Shown: positions 1 to 64,000 of the stretch, in pieces | Position numbering within the stretch: position 1 is the first letter of the stretch | Layout of the letters: each line of letters starts with the position of its first letter | Assembly (NCBI RefSeq): GCF_008831545.1 | Contig: NZ_CP044523.1 | Coordinates: forward strand, 3,224,001-3,288,000 | Direction: 5' to 3' | Source of the DNA: Halorussus halophilus | GTDB lineage: Archaea > Halobacteriota > Halobacteria > Halobacteriales > Haladaptataceae | Length of the DNA stretch: 64,000 nucleotides | Notes under the pieces: generated by a model | What the model was told of the DNA's origin: nothing | What the model saw: the letters and a program-made list of their open reading frames with translations, nothing else | Databases searched by the model: none | Translations under genes and position numbers: made by a program

Positions 1-429
1 GACGACCCGACCATCGAGATAGAATTTCGCACGCCAACTTGCATTGAGGAAGCAGGGGACGTGACGACGATGTTCCCCACGAGGACGGCGGTGTTCCAGA
101 GTCTCCTCGGTAAGTGGAATCGGACGGCTCCGAGCGATTACGAGTTCGACCTGTCGCACGACGACCTCGCATCCAGCATTATCGAGAAACCCGACGCGCG
201 CTCGTACCAGACTCACAGCGTGTTAGTGAATCGGATTACCAACGACGACGGTGAGACGCGACCACTGTTCCGGCAGGGGTTCACCGGTAACTGTGAGTAC
301 GATTTCAAGGGAGCTTCTGAGAGTCTGCGGAATGCGGTGACGGCGCTTGCGGTGTTTGCTCGGTACTCGGGTGTCGGGAGTGCCGTAGCTCGGGGTTGTG
401 GAGCAGTCAATGTGGAGGTAAAAGAATGA
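1..429 (+). CDS. cas6: Cas6 CRISPR endoribonuclease, C-terminal part (start lies before the window)
   Basis: The frame is open from base 1 to a TGA at 427-429, so the 5' end lies outside the window and the GTG at 61 is not a real start. The visible 142 residues match the C-terminal half of Cas6: an FRTPT strand, an FPTRTAVFQSLLGKW segment, and a terminal glycine-rich loop (GVGSAVARGCGAV) typical of the RAMP fold. Cas6 cuts pre-crRNA inside the repeat and leaves an 8-nt 5' handle, which here would be ATTGAAAC. It is the first visible gene of the I-D cluster, 25 bp before cas10d. The N-terminal catalytic histidine region cannot be seen. Confidence 0.85.
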   Translation, partial: DDPTIEIEFRTPTCIEEAGDVTTMFPTRTAVFQSLLGKWNRTAPSDYEFDLSHDDLASSIIEKPDARSYQTHSVLVNRITNDDGETRPLFRQGFTGNCEYDFKGASESLRNAVTALAVFARYSGVGSAVARGCGAVNVEVKE

Positions 430-454
430 AAATCCAGAGGAGATACTTGATAGC

Positions 455-3400
455 ATGACAGAAAACGAAAGACCGCTATCTGGCGGACCATTCGGTAAAC
501 AAGAGTCTGAGAAAGAGGCTACCACAACCCAGCGAGTCCTCAATTCCTACCTCAACGAAATCGACCCGAAACTGCTCGACGTAGGCTGGGGGTTCGTCCC
601 AGCAAAGAGTGTCGAGTATGGGAAGACGGACCAGCCGATGGTGAACCATGTCCGAAACGGCGTGTTCGTTCTTGGCCAGTTGAACGAAGTCATTCCCAAG
701 CTCGGTGGGCGAGAGTTAGATGAGAAGGAGTTCCGTGAGGCTGTCGCGCTGTTCGTGATGCACGATCTCCACAAACTTCGAGGCGAACGAGCCCGCGAAG
801 ACGAGTACGAAATCGAGACAAAGGAAGTCGAACTGCTCGTGGACCGTCTCGAACTTCGAGAGTTTACGCAGGGTTCAGACGCTGACCCACTCGAAATCGA
901 GGACTTCCACGCGTGTGCGGTGGACCACGAGAACTCAGAGCGGTCGAAGTCTGGCAACGCAACTCGTCGGTACAACAGGCTTCGTCCCTTCATCCGTCTG
1001 GCCGACGCGCTGGCTTCCAGTGACTCACCGGAAGCGGCAGTCGAACAGCGAAATCAGGATGCGCTCGCCGAAGCGTATCCGGGGCTTCCAAACGTCTCGC
1101 TCCGGTATCACGCGCTGGACGACGTGAAAGGCGTGTTCACGAACATGCTGAACGGCGTTGTTTCGAAGACACTCGCCGAGGGGTACAACTACCAACTACT
1201 CTCCATCTATCAGGACGGCTGTGTTTACGTCACCACGAACGAGGAGGACGTTGCTTTAGATGACGAACTCGTCGGGACGTTGTACGACCGACTGAAAGAC
1301 GACATCAACGAGTCGCACGAGGCCTACGGAGACGAAACCAAGCTAGCCGAGAACTTGGCGACTCAGTCACAGGGTTTCTACACGATAAACGAGCAGGATT
1401 TCTTCTATGCCGGAACCGGAACCGTTCTTTCGGCTATTGTGGTGAAGGCGACGCAGGACGCCGACCCGGATTCTGACCCAACAGCGACTATGGAAGAGAC
1501 GATGGAGGAACTCTCCGAGTTTCTCCCCTTCGACATCGACAGTTCGAGCCGAGTCGCACCGGGCTACGCCCGTCTCGTCTACACCGTCAAGCGTGCGTTC
1601 GTAGACCCCGTCGTCGCAAAGAGTGAGTCGAGCGACGACCCGCTCGTGGCGACCTGCGAAGTCTTCGACCTCTCTCAAGAGGCGACAGACGCGCTCGTCT
1701 CAGTCCGTGAGGAGAGCGAACTAACTCTCACTGCAGGTGGCAAGTGGGACTACGGATACGCCATCGGTCAGCACGTCGCGGAGCGAGTTCGGAGTAACTC
1801 ACTGTCACCGGGCGACGTAGCAAGGTGGGTCATCGACGGTCTCCTCGAACTCAACGAAGAGTGGCCCGACATCGTGATGGAAGCTCACACCGGGGAACTC
1901 GCCGACGAACTGCGAACATACATCGCGGACGTAGTTCGAGTCGAAGGAGGGTCGCTTCCGCCGACCGAGACCGAACCATCCGACGCCTTCGAGGAACACC
2001 ACGCGAAGCGCCGCGGAAAGACCTGCACGTTCTGCAACCGCGGAACGACGAGTACCCGTAAGAGCGACATGGAAGCCCCCAAGTCGTTGACGACGTTCCA
2101 AGCGGGCTATTCGAACCGAATTCCCGCGGACTCCGGCAAGCCAGACAAACTTCTCGTCTGCGTTCCATGCCAAGTCGAGTTCTCGCTCCGGGAAACAGGG
2201 TCGCAGTGGCGTGCGGACGACAGACTGTTCGTCCACCTCGTGCCGGACTACTTCTACACGCCACAGATGTGGAATCTCTACGCGAACGAGATTTTCCACC
2301 GATTCAGTGGCGAGGAGATGACTCGAATCGGGTGGCTCGCCAGTGCGATGTTTGAGGTCGCCAGCAGAGACGACGGACGGTTCGACTACGACGACGAAGG
2401 CCGATTGAGCTACGTTCCAATAGATGGCGAGGAACCGAAAAGCGCCGAATCGTTTGCACAGGTTCTCCGTGAGGCGACGACCACCGAAGGCGGCCGTCGA
2501 ATGGTCGAAGAACTGAGTCAGGGATTCGACCCGAAGGCTGGTTTCGGCGCGCAGACGATGAGCTTCCACAAGCCCCAAGATAACGAGGTCGAGTTCCAGT
2601 TCTTCGGCGTCTTCGTCGGGCTCTCGATTGCCACGGCGATGGGTCTGCGGGCGTACGTCTCGCAGTCGCCACTGCCCGACGTTCGCGGGCGAGATTTCTC
2701 CGAAATGGTGAAACTCGGTGCAGGATTCAGTCGAATCACAGATTTCTACGGGAGCGACATTCCGCTCTCGGCGCTTCGAGAACGACTCGGCGCGGCGTCA
2801 GCACTCGTTCAACTGGGCTACGAAAACGACAGGGAGGACTCGCTGTTTGCGAAGTATCTTCGTCTGACTCGGAACGAACTGCTTCCGGGTTCGTACCTGC
2901 TGAAGCGGGCGGCCCAAGCTTCCGATGACGGCGACAACGTTGCCTACCTGCTAGAGGAAGCTGACCTTCTGGACCGCTACAGCGGGACGGCCCTCACTGA
3001 CAAACACAGATACGACGACAACGACATGACCAACGACACCAAAGAACGGATTTCGACGCTCGCAGACTACGCGTTCGACGCGATTCGTCCCGTCGGGGGC
3101 AACAGCAAGGCGTACGCCATTGAGCGCGTGTTCCGCGAGAGCGTCAAAGCCGTCAAGGAATCGAATAGCTTGGAGATAGACGAGCAGGACGCAATCGACC
3201 GAATCACCGGTCGGTTGCAGAAGCTTCCCGACCGAAGCGATCAAGTGTACCGCGTCTCCGAGGAGAAGAGCAAACGTGGTGGCACGCCGAACGAGCGAAT
3301 CGAAGCGTACGCCGAACTGTTCGTCACCGACTTGCTCGGACCGAAGTACGACATGAAACCATCACTGCTGAAGCGGGACGCGAACAACCTCGCGGACGGC

Positions 3401-3460
3401 TTCTACGCGGCGACACTTCGACTCCAGCGAGAGCTGTGGAACGACGAGGACGAGGAGTAA
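455..3460 (+). CDS. cas10d: Cas10d (Csc3), large subunit of the type I-D CRISPR effector, with HD nuclease
   Basis: This 1001-residue protein is the signature subunit of subtype I-D. An N-terminal HD-type nuclease is suggested by H65 and by H103-D104 in the MHDLHK motif. The middle has a zinc-binding motif pair, CTFC at 524-527 and CVPC at 569-572. I see no GGDD cyclase motif, as expected for Cas10d, whose palm is inactive. In I-D the target-degrading HD nuclease sits on this subunit and not on Cas3, which fits the Cas3 found here without HD. The ATG at 455 follows a purine-rich AGAGGAG. The csc2 start lies 4 bp after its stop. The upstream gene order cas6-large subunit resembles haloarchaeal I-B, but the HD and zinc motifs and the csc2/csc1 partners argue for I-D. 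Confidence 0.9.
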   Translation: MTENERPLSGGPFGKQESEKEATTTQRVLNSYLNEIDPKLLDVGWGFVPAKSVEYGKTDQPMVNHVRNGVFVLGQLNEVIPKLGGRELDEKEFREAVALFVMHDLHKLRGERAREDEYEIETKEVELLVDRLELREFTQGSDADPLEIEDFHACAVDHENSERSKSGNATRRYNRLRPFIRLADALASSDSPEAAVEQRNQDALAEAYPGLPNVSLRYHALDDVKGVFTNMLNGVVSKTLAEGYNYQLLSIYQDGCVYVTTNEEDVALDDELVGTLYDRLKDDINESHEAYGDETKLAENLATQSQGFYTINEQDFFYAGTGTVLSAIVVKATQDADPDSDPTATMEETMEELSEFLPFDIDSSSRVAPGYARLVYTVKRAFVDPVVAKSESSDDPLVATCEVFDLSQEATDALVSVREESELTLTAGGKWDYGYAIGQHVAERVRSNSLSPGDVARWVIDGLLELNEEWPDIVMEAHTGELADELRTYIADVVRVEGGSLPPTETEPSDAFEEHHAKRRGKTCTFCNRGTTSTRKSDMEAPKSLTTFQAGYSNRIPADSGKPDKLLVCVPCQVEFSLRETGSQWRADDRLFVHLVPDYFYTPQMWNLYANEIFHRFSGEEMTRIGWLASAMFEVASRDDGRFDYDDEGRLSYVPIDGEEPKSAESFAQVLREATTTEGGRRMVEELSQGFDPKAGFGAQTMSFHKPQDNEVEFQFFGVFVGLSIATAMGLRAYVSQSPLPDVRGRDFSEMVKLGAGFSRITDFYGSDIPLSALRERLGAASALVQLGYENDREDSLFAKYLRLTRNELLPGSYLLKRAAQASDDGDNVAYLLEEADLLDRYSGTALTDKHRYDDNDMTNDTKERISTLADYAFDAIRPVGGNSKAYAIERVFRESVKAVKESNSLEIDEQDAIDRITGRLQKLPDRSDQVYRVSEEKSKRGGTPNERIEAYAELFVTDLLGPKYDMKPSLLKRDANNLADGFYAATLRLQRELWNDEDEE

Positions 3461-3463
3461 TTT

Positions 3464-4441
3464 ATGTTCGACTACGACACCTACCCGACGCTCGAACGAG
3501 GCACCGTTCACCGAGACGAGATGACGACCCAGCCGCAGAACAACTTCACGAATATCCTCGTTCTGCGCGAGTTGGAAAGCCACGCCGTCTTCACAACAGA
3601 CGGCCAGAGTGCGGACCTCGCCGACGTAGCCGTCAGTGCGGACGGCCAGCGCGAGACGTATCTTCCGGGGTTGATGTTTATGCGGAAACAGACCGGAAGC
3701 GACCGTCGATTTGCGAAGGCGCTTCAGCGCGACTATCTCGACGACATAGAATGCTCGATGAAAGTCAACGAGATGTGTCAGAAGTGCCCCGAGTGTATCC
3801 TCTACGGAAGTGCGGCGAGTTCCGACGCCGACCAAGCACTCTCTATTACGTCACGAGTCATGTACGACACCGCGTACACGCTCCGTGACGCGAGCGCAGT
3901 CATCGACGAGAAGTTCCAGAACGCTCCTGGCGACGACTACGCGAAGAAGGCCCAACCGACAATTCGTGAACCCGACTTCTTCGAACCGGGAACGCTCTTC
4001 CCCTCGGTCATAACGCTTCGGGATGCCACTCCCGAAGAGCTAGCGTTCGTCCTCGGTATCACGAAGAAGAACAAGCGATACGGAGCGACCACCTCGCGCC
4101 TCGGTCGCGTCAAGAATCACGTCCTCGGCGTCTACACGGGGAGCGAGGAAGGTCCGGCAAACCTCGAGCTGACACGCGAAGTCTTGTCTCGGCTTCAGGA
4201 GGAATCCGACGAGGACCTCAAAGAGATCGTAGCTGGATCAGCGTTCGCCCCCGGTGCTGTCTCTGACCATCTGTTGAGTGCCTTCGACGAGCAGGTATCG
4301 AACGGTCTCGACCTCGAACGTGTACCCGAGGAGACTGTCACGGACCTCCTTGACGCGGCGACCGGCGACAATCTTGCGGACGTTCTCGAAACCCAGCGTG
4401 AAGCTTCGCAGAAATTCATCGACAGCGCGACGGACGAGTGA
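3464..4441 (+). CDS. csc2: Csc2 (Cas7 family), backbone subunit of the type I-D Cascade
   Basis: This 325-residue RAMP protein coats the crRNA spacer as the repeated backbone of the I-D complex. Recognisable Csc2 features are LPGLMFMRKQTGSDRRF near residue 70, a cysteine cluster CQKCPECILYG around 105-117 that probably binds zinc, and the following SITSRVMYDTAYTLRD segment. It starts 4 bp after the cas10d stop, with GAGGAG just upstream as a ribosome binding site. Its TGA touches the region of the csc1 start, so translation is probably coupled. Confidence 0.9.
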   Translation: MFDYDTYPTLERGTVHRDEMTTQPQNNFTNILVLRELESHAVFTTDGQSADLADVAVSADGQRETYLPGLMFMRKQTGSDRRFAKALQRDYLDDIECSMKVNEMCQKCPECILYGSAASSDADQALSITSRVMYDTAYTLRDASAVIDEKFQNAPGDDYAKKAQPTIREPDFFEPGTLFPSVITLRDATPEELAFVLGITKKNKRYGATTSRLGRVKNHVLGVYTGSEEGPANLELTREVLSRLQEESDEDLKEIVAGSAFAPGAVSDHLLSAFDEQVSNGLDLERVPEETVTDLLDAATGDNLADVLETQREASQKFIDSATDE

Positions 4442-4446
4442 AAACC

Positions 4447-5172
4447 ATGACCGGACAGGTACTCGAAGCGAGACTACAAACACAGGGAGAAGTGTGGTTC
4501 GCTTCCCGCGAAGTCGGCCGACTCGCCGACACGGAGTCGTTCGTACTCAATACGGCACTCTACTATGCGCTGGGGTTGGCGGCCGGAAGATATGTCGATA
4601 CGACGTTCGAACCGACGTATCTCGCGGATACTGCCGACGTATCGGATCGTGTGTACGTCTCGCCAGCAGTTCCGATTAGTGACTCTGGGAAGACGAACTT
4701 CATCACGTCGACCTACAACACGAGCGACGACGACTACGCGACGGTCAATTACTCTGCACAGGAGGACCCAGACGCAAAGAAGAACCTCCCGTCGTTTGGG
4801 CGTAGACGAGTGCTTGGGCACGGCAACGACATGCGGTTCTATCTCGTTCCACGCGAGGGAGACGCCGAAGCGATTCAATCACGACTTCCGAAGTACGTTC
4901 GACTCGGCAAGAAGCGCGGGAAGGTGCGAATCGAGACAGAGATGCAGTCCGTCAAGCGAAAGAGTGGTTCGTACGAATTGGGTCACCCCATCGGTGCCTA
5001 CGACACTGAACAGACACCTGTCGGGAATCTCGTCACGAAACGAATGCGTCCGACGCCGCTCGTCGCGCAAGCTGACTTCGAAGGCGAGTATCTGTCGTTC
5101 GATTTCGCTGACGACGATGGCGTATCAACTGGACTCCCGGCCGACGTTTCGTTCCTGAAACAGAAACGATGA
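4447..5172 (+). CDS. csc1: Csc1 (Cas5 family), crRNA 5'-handle binding subunit of type I-D
   Basis: About 241 residues from the ATG at 4447. A GTG at 4438 that overlaps the csc2 stop would add three residues, but the ATG places the first Cas5-like strand (GQVLEARLQTQGEVWFASRE) at the normal N-terminus. Csc1 caps the 5' handle of the crRNA in the I-D Cascade. The protein has the RAMP-type beta-rich pattern and a basic stretch RLGKKRGKVRIETE near residue 155-168. The end overlaps the cas3 start by 4 bp (ATGA), which indicates one transcript. The family assignment rests partly on position between csc2 and cas3. Confidence 0.85.
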   Translation: MTGQVLEARLQTQGEVWFASREVGRLADTESFVLNTALYYALGLAAGRYVDTTFEPTYLADTADVSDRVYVSPAVPISDSGKTNFITSTYNTSDDDYATVNYSAQEDPDAKKNLPSFGRRRVLGHGNDMRFYLVPREGDAEAIQSRLPKYVRLGKKRGKVRIETEMQSVKRKSGSYELGHPIGAYDTEQTPVGNLVTKRMRPTPLVAQADFEGEYLSFDFADDDGVSTGLPADVSFLKQKR

Positions 5173-7343
5173 CGACGATTCCACTGTCTGGTGTGGCGCT
5201 CCGAGAACACGAAGATTCGTACCCGGCGTCGATAATCGACCCGTATCATCACCAGCGAACGCTGCGGGACCTCTTTCGGGACGAGGATGGGTTCGTCGCC
5301 GTTAACGACAGTCCGACCGGTGGTGGAAAAACGATGTCGTGGCTCACACCTGCAGTTGAGTCTGGCGAACACACCGTCGCGGTTTACCCGACGAACGCGC
5401 TCATCACCGATCAAAAGGAGTCCATCGAAAGGGAACTGAAGACACACTTCCCGGAGCGTGAAGATGGTATCAAAGTACTCCATGTCACATCTGATACGAT
5501 ACGGACCAAGTACGCAGAGCAATTCCCGCAGTTCGAGACGAACCGCGAAGTCCTAGAAGCCCTACTCAGAGTCGAATTCTCGAACGCCGAGCAAGTCGTG
5601 CTCCTGACGAATCCGGACATCCTCGTCATGATGTACCGGAATCTGTACCGAGGCGGGTTCACCTACCAGAGTGCGGGCGACATCATTCGTGAACTCAACG
5701 AGTTCACGACGGCAGTTGTGGACGAGTTTCACCGCGCGAGCAGGAAAGAGCAGAATACATTGTTGTTCTTGCTGGACGAGATGTACGACGAAGACGACGA
5801 CTACTGCGCGGTCTCGAAGCTCGTCTTCCTGAGCGCGACTCCCGAAGAACGACTCGAACATCGTTTCCGCGAAGCGATGTCTGCACCGTACTCTCGTGTG
5901 ACGAAGAGCGACCAAAAGGAGCGCATGGCGTTCAGCTCGCCACCGGCACCCGACGGCTGGCGGTCGGTCATGCCACCGACTGACCTCGACGTTCGGCGTG
6001 CTTCGACGTTCGCTACGGGCGATGTACTGCTGGGAGAAGACTGGGAGGACACCAAGTCCTTCTGCGCTCGTGAGGGCAAGACGGTCGTCATCCTCGACGG
6101 GATTCACGAAGTCGAAGTCGTGACGAAGAACCTCCGCGAAGCACTTCCGAACCAACGTGTTGAGCGAATCGACGGCTTCCACGGCAGTGAGAAAGAAGAG
6201 AAACTCGAACGATTCGACGTACTCGTCAGTAATTCGGCAGTCGAGGTCGGTATCGACTTCGAGGTGAAACGACTCGTCTTCTCGGGGCACAATCGGGCAA
6301 GCTTCCTCCAACGATTAGGTCGAATTCGCGGTCGAATCGACGACGGCAGTACGGTCCGCGAAGCACGGTGCTACGTGCCGGATGCTGTCGCAAGTGACCT
6401 CGAAAACGAGGTAGCAGAAACCAAGGGCCGCGTATCCCGCGAGCAACTAACCGCATGGCTCGAAGACGTGTACGAAGACCCACGCGAACCGGAGACGTTC
6501 GACTGGCGCTACTCCGCTGCAGAGGCACTTGCACACGTCAAATCACAGGCCGAGAAGTACGTCGAATCCGACGAAACAGTCGCTCTGGAACAAGGTGACG
6601 AACGAGTCGAGCGTCACTTCAGTGCTCACGAGGAGGGGATCGGTCTGAAGGAAATCAAGCAGTTCGCCGACACGGTATCCCGCGAGGTCAAAGCAGAACT
6701 GCAACGATATCGAGGCGAATCACTCGACGTGCTCGTCTACGACGTGTCGCCGGACTCGGAGAACGAACTGAAGACGTACAACCCGCTCTATCTGCTACGA
6801 TACGGGGACATTGAATTCTTCACCGAGTCCGAATTCCTGCGGAAGGTCCCGTCTGAGCTACGTGGCGAGGTAGAGTCGAAGGCCGACTACGTGGTCGGGT
6901 TCTGCGTATATTCCGGGTCAGTTCCGATGAACGAAGACGGCTACGGACGGTCGGTGACGTTCAAATCGACCTCTGATGTGAACGAGTGGGTCTATCGTGA
7001 GAGCGACAGGAACAATCGTAAGCCGAAGAAAGTACGACTCTCCATCGACGTTGACAGCGTATCCGATGGACAAGGGCGAATTTCCTCTCTTCAGAAGCTC
7101 CGTGACAAAATGGAGCGCGAAGACAACAAGATTCTCTGTTATGCGCTGGAGCAAAACAGCAGTGGCGCGAAGCGACAATACAAACTCGGGGACTTCTTCT
7201 TCCTCTATGGACTGACCACGGGACACTGGGACGACCCCGGATGTGTTGCACTGGGCAACGACGCGCTCTACCTGCACTGTCGAGTCGAAGAGGAGGCAAG
7301 TAAACTCAATTTCGATGACCTTGGACTCGACCTAGGGCCATGA
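5169..7343 (+). CDS. cas3: Cas3' helicase of the type I-D system (no HD domain)
   Basis: A 724-residue superfamily 2 helicase that unwinds target DNA for the I-D effector. Motif I (Walker A) is SPTGGGKT with GGGKT at 51-55. Motif II is DEFH at 185-188, a DExH-type variant, and motif III is SAT at 222-224. Motif VI is QRLGRIRGR at 381-389. No HD nuclease domain is present at either end, as known for I-D, where Cas10d carries it. The last ~270 residues are a family-specific C-terminal region. It overlaps csc1 by 4 bp upstream and cas4 by 4 bp downstream. Confidence 0.9.
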   Translation: MTTIPLSGVALREHEDSYPASIIDPYHHQRTLRDLFRDEDGFVAVNDSPTGGGKTMSWLTPAVESGEHTVAVYPTNALITDQKESIERELKTHFPEREDGIKVLHVTSDTIRTKYAEQFPQFETNREVLEALLRVEFSNAEQVVLLTNPDILVMMYRNLYRGGFTYQSAGDIIRELNEFTTAVVDEFHRASRKEQNTLLFLLDEMYDEDDDYCAVSKLVFLSATPEERLEHRFREAMSAPYSRVTKSDQKERMAFSSPPAPDGWRSVMPPTDLDVRRASTFATGDVLLGEDWEDTKSFCAREGKTVVILDGIHEVEVVTKNLREALPNQRVERIDGFHGSEKEEKLERFDVLVSNSAVEVGIDFEVKRLVFSGHNRASFLQRLGRIRGRIDDGSTVREARCYVPDAVASDLENEVAETKGRVSREQLTAWLEDVYEDPREPETFDWRYSAAEALAHVKSQAEKYVESDETVALEQGDERVERHFSAHEEGIGLKEIKQFADTVSREVKAELQRYRGESLDVLVYDVSPDSENELKTYNPLYLLRYGDIEFFTESEFLRKVPSELRGEVESKADYVVGFCVYSGSVPMNEDGYGRSVTFKSTSDVNEWVYRESDRNNRKPKKVRLSIDVDSVSDGQGRISSLQKLRDKMEREDNKILCYALEQNSSGAKRQYKLGDFFFLYGLTTGHWDDPGCVALGNDALYLHCRVEEEASKLNFDDLGLDLGP

Positions 7344-7951
7344 AAGCCAGCTTTAGGGATGAACTCGTCCCAGTCAGCGCACTGAACGAATACGTCTACT
7401 GTCCACGCCGGTTCTACTACCAACGATACCAAGACGAAATCGGCACGCCGTACGAACTCGTAGACGGCCGGTCGAAGCACGAACGGCAGTCTCGCCGCGG
7501 TGGCTGGGTGCGGGAACGGTACTTTCGCTCGAACGACCTGGGCCTCCACGGCAAGATAGATCTAGTAGAGAGCAACGATGAAACCCTAACGCCCGTCGAG
7601 CGCAAACGAGCTGAGAGCGCCGAATACTACCCGAGTGACGAGGTGCAACTCGCAGGCTACTGCATGCTCCTCGAAACTGCACTCGACGAGTCAGTCAACG
7701 TTGGGTACATCTATCTCTACTCAACCGATCAGCGCTATGCGATTCAAATTACAGAGAATCATCGAAAGACCGTCCGCGAAATCGTTCGCCATATCCGAAC
7801 TATGACCGTCGATTCGATTCCACCACTCACCGACAACCCGAGTAAGTGCGAGGCATGTTCTGCCCGCGAGTACTGTATGCCAGAAGAGACTGCAATGCTT
7901 GAACCCGACAAGGCAAAGGGAACGGGCTTCGAGCGGGAGGAACGAAGATGA
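7340..7951 (+). CDS. cas4: Cas4 RecB-family exonuclease with iron-sulfur cluster
   Basis: A 203-residue Cas4, which helps trim prespacers and select their PAM before Cas1-Cas2 integration. Cysteines for a [4Fe-4S] cluster are C21 (in CPRRFYYQR), C170, C173 and C179. The RecB-like nuclease motifs are GKIDLV (D74), VERKR (E87, K89) and QLAGYC near 103-108. The start overlaps the cas3 stop by 4 bp and the end overlaps cas1 by 4 bp. Confidence 0.93.
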   Translation: MKASFRDELVPVSALNEYVYCPRRFYYQRYQDEIGTPYELVDGRSKHERQSRRGGWVRERYFRSNDLGLHGKIDLVESNDETLTPVERKRAESAEYYPSDEVQLAGYCMLLETALDESVNVGYIYLYSTDQRYAIQITENHRKTVREIVRHIRTMTVDSIPPLTDNPSKCEACSAREYCMPEETAMLEPDKAKGTGFEREERR

Positions 7952-8943
7952 AGGCTTCTGAGGGGATGTTTGACGAGTCCGTTATCTTCGTCACCAAGCA
8001 GGGAACACAAGTTCGGACCGACGAGGGTCGTATCGTCGTCTGGGACGTGGATGGCGACGACGGAGAACTCGCATCCTATCCGACCGAGAAACTGGACACC
8101 ATCAATGTCTTCGGTGGCGTGAACTTCAGCACGCCGTTCGTCGCGCGGGCGAACGAACATGGCATCGTCCTTAATTACTTCACGCAGAACGGCAAGTACC
8201 GTGGGAGTTTCGTTCCTGAGCGAAACACCATCGCAGAGATTCGCCGTGCACAGTACGCGCTGTCTGATGACGATGAACTCGATCTTGCGAAGGCGATGAT
8301 TGCGGGCAAGATCCGGAACGCGCGGACGCTTCTCTCGCGCAAGGGCGTTCACGGAACGGATGTGCTGAAAGACCTCGGTGTTCGCGCCGAGAACGCAACG
8401 AATAAAGACGGCCTCCGTGGAACCGAGGGCGAGGCTGCAGAGCGGTACTTCAACAGGCTTGACGAGACGCTCACCGACGGCTGGACATTCGAGAAACGGA
8501 CGAAGCGACCACCTGAGGACCACATCAACTCACTGCTCTCGCTCACCTACGTCATGATGAAAAACGAGGTCCTGAGTGGGCTGCGGCAGTACAATCTCGA
8601 CCCATTTCTGGGCGTGCTGCACGCGGACCGCCACGGTCGCCCTTCGCTCGCGCTTGACCTACAGGAGGAGTTCCGGCCCATCTTCTGCGACGCGTTTGTC
8701 ACGCGGTTAGTGAATCGTGGTGTGATTACCCACGACGACTTCACGGCGGACAATCACCTCGCGGATGAGGCGTTCAAGACCTATTTGTCGAAGTTCGACG
8801 ACTACATGCAAGAAGAGTTCACGCATCCGCACTTCGAGTACAGCGTTTCTCGACGGAAGGCAATTCGCCAGCAAGTGATTCTCCTCCGGAAAACGATGAC
8901 AGGCGAGATGGACGAGTACCACGCGCTCACATTCGATCGATGA
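7948..8943 (+). CDS. cas1: Cas1 spacer integrase
   Basis: A 331-residue metal-dependent integrase that inserts spacers at the leader end of the array with Cas2. The N-terminal beta domain contains the typical VFGGVNFSTPF segment. The catalytic alpha domain carries E160 (GTEGEAAERYF), H225 (VLHADRHGR) and the acidic patch D237/E240 in DLQEEFRPIFCD. Length and motif spacing are normal for the family. It overlaps cas4 and cas2 by 4 bp each. Confidence 0.95.
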   Translation: MKASEGMFDESVIFVTKQGTQVRTDEGRIVVWDVDGDDGELASYPTEKLDTINVFGGVNFSTPFVARANEHGIVLNYFTQNGKYRGSFVPERNTIAEIRRAQYALSDDDELDLAKAMIAGKIRNARTLLSRKGVHGTDVLKDLGVRAENATNKDGLRGTEGEAAERYFNRLDETLTDGWTFEKRTKRPPEDHINSLLSLTYVMMKNEVLSGLRQYNLDPFLGVLHADRHGRPSLALDLQEEFRPIFCDAFVTRLVNRGVITHDDFTADNHLADEAFKTYLSKFDDYMQEEFTHPHFEYSVSRRKAIRQQVILLRKTMTGEMDEYHALTFDR

Positions 8944-9218
8944 CCATGCGACTCGCAATCACCTACGACGTAAGCGACGATGCGAACCGTCGCCGAGTGT
9001 ATCGCACGCTCCAACGGTACGGCGCGTGGAAACAGTACAGCGTCTTCGAACTAGAGGTATCGAAAACCGAGCGCGTCGAACTAGAAGACGAACTTGAAGA
9101 CCACATCGAACCTGCAGATGGCGACCGAATTCGAATCTACCGCCTCTGTGAATCCTGTCTCGACGACACGACCGACCTCGGTGCAGATCAACCCGGCGAG
9201 CAGTCGAACGTTGTCTAA
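8940..9218 (+). CDS. cas2: Cas2 adaptation protein
   Basis: A 92-residue Cas2 that dimerises and scaffolds Cas1 during spacer integration. The first strand, MRLAITYDVSDD, with the conserved aspartate after the tyrosine, is typical. The ATG at 8940 overlaps the cas1 stop by 4 bp; a second ATG at 8946 would remove two residues and start exactly at MRLAI, so either start is possible. It is the last cas gene, 119 bp before the first repeat. Confidence 0.95.
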   Translation: MTMRLAITYDVSDDANRRRVYRTLQRYGAWKQYSVFELEVSKTERVELEDELEDHIEPADGDRIRIYRLCESCLDDTTDLGADQPGEQSNVV

Positions 9219-9337
9219 CTGGCCGAGTCTTCATCGACCTTTTTAATGTCTGTGTACAGCCCCGGTCCACGAAGAGCGGTGCGTGAACGAGCGGTGGAGC
9301 AAGCTTTATTGGCCCTCTGGCTGTATTTTCACCCCCT
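9219..9337 (+). promoter_or_regulatory. CRISPR leader with candidate array promoter
   Basis: This 119-bp gap between cas2 and the first repeat is the leader. The cas genes sit on this side, the repeats end in ATTGAAAC on this strand, and the only degenerate repeat is at the other end. It holds two AT-rich elements: TTTTTAAT at 9240-9247 and GCTTTATTGG at 9303-9312. The latter is about 28 bp before the first repeat, which fits an archaeal TATA box that starts transcription at the array. The promoter call is by spacing only. Confidence 0.6.
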
Positions 9338-12300
9338 GTCGCAGAAGCCAGAAAAGCCGAGAAGGCATTGAAACGATTCCCGTGCCAGCCGTTCTCCGGC
9401 GCGCGGAAGTCGCAGAAGCCAGAAAAGCCGAGAAGGCATTGAAACTCATAGAGAACATCACGGATAGTACAGAGATATTTGGTCGCAGAAGCCAGAAAAG
9501 CCGAGAAGGCATTGAAACACTGAACGATGTTCCCCGCTAGATCGTACTCACCGTCGCAGAAGCCAGAAAAGCCGAGAAGGCATTGAAACAAGTTGAATAC
9601 GAGACTGTAGACTGCGACAGTTGCGGGGTCGCAGAAGCCAGAAAAGCCGAGAAGGCATTGAAACACAACGGCACCGGACGCTTCCAAAGCACCAACGAGG
9701 TCGCAGAAGCCAGAAAAGCCGAGAAGGCATTGAAACGAAACGCAGTTCGAGATTCCCACCGGACTGGAAGACGTCGCAGAAGCCAGAAAAGCCGAGAAGG
9801 CATTGAAACAGTATCGTGACGCCGATGATGAGCGTATTCGTCGGTCGCAGAAGCCAGAAAAGCCGAGAAGGCATTGAAACCATACAACTGGCGGACCTCT
9901 ACAACACCGACACGGGCGTCGCAGAAGCCAGAAAAGCCGAGAAGGCATTGAAACTATGCGCGGTGACTACGTCAGCAGTTGGCCCAAGCTGTCGCAGAAG
10001 CCAGAAAAGCCGAGAAGGCATTGAAACTTCACCAAATTAGCGACGAGTCTCGCTACTGAGTTCGTCGCAGAAGCCAGAAAAGCCGAGAAGGCATTGAAAC
10101 CACACCGACTCACGGAGTTCAACGACGATTACGACGGGGTCGCAGAAGCCAGAAAAGCCGAGAAGGCATTGAAACGAGGAAGCCCGCATGGACAAGATCG
10201 CGTTCAACGTCCGTCGCAGAAGCCAGAAAAGCCGAGAAGGCATTGAAACTGGTAGAGGACCAGCACATGTGGTTGAAGATTGGTGATGTCGCAGAAGCCA
10301 GAAAAGCCGAGAAGGCATTGAAACACACCGAAGTCGAGGAGAACGACGACATCGAGACTGTCGCAGAAGCCAGAAAAGCCGAGAAGGCATTGAAACAAGG
10401 CTTCCACGAAGCGATAGATGACGCATTGGATGCAGTCGCAGAAGCCAGAAAAGCCGAGAAGGCATTGAAACAGACAGATGCTCCGGCGGTTGTCGTGCGC
10501 GGAGAGTCGCAGAAGCCAGAAAAGCCGAGAAGGCATTGAAACACACTCTCGCGCCGAAACTGGTTGCGGACTAGCCGGGTCGCAGAAGCCAGAAAAGCCG
10601 AGAAGGCATTGAAACAGATACACTGTCGCGCTTGGGTGTCGGTCTGGATAGGTCGCAGAAGCCAGAAAAGCCGAGAAGGCATTGAAACCGGTCGCCGCGC
10701 GTCGCCGACGCAGTAGGGGCAAATAGTCGCAGAAGCCAGAAAAGCCGAGAAGGCATTGAAACGCTTCGACCTTGTTCCAGCGAACGCGGACATGGCTGGT
10801 CGCAGAAGCCAGAAAAGCCGAGAAGGCATTGAAACTCTATCAGGGATGCGACCACGAGTGCCGAACACCAAGTCGCAGAAGCCAGAAAAGCCGAGAAGGC
10901 ATTGAAACTATTTGCATGATGTGGATGTGCGTCCGGTGGGTGTGGTGTCGCAGAAGCCAGAAAAGCCGAGAAGGCATTGAAACTGGGTTGCGGATAGTAG
11001 TGAAGCATCTAGGGAGGTTCTGTCGCAGAAGCCAGAAAAGCCGAGAAGGCATTGAAACATGCGTTGGTCTTGACTGCTCGCCAGATGAGCAGTGAGTCGC
11101 AGAAGCCAGAAAAGCCGAGAAGGCATTGAAACTCACCGTCGTCTATCAACGCTACTGCCGCTACTTCCGGGTCGCAGAAGCCAGAAAAGCCGAGAAGGCA
11201 TTGAAACCGAGCGGCGCGGCCAGCATCCAGATTCCTGACGGCCGGGTCGCAGAAGCCAGAAAAGCCGAGAAGGCATTGAAACGACGTGTCGGTTACATCG
11301 CCCCCCTCAAGTACTGGATGTCGCAGAAGCCAGAAAAGCCGAGAAGGCATTGAAACTCGAAGACGCCGATGATGTCCAACAGACAGCGGTTTGTCGCAGA
11401 AGCCAGAAAAGCCGAGAAGGCATTGAAACGATGCGGCTTGCTGTGGAGGGACTACACTCATGAGTAGTCGCAGAAGCCAGAAAAGCCGAGAAGGCATTGA
11501 AACAATATATCGGAAGCCACGGGGAAGAGTTGTTCAATGTCGCAGAAGCCAGAAAAGCCGAGAAGGCATTGAAACAATATATCGGAAGCCACGGGGAAGA
11601 GTTGTTCAATGTCGCAGAAGCCAGAAAAGCCGAGAAGGCATTGAAACTTCGTTATGCAGCCGGGACTCGATGAACAGATGCGTCGCAGAAGCCAGAAAAG
11701 CCGAGAAGGCATTGAAACAGAACTGGTTCTACGATATCCCACTCCAAGACGACACGCTCGTCGCAGAAGCCAGAAAAGCCGAGAAGGCATTGAAACTAGA
11801 ATAAGACGGCGTCCTGTCCGCGGGTCAATGCCGTCGCAGAAGCCAGAAAAGCCGAGAAGGCATTGAAACTCCACGACACGCTCAACGACCTGATGGCCGC
11901 GGGTCGCAGAAGCCAGAAAAGCCGAGAAGGCATTGAAACTGGCCGAGCAGTCTGGTCTCGGAGACTTCGGGGCGTCGCAGAAGCCAGAAAAGCCGAGAAG
12001 GCATTGAAACATCACGCGCAACTCGACATTGAGCCCCAGGGAGACGACGGTCGCAGAAGCCAGAAAAGCCGAGAAGGCATTGAAACGAGCGATGAACCAC
12101 TCCGACGAGGTCGCGAAGGTCGGTCGCAGAAGCCAGAAAAGCCGAGAAGGCATTGAAACCTCGTCGCTCGCGACCTCGTCGGGCTCTCCCGCCCCGTCGC
12201 AGAAGCCAGAAAAGCCGAGAAGGCATTGAAACAGCGTGTAGATTCCGAAGTGGTTGTGCCTCAAATCCGTCGCAGAAGCCAGAAAAGCCGAGAAGGCATT

Positions 12301-13041
12301 GAAACACTTGGTGGCCGTCTCGTGCCTGACTCGTGAGGAACGGGTCGCAGAAGCCAGAAAAGCCGAGAAGGCATTGAAACAGGGTCACGGGGAACCGCCG
12401 CACAAGCCAGCGCGCGGGTCGCAGAAGCCAGAAAAGCCGAGAAGGCATTGAAACTGGAACCTGGAGAACGGCGCGCTCGCCTATTTCGGTCGCAGAAGCC
12501 AGAAAAGCCGAGAAGGCATTGAAACCGGTCGCGTCGTGGTTCGACCTCGGGACGGTCGGGTCGCAGAAGCCAGAAAAGCCGAGAAGGCATTGAAACATAT
12601 TGTGGCCGCGGAGACCGTCGCTCAGATGGACTTGTCGCAGAAGCCAGAAAAGCCGAGAAGGCATTGAAACAGGTCGCCCGGACTCAGGCCGAGTCCGGCC
12701 GTAATGTCGCAGAAGCCAGAAAAGCCGAGAAGGCATTGAAACCGTCCGAAGCCCCTGAGACGTTCCTGCGCGTAGTACGGTCGCAGAAGCCAGAAAAGCC
12801 GAGAAGGCATTGAAACGAAGCTGGCTTCGACACCAACGCCCGAATCAGCCGGACGTCGCAGAAGCCAGAAAAGCCGAGAAGGCATTGAAACCGACGGCCG
12901 TTCACGGTCACGAGGTGCAAAAAGTCGCGGGTCGCAGAAGCCAGAAAAGCCGAGAAGGCATTGAAACACGTTCGACCGGAGTTTCTGTCTGAGGTTCAAC
13001 ATGGGTCACAGAAGCCAGAAAAGCCGAAAAGGCATCGAGAG
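9338..13041 (+). CRISPR. Type I-D CRISPR array, 50 uniform 37-bp repeats plus one degenerate terminal repeat
   Basis: The repeat is 37 bp, starts GTCGCAGAAGCC, has AGAAAAGCCGAGAAGG in the middle and ends GCATTGAAAC. I placed 50 copies by eye, first at 9338-9374 and last full copy at 12931-12967, with no base difference seen. A 51st unit at 13005-13041 has about five mismatches, including loss of the ATTGAAAC end, which marks the leader-distal end. The 50 spacers measure 33-41 bp, mostly 34-38. Spacers at 11504-11538 and 11576-11610 are identical. The core GCC-GAGAA-GGC could form only a small hairpin before the 8-nt handle. Because the repeat is open in several frames, long false ORFs cross the array on both strands. 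Confidence 0.98.
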
Positions 13042-13397
13042 AATCGTTCTCCTGCAGGCGCGCGAGAAAACTGCTGGAAAGTGATGGAGAAGTTCGGAAC
13101 GAGTGTATGTCGTCGCGTCTCTGAGGTCGGATTGTACACTCTCCAGAGACATGGTTGACGCGGCGAGATTGCTCGAGCGATTCGCTAGGCGGACTGCTGT
13201 TCGTGTACACCCCGCTAATCAGCCGGGAGAATGGCTCTTGTGGCAGGGTGGACACTCAACGAGAGTGGTTGCACATGGGCCTGACTAGGGTAGCAAGGAG
13301 GCAAAGATGAGAACTAGGGATAGACGGCCTCTGTCCCGGGTTCTTGATTTTGAGGAGGTCGGTAGGTTAAGCTCGGAAACCGCGATTTCAACATCAG

Positions 13398-13788
13398 AAT
13401 CGGGTGTACACCGCCATCCTCTAGTTTTCTGTTGAGATATTGGATGGTCTGGCGAATGTTGGCTGACCCCCTAATTCGTGCGAATACAGGGCTAACAAGC
13501 GCCAAGAGAGTGGGTTGGAACGCATAGTCGTAGCCATCACAGACCACTTCCGGAATTCCTGAAACCCCCGAATTCAAGTTCAAAACCGGGGATGTACTGT
13601 CAAAACCGGTATTATTGTCGGAATGGGGATAGAAAGCGAGGATTCAGCGTCTACCACCATCTCGCCCCCGCCACAACAAAACGCCACAACAGCCATCAGA
13701 AAGCCCTGAAACCACAAACCCGACACCGACCGACATACTCGACTGTCGCCGCTTTCTCGACCTAGAAAACCGCCGTGTACACCCGATT
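13398..13788. repeat. Inverted 14-bp repeat pair enclosing about 360 bp
   Basis: AATCGGGTGTACAC at 13398-13411 recurs as its exact reverse complement GTGTACACCCGATT at 13775-13788. A weaker third copy, TTCGGGTGTAGATTC, lies near 13868, and another GTGTACAC is near 13205. The enclosed DNA contains two direct TCAAAACCGG copies near 13580 and 13600 and a weak minus-strand open frame. The pair could be ends of a small decayed element or a cluster of protein-binding sites. Confidence 0.45.
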
Positions 13789-14075
13789 TCTATCGTGCTT
13801 TCCCGGATACTGGGTACTCTGTATTCAGGCGTGCGAGGGTATGAGATGTGAATCGAGACGAAAGACACGCTCCAATTTCGGGTGTAGATTCACCTATCGG
13901 TCAACCCGAATTGAGACCGTCGATTCTCGTATCTGGACACAATGGAAAACTATGCGAAGCACTCAAACCCCAACCTGAGTCAGGGGAGAGTGTCTCGCAT
14001 CACCTCAACAACCCGACTCCGCGAGCAACGTTCTGAGTGCGAACGTTTATATGACAGGTATCTGAGATAGCGTAC

Positions 14076-14131
14076 GGGACCGGACGAGCCAACACATGTG
14101 CCATTTGGGTTGAATCAATCCGGTCCCTTTT
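14076..14131 (+). ncRNA. Candidate small RNA closed by a 9-bp stem and a U-run
   Basis: A TATA-like TTTATAT at 14046-14052 lies about 27 bp before GGGACCGGA (14076-14084). The perfect complement TCCGGTCCC is at 14119-14127 and is followed directly by TTTT. Promoter spacing, a stem that starts at the predicted first base, and the terminal T-run together suggest a transcript of about 56 nt with a 34-nt loop region. No long reading frame is present. I do not recognise the RNA family. Confidence 0.35.
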
Positions 14132-14183
14132 CGTACTGCCGAAGATAGCGACACACGTCTCACTGAGAAATCTGTCTGAGCAG

Positions 14184-14383
14184 AACGTTTATGCGACTTC
14201 GCTCCTCTTAATTCCACCCGGATACCGCCCGCACATCGGTATCTGTCATCCGGAAGCCAAGGCCCTTCTTCCCAAACTGGCCTTTCGAACCCCCGAATCC
14301 CGTTCCGTCCAACGGGCCCTAATAACGCCGAAACGTTGCGGACTCGTCGCCGTTGCGGTCGGCCACGTTGCTACCACGAGTCC
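14184..14383 (+). other. Second promoter-like motif followed by a string of hairpins
   Basis: AACGTTTATGCGAC at about 14184-14197 resembles the promoter motif 140 bp upstream. Downstream lie GATACCG (14221-14227) with CGGTATC (14237-14243), CCGGAT (14218-14223) with ATCCGG (14248-14253), AAGGCC (near 14259) with GGCCTT (near 14279), and GGACTCGT (14340-14347) with ACGAGTCC (14376-14383). This could be a structured RNA on the + strand. I could not match it to tRNA, RNase P RNA or SRP RNA. Confidence 0.25.
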
Positions 14384-14476
14384 ATTCGATACCGTCGCGG
14401 CGTTTCTGGGTTATTCTATCACTGAGACTCCACTCCTATAGAAGAGCCAACGAAGAAGAGAGGGGGAGTGACGGAA

Positions 14477-15091
14477 CTACTCCGGTGCGAGACGTTCGAA
14501 GGCGGATTCGAACACTGGTGACCGACCCAGAAAGGCCCCGACTGACCCGAACACCAGTGGGGTGAGCAGAACGAAGATGAACCATCGAGTGGAACGTATG
14601 TTCATGGGGAGCGCGAAGGATGCATCGATAGGGCCGACGGTACCTGAGAACACGACCGTAGAAGCGAAGACGGCGAGCAGGTATCCGAGTGTCATATAGG
14701 CTCCGACGCTGAGTGGGACGGGTGATTGGCAGCTTCGCAGAGTTACTCCGAGACCAACGAGTAGGCACGCGAGCATCGGGAGGAGTCCGAGCGAGCCTTG
14801 AATCACGCCGAGCCATGCGCCCTGGTGGTGGACGAAGTTCATCGCAGCGACGACGTTTCCTGTCTCGTTCGCGATAGTGACGGGTACCCCGTGCGCGTTC
14901 AGAGTGAACCAGCCGATGGCCTGCCAGACTGGATTTCCGGCCGATTGGTAGACGACGATGGGGTCGATGGTAGTGGCCGAATCCAAGGTGAGCAGGTTGT
15001 CGATTCGGGTGACGGTCGCCAGCCCAACCAGTAGGTACGAGACGACGTAGGCGAGCGCACCAGCGGCGATTCGGTGGAGGGCAGTACGCAT
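14477..15091 (-). CDS. Haloarchaeal membrane protein of unknown function
   Basis: 204 residues with about four hydrophobic segments (roughly residues 8-28, 92-120, 128-150 and 166-190). Between the first two is a long outside-type loop rich in small polar residues (LDSATTIDPIVVYQSAGNP). A TATA-like CATTTACACATG lies about 30 bp before the ATG on the minus strand, so the transcript is probably leaderless. I do not recognise a family. It stands alone, convergent with nothing identifiable and separated from ribB by 170 bp. Confidence 0.65.
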   Translation of the reverse strand: MRTALHRIAAGALAYVVSYLLVGLATVTRIDNLLTLDSATTIDPIVVYQSAGNPVWQAIGWFTLNAHGVPVTIANETGNVVAAMNFVHHQGAWLGVIQGSLGLLPMLACLLVGLGVTLRSCQSPVPLSVGAYMTLGYLLAVFASTVVFSGTVGPIDASFALPMNIRSTRWFIFVLLTPLVFGSVGAFLGRSPVFESAFERLAPE

Positions 15092-15265
15092 GCAAAGATT
15101 GTGTTTCTGTCACATGTGTAAATGCTTCATGGCCACCGAGAGAATGCGCCGAAGCGGAGTTTCAGGGGATTCGAATCGCCCACGTCGCAGTCCGATACTC
15201 GCGCTCGGCCCTGCTCATCGTGACCGATTCGACGCGGCGGGAAAACTGACGAAGAAGTAGTCTGT

Positions 15266-15922
15266 TCAGTCGAGTCCCTCGACTATCTCCGACCCTTCCA
15301 GATACGCGAAGCCGTGCCGCTCTGCGTACGCCCGAGCGTCCTCGGGCGAGAGCGCGGCACCCGTCTGGTCGTCCAGCATCTCGCAGACGACCACCGCAGG
15401 CCCCCGATTGGCCGCGTCGGCCAGCACGATACCTAACTCCGTGTGGCCCTCGCGGTCGGCGAGCAAGTTCGGGGCGGCCCGCAAGAGATGAACGTGGCCC
15501 GGTGCGCGGAACTCTGCGGCGAAATTAGTTTCTGCTGGGGCGTTCGCGGCCGCACCGAGTTCCGTAATCGTCGTCGCGCGGTCTTCGTCCGTAATTCCCG
15601 TGTAGGTGTCGCGGTGGTTCACCGTGAGTGAGAACGACGACCGTTCGTCGTAGCCGAGTTCGTGACTCCCGCTCGCGGGGTGGTCGAGCGCCTCCTGCAT
15701 GAACGGCAGGTCGAATGCCTCGGCCACCTCGTCCGAAAGTGCGACGCAGACGAGTCCCCCGGCGTCGTTGCGCATGCGCGAGACTGCCTCGGGCGTCACT
15801 GCTCCCGCAGGATAGATGAGGTCCGTCTCGCCCTCGCGGTCGGCGGCGTCGTGGACTAAGACTGGTCTGCCTTCGCGGAACGCCTCGACGGCCGCCTCGA
15901 CGCCTGCGGCGGCTTGGCTCAT
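15266..15922 (-). CDS. ribB: 3,4-dihydroxy-2-butanone 4-phosphate synthase (RibB), riboflavin synthesis
   Basis: RibB converts ribulose 5-phosphate to formate and 3,4-dihydroxy-2-butanone 4-phosphate, a precursor of riboflavin. The 218-residue protein has the acidic metal/substrate motif [26 protein letters not shown], and [10 protein letters not shown] near the C-terminus, with the conserved His and Glu. An open frame continues far upstream, but the true start is the ATG at 15922 ([11 protein letters not shown]), which overlaps the rbkR stop by 4 bp. The two genes therefore form a riboflavin operon. There is no fused GTP cyclohydrolase II domain, as usual in archaea. Confidence 0.92.
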
Positions 15923-16671
15923 GGTTCCTCCTCGACGTGGACCGTGACGTGGTCGCCGTCTTCCAGTTCGAGTTCCTCGCGCAGTTTCTCCGGGGCGATG
16001 ACTTCCAGTTGATCCTCGTCGTGGTGGGTTCGCTCGGGCGCGATGGTGTGGGCCTGTTCGTAGATTTGGCCGTCGTCGATGTCGGCGGTTGCACCGCCTC
16101 CGTCTCGTTGCCCCTTCGGCGCAACGCAGATCGTTGCAGGATAGCAGACCGCCGGGCCATACGTCCGGTCGTCGTCCTCCCAGCCGTCGATTGGCACGGG
16201 GTCGAGTGCTTCCATCGCGGAGCGGGCGCGAACGCTTTCGGTCGTCAATTCGACGTTGAGCGTGCCGAGGAACGGTTCGTAGCCGAGTCGGTCCTCGAAC
16301 TGCTCCATGTAGCCCGACAGCGAGATGTAGTGGCGGCCCTCGCCCATCCCACTGGTGACGGTGCCCGACAGTTCGATGCCCGCGGGCGTCTCGAAGATGC
16401 GACGGTAGTCTTCGTACTCGCGCTTGAGCGACCACTCGCCGTCGTCGGTGATGGATATCCACTGGCCGTCGCTGACCATCTCGCGCTCGACCAGTCCGGC
16501 GTCGTCCAGTCGCTGGAGTCGCCGGGAAGCAGTCTGATTGGAGGCGTCGAGACGCTCTGCGAGCGCCGAACAGGAGACTTTGACCTCGCCGTCGAGACCC
16601 CCGTCGAGGGCGAGTAGTTTGAGCGCGGCGAGTTCGTCGTAGCCGACCGCGCGCGGTCGCGTCGCTGACAT
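15919..16671 (-). CDS. rbkR: RbkR: winged-helix regulator fused to CTP-dependent riboflavin kinase
   Basis: 250 residues in two parts. Residues 1-95 form a winged helix-turn-helix ([19 protein letters not shown] as recognition region). Residues ~97-245 are the archaeal CTP-dependent riboflavin kinase (DUF120-type), with [23 protein letters not shown] and a [13 protein letters not shown]-terminal strand. It makes FMN from riboflavin with CTP. Fused proteins of this type are known to regulate riboflavin genes, so autoregulation of this ribB operon is likely. A TATA-like CCTTAAACC (minus strand, near 16700) lies about 28 bp before the ATG. Confidence 0.9.
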
Positions 16672-16759
16672 AGGTGGTACTCCGGTCGCGTCCGGTTTAA
16701 GGATAACGGGTTTGGGACGGTTCCCAGAATTGGAACGGTGTGCGATGGAGGGCCACAGT

Positions 16760-17413
16760 TTACGTACGACGTTGGGGCGGCAGTTCGCCCAGCAAATCGG
16801 CTTTGTACTCCCGGACAGCTGCTTTCACGCCGCGTTCGATTTCGGAAGCCGACGCCTCGGTCGCCGCGTCGAATCGGTGCATCTGCCCGAGCGCAGCGAG
16901 CGATTCGAGGAAGTGTGCGAACATCCCGTCGAAGGGTTCCTCGGTCGGGTCGAGGTCCGGATAGTCACGCTTGAGAACCGTGAGTTTGCTCCGATACGGC
17001 TCGTGGTCGAGCCATCCGGCCTCCCACTCGTGGCCGCCTTCGGAGTGTTCGTAGAGGCCGACGATGTGGGTCGCCCGGTTCGCCATCACTTTGAACTGCG
17101 TCGTCCAGAGTAGTAGGTCGTCGAACCCGCCGAGGTCTTTGAGTAGGAACGGTTTGCCGACGGCGTCGAGTCGGTCTGCCACGAGTCGGAGTCGCGCTTC
17201 TTCTGCCTTGCCGTAGCTTCCGAGGACGAAAAACGAGCGGTCGGCCTCGGCGATCGGCACTACGTCGGTGTCGATTGCGCGCTTCAACTCGGCGTAGTCG
17301 CGCCGGTCGATGGACTGGCCAGTAAAGGTCTCGTACTCGTCCAACAAATCGCCCAACAGTTGCCCCATCGTTGCTGGCCACTCGCCGTTCGTTTCGCTCC
17401 CGTCGTCGGTCAC
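16760..17413 (-). CDS. Conserved protein of unknown function, VLGSY family (paralogue of the 20542-21327 gene)
   Basis: 217 acidic residues, no signal peptide or membrane segment. The core runs [19 protein letters not shown], a following helix, a short DLGGFDDLL strand-loop, then [20 protein letters not shown] and KLTVLKRDY. The same pattern appears in the protein at 20542-21327 (YYVLGSYRDPYVRRLRTV, ADYVVGVYEQDAGGEVTELG, SYVLPRDY), so they are paralogues. The VLGSY strand plus the later hydrophobic strand ending in GG-x3-E recalls the alpha/beta fold of TIR or nucleoside deoxyribosyltransferase-like proteins, but this is by eye only. It lies between rbkR and the GH3 gene on the same strand. 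Confidence 0.7.
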
Positions 17414-17474
17414 AGATACCGGAGAAGTCGCCGCAAAGAAAGTAAGTGTTCGGGCCGCGAACGGTGACGGCGCG

Positions 17475-19775
17475 TTATTTGACCGTCAGCGTCGCGGTCA
17501 TGTCGCCGACCGAAATCGTGTAGTCGCCCGAAATCACGGTCAGTTCCTCCTGAGAGAACATGCCACCGGGGACCGTCGCTAAGGGCATGATGGACCCTCG
17601 AACGGTCACGCGCGTCGATTCTCCGGGGGCGAGCGATACGCGGTCGAAGCCGACGATTTCCTCCTGTGGGAAGAGGACCGGGCCGTGGCGGCGACTGCCG
17701 TAGACGGGAACGACGTGGTCGCCAGCGCGGTCCCCGGAGTTCGTCACCGTGACCGAGACGGTGAATTCGTCGTTCGAGGCCACCTTCGGGAGCATCGCGG
17801 GCGTCACGTCTAGGTCGCTGTAAGTGAACTCGGTGTAGGACTCGCCGTGCCCGAACGGGAACAGCGGGTCCTGATTCGAATGGGGCGGACCGGGGTCGCC
17901 GCCGGAGTGGAACCTGTCCGGCGGGTAGTTGTTGTGGAGATTGAGGAGTTGGCCCGTGCCCTCTGGCCACGTAAACGGGAGGCGACCGCTGGGGTTGTGG
18001 TCTCCGAATAGGGAGTCGGCGACGGCGGGTCCACCCATCGTCCCAGGAAGGTAGGCCATCAGCGCGGCCGGGAGGTTCTCGAACACGTCGGTTCCGCGCG
18101 GGCGGCCAGCGAAGAACACGCCTGCGTGGGGTGTCTCGACGCCAGCGAGTGTCTCCACCAAGCGTTGTTGGGCCGACGGGAGTTCCAGCGTGTCGGTATC
18201 GCCTTTCTCCTCGGCGTAGGGTCCTTCGCCGATGACCGCCACGACTGCGTCGGCGCTTTCGGCGGCGTCCCTGACCTTCGATTCGCTCTCGAACGAATGG
18301 AGTCCGGTCGGGACGTGGACGACGTTCGTAGACGAAGAGACTCGCTCTTCGATTGCTTCGAGCGGCGTGACTGCGGGCGGTTTGACTTCACCGGGACCTT
18401 GCCAACCGAGCGTCCACGCACCGGTCATGTTGCCGATGGTGTCCGCGCTCGGACCGGTGACGAGGAGTGTGCCGACGCTGGGGTCTAGCGGCAGCGTGCC
18501 GTCGTTCTTGAGGAGGGTCATCGAGTCGGCGGCCGTCTCGCCCGCGAGAGCGCGTGCTTCGTCAGAGCCGACGACTTTCGAGGCCGTCTTGGGGTCCGCA
18601 CTCGCGTCGTCGAACAGACCGAGAGCTTCCTTGAACGCGAGGACGTTCGTCACCGCGTCGTCGATACGCTCCATCGGCACCTCGCCGGATTGAACGAGTT
18701 CCGTGAGGTTCTGCTGGTACGTCTCGACGGTGTCGCTCTCGATGCCGCCGGCGGGAACCATGTACATGTCGATACCCGCGTTGATGCCGAGCTTGGCCGC
18801 CTCTTTCACGTCGGCCGCGAACTCGTGGACTTCGACCATCCGGTAGAAGTCGTGCCAGTCGGAGACGACCATGCCCTCGAAGCCGAGCATCTCACGGAGG
18901 ATGTCTTCGAGTAACTCCTCCGAGGCGTGGGCGGGGATGCCGTTGAGCGACCCGCTGTTGACCATCACTGTCTCGGAGCCTGCGGAGATGCCTGCGTGGT
19001 ACGGCGGCAGGAGCGTACTTCGGAATGTCCGGTAAGGGACTTGTGCCGCACTGCGGTCGTTGCCGTTCCGTGGCTCGGAGTAGCCTGCGAAGTGTTTCGT
19101 CGTCGAACCGGCGCGCTTGTGGTCGCCCTCCTTCGTCTCGTATCCGCGGACCTTCTCGCTGACCATCTGGGAGGCGAGATAGGGGTCTTGACTGAATCCC
19201 TCGTAGAATCGACCCCATCGCGGGTCGCGATTGATGTCGGCGACTGGCGAGAACGTCCACGGCGTTCCCGTCGCACGGAGTGTCTTGGAGGTGTGTTCGG
19301 CCATCTGGCGGGCGTAGTCGGGGTTCCACGTTGCGCCGAGGCCGTGGTTGTGCGGGAAGATGATAGCGTCCTTGAGGTTGTTGTTGCCGTGAACTGCGTC
19401 GAGACCCCAGACGAACGGCACGTCGTGGGGTTGGGCCTCGACCATCTTCTCCTGGAGGTCGTTAGCGTTCTTCGCCTGCTCGACCGCGTCCTTCGAACTC
19501 GCGTACATTATCGAGCCGGGGAGGTACTCTTCGAAGAACGACGTTGGGTCGTCTCCGAGTTCGTAGGCGGCGACCTGTGTCATCTGGCCGATTTTCTCGT
19601 CCAGACTCATGTTCTCGACTTTCTTCTCGACCTCGGGACTCGGGTCGGCACTTTGGGCTGTTGCCATCCCCGAACCGACGTAGGCAGAGAGCGCAGTGGT
19701 CGTCGCCACACCGCCGGTAGCCTGCATGAAGTTCCGTCTCGATTCGTCGATGGCATCGCTGTCACGCTCTACCAT
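17475..19775 (-). CDS. Secreted glycoside hydrolase family 3 (beta-glucosidase type)
   Basis: 766 residues. The N-terminus has a twin-arginine signal (SRRNFMQATGGVATTTALSAY, R13-R14), so the folded enzyme is exported by Tat. The (beta/alpha)8 domain shows FVWGLDAVHGNN, NRDPRWGRFYEGFSQDP, KHFAGYSEP and VVSDWHDF, where D306 is the expected nucleophile. A second alpha/beta sandwich domain (residues ~420-610) and a C-terminal fibronectin III-like domain (~680-766) complete the usual BglX layout. The likely substrate is beta-linked gluco-oligosaccharides, not provable here. A GAGGT sits just before the ATG, and ATTAAAG about 28 bp upstream may be the TATA box. Confidence 0.92.
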   Translation of the reverse strand: MVERDSDAIDESRRNFMQATGGVATTTALSAYVGSGMATAQSADPSPEVEKKVENMSLDEKIGQMTQVAAYELGDDPTSFFEEYLPGSIMYASSKDAVEQAKNANDLQEKMVEAQPHDVPFVWGLDAVHGNNNLKDAIIFPHNHGLGATWNPDYARQMAEHTSKTLRATGTPWTFSPVADINRDPRWGRFYEGFSQDPYLASQMVSEKVRGYETKEGDHKRAGSTTKHFAGYSEPRNGNDRSAAQVPYRTFRSTLLPPYHAGISAGSETVMVNSGSLNGIPAHASEELLEDILREMLGFEGMVVSDWHDFYRMVEVHEFAADVKEAAKLGINAGIDMYMVPAGGIESDTVETYQQNLTELVQSGEVPMERIDDAVTNVLAFKEALGLFDDASADPKTASKVVGSDEARALAGETAADSMTLLKNDGTLPLDPSVGTLLVTGPSADTIGNMTGAWTLGWQGPGEVKPPAVTPLEAIEERVSSSTNVVHVPTGLHSFESESKVRDAAESADAVVAVIGEGPYAEEKGDTDTLELPSAQQRLVETLAGVETPHAGVFFAGRPRGTDVFENLPAALMAYLPGTMGGPAVADSLFGDHNPSGRLPFTWPEGTGQLLNLHNNYPPDRFHSGGDPGPPHSNQDPLFPFGHGESYTEFTYSDLDVTPAMLPKVASNDEFTVSVTVTNSGDRAGDHVVPVYGSRRHGPVLFPQEEIVGFDRVSLAPGESTRVTVRGSIMPLATVPGGMFSQEELTVISGDYTISVGDMTATLTVK

Positions 19776-20032
19776 ACCTCATTGTGGCCCACGGAGGAGA
19801 CTTTAATCATGTGGCCAGTAGAGTATAAATTTCTAACCTTGCCAACCCATTAGAGGTACAGAGTTAAGTAATAAAGTATTTTCGAGATATTAGGTAAGAG
19901 AAGTTGAATTTCATCGGTTGAGTTTCGAGAGGGGCCCGTACGAGTATCGTTGACTTCGGAATGTCGCGGATTCCGGCGCGTGGGATGGTAGGGTACGGTT
20001 ACGGCACCGTCACCAAACGCACTAGCAGGCCA

Positions 20033-20049
20033 TGTGCAGAATCTGCACA
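20033..20049. promoter_or_regulatory. Perfect 17-bp palindrome, probable operator of the adjacent winged-helix gene
   Basis: TGTGCAGAATCTGCACA is two perfect 8-bp arms around a central A. It is 46 bp before the ATG of the regulator at 20095 and directly before AAGGTTATTGTACC, which could serve as its TATA region. A dyad at this position fits binding of a dimeric winged-helix protein next to the promoter, most simply autoregulation. Confidence 0.55.
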
Positions 20050-20094
20050 AGGTTATTGTACCCGGCCACCCTACACGTACGTAAGAACGGAGCC

Positions 20095-20532
20095 ATGTCC
20101 GAAAGTACACCGACCGCCGGGCGAACGAACCCCGCAGGCACGGACGGCGAGTCAGAGTCCCGTCGCCAACTTCTCCACGTCGCCACCGAGGACGTTGCCC
20201 ACGAGTTGCTCATCGACGTGGCGGGCCACCCCGAAGGCGCGCCGAGCGAGAAGGAACTTGACTGGATGAACCCAGACGTATCACGCCGGACTGTCGGCCG
20301 ACGACTGGAAAATCTAATCGATGCTGGCGTCCTCGAACGGTTGGCCTACGAGCAAGGCGAACAACCAGACGACGCCGAATCCAGTGTGCGGACGTTCTAC
20401 CAGTTCACCGACCGCGCGCGAGAACTGTTCAGCGAAGTCGGCATGTTCGACCCCGACGTGTGGCGACCGGTGTACGCCCGCGTCGAGAAATCGGACGACG
20501 TGCAAGCGGCCGAGGCAGTGCCGCGGCCATAG
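20095..20532 (+). CDS. Winged helix-turn-helix transcriptional regulator
   Basis: 145 residues from ATG 20095 (MSESTPTAGRT); the open frame extends 21 codons upstream but that part crosses the palindromic operator and has non-haloarchaeal composition. The core is a winged helix: LLHVATEDVAHELLIDVAGHPEG, then ELDWMNPDVSRRTVGRRLENLIDAGVLERL, then a wing reaching TFYQFTDRARELF. The layout and end (VEKSDDVQAAEAVPRP) resemble the regulator at 21443-21916. It converges on the VLGSY-family gene at 20542, ending 9 bp from it. Confidence 0.8.
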   Translation: MSESTPTAGRTNPAGTDGESESRRQLLHVATEDVAHELLIDVAGHPEGAPSEKELDWMNPDVSRRTVGRRLENLIDAGVLERLAYEQGEQPDDAESSVRTFYQFTDRARELFSEVGMFDPDVWRPVYARVEKSDDVQAAEAVPRP

Positions 20533-20541
20533 TACGAGGAG

Positions 20542-21327
20542 TCACTTATCTTCCCATTCGGGATGGGTTCGCGGTTTCGGAACGATTCCGACGGCGTCTC
20601 GCAGTTCGGATTCACCGACCCACGGTTGACAGCGGTCGTGTAATTCGAACAATCGAAATTCGTTGAGATGGACCCAGCTGTACGAAACAGTGTCGTTGTC
20701 CTCTCGTTCGCTTACGGCGTCGGAAAGTTCTTGTTTCGAAACGTCAATCCCTGTCTCTTGCGCTTCCACGACCAAGGATTCGAGTTTGTCTGCCTTTTCG
20801 TCGTCAGTAAGGTCGGCGTTGTAGGAGATTGTCATCGCAGCAGCGACGACATCTGGTTTTCCGTCGAAGTTCGCACTCGTCATCCAGCAGTAGTCCCGAG
20901 GGAGGACGTACGATTTGTCAAAGTATGGTGTTTCACTGATTTTTCCGAGTTCAGTTACCTCGCCACCTGCGTCCTGTTCGTACACGCCGACGACGTAATC
21001 TGCGTAGGATGCCAAGAGATGGAATCGAATCCGGAACTCGGGGAGTCTGTCGAGTCCGATTTCTTGGAGATCGCCCATCACGAAAGCGTATGCACCGAGT
21101 CGCTTGTTTAGTTCGTTCTCGACGGTTCGGAGTCTTCGGACGTACGGGTCCCGATAACTCCCGAGGACGTAGTAGGAAGTTTCCGGCGTCTGTAAGTGCG
21201 GTAGTTCCTCGTTTGCGAACCCGAGAATCGCGGCAGTTTCGTCGGGGTCGAGTTCGAGACCATGAAGAGCCTCGTCTACTGCGTCCTCGATTTCGCGTGC
21301 ATTTGGCGGGAGCGAGGGACCCGTCAT
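20542..21327 (-). CDS. Conserved protein of unknown function, VLGSY family
   Basis: 261 residues from ATG 21327 (MTGPSLPPNAREIEDAV). The longer open frame reaches back to 21537 but would overlap the divergent regulator. An N-terminal helical part (1-55) leads to YYVLGSYRDPYVRRLRTVENEL, a second strand YAFVMGDLQEI, and ADYVVGVYEQDAGGEVTELG. Family likeness to 16760-17413 is clear. By eye the core could be a nucleotide- or NAD-handling alpha/beta fold, with the E of VTELG as a candidate active-site residue; this is inference. A TATA box (ATATAAG, minus, 21354-21360) is about 28 bp before the start, so it is leaderless. It shares a divergent control region with the winged-helix gene at 21443. 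Confidence 0.75.
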   Translation of the reverse strand: MTGPSLPPNAREIEDAVDEALHGLELDPDETAAILGFANEELPHLQTPETSYYVLGSYRDPYVRRLRTVENELNKRLGAYAFVMGDLQEIGLDRLPEFRIRFHLLASYADYVVGVYEQDAGGEVTELGKISETPYFDKSYVLPRDYCWMTSANFDGKPDVVAAAMTISYNADLTDDEKADKLESLVVEAQETGIDVSKQELSDAVSEREDNDTVSYSWVHLNEFRLFELHDRCQPWVGESELRDAVGIVPKPRTHPEWEDK

Positions 21328-21442
21328 CGAATCGTGGGTCGTACTACGTTGGCTTATATTTTTCCAATCAATTTGGTTATTTCGGGAATAACCAGAGTGG
21401 TTCACCCAAACTATTATTGCTCGACTCGTACTACGACTCACT
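21328..21442. promoter_or_regulatory. Divergent promoter region with repeated CGTACTACG sites
   Basis: 115 bp between two divergent genes. The minus-strand promoter has TATA ATATAAG at 21354-21360; the plus-strand promoter has CTATTATTG around 21410-21418, about 27 bp before the ATG. CGTACTACG, a near-perfect dyad with one central base, occurs at 21340-21348 and again at 21427-21435. Each copy lies between a TATA box and a start codon, a position suited to repression of both genes by one regulator, probably the 21443 protein. Confidence 0.55.
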
Positions 21443-21916
21443 ATGTCCGATAGCTCGTCTATCAACCAGTCCGGGCCGTTCGAGGAACAACGGCGTCTCT
21501 TCGATCTACTCTCCCAAGAGACGCGCCACCTCGTCATTCAGTACCTTCTCGGTCATCCGAAACATCTCATGTCTCTCGACGAGTTGGACTATATGATTCC
21601 GAAGAGCAAGGCGGCAATTAGCGACCAACTCGATACCCTCATCGAAGCAGGAATCGTAGACCTGTACCGCTACGAACCGAGTGAGAACAAACGCGATTTG
21701 CCGTCGAAATTCTACGGACTTACCAAGCGCGGTGTGGAAGTCCTTTACGAATACAATTACCTCCGTGGCGTCCCCGCAGCGCGTGCATTGTACAAGAACA
21801 CTCGAAAATCTTCGAAAATCGAGCGACACGAGAGCGCACCACGACCCACCCTTCCTGATGCAGTTCGAGACGGACTCTCGATAGACGACGAAGAGACAGC
21901 ACAAGCCGAAAACTAA
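21443..21916 (+). CDS. Winged helix-turn-helix transcriptional regulator, divergent from the VLGSY-family gene
   Basis: 157 residues. The helices RRLFDLLSQETRHLVIQYLLGHP and LDELDYMIPKSKAAISDQLDTLIEAGIVDLY, then a wing with KFYGLTKRGVEVLYEYN, make a typical winged-helix fold. The alignment with the 20095 protein covers the whole domain (DELDYM/KELDWM, DTLIEAGIV/ENLIDAGVL). The tail is disordered and acidic. It probably controls itself and the divergent 20542-21327 gene. Its stop is 1 bp from the convergent taw1 gene. Confidence 0.8.
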   Translation: MSDSSSINQSGPFEEQRRLFDLLSQETRHLVIQYLLGHPKHLMSLDELDYMIPKSKAAISDQLDTLIEAGIVDLYRYEPSENKRDLPSKFYGLTKRGVEVLYEYNYLRGVPAARALYKNTRKSSKIERHESAPRPTLPDAVRDGLSIDDEETAQAEN

Positions 21917-21917
21917 C

Positions 21918-22895
21918 TCAGTCACCACTCACAGGGTCGCGCGCCCAGAAGTCGCTGTCCTTCTGCAACTTCGGAATCCACGTATCCTCTTCTTTCGACA
22001 GCAAGGCAACCCGAGAGGCAGGCACCTGTTTCAGATGCTCGTGTTCGGGCATGTGTTCCTGTACCTGTTCGGCGAACTCGATTACGTCCTCGTGGTCGAG
22101 CATCGACGTGCGCTCCACCCGGTCGCGGGACTCGCCGACGTGCATGTAGGACTTGAGTTCGATGTGGTCCGGGTCGGCCTGCTGGTAGAACCCCGCGTAC
22201 CAGTCGGGGTTCTCGACGTTCTGGCCGCCGACCAAGGTCGTTCGGAGGACGGTTCTGGTCTCGTCCTTCTCAGCCAGCACGTCCATCGTTTCGAGAAGTT
22301 TCTCCCACGCGTCGTCCTCCATGGCTTTGACGACGCGGTCGAACGTCGCCCGCTCGGGGGCGTCCACGCTGATGTAGAGTTGCGTCGGGTCACACTCCCG
22401 GATGACCTCCGGACGAGTGCCATTTGAGACGAGGAAGGTAGTGATGTCGCGGTCGTGGAACGCCTCGATAAGTTCAGGGAGATAGGGATAGAGACTCGGT
22501 TCGCCGTCGAGACTGATGGCGACGTGGCGCGGTTCCATCGACTCCTCGAACACTTCTCTGGGCACTTCGTCGTTGCCACCGAAACCAGAGAGGAGTTTCT
22601 TCTGGAGGCGAATCGAAGCGTCCACGACCGCTTCGGGGTCGTCCCACTCCACGTCCCCGAGTTCGTAGGCGTGGCCAGCGTGGTCGCGCCAGCAGAAGAC
22701 ACACCGCTCGTTGCACTTGACGACTGGCGTCATCTGGATACAGCGGTGGGACTCAATTCCATAGAATATATTTTTATAACATTTTCCTTCGCCCCGGAGA
22801 GCATTAGCTGTCCACCCGCATGTTTGGGCTGCCGTATGATTCTCACTGTGGTAGTCCGGACTGTCTACCTGTTTGGGTCCGTCCGATTCGCTCAT
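21918..22895 (-). CDS. taw1: tRNA 4-demethylwyosine synthase (Taw1/TYW1), radical SAM
   Basis: 325 residues. Taw1 joins pyruvate-derived carbons to N1-methylguanosine at position 37 of tRNA-Phe to form the tricyclic base of wyosine. The radical SAM cysteines are C61, C65 and C68 (CNERCVFC). C26, C39 and C52 match the known second iron-sulfur cluster of archaeal Taw1. Other family marks are FYGIESHRCIQMTP, HVAISLDGEPSLYPYL and FLVSNGT. The start is ATG 22895 (MSESDGPKQV); the longer open frame would overlap the next gene. A TATA-like GTTTTAGCC is about 25-30 bp upstream. Confidence 0.93.
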   Translation of the reverse strand: MSESDGPKQVDSPDYHSENHTAAQTCGWTANALRGEGKCYKNIFYGIESHRCIQMTPVVKCNERCVFCWRDHAGHAYELGDVEWDDPEAVVDASIRLQKKLLSGFGGNDEVPREVFEESMEPRHVAISLDGEPSLYPYLPELIEAFHDRDITTFLVSNGTRPEVIRECDPTQLYISVDAPERATFDRVVKAMEDDAWEKLLETMDVLAEKDETRTVLRTTLVGGQNVENPDWYAGFYQQADPDHIELKSYMHVGESRDRVERTSMLDHEDVIEFAEQVQEHMPEHEHLKQVPASRVALLSKEEDTWIPKLQKDSDFWARDPVSGD

Positions 22896-23001
22896 TGTAG
22901 GACGAATGACCGCCAAGGCTAAAACGTTCTTTCCTCTCTGGGCACGTGCGTCTCGGCTCTCGGCGAGTGTCAAGAAAGCGCTAGATCGTCTGGGACAGCC
23001 T

Positions 23002-23514
23002 TCAGTTCGAGTCCGTGTTCCAATTATCGTATTCTTCTTGCGTTCGTTGCCGTCGTTGTTCGATTTCGTGCTCGGAGAAGTCCTTGCTCTCCATCGTGTA
23101 CTGGTGGTCGTATTCCAGTTGGATGACAACGTAACAGTCACCACCATCGTTATCTGTGAGCCAGTTCGGAAGCGCGTCTTCGCTGATTCCACCGCATCCA
23201 GCCCAATTTCCGTCTTCATCGTAAATATCGAATTCGAGATAATCACTGAATTCGTATTCGAACGTTGCCGAAAATCTCGTACGGGACGTGTCTGCGGTGA
23301 TTTCGTTGTCAACTTGTTGTGCGTTCTTCGCCAAGTGGAGAGACAGTTGGAGTTGTGCGCGAGAGTATCTTCCAGCGACGGGAAGATATTCGATATTGTA
23401 CGTCAGATAGTCGAAATTATCGTTCTCTGGATACCCGTAGAGTTCTGCGAAAAACATGTTTCGTCCCGGCTCGATATCACCGGTTTCTGTCATACATCGA
23501 TAACTCCAATCCAT
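23002..23514 (-). CDS. Acidic orphan protein downstream of the giant secreted protein
   Basis: 170 residues, strongly acidic (GGISEDALPNWLTDNDGGD), aromatic-rich, with no signal peptide or membrane segment. I recognise no family. Beta-strand-rich segments (ATFEYEFSDYLEFDIYDEDG, CYVVIQLEYDHQY) end in a charged helix (EHEIEQRRQRTQEEYDN). It starts at ATG 23514, or seven codons later at 23493. It lies 138 bp after the stop of the 2524-residue gene on the same strand, so it could be co-transcribed and act as its partner or protector; that is only an inference from position. Confidence 0.6.
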   Translation of the reverse strand: MDWSYRCMTETGDIEPGRNMFFAELYGYPENDNFDYLTYNIEYLPVAGRYSRAQLQLSLHLAKNAQQVDNEITADTSRTRFSATFEYEFSDYLEFDIYDEDGNWAGCGGISEDALPNWLTDNDGGDCYVVIQLEYDHQYTMESKDFSEHEIEQRRQRTQEEYDNWNTDSN

Positions 23515-23652
23515 AATTAGATCTCGCTACCTTCCCACATGGTATTTACGACTTCTCAAGTCTCGGATCAAACCACGAAAAACTGCTCGGGTTCAGTGAG
23601 CGAACTGGAGTCAAATTTGAATCTCAAGCGAAACAAGCGAATAATCTGCTTG

Positions 23653-26600
23653 TTAACCTGAAACGGTCGCTCGTGGGACGTTACTCGGATGAACCAGATC
23701 TTTCTGTAACTCGTCCATAATTTCTCCGGGATCAGTTACAGATGAAGCTCCACGAACCGACAACCTCCCGTCTTCGGCCACGAACGTAACTGTACCGGAG
23801 ATGCCAGTTACATGAGTCTCAGGCTCGTTCTGAAGATTATTCAGCCGTATTAGCACCTCATCGTGAGGGTGCGTGTTGCCTTTCGCGGTGATCACAACGT
23901 GCGAAGGATTTCTTTGCTCGAACCACTCTTTGCTGTTTGCTCCGTTGGTAGCCGATCCGTGGTGGCTGGCAGTGAGAACGTCCACTTCCCCATTCACACC
24001 CAGCTTCTCTTCGTCATAGATGTCAGAGGTTATGAGGAATGTTTTCCCTTCGGAGTCGATTCGCAGAGCGAGAGATTTTTCGTCTGCTTGATCGGCTGTT
24101 CCGTAACTGGACTCAGGATTTAAGACTTTGATATCCACACCACGCAGCGAGATGGCACTCCCATCGCCGGTGGAAATATCATCGTCAAACGTCACTCCCG
24201 AGTCTTCGATAGCTTCCTCGGCCGCTTTTGCTTCTCCGCCAGTGACATCGATCTTGTTCCAATAGACCGACTTGACGCTGATATCTTCGTCTTCCAAGAG
24301 ATCGTCAATGTACGCAACGTGGTCTTCGTGACCGTGGGTGATGACCAGTTTGTGGATGGTGCTGACACCCTGCTTTTCGAGTTCAGATTTAAGTAATTCC
24401 TCGTAGCGAGAGGTTCTCGAAGACCCTGCATCAATCAGCATATTCTGCCCCTCGGGTCCCTGCACGAGGATGCTCTGGCCCTTCGCAACGTCGATGAAGG
24501 AAACGTCGAGATTGCCGTCACCTTCAGGGTCATCGTCCGCACGTTCGGTGATTTGATAGGCCTTGATGATGGTTCGACCGATGGTGCGGATGATGAGCTT
24601 CTCTTCTTCCGAAAGCTCGTACGTACGCTCCTTGTACGGACCCTTGCGTTCGACGTCTTCGGGTTCTTCTTCTTCGACTTCCTCTTCGATTTCCTCTTCG
24701 ACCTGCTCAGCACCGACACCTAAGGTTACTCCAGTGAGTGCTTTCCCGAACCCACGTAGGTGATCACCACTGAGCGGACGCGGTGGGGTATCGTACGCGG
24801 CACCGCCCGGGAGCGTGAGTTCCACGCCTTCTGTCGTCGTGATGGTGCTTGCAGCGCCAGCAGTGGCGACTGTCGGCACCACGTACGAGGTCTGTCCTGC
24901 GACGACATCTGCGTCGTACCCGCCTGCTGGCCGTTGGTCGTACGCCCAGTACGCTGCAGAGCCAACGGCGACGACGACACCGCCAGCAACGGCAGCGGTC
25001 CCGAGACTGACGCCGCCGACGATGCTGCCACCGGTTACTGTCCCTGTGGTCGCCCCGGCAGGAGCGCCTGCAACAACCGGCACAGCGGCAACGCTGGCAC
25101 CTTGCACCAGTGACCCCTGAGATGGGTTGACCAGCATCGAGAGTTCGTTCTCGTGGACGTCACTGGCGTTCACGTAGTACTTGTTCGGCGCTTCGCTGGC
25201 AACACCGTGCTGGTAGATGCCGACGAGGTACGTCGAGATGTACTCCGTCTCGCCGTCCTCGTCTTCGACGGTCCGTCGGTCAGCGAGTTGGACGTTGGAT
25301 TCTTTCCAGAACTGGTCGCCGTAGTAGGGGTTGTACGACCCTTTCAGTTCGACCGACGCTAGTTGTGAGCTGTCACGAACCGTCACGCGGACGCGCTCGC
25401 TGTAGTCTTTCTTGAAGACGATACCGGACTCAGCGGCGGTGATCTTCATCTTCGGCGGCGTGTCCTCGGTGGTCGGTCGCGTATCGACGTAGTCGATGAA
25501 GCCGTCACCGTCGGTGTCCGTCGAAAGCGGGTCGGTCTGCCACGCCCGTTCGCTTTTGTCGTCGAGGCCGTCGGTGTCTGTGTCGGCGAACTGCGGGCTA
25601 CTGTAGAGACGGTACGCACCGTCGATGCGAGCACCGAGTTCCTGGCTGTCCGTGAGGCCGTCACCGTCTGTGTCGGCTTTCAGCGGGTTCGCGTAGTCTT
25701 TGGTGCCGCGTTTGCCGTGGATGATGACGTCGATCTCACCTTCTCGGCCGTCGAACAGGCCGTCACCGTCCGTGTCGCGGTCGGTCGGGTCAGTACCGAT
25801 TAGGTACACTTCTTCGCTGTCAGTGAGGTAGTCGTAGTCGGTGTCCGCGAGGAACGCGTTCGTCTGTTCTCGTTTCTCTGCGTCGTCGTCGAGTCCGTCC
25901 TGGTCAGTATCGACTTCGCCGGGGTTCGACGTGGCGTACCGCACTCGGAGCGGAGACGCCGGGTTCGACGGTGCAGGGCCGAGCGAGACCTCTTCGTCGT
26001 CGTCTAAGCCGTCACCGTCGGTGTCCTGGTCTCGTGGGTCGAGCGTGAACGAGTCACCGTAGCCGTACGGAATCGTCCAGCGTTGATTCTCTCGATAGTC
26101 CGACAGGGAGTCGCTGTCGGAGTCCTGATACACGCGGACGTTCCGTGCCTGAATCGTTGCACTTCCCGTGGTGCTGAGTCGAACAGTGACGGTCTCGCCT
26201 TCGAACTGTCCGAGGTCGAGCGTGCGCTGTCGCCACTTGTTTGTGTCTTGGAGCGAACTCAGCGTCTCACCACCGGAGCCGATGATCGTGAGGTTCGCTT
26301 GCTCGTCCGAGCTTTTGTCCACCAAGTACTCCATCTCGAAGTAGACGTTGCCCGTGCCTGCTGGCACGTTTAGCTGCCAGGAGGCTTCGTCGTAATCGGG
26401 TTCGTTCGCGTCACAGGCCGCACCCTTTCCATCACCGTCACGGTCAACTTGCGCGGCGTTCGCCACGTACTGACAGTTGTCCGAGTCGTCGTCGATACCG
26501 TCGCCGTCGTCGTCTGCGTCACAGGCGTCTCCATCGGCGTCACCGTCAGCATTTGCCTGCCCGCTGTTTTCGGTGCTCGGACAGTTGTCTTCGTCGTCGT

Positions 26601-29600
26601 CGACGCCGTCGCCGTCACTGTCGGGGTCTTCCGGTGGGTCGTCACAGCGGTCGTAGGGGTCCGTTGGACATGGGTCGTATTCGTCCCAGGTTCCGTCGTC
26701 GTCCTGGTCACGGTCCGGGCACCCGTTCGATTTGCTACCCCACGTGTCTGGACAGGAGTCGTCGTCGTCGTCGACGCCGTCGTCGTCACGGTCGGAATCT
26801 TCGGGTTCCGGACACCCGTCGTTGGACTTCGGCCCTGCACTGTAGTCACAGTCGTCCTTGTCGTCGGGTATGCCGTCGGAGTCGCTGTCCTCGACGGGGC
26901 AGCCGTTCTCCCCGTTAGCGCCTTCTTTCTCGTATTTACACTCGTCGTCGCCGTCGTGGACACCATCGCCGTCGGTGTCCGGACAGCCGTCTCCGGCGTA
27001 GCCAGCAGTAGACGGACACTCGTCCCACGAGTTGAGCGTGCCGTCCTCGTCTTCGTCACAGCTACCGTCTGGGCCGACGACACACTGAATCGTCACGTTG
27101 TCCGAGGACTTGTTTTTCGTTCGTGTTCTCCTCGTTTTGTTTCGGGTCGTATTCGTCGAGTTGACCTCCGTAATCGAAGCGGTACTCAGCGTGGACGTAC
27201 CGGCGTCTTCACCGACAGAGATCGTGTTGTCCGCGCCCTCACACGAGCCAGTGCAGTCGAGCGAACTGTCGTTGAACTCTCGGGGTTTCTTCTTCTCGAC
27301 CGAAATGGCGTCTTCCCAGGCGGTCTTGTTCAGCACCGTCACGTAACCACCGGACTCGACGCTCGCACTCGCGGTCCTGTTCTCCACGTCCACGTCTGTT
27401 TTGACGGGATGCCAGGCTTGCTTGGTGCTCCCGTTCCAAACGTAGACCGTCAAGTCCTCGGTTCGCGTCTCGGTAGCGTCGGTCTTGACGGGAACGGTGA
27501 CGTTCGTGGAGTCAACTCCACTGTCGTTTTTCGTCGCGTTGCCGCTCTTAGTATCGACCAGCACAGTCGGTCCAGCACTTGCGTCCGTACCGTTGTGATA
27601 CGCGGGCTGGTGTTCGACAGTCGTATTGCTCGCTGCATTACCGTCTCCAGTCACCGACAGCGTAACACCGCTCTCCTCGTCGGTCTTGGCGGTCGTGTAC
27701 GTCTCGTTGCCGTCGAGAGTTCCGTCACCGTCCGTGTCCGCGAGGAGTGGGTCCGCGCCCACGTTTAGTTCTGCGAAGTCAGTGAGACCGTCGTCGTCGG
27801 TGTCCACGACGAGTGGGTTCGTGCCGAGATTACGTTCTCGACCGTCGAGGACACCGTCGCCGTCCGTGTCGTTTATCGCGAGTTCTGTCGCGGTAGTGGC
27901 CTCTCGGTTGTTCGTGAGTCCGTCGGCGTCGAGGTCGTCGGCACCGTCGTCGAGACCATTACCGTTCGAGTCAGCGACAGTCGCGTTGAAGGCCGAATAC
28001 TCGATTTCGACCGAATCGTTGAGGCCGTCGTCGTCAGTGTCAGTCGCGAGTGGATTCGTGCCGAGGTCACGCTCTTCGCTATCGGTCAACCCGTCTGCAT
28101 CGGTGTCGGCAGCCAGTGGGTCGGTGCCCAGGTCGGCCTCGGTGCCATCGCTGAGGTTGTCCGTGTCCGTGTCGTTCACCAACGGCATCGTGCCAGCGGC
28201 CTGCTCGTCGACGTTGGACAGGCCGTCTGCATCCAAGTCCTCGTTCGCGTCACTGGTACCGTCACCATCCGAGTCGGTGGCTCGCGGATCGAGGTCGCTG
28301 AACGCGATTTCGAACGAATCGGTCAGTCCGTCGCTATCGGTGTCGGAACTGAACGGGTCGAGGTCCGCGTGCTGTTCGAACGCAGTGTTGAGACTGTCGT
28401 TGTCGAAGTCTTCGCGTCCGTCCGGACGGTCGTTGTCGGCTTCGCTGCTTGCAGTCTGGTTCGAGTCGCTGTCCGGGTTCAGCGGGGCAGTCCCAGTAAC
28501 CTGCATCTCGTAGCCGTCGAGCAATCCGTCGCTGTCGGTGTCGTTCAGGATGGGATTCGTGCCGAGCGTCTGCTCACGGAGATTCGTTAGGTTGTCGCCG
28601 TCGAGGTCCTCTGCGGCGTCGCTGACGTCGTTTCCGGCTTCGGTGGTGTTCGTTGCGGTAGAGTTACTGTCGGTGAGCGTCGGGTTCGTCTTCGTGGCGT
28701 TGACCTCGAAGGAGTCGGTCAGACCATCACCGTCTGTGTCTGCGGAAAGTGGGTTCGTCCCGTATCGCTGTTCGAGGCGATTTGGCAGTCCGTCCCCGTC
28801 GAAGTCCTCGCGCGCGTCTGCGAGACCGTCTCCGTCAGAGTCGTTTTCGAGTGGGTCGAGTGGGCCGTACTTGTACTCGAAACCATCACGGAGCAGGTCG
28901 TCGTCGGTGTCTGGGTCGAAGGGGTTCGTCTGTGCGTCGTACTCCAGTGACGTGATGAGGTCGTCCGCGTCGAAGTCTTCACGGCCGTCGAAGCGGTCGT
29001 TTCCTGCTTCGTCCGGTCGGGTTCGCTTCGAGTCGCTGTCGGGGACTATCGGATTCGTCTCCGTCGTGTTCACCTCGTAGGCGTCCGTGAGGTTGTCTGT
29101 GTCGGTATCAGCAGCGAGTGGGTTCGTGCCGTACTGTTGTTCGAGGACGTTCGGCAGTGTCTCGTCGTCGGGGTCTTCTCGGTCGTCGCGGATGCCATCT
29201 TGGTCCGTGTCTGCCTGCAACGGCTCGATAGTGTCGTAGGAATGTTCGAACCCGTCGAGCAGTCGGTCGTCGTCGGTGTCTGGGTCGAAGGGGTTGGTTG
29301 CGACGACTGCTTCGATAGCCGTCTGTAGTGCGTCTTCGTCGAAATCTTCGGCTCCGTCGCTGATGCCGTTCGACGCTTCGTTCGTCGCAGTACGACTGGA
29401 GTTACTGTCGGCCGTGAGTGGGTTCGTGAGTGTGACGTTCACCTCGTAGGCGTCCGTGAGGTTGTCTGTGTCAGTATCTGCAACGAGTGGATGGGTGTCG
29501 TAGTGCTGTTCGAGGACGTTCGGCAGCGTCTCGTTGTCAGGGTCTTCTCGGTCGTCGCGGACGCCATCGTCGTCCGTGTCAGCGGTGATCGGTGAGACCG

Positions 29601-31227
29601 TCTCGTATGCGTGTTCGAACGCATCGGTTAGGCGGTCGTCGTCGGTATCTTCGTCGAACGGGTCGGTCTCGATACTGAACTCCAACGCGGTTCGAAGCGT
29701 GTCGTTGTCGAAGTCCTCCGCCCCGTCGAGGAGACCGTCGTTCGATTCGTTCGCGGCGGTGTGGTTCGAATCGCTGTCGGGATTCGTCGGTGCCGTTCCC
29801 GTCGTATCGGCTTCGTATTTGTCGGTGAGATTGTCCGCGTCCGTGTCAGGGTCGTGAGGGTCTGTCTCCCACTGTTGTTCGCGGATGTTTTCGAATCCTT
29901 CGTCGTCGAAGTCTTCGAGGTCGTCAGTCGTCCCGTCGGCGTCGCTATCTACGACGCGCGGGTTGAGCTGGGTGTAGGTGAGTTCGAACCAGTCCGTCAG
30001 TCGGTCTCCGTCGGTGTCCTCGTCGAACGGGTTCAACTGGTTGCGGAACTCGAGGAAGTTGGTGACGCGGTCGTCGTCGAAGTCTTCCGCCCCGTCGATG
30101 AGTCCGTTGGCGGACTCGTTCGCGCTCGTGTTCGCGGAGTCGCTATCGGGGTTCAATGGATTCGTCTCGGTGGTCTCGCGCTCGTAGTAGTCCGGAAGTC
30201 CGTCCGCGTCCAACAAGAGTGTGTCACGGCCAGTCTGTCGTTCGACAGCGACGTCGGTCTGTTTGCCGTCCGACCCACGCTTTTTATCTGTATCTTTACC
30301 TTTATTCTTGTTTTTCTTCCCACCTTTCTTCGACTGACCGCGATTGTTCGCACCGGTCGTTTCGAGTTCGTTCGCCGCATACGTCGTCCCCGGGTCGGTA
30401 GTCCGAACGGTGATATTGTTGATGCGGTCGGTCAGCGTGACGTTCGTGTAGAAGTGGCTCGTCCCACCGGGGGTAGTGTTCTTGTAGAACGACACCTCCC
30501 GTCGTTCCCCGTTGACGGTTAGCGTCGTGTTCTCGAGGTCGTGCATTCGGACGTCTGAGACGGTGCCTTTGACGGTGTAGGTGACAGAACCGTTGTGCGG
30601 GAGGTCAGTCCGATGGGTGATAGTTACGGTCGGCTTCGTTGCCGCATCCATCCGGTCGAGCGCTCGCTGGGCAGCGGTCCACGCACGCTCGTAGTGCGAG
30701 AACGCACCCATCGAACCTTTGCGTCGCAGTTCGTCTCCCTTTTCGAGCGATGATTCTGCGGTATCGAGGGAGTTCTGAACGGCGGCCTCGTCGAATTCGA
30801 CGTCTCTCGCACGAAACTGGGAAAACACTCGTCGAGCGTCGGTGACGGCGGTCCGTGCGAGTTTAGCGTCCGATGCTAGCAGGTTCGTCGAGACGGGAGT
30901 AGCGTGAGACTGTGTCTGAGCGGCAACTTTCCTGTCGGTTGCAAACACTGCTGTAGAAACTCGGTTCTCGTCCGTATAGACGCCGAGCGTCTCGTTGAGA
31001 GTAGTTCGGAGTTCTGGTCCCTTCTTTCCGGGGAGGTCAGCGTTTCGTAACGCTTGGTACGCCTGTTGACGTGAGGTCAGTGAATCTTCTTGAATAGCAG
31101 TCGTAGTTTCCGTCGATTGCTGGGCCGCCCGAGCAGGGTCTGCAGTTACGATGGGGCCCATGAAGGACGCTGTGAGTAATAAGAAGGTGAATAAGAGACT
31201 CACTCCTTTTTGTCCTCTGTATGTCAT
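23653..31227 (-). CDS. Giant secreted protein with thrombospondin type-3-like calcium repeats and a C-terminal ComEC-like metallo-beta-lactamase domain
   Basis: 2524 residues. A Sec signal peptide covers 1-34 (LLFTFLLLTASFMG; cleavage near ARAAQQ). Residues ~40-330 are helical plus a small beta domain, with a basic KKGGKKNKNKGKDTDKK linker near 310. From ~340 to ~1250 come dozens of DxDxDGxxD repeats of the calcium-binding thrombospondin type-3 kind. A cysteine-containing version (NCPST, CPDTDGDG) follows at ~1385-1610. A jelly-roll-like domain (~1615-1700) and more repeats (to ~1930) come next. A small-residue hydrophobic stretch at ~2060-2098 may cross the membrane. A metallo-beta-lactamase domain at ~2240-2490 has THGHEDH near 2297-2303 and SHHGSATNG, as in the ComEC/Rec2 nuclease domain, but no ComEC channel. 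The cell may use it as a surface hydrolase or nuclease. The upstream AT-rich DNA holds the promoter. Confidence 0.85.
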   Translation of the reverse strand: MTYRGQKGVSLLFTFLLLTASFMGPIVTADPARAAQQSTETTTAIQEDSLTSRQQAYQALRNADLPGKKGPELRTTLNETLGVYTDENRVSTAVFATDRKVAAQTQSHATPVSTNLLASDAKLARTAVTDARRVFSQFRARDVEFDEAAVQNSLDTAESSLEKGDELRRKGSMGAFSHYERAWTAAQRALDRMDAATKPTVTITHRTDLPHNGSVTYTVKGTVSDVRMHDLENTTLTVNGERREVSFYKNTTPGGTSHFYTNVTLTDRINNITVRTTDPGTTYAANELETTGANNRGQSKKGGKKNKNKGKDTDKKRGSDGKQTDVAVERQTGRDTLLLDADGLPDYYERETTETNPLNPDSDSANTSANESANGLIDGAEDFDDDRVTNFLEFRNQLNPFDEDTDGDRLTDWFELTYTQLNPRVVDSDADGTTDDLEDFDDEGFENIREQQWETDPHDPDTDADNLTDKYEADTTGTAPTNPDSDSNHTAANESNDGLLDGAEDFDNDTLRTALEFSIETDPFDEDTDDDRLTDAFEHAYETVSPITADTDDDGVRDDREDPDNETLPNVLEQHYDTHPLVADTDTDNLTDAYEVNVTLTNPLTADSNSSRTATNEASNGISDGAEDFDEDALQTAIEAVVATNPFDPDTDDDRLLDGFEHSYDTIEPLQADTDQDGIRDDREDPDDETLPNVLEQQYGTNPLAADTDTDNLTDAYEVNTTETNPIVPDSDSKRTRPDEAGNDRFDGREDFDADDLITSLEYDAQTNPFDPDTDDDLLRDGFEYKYGPLDPLENDSDGDGLADAREDFDGDGLPNRLEQRYGTNPLSADTDGDGLTDSFEVNATKTNPTLTDSNSTATNTTEAGNDVSDAAEDLDGDNLTNLREQTLGTNPILNDTDSDGLLDGYEMQVTGTAPLNPDSDSNQTASSEADNDRPDGREDFDNDSLNTAFEQHADLDPFSSDTDSDGLTDSFEIAFSDLDPRATDSDGDGTSDANEDLDADGLSNVDEQAAGTMPLVNDTDTDNLSDGTEADLGTDPLAADTDADGLTDSEERDLGTNPLATDTDDDGLNDSVEIEYSAFNATVADSNGNGLDDGADDLDADGLTNNREATTATELAINDTDGDGVLDGRERNLGTNPLVVDTDDDGLTDFAELNVGADPLLADTDGDGTLDGNETYTTAKTDEESGVTLSVTGDGNAASNTTVEHQPAYHNGTDASAGPTVLVDTKSGNATKNDSGVDSTNVTVPVKTDATETRTEDLTVYVWNGSTKQAWHPVKTDVDVENRTASASVESGGYVTVLNKTAWEDAISVEKKKPREFNDSSLDCTGSCEGADNTISVGEDAGTSTLSTASITEVNSTNTTRNKTRRTRTKNKSSDNVTIQCVVGPDGSCDEDEDGTLNSWDECPSTAGYAGDGCPDTDGDGVHDGDDECKYEKEGANGENGCPVEDSDSDGIPDDKDDCDYSAGPKSNDGCPEPEDSDRDDDGVDDDDDSCPDTWGSKSNGCPDRDQDDDGTWDEYDPCPTDPYDRCDDPPEDPDSDGDGVDDDEDNCPSTENSGQANADGDADGDACDADDDGDGIDDDSDNCQYVANAAQVDRDGDGKGAACDANEPDYDEASWQLNVPAGTGNVYFEMEYLVDKSSDEQANLTIIGSGGETLSSLQDTNKWRQRTLDLGQFEGETVTVRLSTTGSATIQARNVRVYQDSDSDSLSDYRENQRWTIPYGYGDSFTLDPRDQDTDGDGLDDDEEVSLGPAPSNPASPLRVRYATSNPGEVDTDQDGLDDDAEKREQTNAFLADTDYDYLTDSEEVYLIGTDPTDRDTDGDGLFDGREGEIDVIIHGKRGTKDYANPLKADTDGDGLTDSQELGARIDGAYRLYSSPQFADTDTDGLDDKSERAWQTDPLSTDTDGDGFIDYVDTRPTTEDTPPKMKITAAESGIVFKKDYSERVRVTVRDSSQLASVELKGSYNPYYGDQFWKESNVQLADRRTVEDEDGETEYISTYLVGIYQHGVASEAPNKYYVNASDVHENELSMLVNPSQGSLVQGASVAAVPVVAGAPAGATTGTVTGGSIVGGVSLGTAAVAGGVVVAVGSAAYWAYDQRPAGGYDADVVAGQTSYVVPTVATAGAASTITTTEGVELTLPGGAAYDTPPRPLSGDHLRGFGKALTGVTLGVGAEQVEEEIEEEVEEEEPEDVERKGPYKERTYELSEEEKLIIRTIGRTIIKAYQITERADDDPEGDGNLDVSFIDVAKGQSILVQGPEGQNMLIDAGSSRTSRYEELLKSELEKQGVSTIHKLVITHGHEDHVAYIDDLLEDEDISVKSVYWNKIDVTGGEAKAAEEAIEDSGVTFDDDISTGDGSAISLRGVDIKVLNPESSYGTADQADEKSLALRIDSEGKTFLITSDIYDEEKLGVNGEVDVLTASHHGSATNGANSKEWFEQRNPSHVVITAKGNTHPHDEVLIRLNNLQNEPETHVTGISGTVTFVAEDGRLSVRGASSVTDPGEIMDELQKDLVHPSNVPRATVSG

Positions 31228-31752
31228 TGTCAGTATTAATTTATTCTTTTTATTTAGTATTTTCTATTATGCTAATTGGGTTGAAATAGGAGTGTTGAGA
31301 GAAAAAGTGAAATGTATATTTTTTTATATTACGGGGGATCTCACTTCGTCACGCGAAACGGCCGGTACATCACTCGCGACTAGTCAGGTCGCTCTCAGGT
31401 CACAGTTGGCGTCAACATCTTACGAGATAGGGAGACGACAGATTCGAGGGTGCTATAACCGGAATGTTGAGGGAGTAGCGATTTACAGACCGAGTAGTAT
31501 CCGAAGGATACGCCGTGTAATAGAGTGTAAAGTGTAGTAGTATCGTCTGTGAGAACGGAGGTTCGCGGAGCATTTCAGCGAATTAAGTGAGTGGAGGGTT
31601 TCACGGGAGCGAGCTCCGGTAGCCGTCAAAATACCGGAATGGATTGCACGTCGTTCACAGTTCGGAGACGCGAAGCGAGCGCCTTCGGGGTTGTCTGACT
31701 CCAGCGCAACTACTACTGAGTGACGGACGAGTCAGAGAAAGGCGACGTAGAG
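31228..31752. other. 525-bp gap with an AT-rich promoter part and no gene seen
   Basis: Bases 31228-31335 are far more AT-rich than the surroundings and contain several TATA-like runs (for example TATATTTTTTTATATTA near 31315-31331), a probable promoter region for the giant gene on the minus strand. From 31336 to 31752 I see no coding sequence or clear RNA. The composition is not typical of a haloarchaeal core genome, so this may be a junction of inserted DNA. Confidence 0.5.
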
Positions 31753-31926
31753 TCACATCCCGCTCGTCCGGAACCCCTCCAGCAGGTACTTCCGGAGGAC
31801 GACGACGAACACGAACGCTGGGAGGACGATCATGATGCTCGCGGCCATAATCTGACCCCAGAAGACGCGCTGGCCTTCCGAGAGCGTGAAGATGCCCACC
31901 GTCAGTGACCACTTGCTCGTGGCAGA
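31753..31926 (-). pseudogene. C-terminal remnant of a sugar ABC transporter permease (MalG/UgpE type)
   Basis: The minus strand encodes SKWSLTVGIFTLSEGQ, then VFWGQIMAASIMIVLP, then AFVFVVVLRKYLLEG, ending in a stop at 31753. This is the well-known last segment of MalG-type permeases: a WxxLTVGI loop, a WGxxMAAS helix start, and LLEGF near the end. Upstream of about 31927 the frame passes into unrelated sequence opposite the next gene, so only about 57 residues remain. No other parts of a sugar ABC operon are nearby, which suggests deletion or rearrangement. Confidence 0.6.
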
Positions 31927-31963
31927 GAAAGATACATGTATAGCCACTGAGACGACTGGCGTG

Positions 31964-34039
31964 ATGCAGTGGTCCCCGACGAGACGCGAGTTCCTGAGTG
32001 TGGCAGGTGCAGGAGGCGTTCCAGCCACGGGTGTCGGAAGCGCGCCATGGAGCAACACGACGGACGCGATTCCGGACCACCCATTCGCTCCGGAGGCCGA
32101 CGTGCAGTGGGAATCCGGCGTCAGCGACGACTCGGTGTTCCTCCAGCCGTTGCCGAGCGGTGGACTAGTCGCCGAAACGACCACCGGAGTCGCCATCCTC
32201 GACTCGGACGGGAGCGAACGCTGGCAGACGAACGTGAGCGCCGAACACTCGGACACGTTCGTCGCACAGCGGACTCAGGTTCCGAGATACGGAACTGCGG
32301 TGTACGTCGAAGAGCGACACGGGATTACCGCGTTCGACGCGCGCGACGGGGACGTTCTCTGGCGGTTTACCGACCGAGGACGTGTCGATGGTTCGCTGGC
32401 AGTTCCGGGAACGTTCTTCGTGACCGACAGCGGCATCGCCGCACTCGACGCCATCGACGGCAGAGAGCGGTGGCACGTCGCACTCCCCGGTGGCGTCTGG
32501 CTTCGGCCAGTGTTCGACGGAGACAGTCTCTACGTGGGAACGACGAAAGGGTCGTTTCACGCACTCGACGCCGACAGCGGCACGGAACGCTGGCGGGTCG
32601 ATTTCCCGCCGACCACCGAAACCGAATACAATACCAACTACCCGAATATCGAAGTTGCCGGCGCGTCGGCAGGGAGCGTGCTGGTGTGGAACTCCAGCAA
32701 CGGGGCACTCTCTGCGTTCGACGTCGAGGACGGCACGCAACGCTGGACGTTCTACATGGGGGAAACGGACACGACGTTCGTTGGGACGATTCGAGATAGC
32801 GTCGCATACGTCGCCGATACGACGGAAAACACAGTCTCGGCAGTCGAGATTGCCACGGGGATGCCCAAGTGGACCTTCGACGTGCCCACCGAACTGAGTT
32901 GGCAACCGAGCATGTTCGGCGACTCCGTCTACGTCGCCGGGGAGGACCGCCTGTTCGCACTTGACTCGGAAGATGGTAACGAACGCTGGCAGTCAGGCGC
33001 AGGACGCCATCCCGTCGGAATCATGGCAGATACGCTCGTCGTCGGCGACCCGAAGAACGCCGTAAGCGGCGTCTCTCTGCGAGATGGGACGTTGCAATGG
33101 CGACACTCCTACTCGGCAGACCCGGCGTGGATGCCCCAGATACAGGACGACAGCATCTACGTCGGCACCAAATCTGGGTCGGTGTACGCGCTTTCACCAC
33201 CCGATTCGACGCCCCTCTACGACGCCTACAGAGCCGCGACCGGTCCACTCGGTCTCGCTACAGGCGGCCTGCTCGGCACTGCCGCGCTCGCAGGGGCGTA
33301 TCGTCGCCGCAAGCGCGCGAACGCCCCACCGCCGGAACCGGAGGCGTTCGAAGACTACGAACGCCTCGAAGCCGTCACGGAGAGCGACCACGCCGAACTG
33401 TTCGACGCCGAGACGCCAGCGGGCGAGCGAGTCGCGCTGAAGCGACTCCCCGACTGCGACCCCGACGAATTCACCGACGCGCTCGAAACGTGGGCGAGTC
33501 TCGATTTCCTCGGCGTCCTCGAAGTCAGGCGGTGGGGAACCGACCCAGAGCCGTGGCTGGCGACCGAATGGGCGTCTGGCGGCAGTATCGCCGATTGTGC
33601 AGCGGAGATGGCCGACGAAGAGATTTGCCGAGCAGTCGCAGACGTGGCCGAAATCATCCATCATGCCCACCGCGAGGGCGTCGTCCACGGCCGACTCGTC
33701 CCCGGAAATATCCTCTTGACCGAGGACGGCGTGCGAGTCGCCGACTGGCGACTCGCCGCCGAAGTTCGAGACGCTCCCGTGTGGCTGGCCGCACCCGAAA
33801 CCGAGGGGTCTGGCGAACCGAACCAGTCCTCTGTGGCCGAGCGGTCGTCTTTGGACGACCGCTCGTCCGCAGTCGAAGTCTATCAACTCGGCGCGCTCGC
33901 GGACCATCTGCTTTCTCAGAAGCGGGCCGACGACCTCGAAGGAGTTCTCTCGACTGCGCTCGCTGCCGACCCGGACGACCGCTACGACTCCGCGCTGAAG
34001 TTCGCCGACATGCTTCGGTGGGCGAGTTCGAATCGGTAA
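31964..34039 (+). CDS. Exported PQQ-type beta-propeller joined through one membrane helix to a kinase-like domain
   Basis: About 691 residues from ATG 31964 (MQWSPTRREFLSVAGAGG), chosen because it places a Tat signal (TRREFL) at the N-terminus; a 26-codon longer form is open. Residues ~45-430 hold at least seven PQQ-like blades (LDSEDGNERWQ, LDADSGTERWRVD, SVYALSP). A membrane helix follows (GLATGGLLGTAALAGAY) and a basic stop RRRKR. The rest is protein-kinase-like: VALKRL (lysine present), HGRLVPGNILL where HRD has become HGR, and ADW at the DFG position. Loss of the catalytic aspartate suggests a pseudokinase. Outside propeller and inside kinase fold fit a sensor. Confidence 0.8.
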   Translation: MQWSPTRREFLSVAGAGGVPATGVGSAPWSNTTDAIPDHPFAPEADVQWESGVSDDSVFLQPLPSGGLVAETTTGVAILDSDGSERWQTNVSAEHSDTFVAQRTQVPRYGTAVYVEERHGITAFDARDGDVLWRFTDRGRVDGSLAVPGTFFVTDSGIAALDAIDGRERWHVALPGGVWLRPVFDGDSLYVGTTKGSFHALDADSGTERWRVDFPPTTETEYNTNYPNIEVAGASAGSVLVWNSSNGALSAFDVEDGTQRWTFYMGETDTTFVGTIRDSVAYVADTTENTVSAVEIATGMPKWTFDVPTELSWQPSMFGDSVYVAGEDRLFALDSEDGNERWQSGAGRHPVGIMADTLVVGDPKNAVSGVSLRDGTLQWRHSYSADPAWMPQIQDDSIYVGTKSGSVYALSPPDSTPLYDAYRAATGPLGLATGGLLGTAALAGAYRRRKRANAPPPEPEAFEDYERLEAVTESDHAELFDAETPAGERVALKRLPDCDPDEFTDALETWASLDFLGVLEVRRWGTDPEPWLATEWASGGSIADCAAEMADEEICRAVADVAEIIHHAHREGVVHGRLVPGNILLTEDGVRVADWRLAAEVRDAPVWLAAPETEGSGEPNQSSVAERSSLDDRSSAVEVYQLGALADHLLSQKRADDLEGVLSTALAADPDDRYDSALKFADMLRWASSNR
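33838..33865. repeat. Perfect 12-bp-arm palindrome inside the kinase-like coding region
   Basis: CGAGCGGTCGTC (33838-33849), loop TTTG, then GACGACCGCTCG (33854-33865). It codes for AERSSLDDRSS in a linker after the APETEG segment of the kinase-like domain, where insertions are tolerated. Similar short-loop palindromes occur in tiaS and in several intergenic gaps of this window. Confidence 0.6.
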
Positions 34040-34095
34040 CGCCGATGAGGCGAGAGTAGCACGACGCGTTCACCGCGCCAGCGCGGAGAGGAGGG

Positions 34096-34101
34096 TATAT
34101 A
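34096..34101 (+). promoter_or_regulatory. TATA box of the mscS-type gene
   Basis: TATATA within GGGTATATACTAC lies 24-29 bp before the ATG at 34125. This spacing is typical of haloarchaeal leaderless transcripts. Confidence 0.55.
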
Positions 34102-34124
34102 CTACTGACCGCCTACTGAAAGAT

Positions 34125-35237
34125 ATGATTTCGCTGGCAATCTGGGCCGAACTGACGAATTTACTCGACCGACTCCCCCAGTGGCAAGCCGTGCTACTCA
34201 TCGCCGTCGCCTCGTTCTCGGCCGCAGGTGCAATCCAACTCCTCGGCGACCCACTGCTGCGTCGCGTCACGACCCGCATCGACGGTGAAATCGACGACGT
34301 GGTCTTGCGGACGCTCCACCCCGCGCTATACGTGTCGGCGCTATTGGTCGGCTTCTATCTGGTTCGCCAGCCGTTGAACCTCGCCGCGCCGCTCGACACG
34401 CAGGTCCGGGGTGCTGTCCTCTCGCTCCTCGTCGTCGTCTGGGGAGTGACGTTCATCCGAATCGGACGCAAGGTCTCGAACGAACTGACCGGTAGCGACC
34501 GGGTCGAGCAGAGCGTCGTTCCGATATTCCAGAACGTCTGGACGGTTGGGGTCCTCGGAGCCAGCAGTCTGGCACTCCTGCGCATCTGGAACTACGACGT
34601 CACGCCGCTCCTCGCCTCGGCAGGTATCCTCGGTATCGTCCTCGGGTTCGCCGCGAAGGACACGGTCGCCAACTTGTTCGGGTCGTTGGCGCTGTACTTC
34701 GACGGCACCTACCGAGTCGGCGACTACATCGTGACGGAGGGCGGCGACCGTGGCCGCGTGGAAGACATCTCCATTCGCTCGACCGTCGTCCGGACCCGCG
34801 ACGACGTCCTCGTCACGATTCCGAACGCCGTGTTGAACAGTTCGCGCATCATCAACGAGTCGGAACCGGGACGCAAGCGCCGTATCAGACTGCCGATTAG
34901 CGTCGCCTACGAGAGCGACCTCGACTACGTCGAGGACGTGCTGCTGGAAGCCGTCGAAGACATGGCTCTCGTCCGAGAGCGGCCGTCCCCTCGGGTTCGC
35001 TACCGTGCGTTCGGCGACTCCGGGGTGGAACTCGAACTGCTCTGCTGGATAGAGACGCCCGTCTTGCGAGGACGAGGAACGCACGAAGTGCTGAAAGCGA
35101 CGTACGCGGCCCTGAATCGGGCCAACGTCGAGGTTCCGTTCCCCCAGCGAGACCTTCGTCTTCGGACGACCGACAGCCCCGCGACTACTGGGATGGCGAC
35201 CGACTTCACCGACGAGACCGACCCGGCGGCCAACTGA
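34125..35237 (+). CDS. mscS: MscS-family mechanosensitive ion channel
   Basis: 370 residues with about four or five membrane helices (roughly 18-40, 62-84, 97-115, 138-160 and the pore helix ~165-195). The pore region LLASAGILGIVLGFAAKDTVANLFGSLALYFD carries the Gly/Ala pattern of MscS TM3, and the beta domain starts at YRVGDYIVTEGGDRGRVEDISIRST. Such channels open under membrane tension and release solutes after osmotic downshock. The C-terminal part is the usual alpha/beta vestibule. Confidence 0.92.
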   Translation: MISLAIWAELTNLLDRLPQWQAVLLIAVASFSAAGAIQLLGDPLLRRVTTRIDGEIDDVVLRTLHPALYVSALLVGFYLVRQPLNLAAPLDTQVRGAVLSLLVVVWGVTFIRIGRKVSNELTGSDRVEQSVVPIFQNVWTVGVLGASSLALLRIWNYDVTPLLASAGILGIVLGFAAKDTVANLFGSLALYFDGTYRVGDYIVTEGGDRGRVEDISIRSTVVRTRDDVLVTIPNAVLNSSRIINESEPGRKRRIRLPISVAYESDLDYVEDVLLEAVEDMALVRERPSPRVRYRAFGDSGVELELLCWIETPVLRGRGTHEVLKATYAALNRANVEVPFPQRDLRLRTTDSPATTGMATDFTDETDPAAN

Positions 35238-35423
35238 CCGGGAGGTCGGTATCGGAGTCAGTAGCACGGTTCATAGTAGCGTTTGCAAGCCTTCGTAACG
35301 TGTCTACGCGAACTCGGCCGTTTCGCTCCGTGAGAAAGCAATTGCGAGCTGAAAGTAAGTAGAAGCGTGCAAACGCGACTATCAGAAACCCCTTTAGTCG
35401 CCCGTGGAAAATCATCGAGTAGT

Positions 35424-37184
35424 ATGTATCTGCAGTTCCGCGACGACGTGGAGGCCGCGCTCACGTCGGCACTCGAATCGCTCGACCTGCCGACCGACGA
35501 CCTCGGCGTCGAGGACCCGCCGGAAGGCGTCGAGGCTGTCCTCGCTTCGAGTGCGGCGTTCCGTCTCGCTGGCGAGGTCGGCGCACCGCCGCCGAAAGTC
35601 GCAGTGGATATCGCCGAAGCAATCGACGCCGAAGCGTACGAGTACGTCGAATCTGCGTCGGCACAGGGACCGTACGTCAACTTCGTGCCGAGCGACGCCT
35701 ACTACGAGGGCACCGTCGAATCTGCGCAGGACGAGGAGTTCGGCCACCTCGAACCGACCGGCGAGTCGATCGTAGTCGAACACACCAGCGCGAACCCGAC
35801 CGGACCGGTTCACGTCGGACGTGCGCGCAACCCCATCGTCGGCGACGCCGTCGCTCGGGTCCTCGACTTCGCAGGCAACGACGTAGAGCGCCACTACTAC
35901 GTCAACGACGCGGGCCGCCAGATGGCCGTGTTCACGTGGGCCTACGAGAACTTCGACGAATCGGACCTCGATTCCGAACCGGAGCGCGAGAAGGACGACT
36001 ACGATTTGGTGCGCTACTACCGCAAGGGCAACGACTTCTTGGAGAACGGCGACCCCGAGGACGTAGAGGAAGCCGAGACCGAAATTCAGGCCATCATGCA
36101 GGGTCTCGAAGCGGGCGACGAAGAGACCTACGAACGAGTCCAGACGGTCGTCGATACAGTGCTTGGCGGCATGCGCGAGAGCTTGGAGCGCCTGCCCGCG
36201 GAGTTCGACGAGTTCGTCAAGGAGACCCGGTTCCTGCGCGACAGCTCTGTGGAAGACGTGGTGTCGCGCCTGAAGGAGTTCGACGAAGCAGTCTACGAAG
36301 AGGACGCGTGGCAACTCGAACTGGACGAGTTCGGCATCGACAAAAACCTCGTCTTCCTGCGCTCGGACGGGACGACCCTCTACGCGACCCGCGACCTCGC
36401 CCATCACGAGTGGAAGTTCGACAACTACGACCGCGCCGTGACGGTGCTGGGCGAGGACCACAAACTGCAAGCGCGCCAGATGAACGCCACGCTCGAGCTG
36501 CTGGGCAACGACACCGACCAACTCCAGCAGGTGCTGTACTCCTACGTCAACCTTCCGGAAGGTAAGATGAGTACGCGCGCAGGCACTGGCATCGACTTAG
36601 ACGACCTGCTGGACGAGGCCGTCGAGCGCGCGCGCAACGAAGTCGAAGACCGTCTGGACGACCGCAGTCGCGACGACGAGATTACGGAAGAAGACATCGA
36701 GCGTATCGCCGAACAGGTCGGCATCGGCGCGGTTCGCTACGACATCGTCTCGAAGCAACCGACGAAAGCCATCACCTTCGAGTGGGACCGCGCGCTCGAC
36801 TTCGAGGCCCAGAGCGCGCCCTACGTCCAGTACGTCCACGCGCGCTGCTGTGGCATCCTGGACGAGGCAGGACTCGAATCTGCACCCGAGGAGTTCGACG
36901 CCTCGCTCCTACAGGCAGACGCGGAGCGCGAACTGCTGGAAGTCGTCGCGCGCTTCCCTGCCGTCATCGAAGAGGCCGCAGACGACCTCGAACCGCACGT
37001 GGTCGCCACCTACACCCGCGAAATCGCGGAGACGTTCAACACCTTCTACCGCGAGTGTCCGGTGCTGAAAGACGACGTGGACGACGACGTGCGCGACGCA
37101 CGACTCGCGCTCGTCTCGGCGTCGAAACACGCGGTCGGCAACGCATTGCACGTGCTGGGCGTCGCCGCGCCGCACTCGATGTAA
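35424..37184 (+). CDS. argS: Arginyl-tRNA synthetase
   Basis: 586 residues from ATG 35424 ([13 protein letters not shown]); the frame is open 19 codons further up but that part is not family-like. It charges tRNA-Arg with arginine. The N-terminal Add1-type tRNA-binding domain spans ~1-110. The class I signature appears as HVGR at 130-133 ([17 protein letters not shown]), and the KMSKS region as KMSTR at 381-385. The anticodon-binding helical domain ends in the typical [19 protein letters not shown] about 30 bp upstream may be the TATA box. Confidence 0.96.
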
Positions 37185-37203
37185 AACTAGCGAGTTCGCG
37201 TTT

Positions 37204-37338
37204 TCAGAACGGGACGACGAACTGCGGCGGAGTGACGAGACTTCCGCCGACGAACAGCACCGCGCCCGCGCCGACGGCGAGAGCTAGTAGTATGAACAAC
37301 AGTATCCACCAGAACGAAACCGAACTATCGTCTGCCAT
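37204..37338 (-). CDS. Small single-helix membrane protein, 44 residues
   Basis: ATG at 37338 and TGA at 37206-37204 enclose MADDSSVSFW followed by a hydrophobic stretch (WILLFILLALAVGAGAVLFV) and a short tail TPPQFVVPF. An acidic cytosolic start, one clear membrane helix and convergence with argS support a real gene. It lies 41 bp upstream of the minD stop side and is transcribed away from it in the same direction as minD (downstream of minD), so it may be part of that transcript. Function unknown. Confidence 0.55.
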   Translation of the reverse strand: MADDSSVSFWWILLFILLALAVGAGAVLFVGGSLVTPPQFVVPF

Positions 37339-37379
37339 AGTAGTTGCTGGAACGGTGAAGCTCCTTAGTCGTTGCCGAT

Positions 37380-39134
37380 TCACTTGAACAGCGAGCCGAG
37401 TCGGCCGAGAACGCCCGAGTTAGCGCTCTCTTTGTCGTCTGTCTCCGAGTTATCGTCCTGCGAGGTTCGGTCCCCGTCGTCGGACGACGACTCGCCGTCT
37501 GCGACTTCGTCGGCGAGGACCGTCTCTCCACTGTCGTTGTTCCCGACGCTCTGGGCGTCTCGTTCGACGGACGAAACGTCGTCTGAGGGACCGTCGCCTT
37601 CGAACGGGACCGCGCCGACGACCGGCGTCGCGGATTCGAGGTCGTCGCCAGCGTCGGCGCTCTTTGGGTCGTCGAGGGAGTCCGAGTCGGACGCTACGGA
37701 CGTCTCGGAGTCGGAGTCCACGGAATCGGACCCCGAAGAATCGGAGTCAGCGCGCTCGTCCGATTCGGCGTCTGTGTCCTCTTCGTCAGCCACTTCGAGC
37801 GGGTCTTCGAAGTCGGCCGTCTCCGCAGTGTCGTCGGCCTGCGGTTCGCTCGGCGAAGCGAGCGGGTCGTCTGCGTCGTCCTCCACCGTGTCCGCGGCTT
37901 CTTCGGTTTCGACGCTTTCGGCTGCGTCGTCTTCTGTTTCGTCACCGGCCTCCTCTAGCGAATCTTCGACCGAAGCGAGCGGGTCGTCGTCGCCGAGTCG
38001 CTCGTCGTCGATGTGCTGGCTGATGAGGTCGTCTACGCTTCGTGCCCCGTCGTCGGTGTCGTCGCTCGTCGTCGCGTCGAGGGGGTCGGACGACTCCTCG
38101 TCCGCGTCGTCTACGTCGGCGAACGGGTCCTCCGACCAGCCGTCTTCGTCCGGGGTGTCTGCCGTTTCAGCGTCTGCCCTCACAGTATCTACGGCGTCAG
38201 CGCCGTCGGCTTCAGTGCCTTCGAGGTCTGCGGGCGGGTCGGCCGATTCGTCGTCCGCGCTCCGCTCGCCGTCCGATTCGGGAGTCGCCTCGTCATCAGA
38301 CTCGGGAGTGTCGAACACGTCGTTCTCCACGTCTGCCTCGGACGCGGTCTCGTCGGCCCCGGGCGCGGTCTCGTCGGCCTCCGTCGCGGTGTCGGACTCC
38401 TCCGTCTCGCTCAGTTCCGGGTCCGGCACGGCGTCGCCGTCCAGAATCGCCGCGAGGTCGTGGTAGGCGCGACCGGCGGGTGCGTTGGGCGCGAACGCCG
38501 AAAGCGGTCGTCCCGCGTCGATTCCCATCGGAACCGCTTCGTCTTCTGGAATCACGGCCAGCACGTCGGTGCCGAGCGTCTCCTCCACGTCGTCTGCGTT
38601 CAGGATGTCGCTACTGCGCTTGGTCAGAATCGCGCCTTCGACGTTGGAACCCACGCGGGCGGCCAGTTCGCCGGTCTTGGCGGTGTCCCGGACGGAGGCC
38701 ACGTCTGGCGTCGCGACCAGCAAGACGGCGTCGGCGAGCGCCAGTGGAATCAGCGTGTCGTAGCTGACGCCCGCACCAGTGTCGAGCAAGACGTAGTCGT
38801 ACGTCTCGCGGAGGTCGGCGACGACGCTCTCCAAGTTCGAGGGGTCGGACTTGGCGAACGCCTCGATGTCGGTACTGCTAGGCAGTACGTCGATGCCGCC
38901 GGGTGCCTCGTAGATTCCATCTTCGGGGTCGGCCTCGCCCGCTAGCACCTCGTGGAGCGTCGGGTCCTCGATTTCGAAGTCGAGGAAGCCCGCGAGGTTC
39001 GCCATCCCGAGGTCGGTGTCGAGGACGACCACGCTGTTTCCTCGGTCGGCCAACGTCGCGCCGAGGTTGACGGCGGTCGTGGTCTTGCCGACACCTCCCT
39101 TACCACTTGCTATCGCGTACACCGTGTCGGACAT
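37380..39134 (-). CDS. minD: MinD-type ParA ATPase with a very long acidic C-terminal tail
   Basis: 584 residues. The first ~255 are a complete MinD/ParA ATPase: deviant Walker A KGGVGKT at 12-18, VLDTDLGMANL, and DYVLLDTGAGVS (Walker B). It should bind membranes or partners in an ATP-dependent way to place cell structures. The remaining ~330 residues are Asp/Glu/Ser-rich and probably disordered, ending in a short amphipathic GVLGRLGSLFK that could be a membrane anchor. Haloarchaeal MinD4, which positions motility and chemoreceptor arrays, has such an extended C-terminus, so this may be its orthologue. Confidence 0.85.
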   Translation of the reverse strand: MSDTVYAIASGKGGVGKTTTAVNLGATLADRGNSVVVLDTDLGMANLAGFLDFEIEDPTLHEVLAGEADPEDGIYEAPGGIDVLPSSTDIEAFAKSDPSNLESVVADLRETYDYVLLDTGAGVSYDTLIPLALADAVLLVATPDVASVRDTAKTGELAARVGSNVEGAILTKRSSDILNADDVEETLGTDVLAVIPEDEAVPMGIDAGRPLSAFAPNAPAGRAYHDLAAILDGDAVPDPELSETEESDTATEADETAPGADETASEADVENDVFDTPESDDEATPESDGERSADDESADPPADLEGTEADGADAVDTVRADAETADTPDEDGWSEDPFADVDDADEESSDPLDATTSDDTDDGARSVDDLISQHIDDERLGDDDPLASVEDSLEEAGDETEDDAAESVETEEAADTVEDDADDPLASPSEPQADDTAETADFEDPLEVADEEDTDAESDERADSDSSGSDSVDSDSETSVASDSDSLDDPKSADAGDDLESATPVVGAVPFEGDGPSDDVSSVERDAQSVGNNDSGETVLADEVADGESSSDDGDRTSQDDNSETDDKESANSGVLGRLGSLFK

Positions 39135-39165
39135 AGTACTCGTTGTCCCAACCGAACCATGACAC

Positions 39166-39177
39166 GCATATAAAATT
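39166..39177 (-). promoter_or_regulatory. TATA box of the minD-type gene
   Basis: On the minus strand AATTTTATATGC lies about 32-43 bp before the ATG at 39134. A GTGTC-AGCC-GACAC inverted repeat at about 39183-39196 is just beyond it and could be a regulator site. Confidence 0.45.
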
Positions 39178-39342
39178 AGTCCGTGTCAGCCGACACATCG
39201 AAGACAGTTTCGGGGAGGTTCGCGGCAACGACGAGTCGAATCGACGTGCGTTCGTGCTGAGTCGGTCAGGGGTGGCGAATCGGTACGACCCCGACCCGAA
39301 GGTCGTAGGTTACTTACCGACTGGAGCGGCTAGAGTACCGTA

Positions 39343-40581
39343 ATGAGTGACGACGACGGACAGTCCGACAGGAAAAAGTACGAGTTCCGGAAGGTCATCG
39401 AGGACCTCAAAGAGTTCGAAGGCTCAGGGACGCAACTCGTTACTATCTACATTCCCGAGGACAAGCAAATCAGCGACGTGGTGGCACACGTCACCCAAGA
39501 GCACAGCGAAGCGAGCAACATCAAGTCCAAGCAGACCCGCACGAACGTCCAAGACGCGCTGACCTCCATCAAGGACCGACTACGCTACTACGACGTGTAC
39601 CCGCCCGAGAACGGCATCGTCATCTTCAGTGGCGCTATCGACTCCGGCGGCGGCCAGACCGAGATGGTCACGAAAGTGCTCGACAGTCCACCGGAACCGA
39701 TTCAGTCGTTCCGCTACCACTGCGACTCGAACTTCCTGACCGGCCCGCTGGAGGACATGATGGCCGACAAAGGTCTCTACGGTCTCATCGTCCTCGACCG
39801 CCGCGAGGCCAACGTCGGCTGGCTGAAAGGCAAGCGAATCGAGCCGGTGAAGTCCGCGTCCTCGCTCGTCCCGGGCAAACAGCGCAAAGGTGGCCAGTCC
39901 GCCCAGCGTTTCGCCCGACTGCGCCTCGAAGCCATCGATAACTTCTATCAGGAAGTCGCGGAGATGGCCAACGACCTGTTCGTCGCCGAACGGGAGAACA
40001 TCGACGGCGTCCTCGTCGGCGGTCCCTCACCGACGAAAGACGAGTTCCTCGACGGCGACTACCTCCACCACGAGATTCAACAGAAGGTGCTGGGCAAGTT
40101 CGACGTGGGCTACACCGACGAGTCCGGCCTCTACGACCTCGTAGACAACGCCGAAGAGGCGCTGGCCGACGCCGAAGTGATGAAGGACAAGAAGCAGATG
40201 GAGGAGTTCTTCAAGCAACTCCACGAGGGCGACAAGGCCACGTACGGGTTCGAACCGACCCGCCGGAACCTCGTCATGGGGTCGGTTGACCGTCTGCTCA
40301 TCTCCGAGGACCTCCGCAAAGACGTGGTCGTCTACGAGTGTGGCGACAAGGAGGAACACGAGTTCATCGACCAGCGCAAGAACACGCCCGAACACACCTG
40401 CGAGAACGGGGCCGACGCAGAGGTTCTCGAACGCGAGGACGCCATCGAGTTCCTCATCAACATCGCCGAACAGCGTGGCACCGAGACGAAGTTCATCTCT
40501 ACTGACTTCGAGAAGGGCGAACAACTGCTGTCTGCGTTCGGCGGCGTCGCGGGGCTTCTGCGGTACTCGACTGGTATCTAG
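39343..40581 (+). CDS. prf1: Peptide chain release factor aRF1
   Basis: 412 residues, the single archaeal class 1 release factor for all three stop codons. The stop-codon-reading NIKS motif is at 59-62 and the peptidyl-hydrolysis GGQ motif at 183-185. The C-terminal part includes the minidomain with CGDKEEHEF and CENGADAEVLE. The length is normal. A large inverted-repeat region follows the stop. Confidence 0.97.
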   Translation: MSDDDGQSDRKKYEFRKVIEDLKEFEGSGTQLVTIYIPEDKQISDVVAHVTQEHSEASNIKSKQTRTNVQDALTSIKDRLRYYDVYPPENGIVIFSGAIDSGGGQTEMVTKVLDSPPEPIQSFRYHCDSNFLTGPLEDMMADKGLYGLIVLDRREANVGWLKGKRIEPVKSASSLVPGKQRKGGQSAQRFARLRLEAIDNFYQEVAEMANDLFVAERENIDGVLVGGPSPTKDEFLDGDYLHHEIQQKVLGKFDVGYTDESGLYDLVDNAEEALADAEVMKDKKQMEEFFKQLHEGDKATYGFEPTRRNLVMGSVDRLLISEDLRKDVVVYECGDKEEHEFIDQRKNTPEHTCENGADAEVLEREDAIEFLINIAEQRGTETKFISTDFEKGEQLLSAFGGVAGLLRYSTGI

Positions 40582-40587
40582 AACGAC

Positions 40588-40656
40588 CACCTTTTTTTCC
40601 GCTCGGGTGGCTCAGCGCGCGAAGCGCGCTGGCCACCACTCGCGCAAAAAAGGTGG
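40588..40656. terminator. Nested inverted repeat after prf1
   Basis: The outer arms are CCACCTTTTTT (from 40588) and AAAAAAGGTGG (ending near 40656). Inside lie GGTGGC (40606-40611) with GCCACC (40632-40637) and CAGCGCGC (40613-40620), loop GAA, GCGCGCTG (40624-40631). The T-run starts 7 bp after the prf1 stop, so it may end transcription of prf1. Confidence 0.5.
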
Positions 40657-40673
40657 ATCAAAAAACCGACACG

Positions 40674-40706
40674 GCGAAATCTGTGCGCGGGGCGCACAGA
40701 TTTCGC
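40674..40706. repeat. Perfect 15-bp-arm hairpin with a GGG loop
   Basis: GCGAAATCTGTGCGC (40674-40688), GGG, then GCGCACAGATTTCGC (40692-40706). It is a perfect dyad in the gap after prf1, not followed by a T-run, so it is not a typical terminator. Confidence 0.65.
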
Positions 40707-41097
40707 GCGTCTTGGGTGTGCTTGTCTGCTTCCGCCTCCGCACAGCACCGCTACGCGGCCTCCGCACAGCATCCACACCGCAGTTGCGCGCGCCAAAAGC
40801 GCGCGCTGGGGTCTGAATAGGTCACTTCGACTTTCCAAGGCCAGTATCACGTCACCGACCGGACAGCCAACGGACGCTTGCAGTGGAGAACGCTCTGCTT
40901 GAGTCCTGCGGTTGCGGCGCTGTACTCGGCTGCGACGATTCTCTGACCGAATAACAAAGCCGTTCACGTACGTTAAAACCGGCGTGAAAACCGCCGTGCG
41001 CTCTCGACCGCGAGCGGCCGTTCCATGCCGGGAAATCGAGGGTTTCGAGCGAGAAAACGGGCGAATCGAGACAGCGGAACGAACCGAGGTGGATTGA

Positions 41098-42900
41098 GTG
41101 ACTAAGCTCTCGCGTCGCCAGTTGCTGGCGGCGGTCGGCGGTCTCTCGGCGGCGTTCACCACGAGTCTCGATTCACCGGAGGACGAAGAAACGGGCGTTC
41201 AAGAGGCCTTTCTCGACCAGTTGTATCGGCGACCGACCGCGAAGGAGTTGCCCGTTCCCGATGTTCGGCCAGCAATTGGTGTGACCGACCACGGACTGTA
41301 CGAGTTCACGGAGGGCGCAGACGGGTGGCAACCAGTTCCGCTCGGAACCGAAGACGCCCCCGTCCCGAGAGCGAACATCGGGTCGCTCGGCGTCGAGGAA
41401 ATCTCTGTCGAACCAGTGAAAATCGGACTGCTCGCGGACCCGCACTATCCCGGGGACGCCAGAGGACTCGGTGCGACTGGCGTCGAGAAAACGACGAAGA
41501 AACTGAAGCAGTTCGTCCGCGCGATGAACGACTGGGAGGCCGACCGCGTGTTCTTCATGGGCGACATGATGCCCACGTGGGGCGGCCGCGCCAGTTCCCA
41601 GCGGAAGATTCGAGAGTTCCGCCACCTCGTCGAAGACGACCTCGAGATGCCAGTCCACCCAGTCTGGGGCAACCACGAGTACCAACACGCCGATTCGTGG
41701 GGACCAGACTGGAGCTACGCGCCGTGGGGCGTCTCCACGCACGCCGACACGTGGTACAGCGTGGACGCCTCCGTCGCCAAAATCGTCGTTCTGAACAACG
41801 GCTACTCCGAGAGTGACCACGTCCACACCGAGTTTCTACCGGAGCAAATCGAGTGGCTTCGAAACGAGTTGAACCGGACGAAGCGCCCGGTCGTGGTCGT
41901 CTCGCACCTCCCGCTGTCGGTCGGCACCGGACAGAACTACGACTACGCAGTCCGGGAGGAGGAAGTCGGGACGCTCCTCTCGCGGTACGACAACGTCGTC
42001 TGCTGTCTGTTCGGTCACTGCCACCACGACAGCAGTTCGCCGCCCGAGGAGACGAATCAACCCGCCTTCTTCGACCAGATGCGCGAACAGCGACGGTACG
42101 GCATGCGCCACTTCTTCGTGCCGTGGATTCACCGCCTCCAGTGGGACCAATCGGTCACCCCATTCGGGAAGCTGTTCCTCTACCCCGGCGGCGAGGCACG
42201 ACTCGAAGCCTCCTACGAAGAGACCGGTACGCGCGAGTCGTTCGTCGTCAACGCCGGAGCCTCACCGCCACACTACCCCGAGGATGCCTACCTTCGGCCA
42301 GTTCGCAAGCGACTCCGGTGGCAGAGCCACTTCGACTCCATCGCTGGCTTCGGGACCGAACAGAAGGGGAGCGGGAACGTCACACTCCACGAACGCGGCG
42401 TCGAGTTGACGACCGGGAAAGCAGGCGGACGAGCGGTTCTGCGAAAACGCCGCGGATTCGCCGGCTCACCGCCAGTGTCCGACGGCTGGACCAACTGCGT
42501 CTGGCGGTGTCACGCCAAGCTGAACTCGGTTCGGGGTGCCACCGTGGACCTGCTGTGGGGCGACCCCGAGTCGAACTACGTCGGGTACCGAATCGAAGAC
42601 GGCGAAGTCCGGGGCGTCCGCGCGGACGGGAGCGCCGAGCAGGAGACCCACCGCATCGAATCGATTGAAAACGACACGGCGCGACTCTTCCAGTTGTTCT
42701 ACTCGATGGAGTTAGACCGGGTTAACTTCGTCCTCGGCGCGCGCGGCCAACGGCCGAAGGCGGGACTCACGCCGGGAAACCCCAATCGGGACGGGTCTGA
42801 CAGTGTCTTCTTCGCGCGACTGAACAGCGACAGTTCGGGGTCGCTCGACGTTGGATGGGTCGCGGTCCACAAGCATCCGGACTTGGCGATTCGACAGTGA
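41098..42900 (+). CDS. Exported calcineurin-like metallophosphoesterase
   Basis: 600 residues from a GTG start at 41098; the next residues LSRRQLLAAVGGLSAAF look like a Tat signal, supporting this start. The metallophosphoesterase core (~residues 105-330) has ADPHYPG, GDMMPTWGG, GNHEYQHAD and FGHCHHD, the D-x-H/GD/GNH/GHxH metal motifs. It should hydrolyse phosphate esters outside the cell; the substrate is unknown. The last ~170 residues look like a beta-sandwich, LamG-like domain (TVDLLWGDPESNYVGYRI). The protein is less acidic than its neighbours. Confidence 0.8.
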   Translation: MTKLSRRQLLAAVGGLSAAFTTSLDSPEDEETGVQEAFLDQLYRRPTAKELPVPDVRPAIGVTDHGLYEFTEGADGWQPVPLGTEDAPVPRANIGSLGVEEISVEPVKIGLLADPHYPGDARGLGATGVEKTTKKLKQFVRAMNDWEADRVFFMGDMMPTWGGRASSQRKIREFRHLVEDDLEMPVHPVWGNHEYQHADSWGPDWSYAPWGVSTHADTWYSVDASVAKIVVLNNGYSESDHVHTEFLPEQIEWLRNELNRTKRPVVVVSHLPLSVGTGQNYDYAVREEEVGTLLSRYDNVVCCLFGHCHHDSSSPPEETNQPAFFDQMREQRRYGMRHFFVPWIHRLQWDQSVTPFGKLFLYPGGEARLEASYEETGTRESFVVNAGASPPHYPEDAYLRPVRKRLRWQSHFDSIAGFGTEQKGSGNVTLHERGVELTTGKAGGRAVLRKRRGFAGSPPVSDGWTNCVWRCHAKLNSVRGATVDLLWGDPESNYVGYRIEDGEVRGVRADGSAEQETHRIESIENDTARLFQLFYSMELDRVNFVLGARGQRPKAGLTPGNPNRDGSDSVFFARLNSDSSGSLDVGWVAVHKHPDLAIRQ

Positions 42901-42994
42901 GAAACTTGGGCGACGGAGGACGATGACCCCCAAACGCCCGGTGACACCATCTACCGATACCGCCCGACTGACCAACCGACAAAACGCTTGGCCC

Positions 42995-43015
42995 AATCCA
43001 CCGAAGGGGTGGATT
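42995..43015. repeat. Perfect 8-bp hairpin ending in ATTGAAAG
   Basis: AATCCACC (42995-43002), loop GAAGG, GGTGGATT (43008-43015), followed by GAAAG. The form, a small dyad directly before ATTGAAAG, looks like a single CRISPR-type repeat end, but there is only one copy and no array. Confidence 0.4.
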
Positions 43016-43024
43016 GAAAGGGGT

Positions 43025-43122
43025 CATCCGCTCGCGTTCGATTTAGTCGCCTGACCGACCCCTATCTGCGCCGGGTTGTGCGGAGAGGCGCAGATATATC
43101 GGTCAGCGACCGCGAGCGGATG
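43025..43122. other. 98-bp element of three nested perfect stems before pyrE
   Basis: Outer arms CATCCGCTCGCG (43025-43036) and CGCGAGCGGATG (43111-43122), 12 bp. Middle arms CTGACCGA (43051-43058) and TCGGTCAG (43099-43106), 8 bp. Inner arms TATCTGCGCC (43063-43072) and GGCGCAGATA (43087-43096), 10 bp, around a 14-nt loop. All three pairs are perfect and properly nested, so as RNA or cruciform DNA the element folds into one long interrupted stem. It is about 150 bp before the pyrE start. It could be a structured RNA or a small mobile palindrome; I do not recognise it. Confidence 0.6.
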
Positions 43123-43270
43123 GGGGCTTTCGAAGTGGTTGCAGTCGCGTTTTTCCCGGTTCCAAGTTACACCCACGATACTGGACCCGATACGCTGCGA
43201 ACCAACGACTCCGAACACTACCAACCAGAAAGACACCGCTTATCAGTGCCGCCGACCCCATAGTTGGACA

Positions 43271-43792
43271 ATGACCGACGAGGAACTCATCGCGGCGCTC
43301 CGAGACGCTGACGCGGTCAAGTACGGCGAGTTCGAACTTTCCCACGGCGGCACCAGCGAGTACTACGTGGACAAGTACCTGTTCGAGACCGACCCCGACT
43401 GCCTCGAACGCATCGCCGAAGCCTTCGCCGAACGCGTCGGCGACACGAAACTCGCGGGCGTGGCGCTCGGTGGCGTCCCGCTGGTCGCCGTCACGAGCGT
43501 CGAGACCGGAAATCCGTACGTCATCGCGCGCAAACAGCAGAAAGACTACGGGACGGCGAACTTGGTCGAGGGGCGACTCGAAGACGGCGAAGAGGTCGTC
43601 GTACTCGAAGACATCGCCACCACCGGCCAGAGCGCCGTCGATGCCGCCGAAGCACTGCGTGAAGCGGGTGCAACGGTGAACCGCGTCCTCGTCGTCGTGG
43701 ACCGCGAAGAGGGTGCGAGCGAGAATCTGGCCGACCACGACCTCGAACTGGAGTCGCTATTGACGGCGGCGGAGTTGCTGGCGGCGGAGTAG
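43271..43792 (+). CDS. pyrE: Orotate phosphoribosyltransferase
   Basis: 173 residues from ATG 43271 ([16 protein letters not shown]); the longer open frame runs through the nested-stem element and is rejected. PyrE makes orotidine 5'-phosphate from orotate and PRPP in pyrimidine synthesis. Typical features are [29 protein letters not shown] and the PRPP loop [14 protein letters not shown]. Length matches the family. A hairpin directly after the stop may be its terminator. Confidence 0.95.
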
Positions 43793-43813
43793 CGAGACTC
43801 CTTCGGAGTCTCG
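43793..43813 (+). terminator. Hairpin directly after the pyrE stop
   Basis: CGAGACTCC (43793-43801), loop TTC, GGAGTCTCG (43805-43813), then GAAAATCG. More short GAA-loop stems follow (GCGGC-GAA-GCCGC near 43824). A strong T-run is missing, so terminator function is only likely. Confidence 0.4.
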
Positions 43814-44005
43814 GAAAATCGAGCGGCGAAGCCGCGAGTAGCGAGGTTCGCGGAACGCAGTGGAGAGAACCTCGAAACGGAGCAGTGCAACCGCGAGCAG
43901 TCGAGGAACCCGACTGCCTCCGACTACCCACAGTTACGCAGTTCTGTTCTAGACCCCTCCATTTCGCTTCGAGATATTCAAGTTCGTGCAGTGGTAGTCG
44001 AGAGT

Positions 44006-44722
44006 ATGAACCGCGCAGAGAAGGCGCGCCTGCAGTTGCAGGCGGTCGCCGTCCTTCGAATCTTGAAGGAGACGCGAACGTACGACGAACTCGCCGAGGT
44101 CACCGGACTTCCGGCGGGCGACCTGAACCGATACGTCAACGGCCACGTCCTGCCGAGCGTGGACCGTGCCGAGGAAATCGTCGCGGGCGTCGGCCGGGAC
44201 GAGTTGGCGACCGAACTCGAAGCACGAATTCGGGTGGACGAGGAAGGCTACGTCGATAACTCCGCCGTCGTCTTCGACCAGTCGTTTCTCGATTTGGTCG
44301 CACCGGTCGCCGCGAACACCTTCGACTTCGAACGCCCGGACGTCGTACTGACCGCGGCGACTGACGGTATCACGCTCGGGGCGGCGATGGCGAGTTACTT
44401 CGGTGCTCGGGTCGCGTACGCGAAGAAGTCCAAAGAGACGGCCGTCGAGGAGTTCATCGAATCGCGCCAGCGACTCGCCTCCGGCATCGAGTTGACGTAC
44501 TACCTGCCAGCGTCAGCCATCGACGACGGCGAGACGGTGCTGGTCGTGGACGACCTGATTCGCTCCGGCGAGACCCAAGAACTCCTGCTCGACATCGCGG
44601 ACCGCGCGGACGCCAACGTCGGCGGCGTCTTCGCACTCATCGCGGCAGGCGAAGAAGGACTCGACCGCGCGAAGCGGATGACCGACGCACCCGTCGGCGC
44701 GCTGACGACGTACGACGAGTAA
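44006..44722 (+). CDS. gfcR: GfcR-type regulator: HTH domain fused to a phosphoribosyltransferase-like domain
   Basis: 238 residues from ATG 44006 (MNRAEKARLQLQAV). Residues ~1-65 form an HTH (TYDELAEVTGLPAGDLNRYVNGHVLPS). The rest is a PyrE-like phosphoribosyltransferase fold with the PRPP loop VLVVDDLIRSGETQ. In Haloferax, GfcR activates genes of glucose and fructose breakdown. The fold is related to PyrE, but such proteins act as regulators. It sits between pyrE and a purine-type permease, all on the + strand. Confidence 0.85.
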   Translation: MNRAEKARLQLQAVAVLRILKETRTYDELAEVTGLPAGDLNRYVNGHVLPSVDRAEEIVAGVGRDELATELEARIRVDEEGYVDNSAVVFDQSFLDLVAPVAANTFDFERPDVVLTAATDGITLGAAMASYFGARVAYAKKSKETAVEEFIESRQRLASGIELTYYLPASAIDDGETVLVVDDLIRSGETQELLLDIADRADANVGGVFALIAAGEEGLDRAKRMTDAPVGALTTYDE

Positions 44723-44836
44723 TCACCGACTGATTTTCCGAGCGACGTGCTGGCGAGGCTAAACGTTCAATTTAAAATCACCAGAACGGAGATATATACT
44801 CACGTTCGTGCCCACAACAACCCTCTGATTTGGGAA

Positions 44837-44843
44837 TATTTAA
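44837..44843 (+). promoter_or_regulatory. TATA box of the NCS2 permease gene
   Basis: TATTTAA in GGAATATTTAAGTTG lies 25-31 bp before the ATG at 44868. A second AT-rich motif, AGATATATACTC near 44790-44801, is further up. Confidence 0.55.
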
Positions 44844-44867
44844 GTTGTGACTGCAGAATTGTGCAAC

Positions 44868-46298
44868 ATGGGACTCGCGGAGTACTTCAATTTCGAGGAG
44901 CACGGGACCGACTTACGAACGGAGGTTCTTGCCGGACTGACTACGTTCCTGACGATGAGTTACATCGTCGTGGTCAATCCGGCCATCCTCTCGAACGCCA
45001 TCCAAATCGACGGCGTCGGGCCGGGCCGAACGTTCCAAATGATAGCCGTCGTGACGCTCATCTCGGCGGCCGTCGCCACGCTGACGATGGCGCTGTACGC
45101 GAAACGGCCGTTCGGACAGGCACCGGGACTCGGCTTGAACGCTTTCTTCGCGTTCACCGTCGTCGGGTCGCTCGGCGTCAGTTGGCAGACGGCGCTCGCC
45201 GCAGTGGTCGTGGAGGGTATCATCTTCATCGCGCTCACCGCAGTCGGCGCTCGCACCTTCATCATTCGACTGTTCCCCGAACCCGTGAAACTCGCAGTCG
45301 GTGCGGGTATCGGTCTCTTCCTCGCGATTATCGGCTTAGAAGAGATGCGAGTCGTCGCGGGTGACTCGGCGACCTTCCTCACGTTCAATCCCGTCTTTGC
45401 TTCCGACCCCGTCGCCATCATCTCCGTGGTCGGTCTCTTCCTGACGCTCGCACTCTACGCCCGTGGCGTCAAAGGCTCGATTATCGTCGGCATCGTCGCC
45501 ACCTCGCTCATGGGCTACGCCGCCGACGCGATGGGCTACGCGGCGTTTGCCGCGGACAACGCACCGCCCGGAATTACGCTCAAGTCGCCGATTCCGCTGG
45601 TTCCGAGCACGCCCGTCACCTACGACGCTGCGAGCTACAACATCGCGCCGCTCGCTGGCGCGTTCGTCACCGGATTGCAGAACGTCGAAGCCTTCTCCTT
45701 CGCACTCATCGTGTTCACCTTCTTCTTCGTGGACTTCTTCGACACTGCGGGCACCCTCACGGGCGTCTCGCAGGTCGCTGGCTTCCTCGACGAAGACGGC
45801 AACCTGCCCGACATCGACAAGCCGCTCATGGCCGACGCAGTCGGTACGACAGTCGGCGGGATGCTCGGCACCTCGACGGTGACGACCTACATCGAGTCGG
45901 CGACAGGCGTCGAAGAGGGCGGACGAACGGGCATGACTGCGCTCGTCGTTGCGCTCCTGTTCCTCGCCTCGCTCGCCGTCGTCCCACTGGCAGTCGCCGT
46001 GCCGACCTACGCCTCCCACCTCGTGCTGGTCGTCATCGGCATCGTGATGCTCCAGAACGTGGTCGAAATCGCGTGGGACGACCTCACGTACGCGGTTCCG
46101 GCCGGGATGACCATCCTCGTGATGCCGTTCACGTTCTCCATCGCGTACGGCATCGCCGCGGGCATCATCTCGTTCCCCATCGTGAAGGCCGCGGCGGGCG
46201 AACTCGACGACACGCGGCCTGGCCACTGGGTACTCGCCGCCGCGTTCGTCCTCTACTTCGTCGTGCGGACTGGTGGGTTCCTGGCTGGCAACGTCTAA
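44868..46298 (+). CDS. NCS2/AzgA-type nucleobase permease
   Basis: 476 residues from ATG 44868 (MGLAEYFNFEEHGTDL); the GTG at 44847 would overlap the promoter. The N-terminal signature RTEVLAGLTTFLTMSYIVVVNPAIL and GLGLNAFFAFTVV are typical of AzgA-like guanine/hypoxanthine carriers, with about 12-14 membrane segments and the TM8-like FFFVDFFDTAGTLTGV motif. It probably imports purine bases with protons. Confidence 0.9.
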   Translation: MGLAEYFNFEEHGTDLRTEVLAGLTTFLTMSYIVVVNPAILSNAIQIDGVGPGRTFQMIAVVTLISAAVATLTMALYAKRPFGQAPGLGLNAFFAFTVVGSLGVSWQTALAAVVVEGIIFIALTAVGARTFIIRLFPEPVKLAVGAGIGLFLAIIGLEEMRVVAGDSATFLTFNPVFASDPVAIISVVGLFLTLALYARGVKGSIIVGIVATSLMGYAADAMGYAAFAADNAPPGITLKSPIPLVPSTPVTYDAASYNIAPLAGAFVTGLQNVEAFSFALIVFTFFFVDFFDTAGTLTGVSQVAGFLDEDGNLPDIDKPLMADAVGTTVGGMLGTSTVTTYIESATGVEEGGRTGMTALVVALLFLASLAVVPLAVAVPTYASHLVLVVIGIVMLQNVVEIAWDDLTYAVPAGMTILVMPFTFSIAYGIAAGIISFPIVKAAAGELDDTRPGHWVLAAAFVLYFVVRTGGFLAGNV

Positions 46299-46347
46299 GC
46301 GAGACGCCCGACTTTTCTTGCGAGACACTCTCTCGCCGCGGAAACGG

Positions 46348-46353
46348 TTATAT
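46348..46353 (+). promoter_or_regulatory. TATA box of the 46381 gene
   Basis: TTATAT in CGGTTATATCGTC lies 28-33 bp before the ATG at 46381. Confidence 0.45.
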
Positions 46354-46380
46354 CGTCTGCTGTCGATATGTAATTCGACA

Positions 46381-46743
46381 ATGAGCGAATTCAGTGACGA
46401 GGACACACACAGCGACGACGACAAATATAGCGACGACGACACCCTGGACGGACAGGAACAGTACGACCGAACTGAAGCGGACGAACCGATTGCGAAGATA
46501 TACTACGCAGACGAGGAGGCGACGCAGGTAGACGCCGCCTTCGTCATTGAGGACTGGGACTGGGTCGTCGGGTTCAACCAGATAGCGACCGACGAGTACG
46601 ACTACGTCTCGATTCCGGTGGAGAAGGTCATCGGCGTCATGTCGCCACAGTACGCCTCGTTCTCCCAGAACGGACGCCGAATCACCGGGTACGGAGTCAC
46701 CGACGAGGAACTAAGTTCGTTCGCCGACCTGTTGCCGGTCTAG
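46381..46743 (+). CDS. Small acidic protein of unknown function
   Basis: 120 residues from ATG 46381 (MSEFSDEDTHSDDDK). The first ~35 are Asp/Ser/Glu-rich and disordered; the rest (IAKIYYADEEATQVDAAFVIEDWDWVVGF to the end) looks like one small folded domain ending SSFADLLPV. No membrane segment. It is 30 bp before the arylsulfotransferase-like gene and may be co-transcribed. Confidence 0.7.
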   Translation: MSEFSDEDTHSDDDKYSDDDTLDGQEQYDRTEADEPIAKIYYADEEATQVDAAFVIEDWDWVVGFNQIATDEYDYVSIPVEKVIGVMSPQYASFSQNGRRITGYGVTDEELSSFADLLPV

Positions 46744-46773
46744 AGGGTCACTACTTTTAATCTGGGGCGAGTC

Positions 46774-48192
46774 GTGACGCGGTACGTGAATCTCCGCACC
46801 CTTCCACGTCGCTGGGTCGTCCGCGGCGTCGCCGCGCTGTTGGTCCTCTCGTTGCTCGCACCTGCGGGCATCTCCGGGGCGACGCACTTCGCGACGACAG
46901 AGGACCCGACGAACCTCCGGGCGTCCATCGACGAACCTGCGAACGGCACGACCATCATCTCGATTCAGGGGTTCCACTTCCAGGGGATGGCCAACGAGAA
47001 CAAGCCCGCGCGACTCGTCGCGGTCGGTCCCCGCGGGCGGGTGCAGTGGGTCCACAACGGCTCTGGCTTCGACGCGACGTGGTTCTACGACGTGGACCCG
47101 TTGGAGAACGGGAACCTGCTCGTGACCGCGACGGCGAAGGGCGAGACGCTGGTGTACGAGTTGGATATTGAAACGCAGGAGCGCGTCTGGACCCAGCGAC
47201 TGCCCATCCACGACACCCACGACGTGGACCTAATCAACGGCGACGAACTCCTCGTGGCGAACATGCGCGCGGAGGGCAAGCGAGACCGTCTGTTCGTCTA
47301 CAACATGACGAAAGACGACGTGGTCTGGCGCTGGCAGTTCGGCGCGCACTTCCCACTCTCGGGAGGCGGTAAATCGCACGACTGGACCCACGTCAACGAC
47401 ATCGACAAGATCGGCGAGGGCAGGTACATGGCATCGCCGCGCAACTTCGACCAGGTCATCGTCGTCAACCGCTCGACCAAGGAAATCGAGATGCGACTCG
47501 GAAGCGACGACGACTACTCGGTGCTGAACGAACAGCACAACCCCCAGTACTTGGAGAGCGAGAACGGCACGCCGACGATTCTCGTGGCCGACAGCGAGAA
47601 CGACCGCATCGTCGAGTACGCGAAGGAGAACGGCGAGTGGAAGCGCACGTGGAACCTCGGAACGAAGGGGCTGAACTGGCCGCGTGACGCCGACCGACTG
47701 CCGAACGGCAACACGATGGTCGTGGACACGATGAACCACCGCGTCTTCGAGGTGACGCCAGAAGGGAACGTCGTCTGGGAGTTCCACGCGCCGTGGGCAC
47801 CCTACGACGTAGAGCGCGTGAACCTGGGCGACGAACCGGGCGGCCCGACCATCCGCGACATGGGCAAGTCGGGGAGCTACAACGTCAGCGGGAGCGGACT
47901 GGCGATTCAGGGCAAGAACAGCAAGACTGTCTCGTTCTGGCTAGTCGAAGTGACTCGCGGGACGTTCCTCCAGCAACCGGCGAACGACTTCGCCCGGACG
48001 TGGGCGCACGTCACTCCTTGGATTCGCCCGATTTGGATGAACAGTTGGGAGTTCTTGGGCGTCGTGGTCGGACTGCTGACGCTGGTGGTGTGGGGTCTCG
48101 GCGAAGTCGTGTATCAGCGCAAACGGATTCAGTACGGCGCGTTCGAACTGTTCGACAGGATTTCGGACTGGGTGAACGGGCGGCGAATCTGA
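46774..48192 (+). CDS. Arylsulfotransferase-like beta-propeller membrane protein
   Basis: 472 residues, GTG start at 46774. A membrane helix at ~16-36 (GVAALLVLSLLAPAGISG) is a signal or anchor, and a second at ~425-447 (FLGVVVGLLTLVVWGLGEVV) fixes the C-terminus. Between lie propeller repeats (LLVTATAKGETLVYEL, ILVADSENDRIVEY, TMVVDTMNHRVFEVTPEGNVVWEF) matching the ASST family. HDTHDVD and DWTHVNDID carry conserved histidines. Sulfotransfer is not proven; the histidines may instead be structural. Confidence 0.8.
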   Translation: MTRYVNLRTLPRRWVVRGVAALLVLSLLAPAGISGATHFATTEDPTNLRASIDEPANGTTIISIQGFHFQGMANENKPARLVAVGPRGRVQWVHNGSGFDATWFYDVDPLENGNLLVTATAKGETLVYELDIETQERVWTQRLPIHDTHDVDLINGDELLVANMRAEGKRDRLFVYNMTKDDVVWRWQFGAHFPLSGGGKSHDWTHVNDIDKIGEGRYMASPRNFDQVIVVNRSTKEIEMRLGSDDDYSVLNEQHNPQYLESENGTPTILVADSENDRIVEYAKENGEWKRTWNLGTKGLNWPRDADRLPNGNTMVVDTMNHRVFEVTPEGNVVWEFHAPWAPYDVERVNLGDEPGGPTIRDMGKSGSYNVSGSGLAIQGKNSKTVSFWLVEVTRGTFLQQPANDFARTWAHVTPWIRPIWMNSWEFLGVVVGLLTLVVWGLGEVVYQRKRIQYGAFELFDRISDWVNGRRI

Positions 48193-48199
48193 GAGGACG

Positions 48200-48642
48200 C
48201 TACTTTCGACTGCGTTCGGGTTCGCGCTCTCGGGCGCGAGCGCGGTCCTCCACGTCTTCTAACGACTCCGTGTCGAGCAGTCGTTCGAGCTTTCGTTCGA
48301 ACTGCTCGTCGGTGAGTTCGCCGCGAGCGTACCGGTCCCTGAGCGTTTCGAGCGCCTCCTTGTTGTTCGTGGGTTCGTCGGGCGTCTCGTCCTCCGTCTT
48401 TCGGCCCTGCTTCCACTGGTCGCCCGACCAGTCGTTCCACTCGCCGCCCCCCACTCGTCTAACTCGTCTTCGTCGCCGAAGAGGTACGAGACGACAGGCA
48501 CGACGACGAGATAGCCCAAGAGAAGCGCGGCCAGCCACCAGTCTTGGCCGGTGATCAGTGCGACGAGCCAGACCCCTGTGACGACTGTCCCGGCAATCTC
48601 GGACGCGTTCTCTCGGAAGCGTTCGGAGGGGGTGTCGGCCAT
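48200..48642 (-). pseudogene. SHOCT-domain membrane protein broken by one frameshift in a G-run
   Basis: From ATG 48642 the frame encodes MADTPSERFRENASEIAG, a two-helix membrane part (TVVTGVWLVALITG, LAALLLGYLVVVPVVSYLF) and FGDEDELDEW. It then leaves the correct frame at a run of six G (48447-48452). In the adjacent frame the protein continues GGEWNDWSGDQWKQG and a SHOCT segment (ALETLRDRYARGELTDEQFERKLERLL) to the stop at 48200. One extra G would restore a single ~147-residue protein. This may be a sequencing error, a real mutation or slippage. Confidence 0.7.
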
Positions 48643-48996
48643 ACGTGTCGTAGTTCTGTGTGTCAACGTAATAAACGGAGGTGTCGCGCAATCGGACGCA
48701 AAGTCCGAAATCAGCATTCGATTTTTCAAAGTGCGCATTTTCATCGATGTGGTGGCGCGCGGTGCTGTGACGGGCTGTGTGGTCTTCTAGGTATCGGGAG
48801 TAGCTAGCTTCTCTGCGTTCTTTTCCACGTCGCCGATACTGAAGACGGTCTGATTGAATACCCGGAGCAGTTCGTTTCAGTTTCACGACTCGACACCTTC
48901 AAACACTGAACCACCAAAACCCTCCGTCACAGATAACGTCACGCGCTTCCGCCACCATCACCCTAATACCACTGAAACACCAACCCGAGGACGAAC
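48643..48996. other. 354-bp gap without a recognised gene
   Basis: I see no supported gene. A minus-strand TATA-like CGTTTATTACG (near 48667-48677) could serve the SHOCT gene. The last part before the glutaredoxin gene is rich in CAC/ACC words. Confidence 0.45.
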
Positions 48997-49251
48997 ATGA
49001 CGAACCTCGAACTGTACGACCTTCCGGGCTGTCCGTTCTGCGCGAAAGTGAAGGACAAATTGGACGAACTCGGTCTCGATTACGAGTCCCACGAGGTCCC
49101 GCGCTCGCATAGCGAACGCACCGAAGTCGAGCAGGTCAGCGGCCAGACTGGCGTGCCCGTGCTGGTGGACGAGGAACAAGGCGTCGAAGGCATGTCCGAG
49201 AGCGACGACATCGTGAAGTACTTAGAAGAGACGTACGGCTCGGCGGCGTGA
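48997..49251 (+). CDS. Glutaredoxin-like protein
   Basis: 84 residues with the dithiol active site C12-P-F-C15 (LPGCPFCAKVKDKL), the cis-proline TGVPVLV and the EGMSESDDIVKYLEE end, as in glutaredoxin or the N-terminal thioredoxin-fold half of GST. It probably reduces disulfides in the cytosol. Haloarchaea use gamma-glutamylcysteine, so the partner thiol may not be glutathione. Confidence 0.9.
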   Translation: MTNLELYDLPGCPFCAKVKDKLDELGLDYESHEVPRSHSERTEVEQVSGQTGVPVLVDEEQGVEGMSESDDIVKYLEETYGSAA

Positions 49252-49281
49252 TTCGACACGACCGAACGGATTTTCCGAGAA

Positions 49282-50247
49282 TTACGAACTAGCCGGTTCT
49301 TCCGCTCGCTCCCGAATCAACTCGCGCAGTTCTTCGGGACTCGAAATATCCTCTAGTTCCTCGCGTTCGACCAGTCCAGTGCCATCGACGTTCTCGCGCT
49401 TGGCCTCGTCCACGAAGTAGACAGAACGCGTCTGGACGACGTGGCCGATGGAAGACATGATTCGGGCGCGCTTCTCGGCAGCCTTGGTGAACGCCGAGTG
49501 GCCGGTGAGCACGTTCTCGGCACTGTCGTTGTCCTCGCTGACGGTCTTGAACGGAGCGCGAACCGTCGGGTGGACCTCGAAGCCAGCGCGGGTGAGGACG
49601 GTGACGATACGCTCGTCGTCGCCCTCCGGTTCGGGGTCCTCAGGCGTCGGTTCCTCCTCCCGAACTTCATCGGCACCGTCGAGTACGTCCACGGGACTGG
49701 TGAGGTCGCCCTCGAACATCTCTTCGAGTTCGAGAGCGACTTCGACGCTGGCGTTCATGCCGTCCTCGTACTTCGAGACGGTGCGCCGGGAGACGCCCAA
49801 CTCGGAGGCGAGTTGGCCGAGGCTCCAGTCGCGTTTCTCGCGTTCGTCGCGCAGGATATCGCCATCGATGCTGACGTAGAGGCCGCCCGGTGCGGCGTAG
49901 ACCAACGGCGGCATGCCCTCGACGAACAACTCCATCGCGGTGTCGGGGCTGAAGACGGGAACGCCGTGCCGGAAGTAGACGACACCAGGTTCGAGGTCTT
50001 CGTCGCGGGTTCGCAGTCCCACGACCAGCGGCGTCGCGTCTAAGTACGCGCCGAGTCGCCGCATCTCTAAGCCGGTCTCGCCGTCGAAGGCATCGACGTT
50101 CGCCAACACTTTGAGTAACAAGAGGTCCTCGCCGCGGCGGGCCGCTACGTCGAAGCTCTTCGGTCGAATCGCACACCGGTCGCTGACCGTGAATCCAGCG
50201 TCCTCCAGCATGGCGGTCAGGTTCCCGACCAGTGCAGACCGGGACAT
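49282..50247 (-). CDS. Archaeal HTH-type transcriptional regulator with XRE-like domain
   Basis: 321 residues from ATG 50247 ([19 protein letters not shown]); the open frame reaches 51333 but the added part is opposite tiaS and is not protein-like. The N-terminal ~120 residues resemble a nuclease-like fold ([19 protein letters not shown]). An XRE helix-turn-helix follows at ~130-190 ([37 protein letters not shown]). The C-terminal half begins after an acidic linker. This matches the widely conserved archaeal family named as putative HTH-type regulator. It is divergent from tiaS. Confidence 0.85.
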
Positions 50248-50397
50248 ATCCGGACGTAAGTGATTCCCCCATATATACGTTGTGCCACTCCCAGACCCTC
50301 CCGAGGCTTGCGATTCTCCCGCGACCAGGCGGTAGTTTGAAGTAGGACGGTCCTGCCTTCGAAAGCCGTTAGTTCCCGACCCTCTAACCCCGGAACA

Positions 50398-51768
50398 GTG
50401 ACGGTTATCGGCCTCGACGACACGGATTCGCGCGAACTGGGGATGTGTACGACGTACCTCGCCGCCCGCGTCGCAGAGCGCGTGGGCGCAGAGCGGTTGG
50501 TCCTCGTGCGCCTGAATCCCGCCGTCGAGTACAAGACGCGAGGCAACGCCGCGCTGGCAGTTCACACCGACTGTGACCCCGAGACGGCCTTCGAAGTCGC
50601 CAGCGAGGAGGTCGCCCGCGCCGCCGAAGTCGAGGACCCGCGAACGAATCCCGGACTCGTCGTCGCGCCGGGCGACCCAGAGGACGTGCCGGACGAAATC
50701 TGCGATTTCGCTCGGCGAGCGGTTCGAGAGTTGCTCACGAGCGAGGAAGCCGACGCGAAAATCGAATCTGCGGGCTACCAGAGTGAGGGCTGGAAGAACG
50801 AACGCGGGAAAATCGGCGCGCTCGCCGCGGTTGGCGCGTGGGCGGCGGGAGCGGCGGGGGCAGAAGCGGCCTCTCCGAGGCCGCTCCCCGAAGGCGAGTC
50901 GGCGGATGAGTCCGCCGACTCGACGGTGAGTGAGGAAGTCTTCGACGACTGGACGCACGAACGCATCTCCTACCGCGAGAGCGACCAGTGGGGCACGCCC
51001 AGAGACGTAGACGCCGAATCGGTCTTCGACGCCGCGAACGAGGGCTACCCGGACGTCTGGGACACGGTGGACCGCGAGACGGGGCAACTCGTCTGCGTAC
51101 CCCACACGCCGGGGCCGATTCTGCACGGCATCCGGGGCGACGACCCCGACGCAGTTCGACAGGTCGCCAACGAAATCGACGGTGAAGCAGTCGAGCGCAC
51201 GGCGACGTTCGTCACGAATCAGGGCACCGACGCACATCTCCGAGACGCCACGCTTCGAGAGGTCGAAGACGGCCACGCGTACCGAGTCGAGGGGACAGTT
51301 ACCACCGAGCCAGAAACTCACAGAGGTGGGCACGTCTTCTTCGACCTACGAGACGGAGGCGAGGAGGGCGACGAAGGCGGCGAATCCGAACTCCGCTGTG
51401 CCGCCTTCGAACCAACCAAGCGATTCCGCGACCGAGTGCGCTCGCTCCGCGAAGGCGACCGAATCGTAGCCTGCGGCGAGGTTTCGGACGGTACGCTGAA
51501 GTTAGAGAAGTTCGCGGTTCGAGACCTGAGCCGAACCGAACTCGTCACGCCGGACTGCCCCAACTGCGGCCGGTCGATGAAGAGCGCCGGAGCGGAGCAG
51601 GGCTACCGGTGTCGGAACTGCAAGACGACGGCACCCGGAAAAGTCGAACGGGAAGTGGAGCGTGAGTTAGAATTTGGCTGGTACGAGGTACCGCCGGAGG
51701 CGCGCAGGCACATCTCCAAACCGCTGGTTCGGGGTGGCTTCGACGCGCCGATTCACCCCGAGAAGTGA
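50398..51768 (+). CDS. tiaS: tRNA-Ile2 2-agmatinylcytidine synthetase TiaS
   Basis: 456 residues with a GTG start at 50398. TiaS attaches agmatine to C34 of tRNA-Ile2 so that it reads AUA. Family marks include [53 protein letters not shown], a [26 protein letters not shown] segment, an OB-like domain, and a C-terminal zinc ribbon [15 protein letters not shown] low-complexity insertion (residues ~155-178) is encoded by two perfect palindromes. Confidence 0.93.
50865..50922. repeat. Two perfect palindromes inside the tiaS coding region
   Basis: AGCGGCCTC (50865-50873), TCC, GAGGCCGCT (50877-50885), then after 9 bp CGAGTCGGCGGA (50895-50906), TGAG, TCCGCCGACTCG (50911-50922). They encode the linker [19 protein letters not shown] and keep the frame. 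Placement in a tolerant linker suggests inserted palindromic DNA. Confidence 0.65.
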
Positions 51769-52000
51769 GTTTGCCGAATATCGGAGTGTGAAACCGTTCT
51801 TTCAGTCAAGAAGACATTCATTGTCCGAGAGGACGACGCACAACTATGAATCGGAGCAAGACGGTCCTGCTCGCTGCGCTTCACAGGCGTGCGACTTGCA
51901 GGGTTCAACACCCAGTCACGCGGATTTCCGGTGGCGAGGCTCGTCCGTGCCGCGAAGGGACGCTCACGAGTTTGCCGCCCGAAAATAGAGGTGTTCGGAG

Positions 52001-52528
52001 TTGAACCGCCGAACGTTCGTCACCGCCCTCCTCGGCGTCTGTTCAGTCTCGGGTTGTCTCGGGAGTTCGATGCCGGGCGACTCGTCGGAGAAGACGACTG
52101 ATACGACTTCCCGAGAGAGGACAGACACGACCACCGAGAAGACAGTTCGCGAGACGAAGAAGCCGAAGACGGAGACGAGCGGCCACCCGCTCACCAACTG
52201 GGAGCGGTCGACCGACTGCGAGGGCGAACACGACGGGATGTACGACAGCGTCGTCAAAGTCGCCAGAGTCGCCGAGGAACTGCCGGAGATATACGACCCA
52301 ATCGAGTTCTCGAAACTCCCCGAGGCAGAGAAAGACATCCTCCGAGAAGTGACGAGCGTCGGTGGCTACGGTACGTGCAACACCTCCGACGCGTTCGACA
52401 GCTTCGTAGACCGCGTGACCGACCACCGGGAGCACCAAGAGTCGGACGAGATGCACGTCTATCTCGAACGAGACGGGACGTACTACGGACTCTACGTCGA
52501 AGTGTTAGACCAAGTGTACGCGTACTGA
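52001..52528 (+). CDS. Exported lipoprotein of unknown function
   Basis: 175 residues, apparent TTG start at 52001, NRRTFVTALLGVCSVSGCLGSS. RR followed by a hydrophobic stretch and the lipobox SVSGC is typical of a haloarchaeal Tat lipoprotein; C19 would carry the lipid. A Thr/Ser/Lys/Glu linker (~24-65) leads to an acidic domain with two more cysteines (DCEGEHDGM, GTCNTSDAF) that may pair. No family recognised. It converges on the Nudix gene. Confidence 0.7.
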   Translation: MNRRTFVTALLGVCSVSGCLGSSMPGDSSEKTTDTTSRERTDTTTEKTVRETKKPKTETSGHPLTNWERSTDCEGEHDGMYDSVVKVARVAEELPEIYDPIEFSKLPEAEKDILREVTSVGGYGTCNTSDAFDSFVDRVTDHREHQESDEMHVYLERDGTYYGLYVEVLDQVYAY

Positions 52529-52544
52529 ACGCGGGAGACCGCTT

Positions 52545-53069
52545 TCAGCCGAGTCGCTCCCACGCCCGCTCGAATCGTCGGTCGTGCGGCGGGAGAAACA
52601 CGCCGTCGAAAGCGGCGAACGAGTCGGGCGTGAACCAACCGACGCTCGATACTTCCGGACCGGCGTGCGGTGCGCCGTCGATGTCGTCGTACTTGACCAC
52701 GAAACCGATTGAGACGATTCGTTTTCCGTCGAACGGCTCGGCCGTGAACGTGTCGAGCAGTTCGAGAGCGTCTGGGTCCGCCTCGACGCCGGTCTCCTCT
52801 CGAAGTTCGCGGACCGCGGCTTCTTCGGGTGATTCGTCCACTTCGAGATGGCCGCCGGGAACTGCCCACTTACCGACACCGGGTTCGACCGCGCGCTCGG
52901 TCAGTAGCACGCCATCGTCGCCGACGACTGCAACCCCAGCAGTCGGGACGGGGTTGCGCCACACGACGCGGTCACAGGCGTCACAGTACTGCCGCTCGCG
53001 CCCTTCTATCTCGCGGTCCGTGAGTGGCGTGGCACAGTCCGGACAGAAATTTGCGGGAAACGTCGTCAT
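52545..53069 (-). CDS. Nudix hydrolase with N-terminal zinc ribbon
   Basis: 174 residues. C9, C12, C29 and C32 form a zinc ribbon as in NudC-like proteins. The Nudix box GGHLEVDESPEEAAVREL-REETG occupies 72-94 with the metal-binding glutamates. It should cleave nucleoside diphosphate derivatives such as ADP-ribose or NADH; the substrate is not determined. Its ATG overlaps the stop of the threonine-synthase-like gene by 4 bp, so it is the last gene of a three-gene minus-strand operon. Confidence 0.9.
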   Translation of the reverse strand: MTTFPANFCPDCATPLTDREIEGRERQYCDACDRVVWRNPVPTAGVAVVGDDGVLLTERAVEPGVGKWAVPGGHLEVDESPEEAAVRELREETGVEADPDALELLDTFTAEPFDGKRIVSIGFVVKYDDIDGAPHAGPEVSSVGWFTPDSFAAFDGVFLPPHDRRFERAWERLG

Positions 53070-54169
53070 CCTTTCAGACCGCTCCCGGTGAGCGGGACGA
53101 CCACGTCGTCCGACTGGTCTACGACGCCGCGTTCCCGATACGCTTCGAGCGCGGCGGGTGCGGCCGCGCTCGTCGGTTCGACGTAGAAACCGCCTCGGCG
53201 AAGTCGTCCGAGCGCGTCCTCGACTTCCGGTTCGCCGAGCGTGATTGCGTCGCCGTCTGTGTCCTCGATAGCACGCAGAATCTGGTCTTTCCGTGCGGGG
53301 TCGAGAATCTGGATGCCGTCGGCGACCGAGTTGTTGGCGTTGGGGCCGTCATCGCTGGGCAGTTCGTCGGCGATGGGCGCGTACCCCGCAGCCTGCGCGC
53401 CGAGCAGTCTGGGCATCCGGTCGGTCCAGCCAGCCTCCTTCAGTGCGCGAAAGCCCCGATGGGCTCCCAAGAAGAGCGTGCCGTGGCCGAGTGGCATGAC
53501 GACTGCGTCCGGAACCTCCCAGTCGCGCTGGGCCGCGACTTCGTAGGCGAACGTCGCGGTGCCAGCGAAAAACGCCGGATTCCACGCGTGGCTGGCGTAC
53601 CAACCGGACTCGTCACTCTCCACAGCATCTATACAGGCGTCGGTCACGTCCTGTCGCGTCCCCTCGACTTTCACGGGAGTCGCGCCGACGCGCTTGATGG
53701 CGTCGAGTTTCGACTGCTTGGCGTCTGCTGGCACGTAGATGTCGGCGTCGATTCCGGCGCGGGCGGCGTACTGGGCGATTGCCGCGCCAGCGTTGCCCGA
53801 GGAGTCCTCGACGACGCGTTCGACGCCCAGTTCTTTGGCCCGCGAGAGCGTGGTGGTCGCGCCGCGGTCCTTGAAACTCCCGGACGGAAAGACGTACTCC
53901 AGTTTGAACTGGGCGTTCCAGTCGGGTGCATCTTGGAGCGGCGTGAAGCCCTCGCCGAGCGTGACCTCGGGCGAGATTGGGAGGAACTGTGAGAAGGTCC
54001 AGAGACCCTTTCGGGTGTCGAGAGCGGTGAAATCTGGCGGGAAGTTACGCTTCGGGAGCGGGCGGTCGGCGAATTCGAGCGCGTGCCCACAGTCACAGCG
54101 CCACGGTTCGTCAGGTCCGGCGACGTATGAGGCTCCACAGGCCGGGCAGGAGAGATTAGAAGGGCCCAT
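53066..54169 (-). CDS. PLP-dependent threonine-synthase-like enzyme
   Basis: 367 residues from ATG 54169 (MGPSNLSCPACGASY); a longer frame overlaps the upstream gene and is rejected. An N-terminal zinc ribbon (CPAC, CDCG) precedes a fold-type II PLP domain. The PLP lysine is in PSGSFKDRGA, the phosphate loop is SSGNAGAAIAQYAARAG, and the end has VVPLTGSGLKG. Closest by eye to threonine synthase; a related lyase is also possible. The TGATG overlap with the AstE-like gene upstream implies coupled translation. Confidence 0.88.
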   Translation of the reverse strand: MGPSNLSCPACGASYVAGPDEPWRCDCGHALEFADRPLPKRNFPPDFTALDTRKGLWTFSQFLPISPEVTLGEGFTPLQDAPDWNAQFKLEYVFPSGSFKDRGATTTLSRAKELGVERVVEDSSGNAGAAIAQYAARAGIDADIYVPADAKQSKLDAIKRVGATPVKVEGTRQDVTDACIDAVESDESGWYASHAWNPAFFAGTATFAYEVAAQRDWEVPDAVVMPLGHGTLFLGAHRGFRALKEAGWTDRMPRLLGAQAAGYAPIADELPSDDGPNANNSVADGIQILDPARKDQILRAIEDTDGDAITLGEPEVEDALGRLRRGGFYVEPTSAAAPAALEAYRERGVVDQSDDVVVPLTGSGLKG

Positions 54170-55125
54170 CAGAACTCGTCGATGTCCGTGCCGACCGAAC
54201 AGACGTACTCGCCGGTCGCCACCTGCGGGAGACGGCGCGAGCGCCAGAAGATGCCGCTCCCGTCGGCAGTCACTTCGGCTTTGAGTCGGCCGAACGGGTC
54301 GGTCACTTCGAACAGCACGTCGCCCGCGTGTACTTTCTCGCCCAGTTCCTTCTCGAAGCGGACGATGCCGCCGTTCGGCGACCCGTAGCGGTCGAAGCCC
54401 TTCGCGCGAGTCTGGGGGTCGAGGGAAACGTCGCCGTCCAAGAAGCCGTAGTAGCGCAGGACGTTGAACACGCCTTCGACGCCGTACTCGATGCTCTCTT
54501 CGTCCCAGCCGATGCAACCGCCGAGTTCTGGGTCGATGGTCGGGATGCCCTCGTCCGGGGCGGCGCGAGCGAGTTGGCCGTCCGGTCCCTTCTGGTCCAA
54601 GACGTTGCCACAGCCGAACACCTTCGCCAGTTCGAGACACTCGTCGTGCATACGGTGACGACGGCCACAGCGAACTCGCACCTCGTTGATCATCTTGCTC
54701 GTCGAGCCTTGGTGAAGGTCGAGGATGTAATCCGCGCGTGTGGCCGCTTCGAACGTCGCCGCGGCGATGCGCTCGCTGGAGGTGCCCGACTCGTTGCCGG
54801 GGTAGGCGCGATTCATCTTCGTGTCGTCGATGGGGTTGCGATGCTCCGCGACTTGGAACGCGTGGTAGTTGACGATGCCGACGACCAGCACGGTGCCTGA
54901 GAGTTCCTCCGGCGCGATTTGGGGGACGGCGCGCTGGACGACGCCGAGACCGTTCAGTTCGTCGCCGTCGCTGACGGCCTGTACGTAGAGCGTCGGGCCG
55001 TCTTCCGCGCCGTTGATGACTGCGACGGGGAGTCCGAATTCGCTCCCGTCGCGGGTTTGGCCGACCTGCAACCGCCCGGTATCGAGTTCTCCGGGGGCCG
55101 CACTCGCCGTTCCGAGCGTCTTCAT
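54169..55125 (-). CDS. Succinylglutamate desuccinylase/aspartoacylase family protein
   Basis: 318 residues. Zinc-carboxypeptidase-like fold of the AstE/AspA family: EHRNPIDDTKMNRAYPG, DYILDLHQGS (zinc His), and a later TIDPELGG. The C-terminal barrel-like part (GEKVHAGDVLFEVTDPFG) resembles the lid domain of the family. The substrate is probably an N-acyl amino acid. First gene of the minus-strand operon. Confidence 0.87.
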   Translation of the reverse strand: MKTLGTASAAPGELDTGRLQVGQTRDGSEFGLPVAVINGAEDGPTLYVQAVSDGDELNGLGVVQRAVPQIAPEELSGTVLVVGIVNYHAFQVAEHRNPIDDTKMNRAYPGNESGTSSERIAAATFEAATRADYILDLHQGSTSKMINEVRVRCGRRHRMHDECLELAKVFGCGNVLDQKGPDGQLARAAPDEGIPTIDPELGGCIGWDEESIEYGVEGVFNVLRYYGFLDGDVSLDPQTRAKGFDRYGSPNGGIVRFEKELGEKVHAGDVLFEVTDPFGRLKAEVTADGSGIFWRSRRLPQVATGEYVCSVGTDIDEF

Positions 55126-55216
55126 TACCTATACGGGGTTGCCACACGTCCTTTAGCGATTCGGTATGCGAGAGTGGTCAGCGAGATGGTTTCTCGCCGT
55201 TCGCACGAAAGCGACC

Positions 55217-55315
55217 TCAATCATCCAGGAGACCCATCTTGAGCGCCCGCTCGGCGACGTTACCACCGTGGTCGGCGGTTCGCCCGACCGCTTCGACCAG
55301 GAGCTCTGGCCGACC
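55217..55315 (-). pseudogene. Short C-terminal remnant resembling PhoU
   Basis: The minus strand encodes GRPELLVEAVGRTADHGG then NVAERALKMGLLDD and stop. The E-x-V-G-R-T-A-D-H-x2-N-V-A-E pattern matches the conserved last helix of PhoU-type proteins. No matching frame continues upstream, so only about 32 residues survive in a 484-bp gap (55126-55609) that otherwise shows no gene. The similarity is by eye and short. Confidence 0.35.
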
Positions 55316-55609
55316 TTCGAGCGGAACTCGACACTCTCCGGGCGTGGACAGACCGGGAGGACGCCAACACAAAAGACCAAGCAGAGAGCATCGAGAGTCA
55401 CCTCGACGACCGCACGACTGGCGACGGCGGAAGAGCGACTCGACAGATTCGCACGCGAACGACGCGGGAGAGCGTGCCGTCAGGAAGCACTGTGTCGAAA
55501 GTAGACATGCGACGAGAAACAGTGTCTTCAGCATCCTGAGGGAGGAATCAGAGCCGATTCGGGTACGCTATCCCACAGAATTTTACCGGCGTTCTTCGAA
55601 ACTTCGACC

Positions 55610-56896
55610 ATGGGGACCGACGGAGAGCGAGCGGACCCGTTCGCGGCGTTCCGGCAGTTCTTCGCGCTCGAACGCGACGTGCTCGTCCTCTCGGTGGCGA
55701 TGTTCGCGTTCAGCCTCGGCTTCCAGATGACCGGCCGGTACATGCCCCAGTACCTGAGCTTCCTCGGGGCGAGTAGCGTCGTCATCGGACTGTACGGGAG
55801 CGTCGGCAACCTCATCGGCGCAGTGTATCCGTATCCGGGCGGCGCGCTTTCCGACCGCATCGGCTCTCGCTCGGCGCTGACGTTCTTCGGGTCCGCCTCG
55901 ACGCTCGGGTTCGCGCTCTGGTTCTTCGCTCCGGAACTCGGCCTCGTTGGAGTCCCGACGTGGGCGTGGATTTTCGTCGGTCTCTTTCTCGCCCAAGCGT
56001 GGAAGTCGTTCGGACTGGGTGCGACGTTCGCCATCGTCAAGCAGAGCGTCCCGCCGAGCGAACTCGCGACCGGGTTCGCCAGCACCGAGACGTTCCGCCG
56101 GACGGCGTTCCTGCTCGGGCCGCTGCTCGCCGCCGCACTCATCGCGGCCTACCAGTTCGAACTCGGGTTTCGATACGTCCTTGCTGTCGCGGCAGGCTTC
56201 GGTTTGCTTGCCACCGTCGTCCAGCACGTCCTCTACGATGCCAGCGAAGACACCTTCGGCAAGTCGTTCGCGGGCGTCTCGCAGGTCCTCTCGGACCTCC
56301 GCGGGATGCCGAGTCCGTTGAAACCCCTGCTCGTCGCCGACACGCTCATCCGCTTCGCTAACGGGATGGCCTACGTCTTCTTCGTCATCGTCGTCACGGA
56401 GTTCCTGCAAGTCGATGTGACGCTCCCCGTCGTCGGTTATCTCGGCCCGGAAGCACTCTTCGGCGTCCTGCTCGCGGTGGAGATGGCCGTCGCGCTACTG
56501 GTGATGGTCCCCGTCTCGAAATTGGCTGGACGCGTCGGTCTCAAACCGGTCGTCGGTCTCGGGTTCGTCGTGTACGCTATCTTCCCGGCATTACTCATCT
56601 CCGCGCCCGCGGACCCACTCGTCGTCGGCGTCCTCTTCGCGTTCTCGGGGCTTCGATTCGCGGGACTGCCCGCACACAAGGCGCTCATCGTCGGTCCTGC
56701 GGAGAAAGACGCTGGCGGGCGCGTCGTCGGGTCGTACTACCTCGCGCGCAACGCCATCACGATTCCCAGTGCCGCGCTCGGCGGGTGGATATACAGTTCG
56801 TCGCCGACGCTGTCGTTCTGGCTGGCGACCGCAATCGGCCTCGTCGGCACGGGCTACTTCCTCGCGTTCGGCGAGGAGTTAGAAGCGTATCGGTAG
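55610..56896 (+). CDS. Major facilitator superfamily transporter
   Basis: 428 residues with 12 predicted helices. The loop between helices 2 and 3 has GGALSDRIGSRSAL, the MFS signature, and a related VSKLAGRVGLKP occurs in the second half. The substrate is unknown; there is no linked metabolic gene. Confidence 0.88.
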   Translation: MGTDGERADPFAAFRQFFALERDVLVLSVAMFAFSLGFQMTGRYMPQYLSFLGASSVVIGLYGSVGNLIGAVYPYPGGALSDRIGSRSALTFFGSASTLGFALWFFAPELGLVGVPTWAWIFVGLFLAQAWKSFGLGATFAIVKQSVPPSELATGFASTETFRRTAFLLGPLLAAALIAAYQFELGFRYVLAVAAGFGLLATVVQHVLYDASEDTFGKSFAGVSQVLSDLRGMPSPLKPLLVADTLIRFANGMAYVFFVIVVTEFLQVDVTLPVVGYLGPEALFGVLLAVEMAVALLVMVPVSKLAGRVGLKPVVGLGFVVYAIFPALLISAPADPLVVGVLFAFSGLRFAGLPAHKALIVGPAEKDAGGRVVGSYYLARNAITIPSAALGGWIYSSSPTLSFWLATAIGLVGTGYFLAFGEELEAYR

Positions 56897-56910
56897 ATTT
56901 CGTCTGTTCC

Positions 56911-57063
56911 TCAGTCGCTCCGTGAGGTCGGTGCGTCCGTCTCGAATTGCTGGTGACGTGGCGTCGCTTCCGTCGAGACGCGCTTTCGTTCGCTCCCTGA
57001 GTACAGCAGCGCCCAGATGACGAACAGACAGCCCAACCACGCCGCCAGCAGGAAGACCATCAT
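56911..57063 (-). CDS. Small single-helix membrane protein, 50 residues
   Basis: From ATG 57063 (MMVFLLAAWLGCLFVIWALL) one membrane helix at the N-terminus, then a polar tail SGSERKRVSTEATPRHQ ending RSD. It converges on the MFS gene with 14 bp between. Function unknown; the longer open frame upstream is not used because its composition is poor. Confidence 0.5.
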   Translation of the reverse strand: MMVFLLAAWLGCLFVIWALLYSGSERKRVSTEATPRHQQFETDAPTSRSD

Positions 57064-57154
57064 AGAACAGTCTTCTCGGAGAGCGGCCTTTGTTATGAAG
57101 CAGTTAAGCGAGTTCTCGGCGTGCGTGAAACGGTCTCGAACACTAGCACCCAGG

Positions 57155-57859
57155 TTAGTTTCCACTCGTTCGATACCCCTCGATGAAGCGCCGAACGGCG
57201 AGCACACCGAGCGCGGAGACGAGGCCGACGACCACGAGAGTGATTAGGAAGACGACCACGCCGAAGACGACTGCGAACGTCCGGGAGTCGAAGCCGAACT
57301 GCGTCTCGAAGCCGTAGAACGTCGCCGCAGTGAGCGAGGCGGCGAGTCCGACCAGCCACCAGACGTAGCGGCGGGGCGTCGAGTCGGCGTCGTTCGACTC
57401 GCCACTCGTGGTTCGAAAGCCGTCTTCGAACCGACGAACGACGAGGTAGCTTCCCGCCGCGAAACCACCGACGATGAGCGTCCCGAAGAACAGGTACACC
57501 GCGACGCCGACTGCGGGGAGGAGCGAATCGACCGCCGACGGCCAGAGCGCCGCGACGACGAGCAGTTCCACGCCGACGATTGGGACGACGTATCGCCAGA
57601 AGGAGACGCCGTCGTCCCCCGCTTCGTCGCCGACGACGTTCCGGTAGCCGTCCTCGAACGCCGCCGGGATGCGACCAGCCAGTCGGAGGAAATAGTACAG
57701 CATGGCGAGTTGGATAAGGCCACCCAGTACGGTGAAGAGGAGCGCGGCGACGGAGTCCACGCCGCCCAGAAGCGGAGGGGAGAGAGAAAGCATACCCGTG
57801 AGTAGTTTGTCAGTGAGAATGAGTTTTGTGGTGGAGTCAGTAGTTCCGAGTAGAAGCAA
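57155..57859 (-). CDS. Haloarchaeal multi-pass membrane protein of unknown function
   Basis: Up to 234 residues; an ATG at 57793 (MLSLSPPLLGG) gives 212 and may be the true start. Six hydrophobic segments form two or three similar halves, each ending in a short conserved tail: FEDGYRNVVG, FEDGFRTTSG and FIEGYRTSGN. This internal repeat (helix pair plus FEDGYR) suggests duplication. No transport motif is seen. It is divergent from the MFS gene at 57916. Confidence 0.75.
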   Translation of the reverse strand: MLLLGTTDSTTKLILTDKLLTGMLSLSPPLLGGVDSVAALLFTVLGGLIQLAMLYYFLRLAGRIPAAFEDGYRNVVGDEAGDDGVSFWRYVVPIVGVELLVVAALWPSAVDSLLPAVGVAVYLFFGTLIVGGFAAGSYLVVRRFEDGFRTTSGESNDADSTPRRYVWWLVGLAASLTAATFYGFETQFGFDSRTFAVVFGVVVFLITLVVVGLVSALGVLAVRRFIEGYRTSGN

Positions 57860-57915
57860 TCGAACACGGGTTTTCCAATCTATTTAGCGCGAGCGCGAAA
57901 AGGTCCGACGACACC

Positions 57916-59160
57916 ATGCGCGACGTTCTCGCCGACTACCGTGGGTTCGACCGCCCGGTTTACGTCGTCGCGGCCGCCCGATTCTTGAACGTCCTCGGGT
58001 CGGGACTGGTCTACCCCTTCGCCACGCTCTACTTCTACGGCGTCGTCGGCATCCCGTTCACGCTCGTCGGCACCGGCCTGCTGGCCAACAGCGTCGCGAC
58101 TGCCGTGGGCACAGTCGTCGGTGGCTCGCTGGCCGACACCTACGGTCGCAAGCCAGTGATGGTAGCGAGCATGGCACTCTCCGCGCCGACGCTGGCGGCC
58201 TACGCGCTCGTCGGCGACGCGGCGAGTTTCATCGCGGTCGCCAGCGCGGCTGGATTCGCCGCCGGACTGTTCGCACCCGCGAGTCAGGCGATGGTGGCCG
58301 ACCTGACAGCCGACGCGGAGCGCGACCGGGCGTACGGCCTGCTGAAAGTCGCCAGCAACGCGGGGTTCGGAAGCGGGTTCGTGGTCGGTGGACTGCTCTA
58401 CGGCGTGGCCCACGTCGCGGTGTTCGTCGCCGACGGTGCGACGAGCGCAGTCGTCGCGGTTCTGCTCGCTGGCGCGCTTCCGAGCGTCGGCGCGAGCGGG
58501 AGCGACGTTGGCCAGAGCAAATCGTTCACAGCGACCGTCCGAAATTGGACGCGCACGGTCACGCAACCGACGATTCTCGCGCTGGCCGTCCTGAACGTCG
58601 GGTTCGCCATCGCCTACGCGCAGATGCAGAGTACAGTCCCCGTCTTCGCCGAGCAGGCGTTCGGTCTGACCAGCGAGCAGTTGGGGACGCTGTACGTCCT
58701 CAACCCGCTCGTCATCGTCCTGTTTCAGCTTCCAGCGGTCTCGTGGGTCCAGTCGTGGCGACGGACGCGCGGGTTGGCGCTGTCGGCTTGCTCCTGGGCG
58801 GCGAGTTTCGTGGCTATCGTGCTGGCCCACGGCGCGCCGTGGTTGCTCGGGGTGGGACTCGTCGGCGCGTTCCTCGTCCTACGGACCGTGGGCGAAATCT
58901 TCCACGCGCCGCTGATTACGGCGCTCGCCAGCGACGTGGGGCGCGTCGAGGAGCGCGGCTCCCAACTGTCGGTGCTGGAAGTCGCCAAGCGACTCGGCTT
59001 CGGCATCGGACCGGTTCTCGGGGGACTGTTCTTCGACTACGGGGCCGAGGCGTTGTTGTGGCCCGCGCTGGTTGGACTTTCGCTACTACTTGGCGTGGCG
59101 TCGCTCGCGCTGGAGACGCGGGTGTCGCCGAGCGCGAACGGGCGAGCGACCGTAGAGTGA
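57916..59160 (+). CDS. Major facilitator superfamily transporter
   Basis: 414 residues, 12 predicted helices, with the MFS loop GGSLADTYGRKPVM between helices 2 and 3 and GLFAPASQAMVADL. It resembles drug-exporter type carriers, but the substrate is not determined. Confidence 0.88.
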   Translation: MRDVLADYRGFDRPVYVVAAARFLNVLGSGLVYPFATLYFYGVVGIPFTLVGTGLLANSVATAVGTVVGGSLADTYGRKPVMVASMALSAPTLAAYALVGDAASFIAVASAAGFAAGLFAPASQAMVADLTADAERDRAYGLLKVASNAGFGSGFVVGGLLYGVAHVAVFVADGATSAVVAVLLAGALPSVGASGSDVGQSKSFTATVRNWTRTVTQPTILALAVLNVGFAIAYAQMQSTVPVFAEQAFGLTSEQLGTLYVLNPLVIVLFQLPAVSWVQSWRRTRGLALSACSWAASFVAIVLAHGAPWLLGVGLVGAFLVLRTVGEIFHAPLITALASDVGRVEERGSQLSVLEVAKRLGFGIGPVLGGLFFDYGAEALLWPALVGLSLLLGVASLALETRVSPSANGRATVE

Positions 59161-59214
59161 GCGTCCTCGTTCGACACCGACGAGCATTTTATCGAACCGG
59201 CCCAACTCCCGAAC

Positions 59215-59481
59215 GTGTCACAGAACGTCCCCGAGCGCCCCCGCACCAACTTCGCGGCGGCGCTGAACGTCCGCCAGAACGCGATTCGCGGGTTCACCTT
59301 CGCGGTCTTGTTCACCATCGCGGTACTGGCGCTGTTCGTCTTCCTACCGGGGACGACACGCCCGACGCCGTACTACGTCGGCCTCGGGTTCGTACTCGCT
59401 TCGTCGCTCGGCGCGCTGGCGACGACAGTCTTGACCCTGGTTTCTGCGTATCGGCTGGCCCAAGAGGAAGAAGTCACTTAA
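59215..59481 (+). CDS. Small two-helix membrane protein
   Basis: 88 residues from a GTG at 59215. A basic N-terminus (NVRQNAIRG) leads to two membrane helices (FTFAVLFTIAVLALFVFL and YVGLGFVLASSLGALATTVL) separated by a short loop. The stop overlaps the convergent 59478 gene by 4 bp. Function unknown; conserved size in haloarchaea is likely. Confidence 0.7.
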   Translation: MSQNVPERPRTNFAAALNVRQNAIRGFTFAVLFTIAVLALFVFLPGTTRPTPYYVGLGFVLASSLGALATTVLTLVSAYRLAQEEEVT

Positions 59482-60731
59482 TCCGGAAACTCCGCTTCTT
59501 CGGGGTCTTCGCCGGTCAACTCCACCAGTCGCTCGGCACCCGAGCGAGTCCCCTTGGCGAGGAACACGTCGCCAGCGTGGAGTTCGGTCTCGGGGCCGGG
59601 TTGGATGACCCACTCGCGGTCCGCTCTGGCGGGCCTCCTCTCTCTGGTCTCGTCCTTCGACCGCCGAACCGCGAGGACGCGCATACCCGTCTCAGTTTTC
59701 ACTGCTCTGTCGCCGAGGGTCACGCCGTCGAACTCGCTTCCGGGAGCCACGGTGAGGCGAACGATGACTTCGTCGCTCTCTTCGACTGCCTGCTCGACCA
59801 CGGGATGGGTGCCGAGACCACGGAGGACGCCTTCGCTGATTTCGACCGCCGCGTCGCTGATGACCTCGGTGCTGTTGGCGAGGTGAACCAGACCCCGTAA
59901 GCTCACTGGGTCGTCCACTCGACTCGCGGCTTGTAGCGTCCACGCCTCGAAGCGCGACTTGAGCGCGTCCACTTCGGCTTCGAGTTCCACGACTTCCTCG
60001 GCGACATCCTCGCTGTCGAAGAGGACGCTCCCGTACGCCAAATCGACCGCGAGTTCGCTCACGTCTTTCATCAGGACGATAGAATCGACGGCGCGTTCGA
60101 GGTCGCCGACGTTCGACTCTGGGGCGTCCGGTGGTTCGTACGAGTCACCGGTAGCGCGCTCGTACACGTCGGCGACTCCCTCCTCCGGGCCGCGCAGGAG
60201 TACTGTGTCGCTGGGTTCGATGCGAGTGTCTCGGTCCGGGTTCGTAATCCAGTCGTTCCCGCGGTGGATGGCGATGACGCGGACGCCGGTCTCGGTTTCG
60301 ATATTGATGTCGCCGAGTGTATGGTCGGCGAGCGCGGAGTCGGGGACGACTTCGGCGCGAACGAGCGTCTCGACTGCTTCGGGGAGCGCGGCCCGCATCG
60401 CGTCGGGCAGACCGATATCTTCGAGGACGACTTTGGCGATGTCGCCCGCGGCGTCGCTAATCTTCTCCGCCGCACCGACGACCCCCAAGACGGGGGCCAG
60501 TTGTTCGGCGTCTTCGGGGCTTCGGGCGGCCATCAGCAGGCTCATTCGGGCGCGCAACTGGAGCACGTCCATCCGAGCTTCGAGGTCCAGAACCTCGCGA
60601 GCGATGTCGTCGCTGCCGTTGAGAACGGCCGAGAACGACAGGTCGATGAGCAACTCGGCGGTGTCTTTCATCTCCGCCAGCACGGCTTTGACGCTGACGG
60701 GTTCGTACTCTACGTCCGCCGACGGTTCCAT
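59478..60731 (-). CDS. Duplicated PhoU plus TrkA-C domain protein
   Basis: 417 residues that are a tandem duplication of a ~200-residue unit. Each unit has a PhoU-like helical part (AVLAEMKDTAELLIDLSFSAVL; VLMKDVSELAVDLAYGSVLF) followed by a TrkA-C ligand-binding domain (TETGVRVIAIHRGNDWI; TETGMRVLAVRRSKDE) with LRGPEEG and AKGTRSG ends. Such domains gate potassium or divalent ion transport by binding a nucleotide. There is no channel or transporter gene adjacent, so the partner is elsewhere. Confidence 0.85.
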   Translation of the reverse strand: MEPSADVEYEPVSVKAVLAEMKDTAELLIDLSFSAVLNGSDDIAREVLDLEARMDVLQLRARMSLLMAARSPEDAEQLAPVLGVVGAAEKISDAAGDIAKVVLEDIGLPDAMRAALPEAVETLVRAEVVPDSALADHTLGDINIETETGVRVIAIHRGNDWITNPDRDTRIEPSDTVLLRGPEEGVADVYERATGDSYEPPDAPESNVGDLERAVDSIVLMKDVSELAVDLAYGSVLFDSEDVAEEVVELEAEVDALKSRFEAWTLQAASRVDDPVSLRGLVHLANSTEVISDAAVEISEGVLRGLGTHPVVEQAVEESDEVIVRLTVAPGSEFDGVTLGDRAVKTETGMRVLAVRRSKDETRERRPARADREWVIQPGPETELHAGDVFLAKGTRSGAERLVELTGEDPEEAEFPD

Positions 60732-60862
60732 AGTCGATTGTTGTGCGCCTCTCGATAAAAACGTTCGTAGGGGAAGGTAGTCGCTCGCTACGATAGACCA
60801 AGACCCGGCAGAACGAAAAGGAAAGATAATCCTTTTCCGGTGTTGCCGAGAAGTATCACGGT

Positions 60863-62002
60863 ATGTCAGACGAGGTCAAGAAAGGCCTAGAGGGTGTCGT
60901 CGTCGCAGAATCGGGACTGAGCTACATCAACGGCGACGAGGGCCGACTGGTCTATCGGGGCTACGAAATCGAGGACCTCGCCAACGAGGCGAGCTACGAA
61001 GAAGTGCTGTATCTGCTCTGGCACGGCGAACTTCCCACAGAAGACGAACTCGCGGAGTTTGCCGACTCGATGGCCGCCGAGCGCGAACTGGACGACGACG
61101 TACTCGACACGGTTCGCAAGCTCGCAGAAGCCGACGAAGAGCCGATGGCCGCGCTCCGCACGGCCATCTCGAACCTCTCGGCGTACGACCCGGACGACTC
61201 CTCTGGGGACCCGACCGACCGCGAAGTGAACCTCCGCAAGGGCCGACGCATCACCGCGAAGGTGCCTACCATCATCGCGGCGTTCAAGCGCATCCGCAAC
61301 GGGAACGACCCGGTGTCCCCGCGTGAAGACCTCAACCACGCCGAGAACTTCCTCTACATGCTTAACGACGAGGAACCGGACGAAGTGCTGGCCGAGACGT
61401 TCGACATGGCGCTCGTCCTCCACGCCGACCACGGCCTGAACGCCTCGACGTTCTCCGCGATGGTCACCTCTTCGACGCTCGCAGACCTCCACAGCGCGGT
61501 CACCTCCGCGACGGGGACGCTCGCCGGAAGCCTCCACGGCGGTGCGAACGCCAACGTCATGCGCATGCTCAAAGACGTGGACGACAGTGAGATGGACCCG
61601 CTGGACTGGGTCAAGAACGCACTGGACGAAGGCCGCCGCGTGGCTGGCTTCGGCCACCGCGTCTACAACGTCAAGGACCCGCGCGCGAAGATTCTCGGCG
61701 CGAAGTCCGAGGAACTCGGAGAGGCCGCTGGCGACACCAAGTGGTACGAGATGTCGGCGACCATCGAGCAGTACATGCAGGACGAGAAAGGTCTCGCGCC
61801 GAACGTGGACTTCTACTCGGCTTCGACCTACTACCAGATGGGCATCCCGATAGACCTCTACACCCCCATCTTCGCGCTGTCCCGTGTCGGCGGTTGGATT
61901 GGCCACGTGCTGGAGCAGTACGAGGACAACCGCCTGATTCGACCGCGTGCGAAGTACACTGGTGCGGACCATCAGGACTACACGCCGGTGGACGAGCGGT
62001 AG
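60863..62002 (+). CDS. citZ: Citrate synthase
   Basis: 379 residues. It condenses oxaloacetate and acetyl-CoA to citrate. Active-site segments are LHADHGLNAST (His), GSLHGGAN, FGHRVYNVKDPRA (His) and NVDFYSAS (Asp). It has an acidic insertion typical of halophiles (DDSSGDPTDREV). Upstream AAAAGG (60816-60821) and CCTTTT (60831-60836) form a small dyad near the promoter. Confidence 0.95.
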   Translation: MSDEVKKGLEGVVVAESGLSYINGDEGRLVYRGYEIEDLANEASYEEVLYLLWHGELPTEDELAEFADSMAAERELDDDVLDTVRKLAEADEEPMAALRTAISNLSAYDPDDSSGDPTDREVNLRKGRRITAKVPTIIAAFKRIRNGNDPVSPREDLNHAENFLYMLNDEEPDEVLAETFDMALVLHADHGLNASTFSAMVTSSTLADLHSAVTSATGTLAGSLHGGANANVMRMLKDVDDSEMDPLDWVKNALDEGRRVAGFGHRVYNVKDPRAKILGAKSEELGEAAGDTKWYEMSATIEQYMQDEKGLAPNVDFYSASTYYQMGIPIDLYTPIFALSRVGGWIGHVLEQYEDNRLIRPRAKYTGADHQDYTPVDER

Positions 62003-62021
62003 TCGAACCCCCTTCCGAAAT

Positions 62022-62699
62022 CTACTTTCTGCTGAGTTCTCCAGCGAACAGCGTCCACGGGTGGTCGTCTTCGGACTCCGCTTCGCTGGACTCGTCCTCG
62101 TCTTCTTCCAGCGTCTCCGGAACGCCCCAACTGTCCGTAATCTCGAAGCCAGCAGTCTCTAATTGCTCCCGCGTCTCGTCCGCGCCCGCAATTTCCCACT
62201 GCATCTCGACGCCGCTGTCGAGCCAGTCGGGGTTGTCGCCGACCCACTCGTTGGTGCCTTCACAGACGAGGACTCGGCCACCAGGGCGCAAAACGCGGGC
62301 GAATTCATCGATGACAGCCTGATGGTCGTCTATCGGCACGTGAATCAGCGACCAGTAGGCGACGACGGCGTCGAAGCTATCGTCTTCGAACGGCAGTTCC
62401 GTCATGTCGCTCTGGAGGAGGGCGGCGTCGGGGGCGTTCTCCGTCGCCAGTCGCAGTTGCTCGCTCGAGAAGTCGATGCCGACAGCAGTCGCGTCCTCGC
62501 TGAGTCGTCGCAGAATCGGCGTTCCCTGTCCACAGCCAGCGTCGAGAATGCTGTACGAGTCGCGCTCCGACTCAAGTTCAGCCAGCGAGTCGAGAAACTC
62601 CGCGAGTACATCCATCCCGACGCCGTTCTCGGACCGGTACGCGGCGTACGTCTCTGCTAGCTCGTCGTAGGACCGACGGACGGCGTCTTTCTCGACCAT
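62022..62699 (-). CDS. Class I SAM-dependent methyltransferase
   Basis: 225 residues. Motif I is SILDAGCGQGTPIL, followed by VGIDFSSEQL and the post-II region SFDAVVAYWSLIHVPID. This is the small-molecule type (Methyltransf_11-like). The substrate is unknown. The acidic tail (EDEDESSEAESEDD) precedes a final conserved-looking LFAGELSRK. It converges with citZ. Confidence 0.88.
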   Translation of the reverse strand: MVEKDAVRRSYDELAETYAAYRSENGVGMDVLAEFLDSLAELESERDSYSILDAGCGQGTPILRRLSEDATAVGIDFSSEQLRLATENAPDAALLQSDMTELPFEDDSFDAVVAYWSLIHVPIDDHQAVIDEFARVLRPGGRVLVCEGTNEWVGDNPDWLDSGVEMQWEIAGADETREQLETAGFEITDSWGVPETLEEDEDESSEAESEDDHPWTLFAGELSRK

Positions 62700-62749
62700 C
62701 GGTGGAAGGTATCGAACGGGGTTTGTTCAATCTTTGGCTGGTGTGCTAG

Positions 62750-64000
62750 TCACTCTGGCGTCTCAGTCGCTTCCCCGCTTCCGCGTTCGGCCATCATGTC
62801 GGCGGCGCGAGTCGCCCAGTCGCCCCACTGGAACCCCGCGCCCACGAGAAGTGTCATCCAGACGTAGTAGCAGAAGATGCCCGCGTAGGTGCCAACGACA
62901 CCGTATCCGAGGTAAACGCCGACCAGCCACGAGAGACCTACCATGAACCCGACCATACCCGTCGTGCGAGCGACGAAGGGCGTCCGAGTGTCGCTCCCGC
63001 CCTGTAGCGACCCCGAGAGGACGACGAACAGGACGAGAAACGGCGCGGAGAGCCCGTACACTTTGGCGAAATCGATGGCGTACGCGCGGGTCGCGGCGTC
63101 GTCGGTGAAGAGTCGGACGAACCACTCAGCCGCGAAGAAGAGCACGACGCCGACCGTTCCGACCGTCAGCAGTCCGAGAGCGGCCGTAGCCCATCCCTCG
63201 AAGCGTGCCCGGTCCGGGTCGCCCGCGCCGAGTGCCTGCCCGACGACCACGCTGGAGGCGACACTGTAGCCCCGCGAGAGCGGGCCGGTGACCTGCTGGT
63301 ACATCCGGCGACCGATTTGGTAGGCGGCGTTGACCTCGGTGCCGAACGAGAGCAGGATGGCGTTGAAGGGGAACTCCGCGACGGTGGCCACGAGACCCTC
63401 CACGATTTTGGGCGCGCTGATGGTCAGCAGTTGTCGCGTGATGGTGCCGTCCGTAGGACGCGCGAACGACGCGGCGGTCCACCGCCCGCGGATAGCCAAA
63501 ACCAACGCGAGGGCGGTGAAGAGGTTCCCGAACGCGGTGGCGACCCCGACGCCGACGATTTCCCAGCGCGGGAACGGTCCCAGACCGAGACCGAGCGCGG
63601 CCGTCAGCGAGATGTTGAGCAGGTTCGAGACGACGTTGACGTACATCGGCGTCCGGGTGTCGCCGGTTCCCTGCAACGAGCGCGCGGCGACGAGCGCGAC
63701 GTGTCGCGCGGGCGCGGTGGCGAAGATGATGGTGAGGTAGGTGCCCCCCATCGCGGCGACCGCAGTTGGCGCGCCGAGGATGGAGATTGCTTGCTCGCTC
63801 AGGAACGCGCCGAAGAGGACGAACGGAATCCCCGCGAGCGCGCTGACGAGTATCGCCTGCGTAATCGCCTCGTCGCGGTTGGCGAGAGCATCACTCCCCG
63901 TGTCCTGACTGGAGAGCGCGACTGCACCGCCGCCGAGTCCGAGGCCGATGCGGAGCGGCAGGCGCGCGTAGAGGTCCGCGAGACCGATGGCCGCGACGGC
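62750..64000 (-). CDS. MATE-family efflux transporter, N-terminus beyond the window
   Basis: The frame stays open on the minus strand to base 64000, so the apparent start at 63751 is internal. The visible ~416 residues contain the second half signature (ARSLQGTGDTRTPMYVNVVSN and LSGSLQGGSDTRTPF, the two related MATE repeats) and about ten helices. MATE proteins export cationic compounds using sodium or proton gradients. The last residues GEATETPE form a short polar tail. Confidence 0.9.
   Translation of the reverse strand, partial: AVAAIGLADLYARLPLRIGLGLGGGAVALSSQDTGSDALANRDEAITQAILVSALAGIPFVLFGAFLSEQAISILGAPTAVAAMGGTYLTIIFATAPARHVALVAARSLQGTGDTRTPMYVNVVSNLLNISLTAALGLGLGPFPRWEIVGVGVATAFGNLFTALALVLAIRGRWTAASFARPTDGTITRQLLTISAPKIVEGLVATVAEFPFNAILLSFGTEVNAAYQIGRRMYQQVTGPLSRGYSVASSVVVGQALGAGDPDRARFEGWATAALGLLTVGTVGVVLFFAAEWFVRLFTDDAATRAYAIDFAKVYGLSAPFLVLFVVLSGSLQGGSDTRTPFVARTTGMVGFMVGLSWLVGVYLGYGVVGTYAGIFCYYVWMTLLVGAGFQWGDWATRAADMMAERGSGEATETPE

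Follow-up and report, generated by a model that had tools for sequence, protein, structure and literature searches.

What are the two related proteins encoded near a CRISPR locus of Halorussus halophilus, and do they take part in defence? A preliminary description had pointed out two paralogues of an unrecognised family, one of them placed between two related winged-helix genes. It had proposed for them a TIR- or deoxyribosyltransferase-like fold with a candidate catalytic glutamate, and a role in defence next to the CRISPR locus. The window (the whole stretch of 64,000 nucleotides that was analysed) contains the following features:

455–9218: type I-D cas genes
from 9338: CRISPR array
15266–15922: ribB
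15919–16671: ribK
16760–17413, minus strand: family protein 1, 217 residues, GTG start, with a predicted NDT/TIR-like core at about residues 58–156, a candidate catalytic E131 and the further invariant residues E122, G133 and R149
17475–19775, minus strand: GH3 family glycoside hydrolase with a Tat-like signal, separating family gene 1 from its regulator
20033–20049, no strand: palindrome TGTGCA-N5-TGCACA in front of the winged-helix gene at 20095–20532, probable operator
20095–20532, plus strand: winged-helix (wHTH) regulator of family protein 1, 145 residues, here separated from its partner by the GH3 gene
20542–21327, minus strand: family protein 2, 261 residues, ATG at 21327
21364–21376, no strand: second dyad, CCAA-N5-TTGG, putative and weaker, read from the sequence, adjacent to the TATA-like box of family gene 2
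21390–21402, no strand: dyad AACCAGAGTGGTT, a probable operator, located in the divergent spacer immediately upstream of the wHTH gene's TATA-like TATTATT
21443–21916, plus strand: wHTH regulator of family protein 2, 157 residues, divergent, 115 bp apart

Two paralogues of an undescribed haloarchaeal family

The products of 16760–17413 and 20542–21327 are homologous, with 37% identity over 108 residues in a single BLASTP comparison (E=2e-14). The alignment spans all the motifs that had been noted as shared, namely VLGSY, DL, VG-x-YE followed by GG-x3-E, and VL-x-RDY. The family was also rightly called unrecognised. Pfam searches with both proteins gave no match at E≤1, and none of the NCBIfam, PADLOC or PHROG families covers them. 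The conserved neighbour of the family genes is the cognate wHTH gene. Where annotated, the family protein is named hypothetical protein, and a literature search yielded nothing specific to the pair that it forms with the wHTH protein. A weak PDB sequence match to IspH/LytB (E 0.06) covers a single beta-alpha-beta segment only, and kinship was rejected.

Family proteins have lengths of ~180–280 residues. Family protein 2 belongs to a long subclade, in which ~50 residues are inserted after the RDY motif. Four residues, E122, E131, G133 and R149 (numbering of the 16760–17413 product), are invariant in 91/91 non-redundant relatives. Two counts found the family in 181/292 and 190/292 of the sampled Halobacteria genomes, with a patchy distribution, 0–6 copies per genome and a frequent plasmid location. 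No member was found outside Halobacteria in the phylum sample, in which all matches were haloarchaeal except for one weak chance match (G454). The latter is an acetyltransferase-like ORF that aligns just around the E-x-G segment and is not a relative. This is a haloarchaeal family, undescribed so far and without a curated family model.

Family genes are paired with a winged-helix regulator

Among 102 family ORFs, 100 were scored as divergent from a gene of one and the same wHTH regulator family (including L162, whose wHTH match is weak and distant), one is in tandem, and one was scored to the wrong neighbour. The spacer between the two genes is mostly ~100–160 bp, and it is very rare for an intact family gene to lack a wHTH gene nearby. 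The numbers of both genes agree closely across 14 genomes: the genome of H. halophilus contains exactly three of each, family genes and wHTH matches, and a genome of the same genus without the family has no wHTH match either. The two partners have co-evolved, as their distance correlation is r=0.908, with a permuted maximum of 0.077. No fused form of the two proteins was seen, and in the annotated and predicted neighbourhoods of related loci the pair is not accompanied by any further conserved gene.

No Pfam model matches the regulators above cut-off. Its domain matches HTH_5, HTH_20, HxlR and Csa3, all below threshold, and PGAP labels several of the partners as ArsR family, wHTH or HTH. The arrangement is reminiscent of ArsR-type divergent regulator–target pairs, with a divergent wHTH gene, a short spacer and palindromes near the promoters. 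However, unlike those systems, the family pair has no metal or known ligand, and its regulator escapes the Pfam models.

The observation that one family gene sits between two related wHTH genes proved true, both of these (20095–20532 and 21443–21916) being on the plus strand. They are separate cognate regulators, the gene at 21443–21916 of family protein 2 and that at 20095–20532 of family protein 1. The latter assignment follows from the pairing of the orthologue in the sister genome L089, where the two genes are directly divergent and 259 bp apart, and from the 75–78% identity of the 20095–20532 product to the L089 regulator. The 21443–21916 product (157 residues) has a shorter C-terminus than most of its close orthologues (217–373 residues). 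The window thus holds two modules stacked between ribK-ribB on one side and a radical-SAM (wyosine) gene on the other. The GH3 gene at 17475–19775 is an insertion or rearrangement and lies outside the conserved module. The locus illustrates how a stack of two modules can mimic a single gene flanked by two regulators when another gene splits one of them. A shared operon with ribK-ribB was discarded as a functional clue, as it is present in one sister genome only.

Spacers of the pairs contain palindromes

The dyad CCA-N3-TGG occurs 30 times in the pair spacers, versus 1.9 expected, and neighbouring spacings are at background. The TGTGCA-N5-TGCACA palindrome occurs just once in the 4.45-Mb genome, and it is also present in the spacer of the sister genome. 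The palindromes are clade-specific. Their presence in the spacers suggests that the wHTH regulators autoregulate by binding to them.

Predicted fold and active-site pattern

The AlphaFold2 model of the 217-residue protein has a beta-alpha core but is of low confidence (pLDDT 54.6, pTM 0.46), and with the 261-residue protein as the query the pLDDT is 45.9. The best Foldseek matches in the PDB are human DNPH1 at the top (probability 0.98), the TIR protein BcThsB (0.99), the nucleoside 2-deoxyribosyltransferase (NDT) 4mcj (0.96) and the SPARTA TIR domain, with best E values of 3e-3 and none at E<0.001. In a viral structure library, the named matches are several NDTs, a DUF4406 and a SLOG protein. 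VIA gave Z values of 8.6 for TIR, 8.0 for NDT and ~7 for MilB and DNPH1; LacI/PurR and flavodoxin domains also score 7–8, so that such values are within the range of unrelated Rossmann-like folds. TIR and NDT chains alike rank high in Foldseek and VIA with this low-confidence model.

Profile–profile scores against NDT, DNPH1 and TIR are weak throughout. For NDT (Prob 2.5–6, P 0.006–0.018), the alignment is centred on AD...E-x-G, and the scores are above shuffled controls for that subset. The NDT profile PF05014 had no match among 26 family members at E≤5, and a genome search with it found other genes; likewise, the TIR profile PF13676 did not detect the family. Part of the initial proposal is supported: the predicted Rossmannoid-type core and its DNPH1, TIR and NDT matches favour the TIR/NDT-like fold with moderate confidence, and the candidate glutamate is at the spacing of the DNPH1 nucleophile, but the model behind it has a pLDDT of only 54.6.

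The closest parallel is with DNPH1/Rcl (2'-deoxynucleoside 5'-phosphate N-hydrolase) and its haloarchaeal orthologues, one of which matches solved Rcl/DNPH1 at E ~1e-36. Both groups have a G-S after strand 1 of the core (predicted for the family) and an Arg at the end of strand 4. They share the pattern AD-x15-E-x-G with identical spacing, 16 in 91/91 family sequences and in all seven haloarchaeal DNPH1-like proteins; in the family, E131-x-G133 lies after strand 3 in 91/91. In contrast with DNPH1, the family has extra N-terminal helices and a C-terminal region, matches by profile only weakly and is paired with a wHTH gene. It also lacks the general-acid Asp of DNPH1 and NDT (D80 in DNPH1), which precedes the Asp of the AD in strand 3 by eight residues. 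That position is Phe in 81/91 sequences, otherwise Ile, Tyr or Leu, and never Asp. Because of this replacement, catalysis may be absent or different from that of DNPH1 and NDT.

NDTs share with the family the predicted core and the E-x-G after strand 3, but not the catalytic Asp. TIR domains (BcThsB, SPARTA) appear to have in common with it the Rossmannoid core and a conserved Glu in the helix that follows strand 3; unlike them, the family has no conserved third partner gene and is paired with the wHTH gene. These comparisons support, short of proof, both the fold and the assignment of the active-site residues, including E131.

Proposed function and alternatives

The two genes of the pair most likely make up an autoregulated accessory module that resembles a nucleotide N-glycosidase. 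More specifically, we lean, with slightly better than even confidence, towards a two-gene unit of an NDT/TIR-like nucleotide-hydrolysing protein and a cognate ArsR-like wHTH regulator that is autoregulated through the spacer palindromes. The two paralogues belong to a family that makes up one half of a compact divergent gene pair. The wHTH protein would most likely bind the palindromes in the shared ~100–160 bp spacer and repress or tune both promoters. Upon de-repression, the core protein would most likely bind and hydrolyse a nucleotide-type N-glycosidic bond, as DNPH1, MilB or NADases do. E131 would take the nucleophile position, and the ligand would lie against the G-S loop, E122 and R149. 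Gene context points to no substrate. Catalysis, substrate and direction of regulation are inferred, and the biological role would be accessory, in stress or defence, and not one of housekeeping.

A less likely alternative is that the Rossmannoid protein is a non-catalytic sensor of a nucleotide-like signal and a co-regulator of the wHTH protein, the pair being a split one-component regulator. The near-perfect one-to-one pairing, the co-evolution, the loss of the general-acid Asp and the lack of any other conserved adjacent gene would all fit, as would palindromes right at the promoters of the pair, one of them unique in the genome. However, the invariant E122, E131 and R149 resemble a preserved active site, and the two genes were not seen fused. 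Moreover, a divergent regulator and target gene are the ordinary arrangement for an enzyme and its repressor.

Less probable still is a TIR-like, NAD-cleaving anti-virus effector silenced by the wHTH repressor, in a small abortive-infection or toxin–antitoxin-like system. BcThsB and SPARTA TIR domains are among the best fold matches, the genes are patchy and often plasmid-borne, and they very rarely occur without the wHTH gene. Nevertheless, toxin–antitoxin gene pairs are usually co-directional, unlike the divergent family pair. PADLOC did not match either protein, no defence family was seen in more than 3 of 104 neighbours, and viral-contig scans and a phage search yielded no copy, so that we rejected a prophage or viral origin. 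NDT-like and winged-helix proteins are both listed as retron gene classes (PMC12548924), and the pair likewise combines a predicted NDT-like domain with a winged-helix DNA-binding protein. In contrast with retrons, its pair consists of two separate divergent genes with spacer palindromes, and neither a reverse transcriptase nor a sensor gene was seen conserved beside it in annotated and predicted neighbourhoods.

That the CRISPR locus in the window has the family genes as its functional accessories is very improbable: the locus is real and its array lies ~4–8 kb away in this one genome, but the housekeeping-type riboflavin genes ribB and ribK are in between, and no array and no recurrent cas neighbour was detected at any related locus, including orthologous Halorussus loci that hold the modules. 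The proposed link to CRISPR or defence is not supported. A CRISPR-accessory role was rejected because the association does not recur, and the proximity appears to be a coincidence.

Such pairs, one or more per genome, occur in approximately two thirds of the haloarchaeal genomes that were sampled. We consider it possible, albeit doubtful, that they form a hitherto undescribed, haloarchaea-wide mobile two-gene system, in which an NDT/TIR-like hydrolase with an altered active site would be freed by a dedicated wHTH repressor, possibly as a minimal NAD- or nucleotide-depleting response to viruses or stress. If the active-site reading is true, nucleotides or NAD would be the targets of a large class of archaeal accessory genes that have a minimal layout and a transcriptional control of their own.

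Two paralogues of a haloarchaeal protein family

The products of 16760-17413 and 20542-21327 share 37% identity over 108 aa (pairwise comparison, E=2e-14); judged from sequence, their homology is well above chance, which confirms the earlier proposal that they are paralogues. That they belong to an unrecognised family was also borne out, as no credible family was found for either protein in Pfam, NCBIfam, PADLOC or PHROGs, or for 26 diverse family members in Pfam. The locus is organized as follows.

16760-17413, minus strand: family gene 1 (217 aa)
17475-19775: GH3 glycoside hydrolase gene
20033-20049: palindrome TGTGCA-N5-TGCACA
20095-20532, plus strand: winged-helix (wHTH) regulator of family gene 1, 75-78% identical to the sister-genome regulator
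20542-21327, minus strand: family gene 2 (261 aa)
21390-21402: dyad AACCAGAGTGGTT, in the divergent spacer next to a TATA-like box
21443-21916, plus strand: wHTH regulator paired with family gene 2 (157 aa)

The two proteins fall in separate clades of the family tree: the 217-aa protein groups with other short sequences, and the 261-aa protein belongs to a long subclade carrying an insertion. The nearest named relatives of the locus are Halorussus species. At least one relative is present in 181 or 190 of 292 sampled Halobacteria genomes, depending on the query protein, with up to six matches per genome. A phylum-wide profile search of 393 genomes added one weak non-haloarchaeal match only, rejected as an acetyltransferase-like ORF. 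Family members also occur in 69 and 95 plasmid records (two queries), including Halobacterium salinarum pNRC200 and Haloarcula marismortui pNG600; among those listed, all are labelled hypothetical or unannotated, except one under an aminopeptidase label. There was no family match in phage records, nor any relative in four scans of viral contigs.

Divergent pairing with a winged-helix regulator

A small wHTH gene faces the family gene in nearly every neighbourhood. Among 102 family ORFs, 100 are divergent from it (including that of locus L162, whose wHTH match is weak and 1.6 kb off), one is in tandem and one was given a wrong neighbour, the latter being the second family gene of the window, whose actual partner lies 115 bp away in divergent orientation; this count takes one disrupted copy as two ORFs. 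The spacers are mostly about 100-160 bp long. Genes outside the pair differ between loci. The partners have a common architecture, H-P...S-x-x-E-L-x-Y...P followed by a C-terminal E-K-x-x-x-I...E-x-x-P-R-P. When 14 genomes were searched with a regulator profile, three wHTH matches were found for the three family genes of the window's own genome and none in a same-genus genome devoid of the family, and the two counts agree closely in the remaining genomes. The distance matrices of family and wHTH proteins (92 pairs) have a correlation of 0.908, with a permuted maximum of 0.077.

Family gene copies are apparently disrupted beside wHTH genes at locus L078 (8040-8946) and in genome G024 (contig 7, near 39220-41648), which suggests that the family gene is dispensable or at times selected against.

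One family gene does lie between two related regulators, as previously described, but this layout represents two stacked modules, because each wHTH gene pairs with a different family gene in related genomes. The order in sister genome G162 is ribB, ribK, family gene and a divergent regulator at 259 bp; the counterpart of that regulator in the window, 20095-20532, is parted from family gene 1 by the GH3 gene. The pairing of 21443-21916 with 20542-21327 matches those of Halorussus halobius, ruber and aquaticus (L065, L066, L074). The interval between ribK and a wyosine radical-SAM gene (15919-22652) looks like a recurrent insertion spot, since the Halorussus genomes examined (loci L065, L066, L074 and, in the sister genome, L089) hold one or both modules there. 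The regulator of family gene 2 has 157 aa, versus 217-373 aa in most close orthologues; their C-terminal extension may comprise further winged-helix-like segments, and the long form has no Pfam match. Further along the window, the product of 23653-31227 (2524 aa) contains many Asp-rich repeats of a calcium-binding-like type and, judged by eye, what may be a metallo-beta-lactamase-like domain at its C-terminus.

Candidate operators

The dyad CCA-N3-TGG was observed 30 times in 73 spacers, against 1.9 expected from dinucleotide shuffles, an excess that represents support rather than a probability because related spacers are not independent; dyads spaced by N2, N4 or N5 do not exceed background. 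Across the window, the pattern of AACCAGAGTGGTT is not rare (four matches versus 2.4 expected). The palindrome of the other clade, TGTGCA-N5-TGCACA, is the sole copy in the 4.45-Mb genome, and an identical one is found in the sister-genome spacer. Putative autoregulation by the partner wHTH protein is the natural inference from these palindromes. Two Haladaptatus plasmid spacers (L112 and L113) harbour ATGTTGG-N6-CCAACAT; as it differs from the palindromes of other clades, the operators seem clade-specific.

Predicted fold and active site

In an AlphaFold2 model of the 217-aa protein (15 sequences; mean pLDDT 54.6, pTM 0.46), residues 58-156 form a clean beta1-alpha1-beta2-alpha2-beta3-alpha3-beta4 core. 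The best Foldseek match in the PDB was human DNPH1, ahead of BcThsB and, in third place, a nucleoside deoxyribosyltransferase (NDT); SPARTA TIR-APAZ and more DNPH1, NDT and TIR chains followed closely, and no match fell below E=0.001. Named viral proteins among the structural matches include several recurring NDTs, a DUF4406 and a SLOG protein. VIA Z scores are 8.6 for TIR, 8.0 for NDT and near 7 for MilB and DNPH1; because LacI-type and flavodoxin-type domains also reach 7-8, this resemblance is an indication and not a proof. Neither PF05014 (NDT) nor PF13676 (TIR) detects the family. Profile-profile scores are weak; the NDT alignment falls on the AD...E-x-G motif and outscores shuffled controls, which were run for the NDT subset. 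The TIR- or NDT-like fold proposed earlier is partly supported.

The TIR model detects another haloarchaeal family, about 205 aa long and with C-terminal Cys pairs (L203, L215, L204-L207, L212), several of whose members are also partly matched by PF05014; it is possibly a further TIR/NDT intermediate family.

E122, E131, G133 and R149 are invariant in 91/91 sequences, independently of the model. The AD (or similar)-x15-E-x-G motif has a single spacing in all 91, that of seven haloarchaeal DNPH1-like proteins; for the one that was checked, the match to solved Rcl/DNPH1 has E about 1e-36. This agrees with the candidate catalytic glutamate proposed from the sequence, E131. The family and the DNPH1-like proteins also have in common a G-S after strand 1 (67/91 members) and an Arg ending strand 4. 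In DNPH1, the general acid is D80 and the nucleophile E104. The general-acid Asp is Phe in 81 of the 91 members and Asp in none, a loss that counts against full DNPH1 membership.

Relationship to CRISPR and defence

A type I-D system (Cas10d, Csc2, Csc1, Cas3d, Cas4, Cas1 and Cas2; window 455-13000) makes up the nearby CRISPR locus, whose array has about 51 repeats and includes two adjoining repeat-spacer units that are identical (11467-11610). The suggested CRISPR-linked role was not supported: a simple repeat scan detected no CRISPR-like array in related family loci, and no single defence family occurs in more than three of 104 neighbouring proteins. The closeness of the CRISPR locus to the family genes is most likely coincidental. 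TIRs are defence NADases. The gene classes of retrons include NDT-like and winged-helix proteins (PMC12548924), and by analogy a defence role of the module itself is possible.

Our best reading is that these genes form an accessory, autoregulated divergent pair, in which one gene is predicted to code for a nucleotide-N-glycosidase-like protein and the other for a winged-helix regulator dedicated to it. This pair is widespread in haloarchaea and apparently undescribed so far.
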